From positions 1-39,945 of the forward strand of contig LDWW01000032.1 in assembly GCA_001045525.1 (NCBI GenBank): a stretch of DNA of 39,945 nt. The letters run 5' to 3'. Source of the stretch: Chitinispirillum alkaliphilum (GTDB taxonomy: Bacteria > Fibrobacterota > Chitinivibrionia > Chitinivibrionales > Chitinispirillaceae). The notes beneath the pieces are model-generated. The model was not told the origin of the DNA. It made no database searches and saw nothing but the letters and a program-made list of their open reading frames with translations. The position numbers and the translations under genes were made by a program. Shown piece after piece: positions 1 through 39,945 of the stretch; position 1 is the stretch's first letter, and each line of letters starts with the position of its first letter.

Positions 1-25
1 ACCTTGTTTCAGCAGAGAAAAGAGT

Positions 26-64
26 CGTTTAAAGGGGGTATAAAACATTAGCCCCCTTTAAACG
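26..64 (-). terminator. Hairpin downstream of the Nfu gene
   Basis: A perfect 13-bp inverted repeat (CGTTTAAAGGGGG at 26-38, its complement at 52-64) with a 13-nt loop lies about 40 nt past the Nfu stop codon. On the minus strand the stem is followed by a pyrimidine-rich stretch (ACTCTTTTCTCT) rather than a clean U run. It is probably the terminator of the minus-strand Rrf2-Nfu operon. An A8 tract on the other side means it could also act on a transcript entering from the left. Confidence 0.6.
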
Positions 65-105
65 AAAAAAAACAGTGTACATGTCACGAAATGATTAGCT
101 GACCA

Positions 106-333
106 TTACACAGAAACAACCTCCTTGACCTCTGATATATGGGATTTAAGCTTCCGCTCAATACCGTTTTTCAGGGTCATCTGTGACATTGGACAACCTC
201 CGCATGCGCCCGACAATCTCACCTTCACAACCCCATCATCTTCGGTTGCTTCGACAAGTTCCACATCTCCCCCATCAGCCTGAAGATAGGGACGAACCAG
301 TTCCAGAATAGCTTCTACCTGATCTTTAAACAT
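106..333 (-). CDS. NifU C-terminal domain (Nfu-type) Fe-S cluster carrier, 75 aa
   Basis: This is a stand-alone Nfu domain. The family binds a [4Fe-4S] cluster between two subunits through a CxxC motif and passes it to apo-proteins. The motif is visible as CGGCP near residues 44-48, preceded by the family's PYLQADGGDVELVE-type segment at about residues 15-28. The length of 75 aa is the isolated domain, with no IscU-like or A-type scaffold part. An AAGGAG ribosome site stands 8 nt before the ATG. It is the last gene of a four-gene minus operon headed by an Rrf2 regulator, so it probably supplies or repairs clusters under oxidative or nitrosative stress. The family assignment is firm; the stress role is inferred from neighbours. 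Confidence 0.93.
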   Translation of the reverse strand: MFKDQVEAILELVRPYLQADGGDVELVEATEDDGVVKVRLSGACGGCPMSQMTLKNGIERKLKSHISEVKEVVSV

Positions 334-377
334 ATTGTTTCTCTCCTTGTTGTTATTTAAATGCAGTTCTATTGAGT

Positions 378-1598
378 TTACTTTTTTGTTATTGATACTT
401 TCCAGTCGAGCGGACCTTCTTCAAGGTACTCCCAGTTGAATTCGTTATGATGTTCAGCCTGGAACTGATAATAAAGAGGCTTTGGGTCATGATCATTTAT
501 AATTTTCAGCACTTCCCCGCAATTGAGCTTTTCCCAAGTGTCAAAGATAAGCTCATGTCGCCTGGCCGGAGGCATTGGACGAAGATCCAACTCCACAATC
601 TCCCTTTGATCATGGGGCGCAAAGCAGCAGTATCCAATCTTGTCACATTCCTCTTTGACAGCCACCCAGTCTTCAGAAGTCAGAACCTGAAGCGCAATCT
701 GGTAAAGGATATTATCTTCCTTAAAGATGTGGCTTTCAAGCTCTTTACTGATAAATACCCCATGTGAGAGGACCTCATTTTTATACTCCCCGAACGACAG
801 TTGATCGTGGTTGTGAGCTGCTTTATAAAGAGCCTTTTTCCTTTGCCTGAACTCAACATGTTCATCCTCCATGATCTGAGGGGGTTCAGTGATATCGTAT
901 TTTTTTACACGCGGGAAAAGCGCCTCTTCTTCCCGCTGATGGTGGCTTTCGGCAGCGACAAGGTGATGAGCAATCACTTTTAAATTTTCCACATCTTTTC
1001 CCATCTGATTATAATCAGTTTTTGATTGTGTTCTCTCTACCAGAGCCGACAGGTCATGCAAATTACCAACTATAACCCTGTGCTCTTCCATCAGAGTGTG
1101 AACCGGATGCGGCGCCTCAACCTCAATTCTCTTATCCACCAGAGAATCACGCATTGCCTCAAGATGAATATCACACAGATTGTTTCGAATCTCATCATGT
1201 GATATCCCCTCTCTTATAAGCTCCTGCTCAAGTATTCCAAGAGTTTTGGCATCAACGCTCTGAAGCATATTTTTAGCCCTCTTTTTCATCTCTTCACTCA
1301 CGTTCTCTTTTTTCAGTTCACCCAGCAGAGTTTTTAGTTCATGTTTTGATAACCCCGGACTATGGTCATCCCCTTCTGCCTTCCTGACTCTGAACACCCA
1401 TTCTTCAGGGCTTTCCATTTCAGTACTCATTTCCAGATCCTCCCTGTTTCCCAGCATATGTGTCAATGGTAAGGGATTGAAATCAACTCTGACTCTCAAT
1501 GTTTCTCCCTGCTTAAGCCTATCCAGCGCAGGAAAAAGGGTTGATTGTTTGTCCTCGTGTGATATACCACGCAGATCAACTGTATTTATGTTATCCAT
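378..1598 (-). CDS. DUF2249-DUF438-hemerythrin-DUF2249 protein
   Basis: Four parts can be read in order: an N-terminal DUF2249 (TusA-like) domain with VDLRG at its start (about residues 1-70), a DUF438 region (about 80-165), a hemerythrin HHE four-helix bundle (about 170-315, with histidines in HPVHTLMEEH, AAESHHQREEEALFP, EDEHVEFR and ESHIFKEDNILY) and a second DUF2249 domain (about 330-405). The HHE bundle is expected to hold a di-iron centre that senses or detoxifies O2 or NO. The ATG at 1598 is preferred because AAAGGA lies 6-7 nt before it; the in-frame ATG 15 nt upstream overlaps the preceding gene and has no such site. Two flanking DUF2249 copies are unusual, since one is common. Its operon has Rrf2, FmdE-like and Nfu genes. 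The exact substrate is not visible. Confidence 0.85.
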   Translation of the reverse strand: MDNINTVDLRGISHEDKQSTLFPALDRLKQGETLRVRVDFNPLPLTHMLGNREDLEMSTEMESPEEWVFRVRKAEGDDHSPGLSKHELKTLLGELKKENVSEEMKKRAKNMLQSVDAKTLGILEQELIREGISHDEIRNNLCDIHLEAMRDSLVDKRIEVEAPHPVHTLMEEHRVIVGNLHDLSALVERTQSKTDYNQMGKDVENLKVIAHHLVAAESHHQREEEALFPRVKKYDITEPPQIMEDEHVEFRQRKKALYKAAHNHDQLSFGEYKNEVLSHGVFISKELESHIFKEDNILYQIALQVLTSEDWVAVKEECDKIGYCCFAPHDQREIVELDLRPMPPARRHELIFDTWEKLNCGEVLKIINDHDPKPLYYQFQAEHHNEFNWEYLEEGPLDWKVSITKK

Positions 1599-1609
1599 AT
1601 AATTTCCTT

Positions 1610-2260
1610 TCAATTAATAATTAACCACCTATTAATGTTTTTATCTTCCATGATAATGTTTTTTACTTTTTGCAGCCATAACTTTCTAAATTCCAACACC
1701 TCATCACTGCTTGCCCCATCCCAGACATTTTTTTCCAGAAGTTCAACGATACGCATCTCCTGTGATTGTGAAAGTGTTGGCAGCAGATGTGGGAATACAA
1801 TAATTTCAATCTGCTTTTCTGCTGATAATCTTTTGAAGATGAATCTTTGGATACCTTTCTCACTTTTGCCACTGTACCTTAACAGATTTTTTCTTTTATG
1901 ATGTCCGGATATCCCCTTGAAGCCGGTGTCCATTGATGCCCCGGTGATGAAGCTCAGCACCTGCCCGATCACCCCCAAAACGCCCTCATCAGGTTTACCC
2001 GGCATAAGAACCGAAACATCTCCCCTCACAGGGACCTTGTCATTGTAAAGCTCTCGGAGGCCATACCGGCATAATAAGTACGCCATGGATACAGTCGGAC
2101 AAACATGCCCGGCAACCTTAATCAAATCCTCAAAACGGTACTCAAATTCATCACACCCAAAGGCTTCGAAAGCCCCTAACAATTCTGCCAGTGGCTCTTT
2201 CATCCTGATAGGTTTGACCTCTTTTATAAATCCTGCAACCGAAACGCTATCCTTTAACAA
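1610..2260 (-). CDS. FmdE-like protein, probable metal-binding domain
   Basis: The segment AGHVCPTVSMAYLLCRYGL (about residues 45-65) followed by a glycine-rich stretch and GFKGISGHHKRKN resembles the FmdE domain (formylmethanofuran dehydrogenase subunit E family), where a conserved HxCP motif contributes to metal binding. The full formylmethanofuran pathway is not suggested by the context. In bacteria such domains also occur in uncharacterised proteins beside redox genes. The start is taken as TTG at 2260, six nt after AGGAG; a TTG at 2266 would abut the ribosome site. The gene lies 57 nt after the Rrf2 gene and 11 nt before the hemerythrin gene, so all are probably co-transcribed. Family assignment is moderate and function unknown. 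Confidence 0.6.
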   Translation of the reverse strand: MLKDSVSVAGFIKEVKPIRMKEPLAELLGAFEAFGCDEFEYRFEDLIKVAGHVCPTVSMAYLLCRYGLRELYNDKVPVRGDVSVLMPGKPDEGVLGVIGQVLSFITGASMDTGFKGISGHHKRKNLLRYSGKSEKGIQRFIFKRLSAEKQIEIIVFPHLLPTLSQSQEMRIVELLEKNVWDGASSDEVLEFRKLWLQKVKNIIMEDKNINRWLIIN

Positions 2261-2317
2261 CGACAACTCCTAAATTCATTCTTATGGGGGTCGATTCTAC
2301 AACATACTTATAACCGA

Positions 2318-2752
2318 TTACAACCCGGCCCCCATCTCACAACTAACTGCAGAACTGAGATCCCTGAGTGTCGTCTCCTGCATCATACCAATTAGCTGCT
2401 GATTCATTTGAGCGAACTTTTTTCCGAGAGTGCAGGACTCCTGCCTGCAGGCAGGGATCGAGAAGGGGCAAATTCCTTGTTCTGAGGGACCGTCGATTAT
2501 CTCCCAAATCCTGTACATAGTGATCTCTTCAGGCAAACATGAAAGCGCAAACCCACCGGCAGGCCCCCTCTCAGACTTAACGATACCCGCGCGAGCCAGT
2601 CTCTGAAGTACCACTGCTAAGTGGGCTTCGGATACTCCACAGCTCTGGGCGATTTTTTTGACTCTAAGCAGTTTATTCCAGTTTTTGGCCAACAGGGCAA
2701 CAGCGTGCATTCCGATGGTAAAAGCCTCAGATGGTTTTACAAGGCAAGACAA
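2318..2752 (-). CDS. Rrf2-family transcriptional regulator with Fe-S type cysteines
   Basis: The 144-aa protein has an N-terminal winged helix (about residues 5-75; ERGPAGGFALS is the family's wing motif) and three cysteines in CPFSIPACRQESC (about 94-106), the spacing typical of Rrf2 members such as IscR and NsrR that bind a [2Fe-2S] or [4Fe-4S] cluster. It is expected to repress or activate DNA according to the state of that cluster. Start: the codon is TTG, preceded by AAGGGGTG; the first in-frame ATG would cut into the DNA-binding domain. It is the first gene of the minus operon containing FmdE-like, hemerythrin and Nfu proteins. An AT-rich inverted repeat lies in its promoter, consistent with autoregulation. 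Whether it senses NO, O2 or Fe-S status cannot be read from sequence. Confidence 0.9.
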   Translation of the reverse strand: MSCLVKPSEAFTIGMHAVALLAKNWNKLLRVKKIAQSCGVSEAHLAVVLQRLARAGIVKSERGPAGGFALSCLPEEITMYRIWEIIDGPSEQGICPFSIPACRQESCTLGKKFAQMNQQLIGMMQETTLRDLSSAVSCEMGAGL

Positions 2753-2773
2753 TGGACACCCCTTACGCTAATT

Positions 2774-2798
2774 ATCATATTTAAATATTTCAATATTT
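2774..2798 (-). promoter_or_regulatory. Candidate Rrf2 operator and -10 box of the Rrf2 operon
   Basis: A perfect inverted repeat AAATATT-N2-AATATTT occupies 2783-2798. Directly downstream on the minus strand is TATGAT (2774-2779), a plausible -10 box placing the transcript start about 14 nt before the TTG codon. The A/T-rich dyad has the shape of an NsrR-type operator and would overlap polymerase binding, so autoregulation is inferred. No clear -35 hexamer is seen. Confidence 0.5.
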
Positions 2799-2991
2799 GT
2801 TTCTAACTATACTACTAATGAACGATACATTTATTGTTTTAGTTTTTTAATTACTATCAAAAACTTTTGACCATACTGTTTGTTTCAAATTGATACACCG
2901 ATGTATTAATAGCGATCAGTTGCAGATAGCGCGTTCCATTTTTCAGGGGAAAAGTTGGCTGTTTCTGCCCATTTTTCCTATCCTTCTGGTA

Positions 2992-3008
2992 TTGGCATGC
3001 CTTTAGCA
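2992..3008 (+). promoter_or_regulatory. Near-consensus sigma54 (-24/-12) element before PAC2 gene
   Basis: TTGGCATGCCTTTAGCA has the GG (2994-2995) and GC (3006-3007) dinucleotides exactly 10 nt apart, a perfect TTGGCA at -24 and TAGC instead of TTGC at -12. The predicted start near 3019 leaves a 20-nt leader containing the AAGGAGG ribosome site of the PAC2 gene. It is one base off the YTGG-N8-TTGC rule met by the other candidates in the window. Confidence 0.5.
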
Positions 3009-3038
3009 TATCACGGCAGGTTAGAAAGGAGGACAGAA

Positions 3039-4007
3039 ATGGATACTCAGCTGATAAAACATATAAAAAACCGCGAAATACTTTTTCGCTCTTCACCCGT
3101 ACTTATTGCTGCATGGCCGGGTTTTGGAAATGTGGGGCTTGTAAGTGCTGAATATATAAGAAGAAAAACAGAGGCCAAACCGTTGGGTACTATCGATACG
3201 AAACAATTTTACACTCCTCAGTCAGCAGTAGTGAAAGGGGGGAAAATCAAACCGGCCCGGATTCCAAGCAGTGCATTTCATTACACTCTTTCCCCAGATC
3301 TTCTGATCTACGAGAGCTCCGTTAACCTTGGCCCAAGGGAGGAGATTTTCATTCTGCAAACACTCATAGACATCGCTAAGAAGCATGGTGTTAAGCAGAT
3401 TATCACAATCGCCGCCATCCCTGCCCCCATGAGTAATTTCCAGCCCCCGGAGCTTCTTTTCGCAGCAAACAACGACCGGCTTTTTGGGCAGTTCAAAGAA
3501 ATGGGGGTTAAACCGCTAATTGAAGGTGAAATACCCGGACCTTCGGGCATTCTTCCCTCAATGGCAGATAGTGCAGGCATAGAGGCTGCCTGCCTGATGG
3601 TAACCATGCCTGCATATGCAGGAGGAACAATCTACCCTAAGGCTGCGGTTTCTGTTATTGAACTCATTTCGGAAATGATAGATTTTCCTTTCGATATGTC
3701 CGAAGTAAAAAACCTGACAGAAAAGCTGGATGTGCAGTTCAGGGCGATAGAAGAAAAGTTCAAAGCAAAACTTTTTGATACCTCTGCAGAGGAGAACATT
3801 GAGGGATTTGGGGAATATGAGGACCGGACTCCAGAACCGGCAAAAAGAGAAGAGGATGAGATAGCCCCCGAGATTAAGGGGAGAATAGAGTCTCTTTTCA
3901 ATCTGGTCAAAGTTGACCGTTCAAAAGCCACTGAGCTTAAAGCCGAACTTGACAAGTTTGGTTTATTCAAGAAATATGAAGACCGCTTTCTTGACCTTTT
4001 TTTATAG
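3039..4007 (+). CDS. PAC2-family protein (proteasome-assembly-chaperone fold)
   Basis: Residues near 20-230 carry the PAC2 signature: IAAWPGFGNVGLVSAEYIRR at the start, then a conserved Y-ESSVNLGPREE-type stretch and IITIAAIPAPMS. The family includes archaeal and eukaryotic proteasome assembly chaperones, but most bacterial members are uncharacterised and occur without a proteasome. The C-terminal 60-70 residues are charged and probably helical (EEDEIAPEIKGRIESLFNLVK). The ATG at 3039 follows AAGGAGG by 6 nt; 28 extra upstream codons in the same frame lack a ribosome site. The gene is monocistronic, between two minus operons, with a sigma54-like element in its leader. No proteasome or Pup gene is in the window. 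Confidence 0.85.
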   Translation: MDTQLIKHIKNREILFRSSPVLIAAWPGFGNVGLVSAEYIRRKTEAKPLGTIDTKQFYTPQSAVVKGGKIKPARIPSSAFHYTLSPDLLIYESSVNLGPREEIFILQTLIDIAKKHGVKQIITIAAIPAPMSNFQPPELLFAANNDRLFGQFKEMGVKPLIEGEIPGPSGILPSMADSAGIEAACLMVTMPAYAGGTIYPKAAVSVIELISEMIDFPFDMSEVKNLTEKLDVQFRAIEEKFKAKLFDTSAEENIEGFGEYEDRTPEPAKREEDEIAPEIKGRIESLFNLVKVDRSKATELKAELDKFGLFKKYEDRFLDLFL

Positions 4008-4153
4008 GAACTATTTGTCCCTGCTCTTCCCTGAAAATACCCCAATTCGAAAAAGAGCGCCCCGGTGAGAGGTGACTAAGGGGATCTTATTAAACGGTAA
4101 TAAACTAACAGGGTTGCGAAATACGGTAAGTGATCTATCTAAAGCGGAAAACG

Positions 4154-4188
4154 GAATAGCTGATCTTTAGAGATCCAATCAGCTATTC
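4154..4188 (-). terminator. Terminator of the CheX/CheY signalling operon
   Basis: An 11-bp perfect inverted repeat (GAATAGCTGAT at 4154-4164, complement at 4178-4188) with a 13-nt loop lies 27 nt beyond the cheY-like stop codon. On the minus strand it is followed by CCGTTTTCCGC, a short U run. A diverged copy of this hairpin with similar flanks exists at 18530-18559. Confidence 0.65.
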
Positions 4189-4214
4189 TTCAAGTAAAAG
4201 CGGTTAGTATTTGT

Positions 4215-4601
4215 CTATGGAGTATTGAATACATCCATTACAGATTCTTTAAAATCCTCAACAAATTCAGTGTCACCAAACTTAAGCGGTTTCTCTACAT
4301 ATCCCTTTGCACCGGAACTCATACATTCCAGCATAGCCCCTCCGCGAACCGCAGAGATCATGAGGATATTGGCATCTGGAAAATCTTCAAGAATTTCCAG
4401 CATTGCCTGTTGTCCATCTTTGTTGGGCATTGTTATATCAAGTGTGATCAGATCTGGCTTGTGTTTTCGGTAGAGTTCTACTGCATCATTTCCATCATTA
4501 CCGGTAGCAACGACCTCGAACTCCAGCTGTTGTTCAAAAAACTGAACAATCTGCCTGACTAAGAATTTTGAGTCATCCACAATAATAACTCTTTTAGACA
4601 T
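4215..4601 (-). CDS. CheY-like single-domain response regulator
   Basis: The 128-aa receiver domain has the full phosphorylation set: acidic pair D9/D10 (IIVDDS), phospho-acceptor D55 (LDITMP), S83 (MISA) and K104 (VEKP). There is no output domain, so it acts by protein contact, like CheY. The ATG at 4601 is chosen because AAAGGAG stands 8 nt upstream; the in-frame ATG at 4607 is only 2 nt from that site. It is the last gene of the eight-gene minus operon, downstream of two CheX phosphatase genes and an Hpt-HATPase kinase that likely phosphorylates it. Its target (flagellar switch or other) is not encoded here. It could equally be a phosphate sink. Confidence 0.93.
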   Translation of the reverse strand: MSKRVIIVDDSKFLVRQIVQFFEQQLEFEVVATGNDGNDAVELYRKHKPDLITLDITMPNKDGQQAMLEILEDFPDANILMISAVRGGAMLECMSSGAKGYVEKPLKFGDTEFVEDFKESVMDVFNTP

Positions 4602-4686
4602 TATCATTACTCCTTTGCAATTATTTTAGTGCTCATATTAATTGTACATCATGGGTTTGATATGAGCAAGAGAGATTTGCCTGCGC

Positions 4687-5175
4687 TTATTTTTTTGTCG
4701 CCTTCTTTATAGCAAAACCAATATACATCCACTTACCATCATCCACTAAGACTTTACCCTGCACACCGGAGACAAAAGGAAGAAACGGAGTACCTTCTGA
4801 ATACAACACAGGTACAGATTGATTCAGATAACCAAAAATTGAATTAAAATCAGCTTCATCCATGAGCATACCAGAATATACATTGGCAAACTCACCAAAT
4901 ATATCACGAGCTTCATTAAAATCCACTTTTTCACCAACGAACGATTCTATTGCATCCTGGTTTATGCCTATGGCAAGTATCGCCTGGTATTCCTCACTTG
5001 CACTTCCGACAATGAGTGTAAGGTCTGATTGTTCACACAATTGTTCAACAACGGCCCAGTCCTGGGTCTCCTGACAACTTATCCCAAAGAAGGCTTCAAC
5101 ACAATTGACAGCACTTTGCTTGAAAATGTCAGTTAAATTTAATAGAGCGATAGTTGAATTTGATAGATTAGACAT
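4687..5175 (-). CDS. CheX/CheC-family phosphatase-like protein (copy 1)
   Basis: The 162-aa protein has the CheX fold signature: the catalytic ExxN motif is visible as E95-F-A-N98 in FGEFANVYSGMLMDE, the helix that in CheX enters the CheY active site and hydrolyses its aspartyl phosphate. Only one such motif is present, as in CheX (CheC usually has two). The C-terminal half has alternating hydrophobic strands ending in MYIGFAIKK. AAGGAT lies 5 nt before the ATG. It sits between its paralogue (35 nt upstream) and the CheY gene (85 nt downstream). A decayed relative of this gene lies at 18580-18765. The substrate is probably the adjacent CheY, by inference. Confidence 0.82.
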   Translation of the reverse strand: MSNLSNSTIALLNLTDIFKQSAVNCVEAFFGISCQETQDWAVVEQLCEQSDLTLIVGSASEEYQAILAIGINQDAIESFVGEKVDFNEARDIFGEFANVYSGMLMDEADFNSIFGYLNQSVPVLYSEGTPFLPFVSGVQGKVLVDDGKWMYIGFAIKKATKK

Positions 5176-5210
5176 TTTGTATCCTTAACTTCTCTCATTT
5201 AGTGATATGT

Positions 5211-5696
5211 TTACATGTTTATTGCGAAATGTCTGATTGCATATCCGAAATAGAGCCAGTCATCACCCTTAAACAGTTTACCATGGATACCTGTGACTCT
5301 GGGGAAAAAGGTTTGACTCATTGCATGCATAGGTACACTCTGAGTTAGTATTCCGAAATAATTTGTAAACTCTTCTTCATCCATTAGCATTCCACAGAAG
5401 ATATTTCCGACCTCCCCAAAAAGATCAATTAACTCTTCATCATTATCAAGACCAGGTATCAGCGATTTGATAGTTTGCTCAGAAACACCTACAGCCATAA
5501 TAGCCTGAAAAGAATCATTGGCATTCCCCAATGAAAAAATATGGTCAAATGTTCCCTGCAGCCGGTCTACAATTGTCCAGGGCTCCCTGATTTCCCAGGT
5601 ATCCTGAAACAGAGATTGAAGACACTCTTTGGCGATACCAGAAAAAGTGGGACACAGCTGTTGTAATTTACCCTTAACTTCTGCACTATTTTCCAT
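5211..5696 (-). CDS. CheX/CheC-family phosphatase-like protein (copy 2)
   Basis: This 161-aa paralogue of the next gene has the same layout: ExxN at exactly E95-V-G-N98 (FGEVGNIFCGMLMDEEEF), and the same LNQSVP/LTQSVP and GVQGK/GIHGK blocks in the C-terminal half. Overall similarity is moderate, so the duplication is old. The ATG at 5696 is favoured (CAGGT 8 nt upstream) over an in-frame ATG at 5702. Two free CheX copies plus one fused to the kinase suggest tight or differentiated dephosphorylation of more than one receiver; the operon has three receiver domains. Confidence 0.82.
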   Translation of the reverse strand: MENSAEVKGKLQQLCPTFSGIAKECLQSLFQDTWEIREPWTIVDRLQGTFDHIFSLGNANDSFQAIMAVGVSEQTIKSLIPGLDNDEELIDLFGEVGNIFCGMLMDEEEFTNYFGILTQSVPMHAMSQTFFPRVTGIHGKLFKGDDWLYFGYAIRHFAINM

Positions 5697-5765
5697 TATC
5701 ATTTACCTGCACTTTCAGGTTGGAATTGTAAAATTTTTATGTTTTTTTTCATTATTTTTATAATT

Positions 5766-7850
5766 TCACATTGGTAACGAAATAGTAGTTTTAGTCCCTT
5801 TACCCGGAGTACTTGAGATATTTATTGAACCTCCCAGTTTGCTGACCGTATGATGGACAAAATCCATACCTACTCCTCTGCCAGATGTTTCGGATACGGT
5901 ATCTTTTGTTGAGAATCCGGGAACAAAGAGATAGCGATATAGTTCTTGCTCTGACATTTTCTCAACTTCTTCAATTTCGAGGTTGTGTGTAGAAGCGACC
6001 TTGTTCTTCACTGCTTCCAAATTAATCCCCTTTCCATCATCTTCCAGCGATATTTCAATACACTCTTTTTGATTGCTGCAGTCCAGTATTAACATACCAC
6101 TTTCAATCTTTCCAAGCTTTTTCCTCTGTTCAGGAGTCTCAATCCCATGATCGATGGCATTATTAATCAAGTGTATAAGACAGTGATGAAGCTTTCTCAT
6201 ATCCTCGATATCAATCTCTCCATCACCATTAAGAGTCAAGCTCACCTTTTTGTTAACTTTAGCACTTGTATTCTGAACCAGTGATTCAAATGAGGAGAGA
6301 AAGAAGGATATGTTTATTTTTGTCAGATGAGACACTTTTCCATGAGTATCTCTGAGTTCCTGCAAATAGTACTGATCCAGATTTTGCATCTCCCCTTTTT
6401 TGATTACTTGCTTTAGACTCTTAGAGATCTCGTTTATCGATCCAAGTTTTACCATAACAGTATGAGGATCCCGGACCGCTTTTTCCTTAAGAGTTTCTTC
6501 CTTACCTCCAAGTTTTGACCGAAGGTCCTGAATACGGTTAATATATCCTCTTGCATCTTCTATGGATTCTGAAATCTTGACGATAGTATCTTCATCAATT
6601 GAATCCTCATGATCCCGGATCGCCTTTAAGTAATCCTCAACACTGTGAGCCATTTCCTGCAATTGTTTAAAACGGTATTGTCCGGAACTACCTTTAAGGG
6701 TATGAAATGTTCTAAACAGTCCATTAATAAATTCCCTGTCCCGGTGATTACCTTTTACCAGTGTTTGTGCATCTTGCAATAACTCCGAAGAGTCATAAAC
6801 AAAATCGGTGACTTCATCTGGTTGCAGGTTAATTACCTGAGAAATAAGATCAAGGTTATCCTGATGACGGCGGTTAAGTACCTCTGCTTGCTTTTCCAGC
6901 TCTTTTTGTTTTGTAATATCCTCAACAACAACCAGCAATTTGTCCAGAGTGTTATTTTCTTCATTTTCCACAGGCAACCAATTGCATTTCAAATATCTTC
7001 CGCGAGTGTTCTGAAATTCATTCAGGTCACATAATTCAGCCATATCCTTAAAAGGCAAAACTCCGTATTTTTCAAATAGCATGTCAAGCCAGTTTATCCA
7101 ATTCACGGCCAGTTCTTCGGGTACTCCGGCAATAGTTGTAAAGGGCTGTGATGTTATGGATTGCTCTTCAGTATAACCTACAGAAGCTGGTGTTGCCTTG
7201 CTGTAACCAGGAAGAATCAGTCCTTTGGAATTTATCGATAGCAATCCAGTTGGGAGCAATTCGAGCATGTTTTGAATATTCCTTTTACTCTCCATTGCTT
7301 CTGTAGCTTTTTGTTCCAGTTCATGAAGTGCTTCTTCAAGTTTCTGACCAATTTTCAGGTTCGCAAGGTTTACAGCAAAGCCACACTGTATTCTCCCATC
7401 CTTGCCATCGAGATCCACATTTCCCGACAAAATATCTGGAAACTCGATTTCACCATAGACAACTGTACTTGGCGAAAACGTAAGGTCACCAAAGCTCTTT
7501 TCAAGTTCAACAATTGATTGCCCTACTGAGAGGTTCAATAATTCTTTTATAAAGCCGCTATATTCTTCACGGAGCTGGCGGATGCTGTCCTCGGACATTC
7601 CCTCTTCATATGCACCTATCATTTTCAGTGCAAGTATCTCATCTATTGCAAGGAGATAATCCCCTTGTATACTTCCGGAGAAGTGAATATAGGCAATCAT
7701 TGAGTATTTTGTTGTGAATGCTGATTCCCTTAAGGATTCCTTCCATAGTGTAAACTGAACACCGATCATATCTTCAATGGATTTACAAACATTCTGAGCA
7801 AAAAGAATTGTATTTGCTTTTAGATATCCACCCTCAGAACTATCAAACAT
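5766..7850 (-). CDS. CheX-PAS-Hpt-HATPase hybrid, CheA-like kinase without CheW domain
   Basis: Domains in the 694-aa protein: a CheX-like domain (about 1-175) with its own ExxN motif (E103-L-L-N106), a short coiled coil (about 165-195), a PAS domain (about 196-320), an Hpt domain with phospho-acceptor H383 (FHTLKGSSG, as in CheA P1), and a CheA-type ATPase (about 510-694) with N-box NNAIDHG near 563-569, G1 DDGKG at 604-608 and G2 GRGVGMD at 657-663. It ends right after the ATPase (ISLPM), so the CheW-like P5 domain that docks CheA to receptors is missing. No transmembrane segment is seen. It is expected to autophosphorylate H383 and feed the operon's receivers. Fusion of a phosphatase-type CheX domain to the kinase is unusual. 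GGAGG precedes the ATG. Confidence 0.85.
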   Translation of the reverse strand: MFDSSEGGYLKANTILFAQNVCKSIEDMIGVQFTLWKESLRESAFTTKYSMIAYIHFSGSIQGDYLLAIDEILALKMIGAYEEGMSEDSIRQLREEYSGFIKELLNLSVGQSIVELEKSFGDLTFSPSTVVYGEIEFPDILSGNVDLDGKDGRIQCGFAVNLANLKIGQKLEEALHELEQKATEAMESKRNIQNMLELLPTGLLSINSKGLILPGYSKATPASVGYTEEQSITSQPFTTIAGVPEELAVNWINWLDMLFEKYGVLPFKDMAELCDLNEFQNTRGRYLKCNWLPVENEENNTLDKLLVVVEDITKQKELEKQAEVLNRRHQDNLDLISQVINLQPDEVTDFVYDSSELLQDAQTLVKGNHRDREFINGLFRTFHTLKGSSGQYRFKQLQEMAHSVEDYLKAIRDHEDSIDEDTIVKISESIEDARGYINRIQDLRSKLGGKEETLKEKAVRDPHTVMVKLGSINEISKSLKQVIKKGEMQNLDQYYLQELRDTHGKVSHLTKINISFFLSSFESLVQNTSAKVNKKVSLTLNGDGEIDIEDMRKLHHCLIHLINNAIDHGIETPEQRKKLGKIESGMLILDCSNQKECIEISLEDDGKGINLEAVKNKVASTHNLEIEEVEKMSEQELYRYLFVPGFSTKDTVSETSGRGVGMDFVHHTVSKLGGSINISSTPGKGTKTTISLPM

Positions 7851-7886
7851 ATTCCCTCCAAATTTTTATATAGTACATCTACCGGG

Positions 7887-9863
7887 CTAATTGTAATTCT
7901 TACAGACTACTTGTCCTGAATCCAAAGCGTATTTAACCCGGGAAGAACGCTTGCTCAGCCGAACTTTTGAATTGTACATTGTAATTAATATTTCCGGAAT
8001 CACATGATTCTGTATATCAATAGACAGCTTTTCCATATCGTTTGTGAAAGCAAGTTCTTTTAATTGTGTAATGCTTTTCTCCAACTCAGCATTGGTTTTG
8101 ATCGCATTCTTTAACTTTTGCAAATTTTCTTTTACAATCTCACGCCTGGCCGGTGCTAAATGTTGTAACCGATTAAGGAGGTTTTTATCATTAAGATTGA
8201 ATCCAAGCTGTTCCTGATACTTAGTTATCTGCTTTTTGGTAATAGCCGCACACCCTGCAGCCTCGGTTAGTTTCTCATAATATTCAGGATCCACTCCACA
8301 ATAAAGGAAAGTCAAAGCAGCCAGGGAACCAACGGAGTGAAGCTGCATCGATTCTATACTACTTATTTTCCCACCCACAACACAACCTCTATCATTATTT
8401 GCCAGCCCATAACCTTCGATAACAAACTTCCCCCCACAGAAAACATTAGAATTGTAAATATATTCCCTGACTGTCAGGGATCCCTTAATCCGCATATTAC
8501 TGTTCTGAATAAATCCAACCTGAGCATCACCGTGTACCAACACCTTGGTACTTTCTCCGAAAATCCCTTTTTGAACCTGCAGATCTCCTTTACAGATTAT
8601 TTCCACAAAATCTTCTACTCCACCCCTGATACTTAAATTACCACCACAGGATATTTTAAACCCAGCATTGACCATACCTGTTATCACTATGTCACGACTA
8701 TATTTAAGGTTGCCTGTGTGCGAATCCACGTCACCAACGATAGTTAAGACTTCTGTGATCTTTGCGTGGTTAGGTCCAATGATCAGGATTCCTACTCTTG
8801 CAGCACAGTAGTAAATACTCTCATCCTCTTCCCGGGCATAAATATTCTCTCCATAATTAAAAGAAATATCATTTGCCTCAGGTACACGTATTGTATCTCC
8901 GAAAACATTTACCCCAGGTCTGGCAGGAACAATTTTGGTTTTGATTGCTATTACCGCATCTTTTTGGATTTCTTTAAACTTCCCGAAATTTTTATAGTCA
9001 ATGCGTCCACTCTCATCTTCTTGAAAAGTGTATTCTGTGTTAACTGCATACATTAGGGTCGCATCTTTACCCTGAACTGGAGGTACTCCTTTGCGGATGA
9101 GCAATCTGCTGTAACGTTGCTTTGCCATACACTCTTTGATATCATCTTTAGTAAGATTTGATATTGTACTGCTGGCGAATTTGGAAGTTGAAGATGCCTT
9201 GGATCGGAATACTTTGTCAATAATGTGATCCAACCCGTACATTACAGGTATTATTCTAAAGTACATCTCCAAACAATCCTCGCTGACCATAAAAGGATCT
9301 ACTATGTCAAGTTTGCCTGTTTTGGTGATAACAACATACCCACTTTTTCTGGCTATCAATTCGTATCTGTTCATTGTGTCTTTTCTTACAATACTTGACC
9401 CTGGATTAAAACATCTTTCTTTCTCTTCCAGGGTAACCTCAACACCAAAAACATCCTGTGACACAAGGCCCGGATCAACAGTCATGAATGTTTCTCCGGA
9501 AGCAACATATATCCCTTCCCCGACAGGTTCTCCTACCGCTTCCCGCTTGAGCACATCCCCTATTCTATACAGTTTCTTTTTAACCTCTTCTAACTCTTCC
9601 TTTTCAACCCAGCTTTCCTGATCACAAATACGAACCCTGCACTCTGGCGAAGGGGTTTTAGCAACAGTAATGTTAAGAACCGGCTGCCCGGATTCTTTTG
9701 CAGATTGAATTGCCGAAACAATATTACCCCACTTAACGCCCACTTTGATACCATATGCCCGAAGAACATTTTTTATTTCTTGTTCTGTGACATCTGGTGT
9801 TATGGCTCGAATTACAGCTATGGTATTGTTTTCAAGCGTTTGTAATCTGATATCTGCACTCAT
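7887..9863 (-). CDS. FapA / DUF342 family protein
   Basis: This 658-aa protein matches the DUF342 (flagellar assembly protein A) family: an N-terminal variable region, then PARPGVNVFGDTI (about residue 310), followed by the beta-helix core with repeated G-rich turns (VGDVDSHTGNLKYSRDIVITG, VNAGFKISCGGNLSIRGGVE, GKGDLQVQKG-like) and a C-terminal helical coiled coil (about 560-640). In the best-studied cases the family links to flagellar localisation or polar assembly, but many members sit beside signalling genes. The gene is 36 nt before the CheX-PAS-Hpt kinase and 8 nt after the response regulator. The ribosome site GAGGT precedes the ATG. A role as scaffold for the signalling complex is inference. 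Confidence 0.85.
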   Translation of the reverse strand: MSADIRLQTLENNTIAVIRAITPDVTEQEIKNVLRAYGIKVGVKWGNIVSAIQSAKESGQPVLNITVAKTPSPECRVRICDQESWVEKEELEEVKKKLYRIGDVLKREAVGEPVGEGIYVASGETFMTVDPGLVSQDVFGVEVTLEEKERCFNPGSSIVRKDTMNRYELIARKSGYVVITKTGKLDIVDPFMVSEDCLEMYFRIIPVMYGLDHIIDKVFRSKASSTSKFASSTISNLTKDDIKECMAKQRYSRLLIRKGVPPVQGKDATLMYAVNTEYTFQEDESGRIDYKNFGKFKEIQKDAVIAIKTKIVPARPGVNVFGDTIRVPEANDISFNYGENIYAREEDESIYYCAARVGILIIGPNHAKITEVLTIVGDVDSHTGNLKYSRDIVITGMVNAGFKISCGGNLSIRGGVEDFVEIICKGDLQVQKGIFGESTKVLVHGDAQVGFIQNSNMRIKGSLTVREYIYNSNVFCGGKFVIEGYGLANNDRGCVVGGKISSIESMQLHSVGSLAALTFLYCGVDPEYYEKLTEAAGCAAITKKQITKYQEQLGFNLNDKNLLNRLQHLAPARREIVKENLQKLKNAIKTNAELEKSITQLKELAFTNDMEKLSIDIQNHVIPEILITMYNSKVRLSKRSSRVKYALDSGQVVCKNYN

Positions 9864-9871
9864 TAGTTACC

Positions 9872-10786
9872 TCAGATGTTATCAAGGATATTGCTAATGT
9901 CATCAAGAAGGTTTGGCGCATCCAAAACCATTTTGAATTGTGATAATGCCAGAGAAAGAACCGGAACAATACTATCTCCAACACTTGTCACCAAATCTTC
10001 ATCTTTATCAAAATCCACAGAAAAAACAACTGTTCCAAGGCGCACCTCAGATTTAATCAGGGGAAATGACTTATAGATCCCTACTGTAAGGGGGCTGTTT
10101 GAAGCGGAAGCTTTTTTTAGAAACTCAGCTACACCTCTTCTATCACCCGTTTGTGAAAGTGAATATGTCTTATTATCAGCAAAACTGGTCTGTATATACA
10201 CACATTTACTATTAACGACTTCGGATATAATATCACATGCAGCTACAATGAATTCCGGCATTTCACAACTTTCAACCAGCATATTCAAAAGAGCGTTTTG
10301 GGATTGAATCATTCTTGTGCGCTGTTTGACCTTTTGCTCAAGTTGCTCGTTCAATGAATTAAGCAACTCGTTTTTTTCACTTAAAGCGACAAGGAGCTGT
10401 TTGCGTTCGTCATTCTTGTTGAACAGGTCAACCGCATTGCGTATTGTTAACTTCATATCATTATCATTCCAGGGTTTGGAAATATATCTCCAAATTCCCC
10501 CTTCATTTATGGAGTCCATAATATCTGCAATATCAGCCTGACCCGACAACACAAGCCGAACTGCATCGGGACAGAGATCTATGGATTTTTTTAGAAACTC
10601 CACACCATTCATTACAGGCATACGCATATCGGAAACAATCACATGAACAGACTCTTCACTAAGTAACTCAATGGCTTCCGGACCGCTTGAAGCAAAATAA
10701 AGTTCCAGCTCTTCATCAAAGAACATGCGCCTTATAGCTGATAACACATTCTGCTCATCATCAACGAATAGAACCTTTCCAATCAT
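9872..10786 (-). CDS. Response regulator: REC, coiled coil and uncharacterised C-terminal domain
   Basis: The receiver domain (about 1-120) has D9/D10, phospho-acceptor D53 (VSDMRMP) and K104 in the YISKPW motif typical of RpfG-like regulators. A coiled coil follows (about 125-165, NELLNSLNEQLEQKVKQRTR), then a ~120-residue C-terminal region with no HD-GYP, GGDEF or DNA-binding motif that looks GAF-like by pattern only. The start codon is preceded by an unbroken run of eight G on the coding strand (C8 at 10788-10795), which serves as the ribosome site. It is 8 nt before FapA, so probably translationally linked. The output is unknown. Confidence 0.85.
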   Translation of the reverse strand: MIGKVLFVDDEQNVLSAIRRMFFDEELELYFASSGPEAIELLSEESVHVIVSDMRMPVMNGVEFLKKSIDLCPDAVRLVLSGQADIADIMDSINEGGIWRYISKPWNDNDMKLTIRNAVDLFNKNDERKQLLVALSEKNELLNSLNEQLEQKVKQRTRMIQSQNALLNMLVESCEMPEFIVAACDIISEVVNSKCVYIQTSFADNKTYSLSQTGDRRGVAEFLKKASASNSPLTVGIYKSFPLIKSEVRLGTVVFSVDFDKDEDLVTSVGDSIVPVLSLALSQFKMVLDAPNLLDDISNILDNI

Positions 10787-10787
10787 G

Positions 10788-10795
10788 CCCCCCCC
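10788..10795 (-). promoter_or_regulatory. G8 homopolymer acting as Shine-Dalgarno
   Basis: Eight consecutive G on the coding strand lie 1 nt before the ATG of the REC-coiled-coil gene; no other ribosome site is seen. Homopolymer runs of this kind can change length by slippage, which would alter translation efficiency. Confidence 0.5.
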
Positions 10796-10872
10796 AAATA
10801 CTCTGATCTGCTATGAGTGTGTCTAAAAGAAAATCATATTATACCATCATTATTACAGAAAATCCACTATAT

Positions 10873-12045
10873 CTAAACTTTACTTGAACAACTCTCAATA
10901 CACTCTTCTATTGTTCCTTTCAGCGAATCTTCATCAACACCAAGTATGGAATACACTTCCGGATGGATCTGCTTACTGAAACCTTCAATCTGCATCCAGG
11001 CACAAACATCAGCAACATGCATTAAACATTGTATACTTTGGGGAACGATCTGAACCGAACCAGGTTTATACCTGTAGAAGGCTGATTCCACCATGTATGC
11101 CGGAAGGCAACACCAGTCAAGTATATGTGCACCTAACTCAGTGTGAGTTATCCCGAACTGTTCAGATTCGAGATCAAATATCGGTTTTAAGGAATCCTCT
11201 TTTAATGAATCATTTATAGTCTTATATTTTTCAGAATTGTTATTGGCCATGATCATTCGCCCTATATCAATTAACAATGATGCAGTTGCATAATTATCGG
11301 GTATACGTGATGAGAGTAGTTTTTCATGAAGGGCATGCAGCATGTGATTGCTAAATAATGAATGTTGCCGTAAGAGTTGAAGATCAGTATTCTCTTTTCC
11401 AGACTTTTTTTGTGGGAAAAAATCCGAAACCAATATCACATCTCGAATTGATTCAATACCTAAGTATACCAATGCCTGATGAACAGTACCAATTTCAACT
11501 CCGTAGAAGGAGGAATTAACCATTGATAAAATTCTGGCAACATATTGTGGGTAACTCTCTAATAGCTGAGCTATCTCCTTTAAACTTTTTTCCTGTTGAA
11601 CCATCTCCATGAAATTAGTATACAATGGAGGTAACTTGGGAAGTGAGATACTGGTTAAAGTGGTATTCCTGAGCTTTTTATACATCGAAAGTAATCTTTC
11701 AATAAGTAAGATCAGCTTTTCATTGTCCCAGGGCTTTAGTATGTAAAGTTTAGCAGCATCGTTAACTATAGTGCGCAGCACAACATCTTTTTCACTGTAC
11801 GCGCTAAGAACAATGCGCACAATATCTGGGTATTTCTCTTTGATTTGAAGCAGTAACTGGTACCCATCTACAGGCTCCATTCTGATATCTGATACTACAA
11901 TATCAACTTTTTCTTTCTCCAGAACAGAAAAAGCATCCTTTGCAGATTTGGCCAGGAACACCTCTAAATCAGTATACAAAAATGTCCGCTCAAGTGCATT
12001 AAGCACCATAGTCTCATCATCTACAAAAAGTATTTTGTTGCTCAT
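10873..12045 (-). CDS. REC-HDOD response regulator
   Basis: The 390-aa protein has a receiver (about 1-120; D9/D10, D53 in VSDIRM, K104 in LKPW) fused to an HDOD domain (about 135-340). HDOD marks are LPPLYTNFMEMVQ, the RILSMVNSSFYGV block and LVYLGIESIRDVIL. HDOD is an HD-related, usually non-catalytic domain that relays signals in motility and c-di-GMP pathways. The receiver is strikingly parallel to that of the next gene, with catalytic residues at the same numbers. It overlaps the kinase gene by 4 nt (ATGA), so the kinase and this regulator are translationally coupled and likely cognate partners. Confidence 0.9.
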   Translation of the reverse strand: MSNKILFVDDETMVLNALERTFLYTDLEVFLAKSAKDAFSVLEKEKVDIVVSDIRMEPVDGYQLLLQIKEKYPDIVRIVLSAYSEKDVVLRTIVNDAAKLYILKPWDNEKLILLIERLLSMYKKLRNTTLTSISLPKLPPLYTNFMEMVQQEKSLKEIAQLLESYPQYVARILSMVNSSFYGVEIGTVHQALVYLGIESIRDVILVSDFFPQKKSGKENTDLQLLRQHSLFSNHMLHALHEKLLSSRIPDNYATASLLIDIGRMIMANNNSEKYKTINDSLKEDSLKPIFDLESEQFGITHTELGAHILDWCCLPAYMVESAFYRYKPGSVQIVPQSIQCLMHVADVCAWMQIEGFSKQIHPEVYSILGVDEDSLKGTIEECIESCSSKV

Positions 12046-12926
12046 GACAGTATTTCCTGATTTCGTGGAAGTTTGATGAGAAATGTAGTCCCTTTACCCT
12101 TTTCACTTTCGACCGAGAGTTCACCCTTATGTTTATTGACAATGATCTCATATGAGATGCTAAGTCCAAGCCCTGTACCGATTCCTACTTCTTTAGTCGT
12201 AAAAAAAGGATCGAATATTTTTTGACGAATCTCTTCAGGTATACCTGGGCCATCATCTACAATTTTGCAATAAACGAAAAGGTCATCTCTGTAAGTAGTG
12301 ATATGAATGGTTCCTTTCTGTTCCCTTTTCATTTCCTTTATCGCCTGAGCGGCATTAACAATGATATTTAGGAAAACCTGATTCAATTCACTTATGTTGC
12401 ACTCTATTGCTCCTACATCACCAAAATCGGTTACTATATCGGCATGATATTTAACTTCATTTCTCGATATTATTATCACAGTGCTAATACTCTCGTTAAT
12501 ATCAGCCTCTGTAAACTCACTCTGTTGCTCATCTCTTGAGAACTTTTTCAGGTTGTTTACAATTGTTGTTATTCTTGCCAACCCTTCAATATTTTCCATC
12601 AACAAGGCATCAACATCGGTTAGTATCATTTCGAGTTTGAGTTTTTTCTCCTGCTTAGCAATAAACGCTTTGGGGATGTCTCGGCGATACATTTCAAGAA
12701 TTTCTTTAATTCTTGTAATGTACCCTTTGAGAGTTGTGCAGTTACTGGATACAAATCCGATTGGGTTATTTATCTCGTGAGCAATACCTGCTGATAGTCT
12801 ACCTACAGAAGCCATCTTTTCATTATTCACCAGTTGCTCTTGTGTCTCTTTAATATTCTGAAGTGTTTCTCTAAGTCCTTTATTCTCTTCAAGCAAGGCC
12901 CGAATGTCAGTTTCACAATTATCCAT
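12042..12926 (-). CDS. Soluble histidine kinase (HisKA-HATPase)
   Basis: A 294-aa cytoplasmic kinase: an N-terminal coiled coil (about 10-38), HisKA H-box GIAHEINNPIG with phospho-acceptor H50, N-box around N191 (IIVNAAQAI), G1 DDGPG at 224-228 and G2 GTGLGLS at 250-256. The form HEINNPIG-FVSSN is typical of the NtrB/HK4-like group. No sensor domain and no transmembrane segment are present, so the signal must come from a partner. It is the first gene of the eight-gene operon, with a sigma70-type promoter about 55 nt upstream and the ATG following GGGGTG. It most likely phosphorylates the coupled REC-HDOD protein. Confidence 0.9.
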   Translation of the reverse strand: MDNCETDIRALLEENKGLRETLQNIKETQEQLVNNEKMASVGRLSAGIAHEINNPIGFVSSNCTTLKGYITRIKEILEMYRRDIPKAFIAKQEKKLKLEMILTDVDALLMENIEGLARITTIVNNLKKFSRDEQQSEFTEADINESISTVIIISRNEVKYHADIVTDFGDVGAIECNISELNQVFLNIIVNAAQAIKEMKREQKGTIHITTYRDDLFVYCKIVDDGPGIPEEIRQKIFDPFFTTKEVGIGTGLGLSISYEIIVNKHKGELSVESEKGKGTTFLIKLPRNQEILS

Positions 12927-12982
12927 TTTTAGTGCACCCCTTTTTTCTTAGAATCACACACTAATGTCTTACCCTATTGTCT

Positions 12983-13011
12983 ATTTTAGCATAGTTTCTT
13001 TTTGGAGTCCA
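12983..13011 (-). promoter_or_regulatory. Sigma70-type promoter of the eight-gene signalling operon
   Basis: On the minus strand, TGGACT (13006-13011), a 17-nt spacer ending in TGC and TAAAAT (12983-12988) form a promoter with an extended -10. The predicted start near 12976 gives a leader of about 50 nt before the kinase ATG at 12926. No second promoter is obvious inside the operon. Confidence 0.6.
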
Positions 13012-13303
13012 CACTTATATTTATTAAAGCACTCATTTTTTTTCTTACAATATCAATTGCCAAAAATCAAAGGGCAAACTACAAGAGCGAAGAACCCAAT
13101 ATGCATGAACTGAAAAATGTGGAAAAAAATCGATTTGGCAGGAAGGGGTAAAAAGGGCGAGGACCAAATTAAGTCTTGTTATTGATATGCCTGAAACCGT
13201 CCGGGATTATATTATCAAACGCAAAAGATAACGTTCAATCAGACTGAGAAGAGATGCTACAAACAGTTGTAATTGGTTTTATTCTCCTGCCCCTAATACT
13301 ATA
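13012..13303. other. Intergenic region with a decayed short reading frame
   Basis: No intact gene is seen. On the plus strand an ATG at 13101 opens a frame that breaks at an A7 run near 13123; one frame over it continues to a stop at 13231 with a protein-like tail (LVIDMPETVRDYIIKRKR). This could be the end of a lost gene or a chance opening of about 40 codons; it matches no family I know. Confidence 0.3.
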
Positions 13304-13333
13304 ATTGAGTGGATTATCCAATCCACTCAATTT
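13304..13333 (-). terminator. Terminator of the binding-protein/kinase operon
   Basis: A perfect 13-bp inverted repeat (AATTGAGTGGATT at 13304-13316, complement 13321-13333) with a 4-nt loop lies 25 nt past the last gene of the minus operon. The U tract on the minus side is poor (TATAGTATT), so termination may be imperfect, but the stem is the strongest in this gap. Confidence 0.65.
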
Positions 13334-13357
13334 ATGGGGCACGATCAATCTAGTTGT

Positions 13358-14329
13358 TTATTCCAAAATTCTGTCAACACGTCCTAAGCGTTCGCTGTCC
13401 AAACCCCATCGAATTCTATTAGCCCTGTTTGCATTTAGAACTGATGTAATAGAGATTAGAGGTTCAAAACCGATATTTTCAAGTTCTTCCCCGTCTTCAA
13501 AAAATTGAAATATTTGTCCAGCCAACTGTGATCCCATATGCAAATAGTCTGGCTGAGTAACAAATACGCCCAGATTTGCACTTGTTTCAACAAACCTTTC
13601 AAGTGGGACCACAACCGGAATTCTTCTGGAAGCAATAGTTCTTATCCAAAAGTCCCTGAGAGTTGCAGCATTAAGGATAGCATTGTCAGCAAGCATCCAC
13701 AGCACTTCAACACCATCTCTTCGCATTTGTCTCCAGCCCGCATTAAGACCTCGCAAGGCATCCCTTTCACTCAGTTCAGATCCGGAATTGTCACAATCCA
13801 AACAGTATGAAATAATCTCAATCTCTTCTCGTGCGAGCAATCGTTGGGACTCCATGATATCTTCCTGGAAATCCTTTCGATAAAAGACACCTACTTTTGA
13901 AAAATCCCTTTCTGAAATTATTCTGAAATTGGTGAAAGTTGTATACCCCGGAACCTCAAACCTGATACCAACAGTATTCTCCAGGTTTTTTGCAGTTTTT
14001 TCAACCTGTAGTGTCATCAAGACAAACTTAGGCATTTGAACAAATTTTTCATTTTCATTCTGAAAATGTTCAGCAAACCTTACAGCTTTTGCATCCATCA
14101 AAATTAAAGCACTTGGATCATATTTACTAGCAAGGTCGAACGCCTCTTCGGGTGATACTTTGTCTACATCAATTACTTCTATTTCATATTCACCCATCAA
14201 TTCGTCTTCTATGCCTCTTAGGGCAAGCTTAAAGTTTTCAGATGAAGGCATAAGGGCTACAAAGCTAACACTCTCTGCCCAGCTATGAGCCCACAGTACA
14301 GTAATTATTATTATAAGCCGGGCTATCAT
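13358..14329 (-). CDS. Periplasmic ABC-type substrate-binding-like protein (TrpX/PF04392-like)
   Basis: The 323-aa product begins with a Sec signal peptide (MIARLIIIITVLWAHSWA, cleavage near residue 18). The rest has the two-lobe pattern of type I periplasmic binding proteins, resembling the ABC_sub_bind/TrpX family (YDPSALILMDAKAV, then VGVFYRKDFQE, WMLADNAILN, IPVVVPLERFVETSANLGVFV near the C-terminus). No ABC permease or ATPase is nearby, so it probably senses rather than transports. The ATG at 14329 is preferred over an in-frame GTG at 14341 because GGAGG lies 5 nt before it. It overlaps the preceding gene by 4 nt (ATGA). The ligand is unknown. Confidence 0.75.
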   Translation of the reverse strand: MIARLIIIITVLWAHSWAESVSFVALMPSSENFKLALRGIEDELMGEYEIEVIDVDKVSPEEAFDLASKYDPSALILMDAKAVRFAEHFQNENEKFVQMPKFVLMTLQVEKTAKNLENTVGIRFEVPGYTTFTNFRIISERDFSKVGVFYRKDFQEDIMESQRLLAREEIEIISYCLDCDNSGSELSERDALRGLNAGWRQMRRDGVEVLWMLADNAILNAATLRDFWIRTIASRRIPVVVPLERFVETSANLGVFVTQPDYLHMGSQLAGQIFQFFEDGEELENIGFEPLISITSVLNANRANRIRWGLDSERLGRVDRILE

Positions 14330-15084
14330 TTGTCCCTCCACTGTTGTATGTCTAGTGTCTGAAATGTTTCACTACTCCCTGATCGCAATTTTGTAAGAAC
14401 TTCCTGAGCTATTTCACCATTTTTGGATGCAATAACAGGAAGATTTGAAACTAATGCCGCAGATTCGACCACAGTAAAAAGGTCCAATCGAGTTTCAGTT
14501 TTAAGCAGAGCTAGTTCTGATTCAGAAACAACAATAATGTCTACGGCTTCCATACCAAGCAATGTAAGCAAATCCTCTCTCTTGTTAACCCTTCGAATTC
14601 TGCCAAATTCACTGCCAAATGTTTTGGTCAAAAAATCACTTATATTACGACGACCAAGGAAATCGAGTATTCCGACACGCAACTCAGGTATACTGTTAGT
14701 GTTTACATCTGAATCTTTGGCAATAACAAAAAACTTTTCACCAATTCTGTTATTTGACACACCCCTCAACAAGATTTTGTAATCGGTATTAAGTTCGATG
14801 AAGACTCCGGGTGCAATCACCGGGGCATTTGGATGTTCATCGATGAACTGCTGAAGGTCCCGAATTCTTCCAAATGCCCGTACATCCACATCACCAAGCA
14901 ACGATATAAAGTCATCCTGAATTGTTTGTGGCGACTCGTCAGTGTTTAAATAAATCAGCAGTGGTGTTTGAGCATAACACAGTGACATACCTACAAGTAA
15001 ATGTACCACCGATAAGTTGATAAGCATTTTCCTGTAAGCATTACCACATTTTTTAACAGTGAGTGTAGTTTTCAACTTACGCAT
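14326..15084 (-). CDS. Exported periplasmic-binding-protein-like protein (PhnD/PBP2-like)
   Basis: The 252-aa product has a long basic n-region and a signal-peptide core (about residues 20-38, ending CYAQ), then a fold resembling type II binding proteins of the phosphonate/phosphate group: a strand-helix start (LLIYLNTDESPQTIQDDF), a central PELRVGILDFLGRRNISDFL hinge-like block and SELALLKTETRLDLFTVVES. It is shorter than typical PhnD. It starts 6 nt after the membrane kinase gene and overlaps the TrpX-like gene, so the three are one unit: two periplasmic sensors for one kinase is the natural reading. The start has AGGAT 5 nt upstream. The ligand is unknown. Confidence 0.65.
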   Translation of the reverse strand: MRKLKTTLTVKKCGNAYRKMLINLSVVHLLVGMSLCYAQTPLLIYLNTDESPQTIQDDFISLLGDVDVRAFGRIRDLQQFIDEHPNAPVIAPGVFIELNTDYKILLRGVSNNRIGEKFFVIAKDSDVNTNSIPELRVGILDFLGRRNISDFLTKTFGSEFGRIRRVNKREDLLTLLGMEAVDIIVVSESELALLKTETRLDLFTVVESAALVSNLPVIASKNGEIAQEVLTKLRSGSSETFQTLDIQQWRDK

Positions 15085-15090
15085 AATATC

Positions 15091-17448
15091 CTATCTTGGT
15101 ATAATTATAGTGAATGTTGAGCCATTTCCAACATGTGATTCGACTGTAATTTCTCCGCCAACTTTGTTCAGATTATTCTTTACAACATCCATCCCCACCC
15201 CTCTTCCCGATATGTGGGATATTTCTTCTTTTGTTGATAATCCCGGATGAAAGATGTATGCAATCTTTTCATCCTCTGACAAGGTTTGCGGATTATCACA
15301 AAGCCCCAGTGATGTTACTTTGTTCATTAATTTTTCTGTATCGATTCCTTTACCATTATCAGAAATTTTTATTTTAATATTATTTTCTGCAAATTCCACA
15401 TTAAAAGTTACTGTACCAGGTCCCTTACCTTTCTCAGTTCTCTCTTCTATACTTTCAATACCATGGTCAACAGCATTACGAATGATGTGAAGAAGAGATT
15501 CTTCAACATTGTGAAAGACGTCTGGTGGAACTTCTAGGTCAGCTGGATTTACCACAAACTGAACCTCTTTACCCAATGCATGTGCTACTCGTTCTATAGT
15601 TTTTTTAAATTTGTTAACAACAGATTCAAGTGAACGGTAGTTTAAGGTTTCACAAAGGTTTGAAAGCTCACTAACCCGGCTGTCACTTGCGCTGTTTGCA
15701 AGTTTATCTGCAATGACAGAAATTTGTCTGATTTTATGCATCGGTACAGCTACCAGTTGTGTATCTTTCTTACCGTAGAGTAAAAGTATTTTCTCCTGAA
15801 CCTGGTTGAGCCCATATGTAATTTCTTCAAGACCTTGTTTTAAATCAAGCAAGAGTTTATATCCATAAGCCCCGCCAGATGAGTTAAACAGCTTTTCAAG
15901 AATATTTTCTGCATTGTGAGCGATACGTGTAATACTATCAAATCCATAAGACCCGGCATTTCCTTTAATCGTGTGTAGATCCCTGTAGAGCAGGTTGAAA
16001 TCCTCCCTGCTGAGTTTGACATCCACACCTTCTTCAGCACTTGTCGGATCACCGGATTTATCGAATATTTCATCAAGTTTATCTGTTAGAGTATTCGCTC
16101 TGTTACGTGCATCTTCCATAAAGTCGTTAATTTCATCCTGAGGATTATTTGCAATACCTAAGATAGTCTTCATTTCTGCTTCATGGCGAACACGTTCCTG
16201 GTTCATCCTTTCCTCTATACGGCGATTTTCCGTCAGGTCAATCGCAAGAACCATTATCTTACTCAAATTATTGTTTTTGTCAAATATTTTTTGATAATGA
16301 ACTTTTATAAATCTTGTATCATCTTCTTCAGATGATTTCAACTCCAGCTCCTGAACAGGAGAAAGGCGAACGAGCTTGTTCCATCTTTGTGTCTGGTGAC
16401 GCTGCTTAACCAATTGAACCCACTCATTGAATAAACGTTTCTGCTCAGCATCAAGACGAAATATGTTCTCCAAAGTACAGGATGCAATATCGTCTACCAT
16501 GAGTATTCTGTTAGCACTGAGAGAATACTCTTCATTTACAGTACCATCCAAATTAAATGTAAACAATCCCTGCTCAATATTGTTCATTATATCCCTGACC
16601 TGCTGCATCTTCTCGTCAACAAGATCCTGCAGACCCTCTGTAAACTTTTTTATCGTGCGCCTCATAGAGTCAAATGTTTCAGCCAATTCACCTACTTCAT
16701 CATTGCTTTCTGGTTTGATTTTTATGCTGTAGTTACCCTCAGAAATTGTCTTAGCACTTGCTGCAAGACTGTGTATTGGCCTGGTGATCTTAACAGCGTT
16801 TTTCTTGGAAGCAATATATCCGGAATAGATGGCCATACCGGCAAGCGATGTTAGTGCAAACAAGATAAGCATTGTGAATCTGCGGCTTGATCTTTTAGCT
16901 TCCTCCAGTGATCTTCTCATATTTGCAGTACTTAAGCCATACCGAATGAACCCTAAGGGTTCATCAAATATCATAACAGGAGAGGCGAACTCAATAATTT
17001 CTTCCCCATCTTCGGATATAAGCCGCTTATACGAATCAATTTCCAGCATAGATGCCCATATTGACATAGTATCGTCCAGGATACCCGGCCCATCAATTTC
17101 CCCTGATTCATTATTTGCGTTTGCGTATACCCAGGGACGTGAATCAATATCCATATATATACCGTAACTTATATCTTCATCATCTTTAACCGTATAGGAA
17201 ACAAGAGATCTTACCTCTGTAATCGCATTATCATCGGCCATCCCCCTCATAGCAATAGAGTTGTTGATTACCAGAGTTTTCCCTTTAGCCATTAGAGAGT
17301 TAATGATATTGGTTTCAGTAAGCTCAAGATTCTTTCTTGCAGTGTAGAGATTGATTACCAGCACAACAGATATCACGATCATAAATATTATTGAGATTAT
17401 GAAAGTTGAACTTTTCACTAATTTGGATTCAATACTTACAAATTTCAT
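15091..17448 (-). CDS. Membrane HAMP-PAS-Hpt-HATPase sensor kinase (CheA-like, no CheW)
   Basis: The 785-aa protein has TM1 (about 13-35), an extracytoplasmic domain (about 36-190), TM2 (about 191-213), HAMP (about 214-268, with PESNDEVGELAETFDSM), a PAS-like region (about 285-410), Hpt with H492 (LHTIKGNAGSYGF) and a CheA-type ATPase (N-box around N658, G1 SDNGKGID at 696-703, G2 SGRGVGMD at 747-754). It ends after the ATPase, so again no CheW-like domain. Hpt in place of HisKA makes it a membrane relative of the CheX-PAS kinase at 5766. It heads the operon with two periplasmic binding proteins, which probably present ligands to its external domain. AAGGA precedes the ATG. Confidence 0.88.
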   Translation of the reverse strand: MKFVSIESKLVKSSTFIISIIFMIVISVVLVINLYTARKNLELTETNIINSLMAKGKTLVINNSIAMRGMADDNAITEVRSLVSYTVKDDEDISYGIYMDIDSRPWVYANANNESGEIDGPGILDDTMSIWASMLEIDSYKRLISEDGEEIIEFASPVMIFDEPLGFIRYGLSTANMRRSLEEAKRSSRRFTMLILFALTSLAGMAIYSGYIASKKNAVKITRPIHSLAASAKTISEGNYSIKIKPESNDEVGELAETFDSMRRTIKKFTEGLQDLVDEKMQQVRDIMNNIEQGLFTFNLDGTVNEEYSLSANRILMVDDIASCTLENIFRLDAEQKRLFNEWVQLVKQRHQTQRWNKLVRLSPVQELELKSSEEDDTRFIKVHYQKIFDKNNNLSKIMVLAIDLTENRRIEERMNQERVRHEAEMKTILGIANNPQDEINDFMEDARNRANTLTDKLDEIFDKSGDPTSAEEGVDVKLSREDFNLLYRDLHTIKGNAGSYGFDSITRIAHNAENILEKLFNSSGGAYGYKLLLDLKQGLEEITYGLNQVQEKILLLYGKKDTQLVAVPMHKIRQISVIADKLANSASDSRVSELSNLCETLNYRSLESVVNKFKKTIERVAHALGKEVQFVVNPADLEVPPDVFHNVEESLLHIIRNAVDHGIESIEERTEKGKGPGTVTFNVEFAENNIKIKISDNGKGIDTEKLMNKVTSLGLCDNPQTLSEDEKIAYIFHPGLSTKEEISHISGRGVGMDVVKNNLNKVGGEITVESHVGNGSTFTIIIPR

Positions 17449-17508
17449 GAGTTTTCCTTATCTGAGTTGCCGTTGTAACATATTGTGCATTCTTTTCCAT
17501 ACATAAAT

Positions 17509-17537
17509 ATCTTATAATCAGTTACAAATAGAGTCAA
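17509..17537 (-). promoter_or_regulatory. Sigma70-type promoter of the membrane-kinase operon
   Basis: On the minus strand TTGACT (17532-17537), a 17-nt spacer and TAAGAT (17509-17514) precede the kinase ATG (17448) by about 60 nt. Match to consensus is 5/6 and 4/6. Confidence 0.5.
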
Positions 17538-17979
17538 TGTTTAGTTTATACTTTTCATGAAAAACAGAAATTTTACCCATTTTTTTTTCATGTACGCACC
17601 TCTGACTACATTATGTATATAGTGCCATTTCCTGACTTTATTAATCAAACAACCCAAAGGTTAAACAGGAAACATTTTTTGTAGCTCCAAAGCAGTGAAC
17701 TCAGATGAAAACAAAGGGACTGATGGAGGTCGCGGGCCGAACAGAATTTCCAGATGATCGCTACAATAATGAATATTTCCACTGTATATAAAGCCTCAAA
17801 CCCATCTTCTGAGTCGATGGGCGTCAATCTCGTTTGATTTGTGCATATTGTCATGTGAGAAAGTGTGTGCTTTTGAAAAATCTCAGGAGATTAAAAGATT
17901 GTGAATAAAAAAAGGTTCTGCGTGTTTTCTTTAAAAATCGCACAAACAGTTCAATAACAGTTTTCCGTTTTATTTCTAC
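17538..17979. other. Intergenic, no gene recognised
   Basis: This AT-rich stretch of about 440 nt separates the minus kinase operon from the plus PilZ gene. It holds a 69-codon minus frame (17645-17854) with no ribosome site, odd composition and no family resemblance, which I do not accept as a gene. No hairpin or repeat was seen. Confidence 0.5.
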
Positions 17980-18008
17980 TTGTAAGATAATTATAAATAG
18001 TGTAGAAT
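17980..18008 (+). promoter_or_regulatory. Sigma70-type promoter of the PilZ gene
   Basis: TTGTAA (17980-17985), a 17-nt spacer and TAGAAT (18003-18008) lie about 40 nt before the ATG at 18049, which has AAGG about 8 nt upstream. Confidence 0.55.
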
Positions 18009-18048
18009 TAATATGTACCTGTTCAATTATTTTTTACAAGGTTAAGTC

Positions 18049-18396
18049 ATGTCTAAAGAAAAAAGAAAGCTTCAGAGGAAAAATTTAGTATACTACCTGA
18101 AAGTCAATGACAAAAGATCAGGAGATTTACTTGGTTATCTGGTCGATATTACCAGAGAAGGAATAATGGTTGTTCAAGACACACCCTTTTTGGAAAAAAC
18201 CATTTTCGATATAGAGCTTGAGCTTCCGGCAGATTTCGCTGGTCCCAGGACAATAAGTGTAAAAGTAGAAACTCTTTGGTGCAAAAGAGATATCAATCCT
18301 GATTTTTATGCCGCTGGCTTCAGATTGTTGGATGTGTCTCAGTTCAACCAGGCAGTAATTGACCAATTGTCTGACACATTCGGTCTGCAACCCTGA
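18049..18396 (+). CDS. PilZ-domain protein (probable c-di-GMP receptor)
   Basis: A 115-aa single-domain protein with the two PilZ motifs: RxxxR as R6-KLQ-R10 and the D/NxSxxG motif as D33-I-T-R-E-G38 (Thr in place of Ser). Together these contact c-di-GMP in characterised PilZ proteins; the Thr substitution is conservative, so binding is likely but unproven. The rest is a compact beta barrel ending in LDVSQFNQAVIDQL. It is monocistronic, with its own promoter and terminator, and lies just upstream of the signalling operons on the opposite strand. No GGDEF or EAL protein is in the window, so its ligand source lies elsewhere. Confidence 0.85.
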   Translation: MSKEKRKLQRKNLVYYLKVNDKRSGDLLGYLVDITREGIMVVQDTPFLEKTIFDIELELPADFAGPRTISVKVETLWCKRDINPDFYAAGFRLLDVSQFNQAVIDQLSDTFGLQP

Positions 18397-18398
18397 TT

Positions 18399-18420
18399 TA
18401 GCTGTATTTCAGCTATTTTT
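18399..18420 (+). terminator. Rho-independent terminator of the PilZ gene
   Basis: TAGCTG-TATTT-CAGCTA followed by TTTTT begins 2 nt after the stop codon. The stem is short (6 bp) but the U run is clean. Confidence 0.65.
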
Positions 18421-18529
18421 ATCTCATAGCAAGCATTGGCAGATGGTTTTAAGAACAGCATTGCACATTAGAAGTAGAACTAACAGGGGATGACCGCTAA
18501 AGACAGTAACAATTCAGATCTAAAGAACA

Positions 18530-18559
18530 GAATGGCTGATTTAAAACGATCAGCTATTC
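18530..18559 (-). terminator. Relict copy of the signalling-operon terminator
   Basis: GAATGGCTGAT (18530-18540) pairs with ATCAGCTATTC (18549-18559) over 11 bp with one G-U pair. It matches the hairpin at 4154-4188, and the bases before it (AACTAACAGGG..., GATCTAAAG) also match the bases before that hairpin. It flanks the cheX pseudogene and is part of the same old duplication. Confidence 0.55.
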
Positions 18560-18579
18560 CTTATATAAGATAAGTTGTA

Positions 18580-18765
18580 CGTCTGAAAACATCCCCAATA
18601 TACCCCGAGCTTCAACTAAGTCCACATCTACACCTACAAGAAGTACTGTCGCATTTCGGTTTTTATCCTGCAGTAAGTATCTCCTGCTATTCCTCGTTTG
18701 CACTTCTGACTATAAGTGTTAAGATCTGTTAGCTTACTCAATTGCTAACCAGAGGCCAAGTCCAG
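18580..18765 (-). pseudogene. Decayed cheX-like gene fragment
   Basis: This stretch aligns over about 180 nt with the cheX-like copy 1 gene (around 4890-5060): blocks such as CGAGCTTCA-CTAA-TCCAC, AAGTATC-CCTG-TATTCCTC and TTTGCACTTC-GAC correspond in order. Translated on the minus strand one frame gives VGVDVDLVEARGILGMFSDV, parallel to VGEKVDFNEARDIFGEFANV in the intact protein, so the catalytic ExxN has become MxxD. The other half carries stop codons and an inserted base. No start or ribosome site remains. Next to it is a copy of the operon terminator, with the cheY gene that separates them in the intact locus missing. Confidence 0.75.
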
Positions 18766-18839
18766 GTTTTCCGGTTAGCAGTTTGTAATTTGGTGTCACA
18801 CTCAGAACCTTGTTATACAATGGATCCATTTTTGCAGTA

Positions 18840-18845
18840 TATAAT
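18840..18845 (+). promoter_or_regulatory. Possible -10 box before the M48-like gene
   Basis: A perfect TATAAT lies 60 nt before the ATG at 18905, but no -35 hexamer is properly spaced and no Shine-Dalgarno is seen before the start codon. Expression of the gene may be weak. Confidence 0.35.
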
Positions 18846-18904
18846 TTAACTGGTCTTGATTTCCAAGACAAATTTACCTTTTTAGCCCATAAGTCGCATT
18901 CAAA

Positions 18905-19792
18905 ATGAACAAATTAACCGAACACCAAATCAGATCTGCTGTTCACCCCGATCTTCCTTCAAGGTACGGTATTGCCGTTTTTGGCGGTTTGCTGTTTTTG
19001 TTTGCAATTATTGTTTTTTTAACAATTGATCAAGCCACAGAAGTTTTCTCTATTCTACTTATTACTTTTCTTCTGCATTTTGTTTTTACCCGCACATTAA
19101 AAGCAAGTCTTTTTGCCAATTCTGTTCAGGTATCAGATATTAATTTCCCCGAAATAAAAAAGATAACAGAGGAGATAAAGGAAGCATTTTCCTGTAGTGA
19201 GGAGTTTGAGATTTTTATTTTGAATGGCACCGGTTTTAACACGGTATACCACAAATTCCTTCGCTCCAATATACTTATACTTGGTTCCGATATGGTTGTG
19301 GATATGCTAAAAACAGAAAACAGGTCTCAGCTTATCTGGGCTATCTCGAGGTTTGTCGGTGCATTAACATCTAAGCAGCTTGGCCCGGTTTATTTGAATG
19401 CTCTGCTGCAAAGTGTTAATCAATTTGCCCTTTTCAACCTTATTACAGCTCCCTACGAACGTGCAACCCAACTTACGGGGGATAATCTTGGAATGCTCGC
19501 TACCGGAGATATAGAACAGATTCTGGGTGTGTTCAATAAATTTCTGGTTGGTACTGACTTATCAGAAAAGGTAAATATCACCGGGTTGATTAGCCAAAAA
19601 AAAGAACTTCAGAACAGTTTCTTTTCATTTTTGGCAAGAGCCGGGTCGACTCACCCTCATCTCATTGACAGACATCTCAACATTCTGGCATTCGCAAGGA
19701 TTGCCTATCCCGAAGAGTTTGAAAAATTCATCTCTAAATACGAGCGATCTTTTACTTTAGAAATAGGAAGAGTACTGCCCAGGTACAGATAA
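18905..19792 (+). CDS. M48 (HtpX)-like membrane protein lacking catalytic residues
   Basis: The 295-aa protein has two N-terminal membrane segments (about 22-41 and 44-62) and a domain with M48 metallopeptidase shape: a FEIFILNGTGFNTVY-like strand pair, a helix where HExxH should be (WAISRFVGAL, about 145-154), the downstream YERATQLTGDNLGMLATGD block corresponding to the usual E-x-x-AD-xxGL segment (third zinc ligand replaced by Q189), and STHPHLIDR near 247-255, which matches the family's THPxxxxR. All three zinc ligands are gone, so it should be a pseudo-peptidase, possibly a binding or regulatory protein. There is no obvious ribosome site before the ATG. It lies convergent to DUF6328. Confidence 0.6.
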   Translation: MNKLTEHQIRSAVHPDLPSRYGIAVFGGLLFLFAIIVFLTIDQATEVFSILLITFLLHFVFTRTLKASLFANSVQVSDINFPEIKKITEEIKEAFSCSEEFEIFILNGTGFNTVYHKFLRSNILILGSDMVVDMLKTENRSQLIWAISRFVGALTSKQLGPVYLNALLQSVNQFALFNLITAPYERATQLTGDNLGMLATGDIEQILGVFNKFLVGTDLSEKVNITGLISQKKELQNSFFSFLARAGSTHPHLIDRHLNILAFARIAYPEEFEKFISKYERSFTLEIGRVLPRYR

Positions 19793-19841
19793 TAGTCAGA
19801 TAGAGAAGAAAAAAGCAAATCAGTGGCCAACAAACCGAATC

Positions 19842-20315
19842 CTATGTTTGCGATTCAGATTTATCTCTGGTACGTTTTCTGTTAAGAAGAGGATGAACAT
19901 ACCAAAGCAAAAATGCCATTACTCCAGATGTAATTGCAAAGACCACCCCCAACAAAGTGTTATTAAACATAAAACGAATAATTACAAACACCGCGCAACT
20001 TATTGACAACCCCAGCAACAACAACCCCACCAATGTAGATTTCACACCAAAACTTAGTCTCCCTTTGCGATCCCGGCGCCCAGCCAGGCGATGGTAAGCT
20101 GCAGGAGCCAGAAACAGAATTGTTGCAGCCGCAACCGACAGCAGCGATATCGTAAAAACTAACTGGCCCCAAAAATCGACAAGATGAAAGCGGGCAGCAA
20201 AGGGTGCTGTAAGCAGGAAGGCAAATAAAACCTGCGCACCTGGAATAATAGTCCTAAGTTCCTCAAGTAACTCCCTGTAACGCTGACGCTCCTCTGCTTT
20301 TTTTTCATAATCCAT
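19842..20315 (-). CDS. DUF6328 family membrane protein
   Basis: The 157-aa protein has a charged N-terminus (EERQRYRELLEELRTIIPGAQVLFAFLLT, a family hallmark) and four predicted transmembrane helices (about 27-45, 53-72, 90-112, 118-138), ending in a basic tail (NRKRTRDKSESQT). The family is a conserved small membrane protein of unknown function, often found with stress or envelope genes. The ATG at 20315 has a weak GGAT 5 nt upstream. It is a single gene, convergent with the M48-like gene. Confidence 0.7.
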   Translation of the reverse strand: MDYEKKAEERQRYRELLEELRTIIPGAQVLFAFLLTAPFAARFHLVDFWGQLVFTISLLSVAAATILFLAPAAYHRLAGRRDRKGRLSFGVKSTLVGLLLLGLSISCAVFVIIRFMFNNTLLGVVFAITSGVMAFLLWYVHPLLNRKRTRDKSESQT

Positions 20316-20505
20316 ACATTATCCATCATTTTGTGATCGGTATGGGAACAGAACAATGCTTTTATCCGGATTAAATACTACATAAAGCATGCCACAGTTA
20401 ATGGGTTCCATCAAATTTTGTCGGGTTTTGATATTCAGACACCAAATAAGCTGCAACATCCCACTGATCCAACATGCCTGCCCCCTGCTTGCGAATCATA
20501 AAGCT

Positions 20506-20765
20506 CATACAAACACATCATACAAACACATCATACAAACACATCATACAAACACATCATACAAACACATCATACAAACACATCATACAAACACATCATA
20601 CAAACACATCATACAAACACATCATACAAACACATCATACAAACACATCATACAAACACATCATACAAACACATCATACAAACACATCATACAAACACAT
20701 CATACAAACACATCATACAAACGCATCATACAAACGCATCATACAAACGCATCATACAAATAAAT
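20506..20765. repeat. 13-bp tandem repeat array overlapping the end of the Nramp-like gene
   Basis: Sixteen exact copies of CATACAAACACAT (20506-20713) are followed by three copies of CATACAAACGCAT (20714-20752) and one degenerate copy (20753-20765, ending TAAAT). Because 13 is not a multiple of 3, the plus strand is open in all frames, creating spurious long frames. There are no spacers, so it is not a CRISPR. The variant and degenerate copies lie inside the 3' end of the transporter gene, so the array appears to have grown outward from coding sequence. Confidence 0.95.
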
Positions 20766-22112
20766 CAACCCAATAATGATATAAATAAAACCGGATACAT
20801 ACATTACCCAGGAGATTACTCTTCCGGGCCTAAGCTCAGCAGGCAAATTTTTTACATTTACATATTGTGTAAGGAGTACAATAACTGGCATATGAATCGC
20901 GGCTATGATTCCTCCGAATGATAAAAGCGCCACAGGTTCACGCACAATAAGAAAGACTACAAGTGGTATTAGAGCAGTAACTGTTGAAGCATAGAAATTC
21001 TTCAGATAAAGCCTGTTATTGACGAAGTTTATTAACCACGAATCAGAGGTTCCTTTTTTTAAGTCTGATGGCAACAGAATCAGTGTGGCATCGGCAAATG
21101 ACCTTCCCCAGCCGTCCTGATTTGAGAGGATGGTACCGAAAAGGGCAATAAAAATTCCTACTATTAAAAGCCAAAACCCAGCTCTTCCCCACACTGCTTC
21201 AAGAAGAGTTGTGAGATCTCTTGCGACCTCTATCCCCTCGGGAATAATCCCCCTCGGAAGAAGAAGTTCAGTTCCAAGAACCAGAAACGCCAGAGTTACA
21301 ATTCCAGCTGCTATAACCGCAATCGCAGAAGAAGTACTCATTATATGATTCCAGATCCGAAGTCTTCTCCTGATTTCTTCACTGGATATATCGGTTTGAT
21401 TTTTCTGCGTTGCGCTCTCTCCGGTCACTTTCCCTCCATACCCTTTCTCTGCAACCCAATAGGAATACCACAGAATACCTGCGGCACCCGCAAGCATAAA
21501 CCCAATCCAGGGCAAAAGAAAATAGAAATCAAAGTCTGGGGGAATATTAGGGATGAGACCAGCAACCGGTTCGGCCGAAGATGGAAAAACAACTACAGCA
21601 GTTACAACGGTTACCAACACCAAAACGGCTGCAAGCAAAGAGGCAATCTTTTCCACACCCTTATACTTGCCAAGCAGGACAAGAATTATTGAAACGATAA
21701 TCATGGCCGTTCCATAAAACCAATGAGCCCCGGGCAAGGCAATCATCAGCGCACTTCCTATAAGGGATGCAATTCCGGAAACGGTAAATACTGCGGCAAA
21801 GAACTGCGGTATAATTATGAACCACACCGCCCACCCTCTGGGCCCGGGAATCGTACTGTACCCATCAAGAATAGTTCGCCCGGTAACCACGGTAAAACGA
21901 CCGATCTCACGAATCCATACCCATTGAAAAAAAATTACCACAAACACCACCCAGGCCAGACTATACCCATATCGTCCACCTACCCTGGGAGTAAATAAAA
22001 CCGAACCGGACCCCACAGATGACACCATCCAGAGAAGCCCCGGACCATACCAGGAGAAACGTTGAAAAAAACCTCCGGGAGGTTGTGGGGAATATTCCCG
22101 TTCATTTTGCAT
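20739..22112 (-). CDS. Nramp-family-like transporter with altered metal-site motifs
   Basis: The 457-aa integral membrane protein has about 11 hydrophobic helices. The first matches Nramp TM1 (WYGPGLLWMVSSVGSGSVL, then GGRYGYSLAW), and FIALFGTILSNQDGWGRSFAD matches the family's later conserved loop. The metal-binding DPGN of TM1 reads GSGS, and the MPH of TM6 is absent (AGAAGILWYSYWVAEKG), so classical Mn/Fe transport is unlikely and the substrate is unknown. The last four codons and stop lie inside the 13-bp repeat array. It is 63 nt after the small membrane protein gene, so it is the end of the SDR operon. AGGAG is 10-11 nt before the ATG. Confidence 0.7.
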   Translation of the reverse strand: MQNEREYSPQPPGGFFQRFSWYGPGLLWMVSSVGSGSVLFTPRVGGRYGYSLAWVVFVVIFFQWVWIREIGRFTVVTGRTILDGYSTIPGPRGWAVWFIIIPQFFAAVFTVSGIASLIGSALMIALPGAHWFYGTAMIIVSIILVLLGKYKGVEKIASLLAAVLVLVTVVTAVVVFPSSAEPVAGLIPNIPPDFDFYFLLPWIGFMLAGAAGILWYSYWVAEKGYGGKVTGESATQKNQTDISSEEIRRRLRIWNHIMSTSSAIAVIAAGIVTLAFLVLGTELLLPRGIIPEGIEVARDLTTLLEAVWGRAGFWLLIVGIFIALFGTILSNQDGWGRSFADATLILLPSDLKKGTSDSWLINFVNNRLYLKNFYASTVTALIPLVVFLIVREPVALLSFGGIIAAIHMPVIVLLTQYVNVKNLPAELRPGRVISWVMYVSGFIYIIIGLIYLYDAFV

Positions 22113-22175
22113 TGCTAAAATACTCCTGAACAGTATTTTTGTTTAAGTCAGTCACCACCTACAGAAAAGCTAATG

Positions 22176-22451
22176 TCAATAATCTGAATTTTTGGCCGGA
22201 AAAACTGATTCCAATTTATTGTAAAGCCATGCAAACACCGCCCCGCCAAAGAAACCATCTGCAAGTCCCCATAAAAGTCCTAAAACACTTCCCTTGGGGG
22301 TAAGGCGGTAACCCCGATATACACGCCCAATAAAAGACTTTTTATACCACTTTGTCCCTTCAAAAAATATGACCCACCATGTTAAGAAGAAAATTCCAAA
22401 ACCAACCAACAAACTCCACGTAATAGCCATTGCCTTTACACCAAGTTTCAT
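22176..22451 (-). CDS. Small membrane protein, holin-like family
   Basis: The 91-aa protein (start ATG 22451, chosen because GGAGAGGGG lies 6 nt upstream) has two hydrophobic segments (about residues 7-29 and 54-73) with the pattern KGSVLGLLWGLADGFFGGAVFAWLYN near the end. This resembles a family often labelled bacteriophage holin in databases, but there are no phage genes here, so lysis is not implied. It lies between the SDR oxidoreductase and Nramp-like genes (59 and 63 nt away) and probably belongs to their operon. Its role is unknown. Confidence 0.6.
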   Translation of the reverse strand: MKLGVKAMAITWSLLVGFGIFFLTWWVIFFEGTKWYKKSFIGRVYRGYRLTPKGSVLGLLWGLADGFFGGAVFAWLYNKLESVFPAKNSDY

Positions 22452-22510
22452 CTTTAACCCCTCTCCATTTATCATACTTGTTAATTGACTTTTTGTACTC
22501 TCAGGAATTG

Positions 22511-23422
22511 TTATATGCTGCTGAAATTAAACCCTGTAGGTGCCAGAACTTCTCCTGTATAATACCGTGAATCAGTTGAAGCCAGAAATACAAAACTTGG
22601 GGCAAGTTCAGCAGGTTGTGCCGGACGCTTCCAAAACGTATTTGCACCAAATCCCCCTACAAACTGCTCATCCCGTGTAGCAGGTATCAAGGGAGTCCAA
22701 ACCGGTCCGGGAGCAATACAGTTAACCCGTATTCCTTTATCAGCCAATAACTGGGACATTGATTGAGTGAAATTATGGATTGCGGCTTTGGTACAGGAAT
22801 AATCAATCAGCTGAGGATGCCCCATCATGGCAACAACAGAACCAACATTGATTATACAATCCCCGGCGTTCATGTGTTTCAGAGACTCCTGAGTTGTCCA
22901 GAAAAAGGACATGATATTGGTACGAAATGTCTGATCCAGCTGCTCAGGAGAGATTTCCATGAAATTCTGAGACTCCATGTGAAACGCTGCGTTATTAACC
23001 AAAATATTGAGTGTGCCAAACTTATTTACCGTGCGCTCAACCAAATCACGGCAATAATGACTGTCCCTGATATCACCACTCAGGGCCAACCCCTGACTAC
23101 CCGATTTTTCTATCCAATACAAGGTCTCTTCAGCATCCTTGTGTTCGTTTAGATATGAGATCACCACATCTGCACCCTCCCTGGCAAATGCGATTGCTGC
23201 CGCCCGGCCTATTCCACTGTCCCCACCGGTTATCAAAGCTACTTTCCCCTGTAATTTTGATCCTCCAACATAACTCTGCTCTCCATGATCCGCTTGGGGA
23301 TGCATGTTTTCATCTGTCCCGGGCCACTCCTGTATCTGCTCCGGTGGCCCTTCTCTAAGCAACTCATTTTCGACAAAGGGATTGAAATCAACATTCAATC
23401 CATGGTGCATCTGTTCCGGCAT
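22511..23422 (-). CDS. Short-chain dehydrogenase/reductase of the YghA/GsiB-associated stress type
   Basis: The 303-aa SDR shows TGGDSGIGR (residues 65-73, NAD(P) binding), NNAA (143-146) and the catalytic set S195-Y208-K212 (YSCTK). The 50-60 residue N-terminal extension rich in P, E and Q (PPEQIQEWPGTDENMHPQADHGEQSY in part) is typical of the YghA / general stress protein 39 group. Substrate specificity is not defined. AAGGGAG lies 6-7 nt before the ATG. It is the first gene of an apparent operon with the holin-like and Nramp-like genes, behind a sigma54-like element at 23482-23498. Confidence 0.88.
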   Translation of the reverse strand: MPEQMHHGLNVDFNPFVENELLREGPPEQIQEWPGTDENMHPQADHGEQSYVGGSKLQGKVALITGGDSGIGRAAAIAFAREGADVVISYLNEHKDAEETLYWIEKSGSQGLALSGDIRDSHYCRDLVERTVNKFGTLNILVNNAAFHMESQNFMEISPEQLDQTFRTNIMSFFWTTQESLKHMNAGDCIINVGSVVAMMGHPQLIDYSCTKAAIHNFTQSMSQLLADKGIRVNCIAPGPVWTPLIPATRDEQFVGGFGANTFWKRPAQPAELAPSFVFLASTDSRYYTGEVLAPTGFNFSSI

Positions 23423-23481
23423 ATGAGACTCCCTTTTTGATGATGACAGTATGAATCAAAAACGAAAACCATGTAAGCGCT

Positions 23482-23498
23482 TGCAAAATATGATCCAA
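23482..23498 (-). promoter_or_regulatory. Candidate sigma54 promoter of the SDR operon
   Basis: On the minus strand the bases are TTGGATCATATTTTGCA: TTGG, ten nucleotides between the GG (23495-23496) and GC (23483-23484), and a perfect TTTGCA -12 element. The predicted start near 23471 leaves about 50 nt to the ATG. The -24 element lacks the canonical CA after GG. Confidence 0.55.
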
Positions 23499-24190
23499 GC
23501 CCAGACTGATTGGTGGCACCGAAATTGCCCCTATGAAAGCAGCATCGCCAAAGATATGATTTTCACTTTCCCATACATGAAAAGAATTTTCCATTTTGGG
23601 AAGAAAATCCATCTGCCCTTTTTTCTAATTCAGATTTTCTCTGGCACACCACAGTCTTTATAAATTTCTTCACTTCGACTCAACAAAACGGAAGAAAAAT
23701 GACTTATCCGAACAAAAAAAACTGCCCGGTTATGTTTACCATCGGGTACAAGGGGTGGGACCTCATTCGGGGAAAATATCTGGAGATTTTGGATTCGACC
23801 GAAAAATCAAACGGGTTTAACCTGCCCTTTTTTTGTAGACATCAGAATTCATAAAAGTGCACGGGCGGGTGGTTTCAGCGGACGCGCATTTGAGAATCTG
23901 GTAGGCTCCACTCCCCATGGCTGATGTTTTTGAACACTACAGTTTTTACGCCCTGAGAGCTAAAATTTACCTCATGCAAACAGGACGCCACTTTTTCCTT
24001 CAGAAATATCATTTCCTCGCGTCCTGTTTTGTTCCAGTCCATCCAAGGATCAAAAATATATCCCCAAACAGAAAGGGGGAAATAGTTAAAAAAAACAGAT
24101 CAATTACATTGTATTTGCAGTGATACCCGGCAACCGCCCAAAACCCTTCTTACTCTTTCTATTTTGAGACATTTTCACTTTTCCCCCACT
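23499..24190. other. Intergenic, no intact gene
   Basis: About 690 nt between the SDR and DUF2267 genes. Several short frames exist on both strands but none has a ribosome site or a recognisable product. It holds a long-loop inverted repeat (listed separately) and, near 24150-24215, a pyrimidine-rich stretch of repeated TTTTTCACTTTTTC-like sequence beside the DUF2267 stop. Confidence 0.55.
23978..24029. repeat. 11-bp inverted repeat with 30-nt loop
   Basis: AAACAGGACGC (23978-23988) is exactly complementary to 24019-24029, which is followed by one further T. The loop is 30 nt. It could fold as an RNA hairpin or bind a dimeric protein. No gene ends directly before it on either strand, so a terminator role is not obvious. 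Confidence 0.5.
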
Positions 24191-24616
24191 TCATTCACTT
24201 TTTTTCACTTTTTCTCCCCATATTTCTTTTAACCCCAAAGGAAGAATCCTTCTCACATGATCTATCTCTTCATCCGGTAGCATTGAACGAATTGCCTGAA
24301 AAACTGCGATTGTAGCCTTGTGGGCAGTTTCAGGGGGTACATTTGCCTCCTCGCTCACACGGGATATAAACTGAGAGGCATCGATGTCAAGAACGGGACG
24401 ATGTCCATAATCCTCTTCAATAGCGATGCGGGGTTGAGCACTAAGGGAAGCGATTTCAGAGGGAAGAAGATCGGTTATGCGACTTGCATCCAGAGGAGGC
24501 AGTCGTTTTCTGAAGTTAAGCAGTACGGAATGAGCTACTCTTCTTTTCTCTTTTTCACTATTTGCATCCCATAATTGATCAAATTTTTCCCAAAAAGGTT
24601 GTGCTGAAGCTCTCAT
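24191..24616 (-). CDS. DUF2267 family protein
   Basis: The 141-aa protein carries the family pattern twice in tandem: helix bundle segments RRVAHSVLLNFRKRLPPLDASRITDLLPSEI (about 27-57) and AHKATIAVFQAIRSMLPDEEIDHVRRILPLGLKEIW (about 98-133). DUF2267 proteins are small helical cytoplasmic proteins of unknown function, often expressed under stress. The ATG at 24616 is preferred (AGGAG 7 nt upstream) over an in-frame GTG at 24622. Its own sigma54-like element is at 24705-24721, divergent from the one for the site-2 protease gene. Confidence 0.8.
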   Translation of the reverse strand: MRASAQPFWEKFDQLWDANSEKEKRRVAHSVLLNFRKRLPPLDASRITDLLPSEIASLSAQPRIAIEEDYGHRPVLDIDASQFISRVSEEANVPPETAHKATIAVFQAIRSMLPDEEIDHVRRILPLGLKEIWGEKVKKSE

Positions 24617-24644
24617 CCCCACTCTCCTGAAAGGTTACACTGTT

Positions 24645-24662
24645 TTTGGAATAGCTATTGCA
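24645..24662 (+). promoter_or_regulatory. Candidate sigma54 promoter of the site-2 protease gene
   Basis: TTTGGAATAGCTATTGCA has GG and GC 10 nt apart and a perfect TTGCA -12. The predicted start near 24673 leaves a leader of about 110 nt before the ATG at 24783. The 18-mer matches the element at 39142-39159 at 16 of 18 positions. Confidence 0.55.
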
Positions 24663-24704
24663 CCTTAATATCTGAGAACGTACAGTGGTCATACATCAAC
24701 AGAA

Positions 24705-24721
24705 TGCAAACACAGGACCAG
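24705..24721 (-). promoter_or_regulatory. Candidate sigma54 promoter of DUF2267
   Basis: On the minus strand CTGGTCCTGTGTTTGCA: CTGG, ten nucleotides to GC, and TTTGCA. It crosses with the plus element at 24645-24662, so the two genes may be fired by one activator. The leader would be about 75-80 nt. Confidence 0.45.
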
Positions 24722-24782
24722 GATCAATCTCAAGCCCCGGGCTTTCCATAAAAGCACTAAACTGTTAAAGGAAAAACACACT

Positions 24783-25916
24783 ATGTTTGGACGCAAGATA
24801 CCTCTCTTTAAGCTGATGGGCTTTAAGGTAAGCGTTGACCTGAGCTGGTTTATTTTGTTTTTACTTATAGTATGGTCTCTGGCTGTTGGGCTGTTTCCGT
24901 TCTATCTGCCCGATCTAGAGACTTCAACTTACTGGTGGATGGGGATATGGGGGGCTTTTGGTCTTTTTGTCTCAATTGTTCTGCATGAATTTATGCACTC
25001 CTTTGTAGCGAGGCGGTTTGGCTTACCGATCAAGGGAATCACTCTCTTTGTTTTCGGTGGTGTGGCTGAAATGGATGATGAGCCACCCAGCGCAAAAGCT
25101 GAATTTTTCATGGCAATCGCAGGCCCGCTCACAAGTTTGGCTCTTGGGGGAATTTTCTATCTGGGTTTTGCCTTGGGTGTGCAGGCAAACTGGTCAGTTC
25201 CCCTTATTGGGATTCTTGGCTATCTTGCATTTATAAATATCATCCTTGCAATATTTAACATGCTTCCTGCATTTCCCCTCGATGGGGGCAGAGTTTTGCG
25301 CTCCATTTTATGGTATTTCAAAGGCAATATCACCTGGGCCACACGTACAAGCTCACGAATCGGGGCAGCATTCGCAGGACTGCTCATTGCCTTTGGGGTG
25401 TTATTTATTTTTGCAGGTAATTTTGTCGGTGGGTTCTGGTGGGTATTGATCGGATTTTTTCTCTGGGGTGCGGCAAATGCCTCCTACCAGCAACTTATGA
25501 TAAAGCAGCTAATGCAGGGGGAACAGGTCCGCCGTTTCATGAAAAAGGATCCGGTCACCGTGACTTCAGATCTCAGAGTTGACACACTGGTCAATGATTA
25601 CATCTACCGTTATCACTACAAGATGTTCCCGGTTGTTCAGGATGGGCATCTAAGCAGCTGCATTTCGACAAAAGAGATAAAAAACATCCCACGCGAGGAG
25701 TGGGAAAAGTACACAGTCGGTGAGGTGGCTACGGTCTGCTCAAAGGATAACGTGGTTTCTCCCGATGAAGATGTGGTCAAGGCTCTTAATACCATGAACC
25801 GCACAGGAAACAGCCGGCTTATTGTCATCGATTCTCAGGGCAACCTTGAGGGTGTGGTTACCTTAAAGGACCTGATGGATTTCTTATCCATGAAACTGGA
25901 TCTTGAGGGGAAATAA
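24783..25916 (+). CDS. Site-2-protease-type membrane metalloprotease with two CBS domains
   Basis: The 377-aa protein is an M50 rhomboid-like intramembrane zinc protease: HExxH as H68-E-F-M-H72 in a membrane helix and the second ligand motif NMLPAFPLDGGR with D167. About six membrane helices (residues 15-40, 50-70, 105-135, 140-160, 190-215, 220-235) are followed by two CBS modules (about 245-305 and 315-372), which usually bind adenine nucleotides and gate activity. No PDZ domain is present, so it is of the SpoIVFB-like CBS class rather than RseP. Substrate unknown. AAAGGA lies about 10 nt before the ATG. It is convergent with the pyrophosphatase gene. Confidence 0.92.
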   Translation: MFGRKIPLFKLMGFKVSVDLSWFILFLLIVWSLAVGLFPFYLPDLETSTYWWMGIWGAFGLFVSIVLHEFMHSFVARRFGLPIKGITLFVFGGVAEMDDEPPSAKAEFFMAIAGPLTSLALGGIFYLGFALGVQANWSVPLIGILGYLAFINIILAIFNMLPAFPLDGGRVLRSILWYFKGNITWATRTSSRIGAAFAGLLIAFGVLFIFAGNFVGGFWWVLIGFFLWGAANASYQQLMIKQLMQGEQVRRFMKKDPVTVTSDLRVDTLVNDYIYRYHYKMFPVVQDGHLSSCISTKEIKNIPREEWEKYTVGEVATVCSKDNVVSPDEDVVKALNTMNRTGNSRLIVIDSQGNLEGVVTLKDLMDFLSMKLDLEGK

Positions 25917-25930
25917 TTGTAGCAACCAAA

Positions 25931-25958
25931 AAGGGCATCGTCATTAAGAATAGCCCTT
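25931..25958 (-). terminator. Possible terminator of the pyrophosphatase gene
   Basis: AAGGGC (25931-25936) and GCCCTT (25953-25958) form a 6-bp stem with a 16-nt loop, and on the minus strand the stem runs into TTTTTGG. It is 37 nt past the pyrophosphatase stop, in the gap between convergent genes. Confidence 0.4.
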
Positions 25959-25995
25959 GAAATCAGTTTTAAAAACTCTGAATCTGAGAGAAATT

Positions 25996-27414
25996 CTATT
26001 CAACCAACCCAAGAATCGCAGGAAGCAGCTGTTTTTTACGGCTGACAATGCGGGTAGCTTCAAGTGTTCCGTCTATAGCTCGTGTGTAGGGCAAGTCATT
26101 GAGTACCTCAGTCTGCCCCGCACAAACCAGTTTACTCACCGCTCTCACGATATCTGTAACCATCAACACTACAAAATCAAAACCCCTGATTTTACACTGA
26201 TTATCCAGCTCTTGCTTTATCTCCTCCAACCTGGATCCCAGTTCAACCAAACTACCCACCTCAACCTGAGCGATGCCGAATTTTATTCCACCGGCACTGT
26301 ATTCCTTAAGATCAGCACTGACGATATCCTCTATGCTCAGGGCTGAGAGACCCGAACCGACAGAAAGCAGAGCTTCACCAAATTCGCGGTAATTACCATA
26401 TGGTATCCAATCCGAACCAAACACCATTTCAGAAAGCATTTCAGATGCTTTTTGATCGCGTGGAGTTGTGGTTGGAGAGGAATGAATCAATGTGTCGGAT
26501 AAAATTCCGGCGAGAAGCACCGCAGCAACAGGTCTGGGTGGTTCAAGACCGGCAGAAATAATTCGCTCGCTTACCAGAGTGGAAGTACTGCCGACAGTAT
26601 CGATCGTAAAAGGGATAGGTGTCTTTGTAATCTGACTTCCAAGTCTGTGGTGATCGATCACTTCCACAATATCCGCCTCTTCAATGGCACGAATCGATTG
26701 TGTGGTTTCATTGTGATCAACAAGTACAAGCTGCATCCGGGGAGGGTTGAGTATATCAGGAGAACGGCACACCCCAAAATAGGTCCCATCTTCATTGACC
26801 ACCAGAAAATCATTGCGCTCTGTTCTTGTTGCCTTACGCCGTCCGTCACGCACCCGCATCGAGACGCTGAACTTTGGTACATCTCTGTCCATGGCATCCC
26901 GGCTTGGGGCAGATAGCAAACGTGCCACCGACACACTCTCCAAATCCACAAGGTGCTCGATTTGCTGTGAGATAAAGTTAAACACACTATCACCGGTGAC
27001 TATTCCCACAGGAGTATTGTCTGACTGAACTATAGGAACTCCGATGGAATTTTTAACAGATGCTGACCAGGCTTCCCGCAAAGGGCGATCCGGCGCGACA
27101 GGTGGCAAACACCTGGCAATACGCTCAAATCTGGGAGAGGCATCGGTTAGAAATTTCGGAGCCTCCAGACCAATAAGATCCAGAAGCCATGAGGTCTGTG
27201 CGGCAATGGCTCCGGGGCGGGCCGCAATCGCATTCTTTCCGTCACGTTCCCGCAAAAGCCATGCATAACCAATAGCAGATGCGATAGAATCGGTATCGGG
27301 ATTTAGATGCCCCAGTACATGAACAGGGGTAATGGAGAGATCATTATCAATATCAGTTTTATCGATCAGAGATTTTTTCTTTTCTGCAGTATTCTGAGCA
27401 ACAACATTAGCCAT
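25996..27414 (-). CDS. ppaC: CBS-containing manganese-dependent inorganic pyrophosphatase (family II)
   Basis: Hydrolyses pyrophosphate to phosphate, drawing biosynthetic reactions forward. Family II marks in the 472-aa protein: GHLNPDTDS (H36, D40, D42, metal ligands), later VDHNE (about 238) and IDHHRLG (about 258), and a C-terminal DHHA2-type domain. Between the first DHH part and VDHNE lies a ~170-residue insert with two CBS domains (about 80-135 and 190-240), which in characterised enzymes give AMP/ADP inhibition and ATP or Ap4A activation. This is longer than the plain ~310-aa enzyme, as expected for the CBS type. AAGGAG precedes the ATG by 7 nt. Confidence 0.9.
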   Translation of the reverse strand: MANVVAQNTAEKKKSLIDKTDIDNDLSITPVHVLGHLNPDTDSIASAIGYAWLLRERDGKNAIAARPGAIAAQTSWLLDLIGLEAPKFLTDASPRFERIARCLPPVAPDRPLREAWSASVKNSIGVPIVQSDNTPVGIVTGDSVFNFISQQIEHLVDLESVSVARLLSAPSRDAMDRDVPKFSVSMRVRDGRRKATRTERNDFLVVNEDGTYFGVCRSPDILNPPRMQLVLVDHNETTQSIRAIEEADIVEVIDHHRLGSQITKTPIPFTIDTVGSTSTLVSERIISAGLEPPRPVAAVLLAGILSDTLIHSSPTTTPRDQKASEMLSEMVFGSDWIPYGNYREFGEALLSVGSGLSALSIEDIVSADLKEYSAGGIKFGIAQVEVGSLVELGSRLEEIKQELDNQCKIRGFDFVVLMVTDIVRAVSKLVCAGQTEVLNDLPYTRAIDGTLEATRIVSRKKQLLPAILGLVE

Positions 27415-27574
27415 ATCTTCTCTCCTTAAGCGGATTATCGCGATCTGCTGTTTTTACAAATTATTGAACCTTTTGTTGTCGGGATATTTTAATATAAGTG
27501 CTTACAAAGAGATAACAGAAGAAGTATTTGTATGAAGTGAAAAAAGATCACTTCAGGTTAAATTCCACTCGCTT

Positions 27575-27591
27575 TTGGCATTTAAGTTGCA
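27575..27591 (+). promoter_or_regulatory. Candidate sigma54 promoter before the conserved hypothetical gene
   Basis: TTGGCATTTAAGTTGCA matches the -24/-12 consensus almost fully: TTGGCA at -24, TTGCA at -12, GG to GC spacing of 10 nt. The predicted start is near 27602, about 67 nt before the ATG at 27669. It is the best match in the window. Confidence 0.65.
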
Positions 27592-27668
27592 CCAAAAACA
27601 GTTCCGGCAATTAGTTGCCCAGATGGATAGCAGATCGAACTTCAAGCAGTTTTGAGGTAAAGCAAATT

Positions 27669-28433
27669 ATGGCAGAAAATGAAAAGATCAAAATTCTTGA
27701 AAAAGGAAACATCTACTTCTTTTACCGTCCTAAAGTCGGAGTTGAACACCCTGAGGGGGAATCCCAAATCCAGAGATTCTACCTTGTGCTCAGCCCCGAA
27801 GGCAGTAGTCGGTTTCGCCTCGCAATTATGGGAAAAAAAGAGTTGCCGGATCCAGAAATTTCAGGTAAACAAAGATACTGGGGACATATTTCCACCGTTA
27901 AAAATTCGCCCAAAGCGATTCGTGAAGAACTTGGCCCGGAAAAATATGAAACAAAAACCAGAGGAGAGCGGTATATCGAAGCCGCCCGCCCGGCAGGTGA
28001 AGGTGTCTACAAGATTATATCTCACGGCAGGCATACACATCTGGCATATGTACTTGAGTTGCCCCAAAAACCATCTAACGTTCAGGAAGAATTGAATATA
28101 GAGAGTGAAGCAAGTTACATCATCTCGGTTAAAAATCCATCAAAACCCTCCCCTCCCGGTGTTGGGCTCTCAAAGGGAGAGGCACAGTTTCCCAAAAACC
28201 TTACAGAGGAATTCAGAGGCCGAAGATTTTCAGAAACAGATCCACCCGGTTTTCTCGACTACCAGGGGGCAGAATTTGTCCTGATTTCAGCATCTGAGGA
28301 TATAAAACAGGAGCTTGGAACTGAAATTGAAAAGGAAAATGAAACCGAAAATAAGGCCGATATTTTCACTGATCTCAGACTCAATAAGAAAAAACACCCG
28401 GTCAAACCTCTTTTTGAAGGAGAATGGGAATAA
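27669..28433 (+). CDS. Conserved hypothetical protein, 254 aa
   Basis: The protein is soluble, without signal peptide or membrane segments. Recognisable blocks are IYFFYRPKVGVEHPEG near the start, FYLVLSPEG, RYWGHIS, TKTRGERYIEAARPAGEGVYKI, GRHTHLAYVLELP, and a C-terminal LDYQGAEFVLI, followed by an acidic tail (residues 222-254). I recall this pattern from uncharacterised bacterial proteins but know no function. The ATG at 27669 follows GAGGT by about 10 nt. A strong sigma54-like element lies upstream. It is convergent with the paralogue at 28502 and not in an operon. Confidence 0.6.
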   Translation: MAENEKIKILEKGNIYFFYRPKVGVEHPEGESQIQRFYLVLSPEGSSRFRLAIMGKKELPDPEISGKQRYWGHISTVKNSPKAIREELGPEKYETKTRGERYIEAARPAGEGVYKIISHGRHTHLAYVLELPQKPSNVQEELNIESEASYIISVKNPSKPSPPGVGLSKGEAQFPKNLTEEFRGRRFSETDPPGFLDYQGAEFVLISASEDIKQELGTEIEKENETENKADIFTDLRLNKKKHPVKPLFEGEWE

Positions 28434-28501
28434 CCCAGAATCACTCTTTCCCTATAACCGCAGGGTGAATTCCAGATTACAGGTAAACCATTTCTCATCT
28501 G

Positions 28502-29908
28502 TTATCTGCTTCTCCATTTAACCGCGTACTGATTTCCAAATTTATGGATAAATTTGTCCAAAAGAGTAAGCTTTGCAGGCTCAGGTACAGGGGAACGACT
28601 TTGAAATTTCTTCCCAAAATCGAAATGGTAATTAAGTAAGCTGGAGAAATCGCGGGGGAAGGTCTTTTCGTTCACTCCAATGAAAACGCCACGTTTGCTG
28701 GCACGGCTGAGTAAATGTCGCCATTCTTCAATCGGAGTCAACCCGATTGCATCCACTCCAAAGGAAAGAAGCATAACCCCAATCTCATCCACCCGGTGTT
28801 GCGGATTATCAAGATATGAAGAGAGTTTCTGATAAAACGGATCACTGGGGAAAAGTACCCAATAAGGTATAGATCCAGTTAAAACAGTCCACCATGGCTC
28901 CAGCAACGCAAACGACTCAGCAACAAGTCGCTTTGACTCAATACCTCTTTGTTTATACCAGTACCTGTAAAGGTCTGCGACAAATGGACTCAGATCCATC
29001 GGTTCGTTGATTACAATTCTTTTTACCTTATACCCTCTGCGTTTTGCGAACTGATGGATGTCATCGCCAAGTTCGGAAGAGAATCCCCATTCTGCTTCAC
29101 AGGTAGTAATATTGGGTGTTGGCGGGTCCCAGTGATCTCGCTTGTGACTGTACTTTTGAATAAACTTCCTGACTCGTTCTCCCCCATTGAAATATTCGTC
29201 AACTCCGGCACCTCCCAACCCACCGAACTGAAAGTAGTGGCGCTCGCCGATTTGTGTTTGAGGCCAGGTTGTGGTGCAATCTGTTATAAATATTGTACCA
29301 CCAGGCTCAAGACAATCTGAAATAAATTTTTCGTAAGCAGCTCCAAGCCTGAGCTTTTTGACCCGGAAATATGCCATTGTTTTGCTCATCAACATATCGT
29401 TCACCGGATCGATCATGTGATGGAGTTCGAGATGGGGATTGGACTTTGTGAAAACCTTTCCCCACTTGCGACTCCATTCAAATTCCGATTGTATACAGTG
29501 GTTGTCGAAATGGAATCTATGTACCGGAAGGAGCGAAGTTTGTGAGAGCCATGGTATACCAAACATAGAATACAGATGTACGGCAGCCCCGTTTGAGGAT
29601 CCAATGGCGATAGCGGGAAAACATCTCTTCTCATATCTTGAAGTGACATACGCGGATATATGATCATCAATATTGGAAGAAAGGTTTTTGGGTGAGAATG
29701 TTTCCTGAACAGGTGCAATAGAATATAAAAATTCACTCAGCTGGCGCGGAAGTTGGCTCAGTATGCCAAGTAAAGCAGATATGACTATACCAACCCGCCT
29801 TGGCTGCATTTCAAGGTTGTAAAACTCTTTTCCTTTGAGGTAATTAGCAACCGCTCTCACCATCACAGAACTTGAATCGAAATTTGCTATATAATTTTCT
29901 GCTTTCAT
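28502..29908 (-). CDS. Uncharacterised ~468-aa protein, paralogue A
   Basis: No family is recognised. It aligns end to end with the gene at 37677-39077 through shared blocks: AIAIGSSNGAAVHL (about residue 100), GIPWL-TSL, H-M-DPV-D, PGG, GERHYFQFGGLGG, EYFNGG, CEAEWG, YRYWYK, SKRLVAESFAL and GSIPYWV. The GxSxG-like GSSNG could be a nucleophile elbow, but no catalytic histidine is assigned. It has no signal peptide or membrane helix. The ATG at 29908 follows AAGGG by 6 nt; an in-frame ATG at 29914 overlaps that site. It is followed 84 nt upstream by a hemerythrin gene transcribed the same way. Confidence 0.55.
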   Translation of the reverse strand: MKAENYIANFDSSSVMVRAVANYLKGKEFYNLEMQPRRVGIVISALLGILSQLPRQLSEFLYSIAPVQETFSPKNLSSNIDDHISAYVTSRYEKRCFPAIAIGSSNGAAVHLYSMFGIPWLSQTSLLPVHRFHFDNHCIQSEFEWSRKWGKVFTKSNPHLELHHMIDPVNDMLMSKTMAYFRVKKLRLGAAYEKFISDCLEPGGTIFITDCTTTWPQTQIGERHYFQFGGLGGAGVDEYFNGGERVRKFIQKYSHKRDHWDPPTPNITTCEAEWGFSSELGDDIHQFAKRRGYKVKRIVINEPMDLSPFVADLYRYWYKQRGIESKRLVAESFALLEPWWTVLTGSIPYWVLFPSDPFYQKLSSYLDNPQHRVDEIGVMLLSFGVDAIGLTPIEEWRHLLSRASKRGVFIGVNEKTFPRDFSSLLNYHFDFGKKFQSRSPVPEPAKLTLLDKFIHKFGNQYAVKWRSR

Positions 29909-29992
29909 TTCCATCCCTTGAAGATAACAATGTTTATTCGCTTCATTTTTGCCATTACCCTCAAGACGTCTGATTTCTATTGCCTACTCGTT

Positions 29993-30466
29993 TCAGTAAG
30001 GTTTGGTTTTTAAATCCTGCATCTGTTTTCTCCACCGTATTTCTTCTTGCAAAAATCTCTTATGAACAGATTCCAACCTTTCGGGATCGACAAACCCAAT
30101 CATTCTGCAGTATTCTGGTTCTTCCCTCTTTATATGCATTTCTATCAGTTCATGAAAAGTTTTGATTCCTGCAAGCCAGTTATAAGCCCGTTTGGATCTG
30201 TCGGAAAGTTCGTCATTGAATTTTTTGATAATTGAATGCTGATGTATGTAGTAAAGAATTTTCTCACGCAATTCTTCCCTGTTTGCCATAAGTGGGAAAA
30301 GTACCGTTTCCTCTGCATGCAAATGTGGAAACAGTACATCTTTTAGCTTTGCATATTCTAATTCCCGCTGCCTCCAGTCGCCGGAAGATTCCAAACTTTG
30401 CAGTTTGAAAAGGTATAAACGTATTGTTTTATGCTCATCTTTGATATCGTCAATGAATTCACCCAT
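29993..30466 (-). CDS. Hemerythrin HHE-domain protein
   Basis: The 157-aa protein is one four-helix HHE bundle: EHKTIRLYL (helix 1), FPHLHAEETVLFPLM (helix 2, HxxxE with ligands), YIHQHSIIKKFND (helix 3) and FHELIEMHIKREEPEY (helix 4), giving the usual H/E set of a di-iron oxygen or NO site. It is a single-domain relative of the HHE part of the protein at 378. The ATG at 30466 is preferred over a GTG at 30472 (GGGGG 4-5 nt upstream). It may form a unit with paralogue A, 84 nt downstream. Function in oxygen or NO handling is inferred from the family. Confidence 0.85.
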   Translation of the reverse strand: MGEFIDDIKDEHKTIRLYLFKLQSLESSGDWRQRELEYAKLKDVLFPHLHAEETVLFPLMANREELREKILYYIHQHSIIKKFNDELSDRSKRAYNWLAGIKTFHELIEMHIKREEPEYCRMIGFVDPERLESVHKRFLQEEIRWRKQMQDLKTKPY

Positions 30467-31171
30467 AATCACCCCCAGTAAAACAGATTCTGCTCTACAT
30501 GTGTAGCATTCAAATATTATACCCTAAACAGGTGACGCTCTTATTATGAAGTCCAAAAAAATCGTTTACCATATACTCTCAGCAAACACCATTAACTGAG
30601 CGGTTTAATTCTTGACAAGCAAAGGGTAGATCGCAACATCTCCTCCCCTTCTGTTCCCATGCGGTAACTATTGCAAAAAAAAGTGGTAAATCGCCATGCA
30701 GAATATGACCGCTATGGAATCAACTTATGTAAACACTTACTATTCTTAAGAGTAAAAGCAAATGATCGATCCGAAAACATCTGTTGTGGGTGATAAGCAT
30801 GAGATACTTGAAATTCTCATCCGTTTTGAAGATGCGGTGCTTATGATAACACCTCTGAAATTATGAATCTTTTGAATTCAAAATATATGGAATCAACATG
30901 ATTACCTGCTCGAAGGTGAAACAGATGTATTTTTGAAAGGACCATTCTGCGAAACTGAACTTCGGGGAACTGAATAAATGGTTTCTACTTGTTATAATTC
31001 TGGTGAAATTACTGCAATGGAAATTGTTGCAATTGAAAAGGCAGCAGCGGCTGAGAAATGAGCAAGGTTTTTTATGCCAGACAAACCCGTCAAATCTGCT
31101 CACACCCTCCTCAACTTATGGAGTGGCGGGTTTTTAGAAATCAAAAAAACACCCCCCCTGTTTATCCAACC
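30467..31171. other. Intergenic region with traces of decayed coding sequence
   Basis: About 700 nt with no intact gene. On the plus strand from 30762 to about 31060 there are protein-like pieces in shifting frames (listed as a pseudogene). The remainder is AT-rich without clear promoters; a near-palindromic CTC-rich stretch is at 30630-30660. A long-loop GC stem (31084-31130) could end a plus transcript. Confidence 0.45.
30762..31060 (+). pseudogene. Possible frameshifted remnant of an unknown gene
   Basis: An ATG at about 30762 opens MIDPKTSVVGDKHEILEILI and stops after 34 codons. In the other frames the text continues as SEIMNLLNSKYMES, then HDYLLEGETDVFLKGPF and ETELRGTE, and after a stop MVSTCYNSGEITAMEIVAIE to 31060. 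The amino-acid usage looks like real protein in pieces, which fits a gene broken by small indels. No family is recognised, and a chance origin is possible. Confidence 0.35.
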
Positions 31172-32533
31172 CTAAACCCCTTCATTGTCGGAGCTTTCCA
31201 GTTTTCTGACAGCAATAAAAACAGCCCCCAAAAGCCCACAAACCATCAGCACCAGTGAAACTTTCATTATTACCTTAGGATCAAAAGCCTGTTGCGCCGC
31301 ATCCTTTTCAATGGCAACTGTTACCGGTTCTCCCAGTACCCATCTCTGCACAGTTCTGTCAGAAATATGGGACAGCACCGAAGAGACATCATATTTTGGG
31401 GCTCGGGCGTTTTTAGATCCGTATACAAGATCTAAACTTTTTTCTTCGTTCACAAAGAAAACAAGTTCATAGACCTGAGCTTCACCTGTAGCCGATTCTA
31501 TTCTCAGCGGCGGATTATCAAAATTTTGTATTCTGAGGAGATATCTTCTGTATCTTCGGGCAGCCCCTAAATTAACTCCCAGTCTGCTCCTCCTGAATCC
31601 ATCAATATTAACATTATATATTTCACCATTTGTAATCACAGACCAGTCTGAATTTTCAGACGTGTCATTTGTACCAAGTAAAGTATATTTTCTTCTGAAA
31701 TTTCCATCTTTGAATTTCAGATGTATATTCCGGAGTGGTTCCCTGTACGACTCAAAAAGAAGCTCTGAAATTCCATTTTCGTGTTCCTCCGAAAGCAACG
31801 CAAGTGCTACCGGTCTAATTTTGGGAATACGCCTGTTGATTTCAGGGACACTGGCTCCGAAGACAATTTTATCAACCCTGAAAAGCTGCTGATGTTGTGT
31901 AAATGATTCAAACATTTTTACAACTGTGTCCCTGTGTGATTCAGAAAGGATTTTGGAAAAGGGTGAACGCTTTGGTTCGGATATATTGTTAATTACTATT
32001 TTGAAATAATAATAATTGGCTGCTTCAAAACTGATTTCGGTACTTCTCATATCAACATAACGACTGTAATCGAATATGGCCTTATTTTCGACAACAGGTT
32101 GCCATGAAACACTATCATTGCTTCCCCATACAGAGATCTCTTTTTCAAAATTTTTGTTCGGGGATAGGATTTTAATTTGTTCGGGGGAGAAATCACCGGA
32201 AGATTTTCTGTAAATAAACTCGACTTGGTTATCCCGCAGTTCCCTGAAGCTTATTAGTTCGGGTGTCAACTCCCTTAGCACCTTTACCGTATCTACTCCA
32301 TGAACTCTAACCATACTATAGGGCACTTCATTATGATCTTTATCCAAAATGCGGATATCGGAATAATTTGCATTTGTGGCCAGATACATAAGAGAGTCGA
32401 CAACTATGGCTCCAAGTTGTGCATCATTGCATTCACCAGGTTTGATTACCCTTTTGATTGAGTACGTCTGCAATTCCGCGTAATGGCTAAAAAGCACGCC
32501 ACTCGTAAGCAACAGCATTATCATTTTTTTCAC
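31172..32533 (-). CDS. DUF3999 family exported protein
   Basis: The 453-aa protein has an N-terminal signal peptide (about 1-20), a large external beta-rich part (YSIKRVIKPGECNDAQLGAIVVDSLMY; ANYYYFKIVINNISEP-like discoidin-type blocks) and a C-terminal membrane helix (about 424-444, VIMKVSLVLMVCGLLGAVFIAV). DUF3999 genes characteristically follow DUF2339 genes, as here, and overlap them: the GTG start at 32533 overlaps the DUF2339 stop by 3 nt (GTGA). The pair probably forms a membrane complex. Function is not known; a role in envelope or polysaccharide is only a guess. Confidence 0.85.
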   Translation of the reverse strand: MKKMIMLLLTSGVLFSHYAELQTYSIKRVIKPGECNDAQLGAIVVDSLMYLATNANYSDIRILDKDHNEVPYSMVRVHGVDTVKVLRELTPELISFRELRDNQVEFIYRKSSGDFSPEQIKILSPNKNFEKEISVWGSNDSVSWQPVVENKAIFDYSRYVDMRSTEISFEAANYYYFKIVINNISEPKRSPFSKILSESHRDTVVKMFESFTQHQQLFRVDKIVFGASVPEINRRIPKIRPVALALLSEEHENGISELLFESYREPLRNIHLKFKDGNFRRKYTLLGTNDTSENSDWSVITNGEIYNVNIDGFRRSRLGVNLGAARRYRRYLLRIQNFDNPPLRIESATGEAQVYELVFFVNEEKSLDLVYGSKNARAPKYDVSSVLSHISDRTVQRWVLGEPVTVAIEKDAAQQAFDPKVIMKVSLVLMVCGLLGAVFIAVRKLESSDNEGV

Positions 32534-35019
32534 TCGGCTTTTTCCTTTGAAATAAAGAGGTTGTCTGATTTCAGATATGCAAATGCACCCGCTATAAGAA
32601 GTACTCCAACAATCATAAATGCTATTATTCTGTAAATAGCATCCATTCCTGAAAGATCAGACAAAAAGACCTTAACTGCTACTGTAGTGAAAAGTATCAA
32701 CCCTGCATAACGCCAGTTTTTACTTTTCTTTACGAGCCCATAGGCAAGAAACAAAATAGCATAAATTCCCCACAGTACTGATATTGAACCAGCTCTGAAC
32801 TGAGGTATCATTCTAAAAAACAATGTATTTGTTTCGAAAGTCGAATATATAATCAATAGAATAACAGCCAATGCCACCAACAGTCCCTCACACATTATAC
32901 CATCCGTTTTTACTTTTCTGAATGTTCTTGCGATAAGATTAAGATAAAGCGAAATCAATCCAAAACCCGCAAAACGATGCAGGAAACCAAATCCGTTTTG
33001 GGTAAATATCATTTCTTCCGGTTTAAAACCCCACACCCTGAAATCGACGAAGAAATATTTGGCCAGTAATACGAATACAATCAAGCTTGCTACAAATAAA
33101 ACAAACTTATGCCCAAAGCTTTTGAATGTATAAATGAGATACGTTCCAAGTAAAACCCACACACCGCTCAGTACAGGTGCTCTTAGTGAAACTAATGAGC
33201 TGAATGCAAGCCTCATTTCTGTATGTAAAATCAAAAAAAGAAATACTATCCCAGTCCAGTGAATAATCTCCTTAAAGCAGTTGTAATGAACAGGAAGTTT
33301 TACATTGTTTCCCGTATCAAAAGTAAGTTTGGCTGGTTTTATTCCCCGTTTCATGACAAAGGCAGAACCAAGCAATGACACAATAACAGTACCAAAAGAA
33401 ACAATTCTTCCTAAAAGCTCACGGGCATATTCAGGATACCTATCGTATCCAAAAATAAACGGATAACTAATCGGCAAATCATAAGTTATCATTTTTGAAA
33501 CGATCAGTAAATAGATCGCCATTGCCATCATGATCATAAAATTGCTCTTCAGCTTAAGCCCGCCCCAGAGTACAAAGAAGGCCATTACAGACCAGCAAAT
33601 AATAATTGTTTCTTTTTCGGTAATAAGCGGAACTGCCCATACAGAAAAGAAACCTGCAAGCGCTATCAGAGCAATGATCAGGGACAAATCATGTGCTCTG
33701 CTTTTTAGAAATGCAGCTACATGTATTATGTAAAACACCCCAAGTGCAATAGCCATTACTGCCGGCCATGGCCGCCCCACAGCTTGAAGTATAAGAGTGT
33801 AAGATATCGAGGCATAAACTGCTCCATTGGCTAAGAGGTGTAACACTTCAAAAATGGTCGATGTTTCCTTCCTGATAATATTGTAGTAATAGACTATCAC
33901 AGAGTGCTGAACAAATAATAGAGATAGGAATATTATCACAGACCGAAAGTGAACTTCTGGATCATACCCTCTTAAGCTGCCAAGCACGAGTCCATAGGTA
34001 AACAGAAAAGAAAGATAACATAGCAAACGCCAGTTTCGAAGATGCGATATACCTATTACCCCTAACCCAAGCACGAACAGATAAGAATAAAGCACATTGT
34101 AAGCAGGCTCTGGAGTTTGCAACATGACAGGGGTTGCAAAACCTCCTATCAAACCAATAACAGCAAGAAGCTGGGAAGAGGTTTTGGCAGCGAGCACTCC
34201 GGCACAAAGGGTAACCATACACATCAGGATAAAAGTTACACTTAGGGAAATAAGGTCATACATCGGTCCCGCGGCAAATACCGAAAAATAAAGCGTGGCA
34301 ATACCTCCCCCTGAAAAGCCCTGACCAAGAACCTGATACCTTTTCTTTTGAAGCAGGAAAATACCCCCACCGAGCATAGATGTTCCTGCTAATATTGCTA
34401 TTGCGACTCTTCCGGAAGGACCAAGCAGTCCTTTCTCTATAGACCAAGCCAGAAAAAACCCAACACATGCAATCAGTGCTATTATTCCCGTTCTCAAAAG
34501 CCAGGTACTTGCCACCGCAAACTCCATCGAAACTCCTTTTCTGCGGTATTCTTCACCTACAACAATCCAGTTCCACATACGGCTTATAACGGCTTCAAAA
34601 TCTTTTGACAGCTGGGATTCATCCTTGGGAACCGCCGATACAATCTTTTCTACCTCAGTGTCATCGACTCCCTCAAGTTCTTGCACTCCTCTTGAATTCA
34701 GAGAGATTTCCTCCAGAAACTCAAACTCATCTAAAAAGTCACTCTCCTGATAGCTTTCATCCTGATTTATTCCCTTCTTTTCACATCCACTTACTGCTTC
34801 CATTTCAGTTTGCCTGCTCTCAACAGGCTTTTTGGGAACCTCTCTTATGTCATTTTGTGAGTTTTCCGGAAGTCGAACGGAAAGAAGTAACTCATCGAGC
34901 TTTCTGTTTGTTATTTTTAGATCTTCAAGGATATCTTCACAAGTGCTCTTCAAAACTGACTTAAGTTTAAAATAGAATATTATACAGATTATAATTCCTG
35001 CAACTGTAACTGTTCCCAT
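32530..35019 (-). CDS. DUF2339 family polytopic membrane protein
   Basis: The 829-aa protein has one N-terminal membrane segment (about 1-17), an acidic cytosolic linker (about 40-140), then about 20 or more hydrophobic helices from about 170 to the end, with the family's WLLRTGIIALIACVGFFLAWSIE entry and GLIGGFATPVML block. DUF2339 proteins are large uncharacterised inner-membrane proteins almost always paired with DUF3999, as in this case. GGAG lies 9 nt before the ATG. It is divergent from the GT4 gene across a 446-nt gap. Confidence 0.9.
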   Translation of the reverse strand: MGTVTVAGIIICIIFYFKLKSVLKSTCEDILEDLKITNRKLDELLLSVRLPENSQNDIREVPKKPVESRQTEMEAVSGCEKKGINQDESYQESDFLDEFEFLEEISLNSRGVQELEGVDDTEVEKIVSAVPKDESQLSKDFEAVISRMWNWIVVGEEYRRKGVSMEFAVASTWLLRTGIIALIACVGFFLAWSIEKGLLGPSGRVAIAILAGTSMLGGGIFLLQKKRYQVLGQGFSGGGIATLYFSVFAAGPMYDLISLSVTFILMCMVTLCAGVLAAKTSSQLLAVIGLIGGFATPVMLQTPEPAYNVLYSYLFVLGLGVIGISHLRNWRLLCYLSFLFTYGLVLGSLRGYDPEVHFRSVIIFLSLLFVQHSVIVYYYNIIRKETSTIFEVLHLLANGAVYASISYTLILQAVGRPWPAVMAIALGVFYIIHVAAFLKSRAHDLSLIIALIALAGFFSVWAVPLITEKETIIICWSVMAFFVLWGGLKLKSNFMIMMAMAIYLLIVSKMITYDLPISYPFIFGYDRYPEYARELLGRIVSFGTVIVSLLGSAFVMKRGIKPAKLTFDTGNNVKLPVHYNCFKEIIHWTGIVFLFLILHTEMRLAFSSLVSLRAPVLSGVWVLLGTYLIYTFKSFGHKFVLFVASLIVFVLLAKYFFVDFRVWGFKPEEMIFTQNGFGFLHRFAGFGLISLYLNLIARTFRKVKTDGIMCEGLLVALAVILLIIYSTFETNTLFFRMIPQFRAGSISVLWGIYAILFLAYGLVKKSKNWRYAGLILFTTVAVKVFLSDLSGMDAIYRIIAFMIVGVLLIAGAFAYLKSDNLFISKEKAE

Positions 35020-35353
35020 TATGTGGCTTCTCCGTTTTCTCCGAATCCGTAACTTTTTCTCTCAGGCTCCGTTCAGCATAGGCTGTATAAATACTGCCTA
35101 TATCTTCTTATAAACCCTACCACCAAACCTAAAGGAGCGTTTATCAAAGTAAAACCTGCATCGATATGATTCAAGTTCATTGAAAATTCAGTATGGATCC
35201 TGCACTATCAGATCGGCCTTGTTAACCCATATACACTCATTCTTTTTAGCATTTCTGGTCACCTATAATGATATTTCCCACTAAAACACGCTCAAAGCCT
35301 ATTACTATAATATTATACTATTCTGCTTTTAAACAAAATTTTTACTTTTCTGT
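35020..35353. other. Divergent intergenic region
   Basis: It separates the DUF2339 pair (minus) from the glycosyltransferase (plus). It is AT-rich with palindromic ATAATATTAT near 35308; no gene or clear minus-strand promoter is recognised. Confidence 0.5.
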
Positions 35354-35381
35354 TTGACAATATTTGAAAAAACACTATATT
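35354..35381 (+). promoter_or_regulatory. Strong sigma70-type promoter of the glycosyltransferase gene
   Basis: TTGACA (35354-35359), a 16-nt spacer and TATATT (35376-35381) sit about 85 nt before the ATG. This is the closest sigma70 match in the window. Confidence 0.7.
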
Positions 35382-35465
35382 TGTAATCGTAATACGAATA
35401 TGTAAATTTTTTCCCTTCCCGACACATTCCCAAAAACACCTATTAACTTCTAAGGAGGCGCTGTC

Positions 35466-36632
35466 ATGCGTATAGCCATTTTCTCGTGGGAATCTTTACA
35501 TTCAATTAACATTGGCGGACTTGGTGTCCACGTAACTGAACTTGCAGCAGGTCTCGAACGTCGCGATCATGACATACACGTATTTACCCGCCGCAAGCCG
35601 GATCAGAACCACTATGATCGTATCGATGGAGTACACTATCATCGCATAGACCATGGCGTAAGTGACAATTTCATCGAATCGATGGATTGGATGTGCAAAG
35701 CTATGGCGCACCGCTTTTACGAGGTCACATCTCTGATTGGAAAATTTGAACTTGCACATGCACATGACTGGCTTACCGGAAATGTTCTCAGATATGTCAA
35801 TGAAGGTTTCGGTACACCTGGTGTTCTCACAATGCACTCAACTGAATATGGCCGCGACGGAAACGTCTTCTATGATGGTTATGCCAGGTGGATCAGGGAT
35901 ACTGAAGCTGCTGCCTGCAATCACGCAAATGTAGTTATTTCGGTAAGCGGATTTCTGGCCGATGAACTTCAGCGTATCTACGGAGTACCTCACTGGAAAA
36001 TTCACGTAGTACCTAACGGGGTGGGATATGATGCATTTAATGGCTATCTTGAACCAGGGCAGATTAAGTCCCGTTATGGTATAGGCCCACTGGATCCAAC
36101 CATCTTTGCCGCAGGACGTATGACCACGCAGAAGGGCATGGACCTTTTGGTAGAATCGGTACCGATGGTACTTGGCTATTATCCCTCTGCCAAGTTCATA
36201 ATCTCCGGTGACGGGCCTGAAAAAGATTTGATTGTTAACCGTGCTAACGAGCTTGGAGTCAACCATGCAATACGTTTCTTGGGAAGTGTGTCAAGAGGAG
36301 AGTACTCCGAAATAATGAGATCTGCCGACATTTTGGCTTTGCCAAGCCGAAACGAACCATTTGGAATCGTAGCTCTGGAAGCCTGGGCTGCTGGAAAACC
36401 TGTTGTGGCCACTTCTGCAGGCGGACCCAGAGAATTCGTATGGCACAATGTAAACGGATTCCTTGTAGATGCCAATCCAGGTGGATTAGCACACGGTATC
36501 GGTTCACTTCTGGCAGATCACGACCACTGTCGTGCGCTTGGGTGTAATGGCCGGGTAGCGGTTGAAGACAAGTTCAATTGGAATACTGTCGCAGGATATA
36601 CCGAGGGAGTATATCACGCAGCCCTGAACTGA
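35466..36632 (+). CDS. GT4-family glycosyltransferase
   Basis: A 388-aa GT-B enzyme that moves a sugar from a nucleotide donor to an acceptor, the latter unknown. Marks: N-terminal GGLGVHVTELAAGL (glycine loop, residues 17-31), HAHDWLTG, MHSTEYGRDG, and in the C-terminal half NGV, FAAGRMTTQKGMDLL, PSRNEPFGIVALEAWAAGKPVV with the E-x7-E motif, GGPREFV. It is of the glycogen/sucrose synthase-like GT4 type (PF13439 + PF00534). AAGGAGG lies 8 nt before the ATG. Codon use appears cleaner than its neighbours, and its promoter is strong, suggesting good expression. Single gene with a terminator. Confidence 0.9.
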   Translation: MRIAIFSWESLHSINIGGLGVHVTELAAGLERRDHDIHVFTRRKPDQNHYDRIDGVHYHRIDHGVSDNFIESMDWMCKAMAHRFYEVTSLIGKFELAHAHDWLTGNVLRYVNEGFGTPGVLTMHSTEYGRDGNVFYDGYARWIRDTEAAACNHANVVISVSGFLADELQRIYGVPHWKIHVVPNGVGYDAFNGYLEPGQIKSRYGIGPLDPTIFAAGRMTTQKGMDLLVESVPMVLGYYPSAKFIISGDGPEKDLIVNRANELGVNHAIRFLGSVSRGEYSEIMRSADILALPSRNEPFGIVALEAWAAGKPVVATSAGGPREFVWHNVNGFLVDANPGGLAHGIGSLLADHDHCRALGCNGRVAVEDKFNWNTVAGYTEGVYHAALN

Positions 36633-36737
36633 TATTTCTTAACCAATATATTGAGATGATTTAATTTGGAAAGGCTGCCATTATTCCTGAGAAGTAAAAG
36701 TAGCGCAACAGTAAACAGCCTCCAGTTTTCTTCAATG

Positions 36738-36767
36738 ATTGTCTGCCAGTGACACATGGCAGACAAT
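36738..36767 (+). terminator. Terminator of the glycosyltransferase gene
   Basis: ATTGTCTGCCA (36738-36748) and its exact complement (36757-36767) form an 11-bp stem with an 8-nt loop, followed by TTCTTATCTC. It lies about 105 nt after the stop. Confidence 0.6.
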
Positions 36768-36875
36768 TTCTTATCTCTTGTTGACTGGCCCGCAATGGTT
36801 TTTCTCCTGCTCCCCCAGCCATTTACCAGCCTCACTACGTTACTTTTTACGTCATAATACCATACAACACTTCTG

Positions 36876-37457
36876 CTAATCGACGGAAAAATATCTGAAG
36901 TGGCCGGTTATTCTGTAACGAAAAAGTATATCCTCTAGTTGAGTGCCATTCCCAATATTGTGGTAAATTTTACACCTCTGCTGTCCCTCAACTTTAGTGT
37001 CAGATACAATTCCAATATGATCCAGATTTCCAGGCAACTTCCATGTGACAATATCCCCTGGTAAATAATTATCACCGGAATGTGAAATAGTAAGCTCTTT
37101 TCCCATTCGCCTGAGATAGGTAGTGATATTTGGTACTCTTCTGTGATCAATATTGGGATCCGGCCTCACAAGCCCCCAATTATCTGGATATTCTGAAAAA
37201 TTTGCACTCATATCCTCATGAATAAGTTCCTGTAAATCCACTCCCACCGACCTTAAAGCCCTTACCACAACATCCGTGCACACACCACGACTTATGTCCA
37301 AATCACCCATAGGGTATTGAAGTGCAACATATGAGGGGTCATAATACCTGGTAAGGGTTGTTTGCATTCGGCAATTCTCGAGAATAACAGTTATTGGATC
37401 AGTTTCCTGAGCCGCAGCACTCAGGACAAAAAAAAGCAGCAGTACAGAAACTTTCAT
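36876..37457 (-). CDS. DUF1287 exported protein (NlpC/P60-like fold)
   Basis: The 193-aa protein has a signal peptide (about 1-16, cleavage after AAAQ) and the DUF1287 pattern: YYDPSYVALQYPMGD, RGVCTDVVVRALRSVGVDLQ with the probable nucleophilic cysteine of the NlpC/P60 superfamily, EDM, NIDHRRVPN, GDIVTWKLP and LDHIGIVSD with a probable catalytic histidine. It likely hydrolyses an envelope amide or thioester bond, but no substrate is known. AAGGAAGGGG lies before the ATG. It is downstream of paralogue B in the same direction, 219 nt away. Confidence 0.87.
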   Translation of the reverse strand: MKVSVLLLFFVLSAAAQETDPITVILENCRMQTTLTRYYDPSYVALQYPMGDLDISRGVCTDVVVRALRSVGVDLQELIHEDMSANFSEYPDNWGLVRPDPNIDHRRVPNITTYLRRMGKELTISHSGDNYLPGDIVTWKLPGNLDHIGIVSDTKVEGQQRCKIYHNIGNGTQLEDILFRYRITGHFRYFSVD

Positions 37458-37676
37458 AAAACCCCTTCCTTTTGTAGTTACAAAGACTTAATATATGTTT
37501 TTATCATGTAAACATAAAGAAAGGATTGTTTATCCACAATTAACCTGACAGGCACGGGTTTGTAACTTCCCGGAGAAAAATAGTCCCAAAAAAACAAGGG
37601 AAACATATCAAGAATGAATTTACACCATAGCAAGACAGAAACAGAAACGGACCTTCCCCATCCACGCACTTCTGTT

Positions 37677-39077
37677 TTATCCAAAAACCCAGTGACATCC
37701 CGATCCGGGGCGGTTTAGATGTTTCTTTAATTTCTTTACAAGCTTATTCACCTTCAACCTGGGCAGCTCGTCCCAAACCCAACCTGTTTTTTTCCACTGG
37801 CGGTGATACCTTATAAATGAAGCCATGTCAAGAGGATAAGCTTCAGGATCTATCCCAAGCAAAACCTCTCTTACCCCGCATTTTTCAGAAATCTCTTTCC
37901 ATTGCTCAAGACTAACCTGATCAATTCCTTTTATGCCGTTGGAGAGAAGTGTCAGGTATAGTTCTTCAAACTCTCTATGAGTTGAGAGATATGTCTCTAA
38001 TCCGGCTGCACTCACACGTGTATTGAATGCTAACCAATATGGTACAGCACCGTTACAAATTGTAAGATAGGGATCTATGAGTGAAAAACACTCACCGATC
38101 ACTCTTTTTGACACCAGACCGTTCTCTCTGTACCACTCTCTGTAGATACTTGCAGTTGCAGAGGAGAGGGAATCTGGTGAATCATAATCAATATGCACAA
38201 ACCTATACCCATTAACTTTACAGAATTTTTTTACATCCTCTTTGTAGCCATCGGGAGTTCCCCACTCTCCTTCGGGATACAGGGCATCGGGAACCGGAGT
38301 GTTCCATTTACTGAAATTTGAATGCTGCGAATTCAAAAACTTCTCTATCCGAGCCCCGCCCTCATAGTATTCCTTTGGCGCGGTGTCACCATAACCGCCC
38401 ACCTGGAAAAGGGAACGTTCACCGGTTGAGCAACATGGCCATTTCAATTTACAATCAAAACATATTATCATTCCCCCTGGATTCAGGTTTTCCCTGATAA
38501 AGTTGCGGAATACAAAACCCAGCCTCGGTGTCTTGAGACGAAACATCGAAACTATATATTGATGTAATCGGTCCTGAACCGGATCGTGCATCTGATGTAC
38601 AATAAGATTTTCATTGTTTTTTACCAAAACAGAGGAGATTTGTTTGCCCCGTTCCATACTTCTGATCACTAAATCAGGATCCATCCATTTTCTTGTATAT
38701 ATAAGAGAGGTGTGAGGAAGCCAGGGAATACCACAGGCCGCACACAAGTGCACTGCAGCCCCACTTGAAGACCCTACTGCTATGGCATCATAACGCTTCT
38801 GTGGATAGAGCTTAACCATCTGCTGTAATATTGCGTCAATCTTAAGATTGGAAATTTTACCCAGAGGAACACGGTCCAAATAGATGGCCAGCATAAAAAG
38901 ATACCGTCGCAACAAAAAAGGAACCCTGTTCAGAAGATGAAGTGCAGTATCGGGAATCTCGATTTTTGTGGAAACAGAAGGGAAACTTCTCTGATGGAGA
39001 CAGTTTGCAAGTGAACAAATCATCGAGTAACAGGAATCGAGTCGAGATATATATGGTAATTTCTTCTCTGAAAACAT
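37677..39077 (-). CDS. Uncharacterised 466-aa protein, paralogue B
   Basis: Diverged relative of the gene at 28502 with the same motif order: AIAVGSSSGAAVHL (about residue 101), GIPWLPHTSL, HQMHDPVQD, NPGG, GERSLFQVGGYGD, EYYEGGARI, GEWG, YREWYR, SKRVIGECFSL and GAVPYWLAF. It has no signal peptide or membrane helix. The two copies are about 30-35 percent alike by eye. Its C-terminus is basic (VNKLVKKLKKHLNRPG). The ATG at 39077 has a weak GGGATG site. A sigma54-like element lies 65 nt upstream. Function unknown. Confidence 0.55.
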   Translation of the reverse strand: MFSEKKLPYISRLDSCYSMICSLANCLHQRSFPSVSTKIEIPDTALHLLNRVPFLLRRYLFMLAIYLDRVPLGKISNLKIDAILQQMVKLYPQKRYDAIAVGSSSGAAVHLCAACGIPWLPHTSLIYTRKWMDPDLVIRSMERGKQISSVLVKNNENLIVHQMHDPVQDRLHQYIVSMFRLKTPRLGFVFRNFIRENLNPGGMIICFDCKLKWPCCSTGERSLFQVGGYGDTAPKEYYEGGARIEKFLNSQHSNFSKWNTPVPDALYPEGEWGTPDGYKEDVKKFCKVNGYRFVHIDYDSPDSLSSATASIYREWYRENGLVSKRVIGECFSLIDPYLTICNGAVPYWLAFNTRVSAAGLETYLSTHREFEELYLTLLSNGIKGIDQVSLEQWKEISEKCGVREVLLGIDPEAYPLDMASFIRYHRQWKKTGWVWDELPRLKVNKLVKKLKKHLNRPGSGCHWVFG

Positions 39078-39425
39078 ACATCATCCCGGTTACATCAGCT
39101 AAGTCATAACCCCATATGTCGTTTCACTGCCTTAATTAACCTGCAATAGGCATTCCAAATTCAGCCAATTGTAGCGTTAAGAACTCTTTATAAGAGTGTT
39201 TAAGTGTTATTTATAATCAGAAAAAATTACACGATAACCGACACGGTATCACATATAACCAATACATGTAGCGTATCTGTTATATTATGTGTGACATATA
39301 AGGCCTTAACTTTTTCGCATAGCTCCAGTTTATTTATTTCCACACTAAACAGATACCACAAAATGTTTGACACTGGTAAACATTTTAAACATTTTAAATA
39401 TGGACAATTAACGGAGGTTACTTCT
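39078..39425. other. Divergent intergenic region
   Basis: It holds the -24/-12 element for paralogue B (39142-39159) and, further right, AT-rich sequence with an imperfect dyad (TCACATATAA near 39249, TTATGTGTGA near 39286) and the repeat TAAACATTTT twice near 39380. No gene is seen here; a frame extending the Dabb gene upstream lacks a ribosome site. Confidence 0.5.
39142..39159 (-). promoter_or_regulatory. Candidate sigma54 promoter of paralogue B
   Basis: On the minus strand TTTGGAATGCCTATTGCA: TTGG, GG to GC spacing of 10 nt, perfect TTGCA. The predicted start is near 39131, 54 nt before the ATG. It matches the element of the site-2 protease gene (TTTGGAATAGCTATTGCA) at 16 of 18 positions. 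Confidence 0.55.
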
Positions 39426-39728
39426 ATGGTCAAGCATATAGTGTTCTGGAAACTCAAAGAAAGTGCGCACGGTAACAGCGCAGCAGAGAATGCAAAAATT
39501 ATAAAGGAAAAGCTCGAGGCTCTCGGGGGTAAAATAGATGGGCTGATCCATATAGAGGTAGGTCTTGATTTTTCAGCTGGTGAAGCCAGTTGTGATTTAG
39601 CGCTGTATTCGGAATTCAAGTCAAAAGAGGCTCTTAGCTATTACCAAGAACACCCGCTTCATAAGGCAATTCTTCCTTTTGTAGCAGAAGCACGCACAGA
39701 AAGACGCGTAGTGGATTATGAGAAATAA
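39426..39728 (+). CDS. Dabb-family (stress-responsive alpha/beta barrel) protein
   Basis: A 100-aa protein with the Dabb fold: MVKHIVFWKLKE (strand 1), a helix ENAKIIKEKLEALGGKI, IHIEVGLDFS-like second strand and DLALYSEFKSKEALSYYQEHPLHKAI, ending FVAEARTERRVVDYE. Dabb domains usually form dimeric ferredoxin-like barrels; plant members are stress-induced and some bacterial ones are enzymes. Function here is unknown. The ATG at 39426 follows GGAGG by 8 nt; a longer upstream frame lacks a ribosome site. Confidence 0.87.
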   Translation: MVKHIVFWKLKESAHGNSAAENAKIIKEKLEALGGKIDGLIHIEVGLDFSAGEASCDLALYSEFKSKEALSYYQEHPLHKAILPFVAEARTERRVVDYEK

Positions 39729-39818
39729 TACTTTAAGGTGACCTCTAAAAATCTATGTTGAAACCGAAAATTCAATTGTTCATTATCAAAATTAATTCAA
39801 TTAGTTGACATAAGGGGG

Positions 39819-39842
39819 TTTTGTTCGGGACTTCGGACAAAA
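39819..39842 (+). terminator. Weak hairpin after the Dabb gene
   Basis: TTTTGTTCGG and TCGGACAAAA can pair over about 10 bp with two G-U pairs and a 4-nt loop, 90 nt past the stop codon. No U run follows the stem beyond the paired T/A bases, so its role is doubtful. Confidence 0.3.
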
Positions 39843-39945
39843 AATTGCGATAATGATCCAATATGTGAGGATATAGTTCCCCCTATTTTGTACTGTTTAT
39901 GCATAGCGAGCCACCGTCTCATATCGAGTAATGTTGTAAACGGTA

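Follow-up and report, generated by a model that had tools for sequence, protein, structure and literature searches.

Sigma-54-type promoter elements ahead of stress and membrane-maintenance genes in Chitinispirillum alkaliphilum and its relatives

Our analysis indicates that the -24/-12 sites carried by a 39,945-nucleotide stretch of DNA (hereafter the window) from Chitinispirillum alkaliphilum, a member of the family Chitinispirillaceae in the phylum Fibrobacterota, are very probably real sigma-54 promoters that would serve an order-wide set of stress and membrane-maintenance genes with the help of at least two activators. RpoN (sigma-54) is mostly known as a sigma factor of nitrogen control and motility; here, the genes placed behind it also appear to include dnaK and hsp20. 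The analysis was computational and covered the promoter elements, their spacing and conservation, the presence of rpoN and of activators, and an upstream motif. A preliminary description of the window had proposed an undescribed RpoN regulon. The presence of rpoN, the spacing and the conservation support the RpoN promoters themselves. Of the outcomes that had been named as refuting the proposal, a lack of rpoN in the genome and a lack of site enrichment ahead of genes (checked in a genome sample) did not occur. A single co-regulated unit does not hold, since the PAC2 gene has an activator motif that is absent at the other window sites, which points to a set of RpoN promoters.

Sigma-54-type elements in the window

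The five YTGG-N8-TTGC sites already described all lie where they had been placed (within 1 nt), in the right orientation and with GG and GC 10 nt apart. They precede the nearest co-directional gene by 60-121 nt, where 50-120 nt had been given. Two good sites, at 18821-18835 (+) and 23514-23528 (+), had been overlooked, since their TGG follows A or G where the pattern requires a pyrimidine. The TGG-N8-TTGC core, with GG and GC 10 nt apart, is exact at seven window sites, and the site before the PAC2 gene has TAGC instead. The elements and genes concerned, except those of PAC2, are the following:

18821..18835 (+): -24/-12 element TGGATCCATTTTTGC, 18.0 bits, rank 8 of the upstream hits in 840 kb
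18905..19792 (+): conserved hypothetical protein, 295 aa, no Pfam match; predicted target of the 18821 element, 69 nt upstream
20739-22112: Nramp-like transporter, PF01566
22176-22475: small membrane protein, behind the SDR gene
22511..23422 (-): SDR oxidoreductase, PF13561
23483..23497 (-): -24/-12 element TGGATCATATTTTGC of the SDR gene
23514..23528 (+): divergent -24/-12 element TGGCACCGAAATTGC, back-to-back with the SDR promoter
24191..24616 (-): DUF2267 protein, PF10025, 4.5e-18
24647..24661 (+): -24/-12 element TGGAATAGCTATTGC of the site-2 protease (S2P) gene, 19.9 bits, rank 3 in 840 kb
24706..24720 (-): -24/-12 element TGGTCCTGTGTTTGC before DUF2267, 16.4 bits, facing the S2P element
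24783..25916 (+): site-2 protease (M50) with CBS domains, PF02163 and PF00571
27576..27590 (+): -24/-12 element TGGCATTTAAGTTGC of the 27669 gene, 12.8 bits
27607..27621 (-): weak opposite-strand match, below the matrix cut-off; pyrophosphatase start 192 nt away
27669..28433 (+): conserved hypothetical protein, 254 aa, no Pfam or NCBIfam match
37677..39077 (-): paralogue B, 466 aa, no Pfam match
39143..39157 (-): -24/-12 element TGGAATGCCTATTGC of paralogue B, 16.8 bits

The estimated chance rate of one site per 33 kb per strand differs little from the one per 28.7 kb observed. The window holds nine YTGG-N8-TTGC matches against 2.98 +/- 1.82 in dinucleotide shuffles, only 1 of 100 shuffles reaching nine, and the 309 matches in the 4.43 Mb of the genome predict 2.8 for the window (Poisson P 0.002). 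Besides the five sites, the matches are 19815-, 21490-, 22830- and 27607-. Those at 21490 and 22830 lie inside genes, whereas those at 27607 and 19815 look like chance matches, and the former is probably one. Furthermore, seven gene-upstream sites for 34 window genes compare with 21 for 603 genes of the genome sample described below (Fisher P 0.0003, or 0.002 without the doubtful 27607 site); this and the other P value for the window are optimistic, since the window was picked for looking interesting and not at random. The spacing and conservation tests presented below are independent of that choice.

The SDR gene, the small membrane protein gene and the Nramp-like gene, separated by gaps of 35 and 63 nt, possibly form one operon. 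To the right of 23514, about 650 bases up to 24190 carry no called gene. The divergent element might therefore serve a small RNA, or be the remnant of a divergent membrane gene that was lost. A terminator-like site at 23812 is weak and such sites are no commoner than in shuffles, and Rfam gives no match in the window. The same back-to-back arrangement is found between a second SDR gene and a Na/H exchanger gene elsewhere in the genome (L241) and at the SDR gene of the relative G027 (L242). More generally, four pairs of opposite-strand sites less than 150 bp apart lie between genes at the correct spacing versus 0-1 at other spacings. In addition, the 3' end of the Nramp-like gene carries, at 20505-20760, an array of 19.7 copies of a 13-base unit (TCATACAAACACA) that are 99% identical.

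Paralogue B is 33% identical to the product of the ORF at 28502-29914; both are about 470 aa long and have no Pfam match, and their homologues occur in only 4 of the 40 relatives searched. The window also contains a signalling cluster (4215-17448) of response regulators, an HDOD protein, a FapA-like protein and two Hpt/CheA-like kinases.

Spacing, RpoN machinery and conservation in relatives

The statistics combine the window with a genome sample of 800 kb, a fifth of the genome, in which genes were called by a home-made hexamer model; the matrices were also home-made. In this sample, TGG-Nk-TTGC occurs 21 times at most 300 nt upstream of genes for k = 8, the other values of k from 3 to 13 giving 4.1 on average. 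Hence, the enrichment upstream of genes that had been put forward as a check is seen, at the sigma-54 spacing only. A matrix ranking had likewise been suggested: with a matrix trained without the window sites, these rank 3, 8, 13, 14, 27, 33 and 42 among the upstream hits in 840 kb, rank 42 being the variant element before PAC2. Glutamine synthetase genes are classical RpoN targets, and two glutamine synthetase III genes located near activators served as positive controls. Both have a -24/-12 element and one lies beside a GAF-type activator. In the 800-kb sample, sites precede genes for, among others, two S41 envelope proteases, the protease SppA, a P-type cation ATPase, two NmrA-like oxidoreductases, DUF2254, a class I aldolase, kinases and proteins of unknown function.

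Both parts of the machinery that the preliminary description proposed to look for are present. The genome has a single rpoN (430 bits), with the RpoN box ARRTVAKYRE, and ten full-strength enhancer-binding (activator) domains, eight with GAFTGA or GSFTGA and two with GAFTDA or GAFTSA. Separately, one GAF-type activator gene (L253:7372-8925, contig C3 of G000) is interrupted by a stop codon and is either a pseudogene or an assembly error. Another activator, on contig C12 of G000, was considered as a stress activator on the basis of co-occurrence and rejected, as its presence in 32 of 41 genomes is not diagnostic.

Gene order around the S2P homologues and the other window genes shows almost no synteny with relatives, so that each window gene was followed separately. 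Outside the window, TGG-N8-TTGC is found in 17 of the 38 regions upstream of homologues of S2P, SDR, DUF2267, the 27669 family and paralogue B, every other spacing giving 0 or 1; about half of the homologues lack the element. Elements before S2P, SDR, the 27669 family and PAC2 reappear in relatives despite their rearranged gene order. For instance, an exact element precedes 10 of the 19 S2P homologues of the order that have a complete start (the window's own counted). By comparison, it precedes 2 of 79 S2P homologues from other phyla, one of which comes from a member of this order, versus 0-2 at other spacings, and the link between S2P and the element is therefore specific to this group. Exact elements are also found ahead of an SDR paralogue in the same genome and of SDR homologues in G027 and G003. 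The 27669 family has homologues in 4 of 41 genomes, this one included, and exact elements before four of its six members, in G006, G008, G027 and G000. The DUF2267 element is absent at the closest homologue (G006), and for paralogue B an exact element precedes one G006 homologue and none of those of G027 and G033. Compared with the other window sites, the one before DUF2267 and the one at 39143 are less secure.

Hsp20, dnaK, PAC2 and a predicted activator motif

In G027, contig C117 (L242-L243) carries about 15 RpoN-type elements within 36 kb of stress genes. These encode SDR, an AI-2E-like transporter (named by eye from its sequence), Hsp20, DUF2267, FKBP, pirin, a phosphatidylethanolamine-binding protein, a ZIP transporter and holin-like membrane proteins. 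A search for simple palindromic activator motifs upstream of the C. alkaliphilum sites and in this island found none above shuffles except opposite-strand RpoN sites. Since the island includes Hsp20, this family was predicted to be a target and was tested out of sample across the order. The element is present in 13 of 29 Hsp20 upstream regions (one of the 13 being in C. alkaliphilum), against 0-2 for other spacings. Moreover, most of these elements are preceded by TGTTTCA-N3-TGAAACA, usually in two copies 22-33 nt apart and located 56-113 nt before the -24. Such a position and tandem arrangement are those expected for activator binding, and we consider this sequence a predicted activator motif.

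A matrix for this motif was learnt from the Hsp20 upstream regions, and only three positions in 800 kb score at least 16 bits with it. The best match in the sample belongs to dnaK, where it precedes a -24/-12 element by 90 nt; dnaK has both element and motif in three genomes, namely C. alkaliphilum, G001 of the same genus and G006. As a side observation, dnaK lies about 6 kb from an S2P gene in two relatives (L126, L128), both with RpoN-type elements or a near match.

In the window, the motif occurs upstream of the PAC2 gene:

2881..2897: predicted activator-binding motif TGTTTCAAATTGATACA, 112 nt upstream of the PAC2 -24, 16.7 bits
2993..3007 (+): variant -24/-12 element TGGCATGCCTTTAGC before PAC2, TAGC for TTGC, 11.7 bits
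3039..4007 (+): PAC2-family protein (proteasome-assembly-chaperone-like), PF09754, 1.1e-30

A near-match one base off had been noted 30 nt before PAC2. It is indeed present, 31 nt ahead of the ATG (TTGGCATGCCTTTAGC when written with one more base, 2992-3007), and in G001 an exact element, ATGGAATGCTGTTTGC, stands at -77 of the PAC2 homologue. At the other window sites, the motif scores 4 bits or less. An activator-binding motif would be expected about 70-150 nt upstream of a sigma-54 promoter; one was found for PAC2, hsp20 and dnaK and not for the other window sites, which would therefore depend on an activator other than that of PAC2. Elsewhere in the genomes analysed, a kinase and activator pair (L258:7438-10908) is divergent from the gene of a small secreted protein that has a near RpoN element and a weak copy of the Hsp20-type motif. 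This activator is a candidate reader of TGTTTCA-N3-TGAAACA.

Proposed mechanism, alternative readings and known systems

In the mechanism that we propose, RNA polymerase carrying RpoN would bind the -24/-12 sites as a closed complex, and transcription would start only once an enhancer-binding protein, bound upstream or in solution, hydrolyses ATP and the complex opens. In this bacterium and its order, such promoters would serve S2P, SDR, DUF2267, transporters and envelope proteases. One activator probably reads TGTTTCA-N3-TGAAACA, usually as two copies two to three helical turns apart, and would drive dnaK, hsp20 and the window's PAC2, while others would drive the remaining window genes. Use in the cell, co-regulation, inducing signals and the pairing of activators with promoters are what we infer here from sequence. 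A broader and more tentative proposal is that, in Chitinispirillales, RpoN and the dedicated activator of TGTTTCA-N3-TGAAACA might be the main heat-shock switch, replacing RpoH/HrcA, with further RpoN activators controlling the window genes as part of a general stress response. None of the five sigma-70-family factors tested, of the 13 in the genome, scored above an RpoH cut-off.

The alternative that survives best, although we consider it rather unlikely, is that the promoters are real and unrelated, each gene having its own activator and purpose and no stress programme existing. It is consistent with the lack of a shared activator motif at the window sites other than PAC2 and with the range of genes that RpoN also serves here, including glutamine synthetase, a sensor kinase, a hemA-like gene and others. 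However, the window and the G027 island show sites clustered around the same families, one motif is common to dnaK, hsp20 and PAC2, and divergent pairs are frequent. It is clearly less probable that sigma-70-type promoters mainly drive these genes, the RpoN sites being minor or acting in a repressor-like manner for idle RpoN polymerase. The 13 sigma-70-family factors, five of the longest of which are RpoD-like, would provide for this; however, before dnaK of the three genomes, the best sigma-70 match reaches only 8-9 of 12 positions, no CIRCE is found within 300 nt upstream, and the -24/-12 element is conserved. Finally, chance matches in intergenic DNA, noticed because they were looked for, are very improbable and refuted as a general explanation: the 7-base core recurs often, most of its matches in the sample lie inside genes, and single sites such as 27607 and 19815 may be of this kind, but composition cannot account for enrichment and conservation at the correct spacing only.

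If sigma-54 promoters indeed serve this stress and membrane-maintenance set, then heat-shock and membrane-stress genes are expressed from ATP-gated promoters in a whole order of bacteria that is little studied and related to cellulose degraders. For genes of unclear control (S2P-CBS, DUF2267, PAC2 and the 27669 family), this would also provide promoters open to testing and an activator motif. We found no study of RpoN control of stress or heat-shock genes in Fibrobacterota in the open-access library that was searched; since such control is known or predicted in other phyla, Fibrobacterota would represent a new case.

The closest parallel is the sigma-54 regulome of Desulfovibrio vulgaris, with its activator DVU3305, in which stress genes are under sigma-54 control (PMC4641369, PMC3333781). 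As here, the promoter set, computed and partly measured in that species, includes general-stress, envelope-stress and divergent operons. However, D. vulgaris belongs to a different phylum, its general-stress targets are UspA-type and membrane proteins with a Lon-type response regulator, and the sections of these papers considered here describe no S2P/SDR/DUF2267 or dnaK set. A computed survey found GroEL, IbpA, GrpE, DnaJ and DnaK enriched for sigma-54 promoters in Planctomycetota and Bacteroidota (PMC12316311). Our results, if true, would support its prediction of RpoN-controlled chaperones in other phyla, although the text of the survey does not mention Fibrobacter and the portions considered here describe no activator motif, S2P, SDR or PAC2. 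In Escherichia coli, the small heat-shock protein gene ibpB has a sigma-54 promoter (Kuczynska-Wisnik 2001, cited in PMC4316790), which is one secondary promoter of an operon otherwise controlled by sigma-32, whereas many Hsp20 genes of the order and dnaK carry the element here. Lastly, the concept of sigma-54 as a controller of the cell exterior (PMC3162934) fits the present targets, many of which are membrane and envelope genes; unlike in that concept, cytoplasmic chaperones and oxidoreductases also belong to the set.
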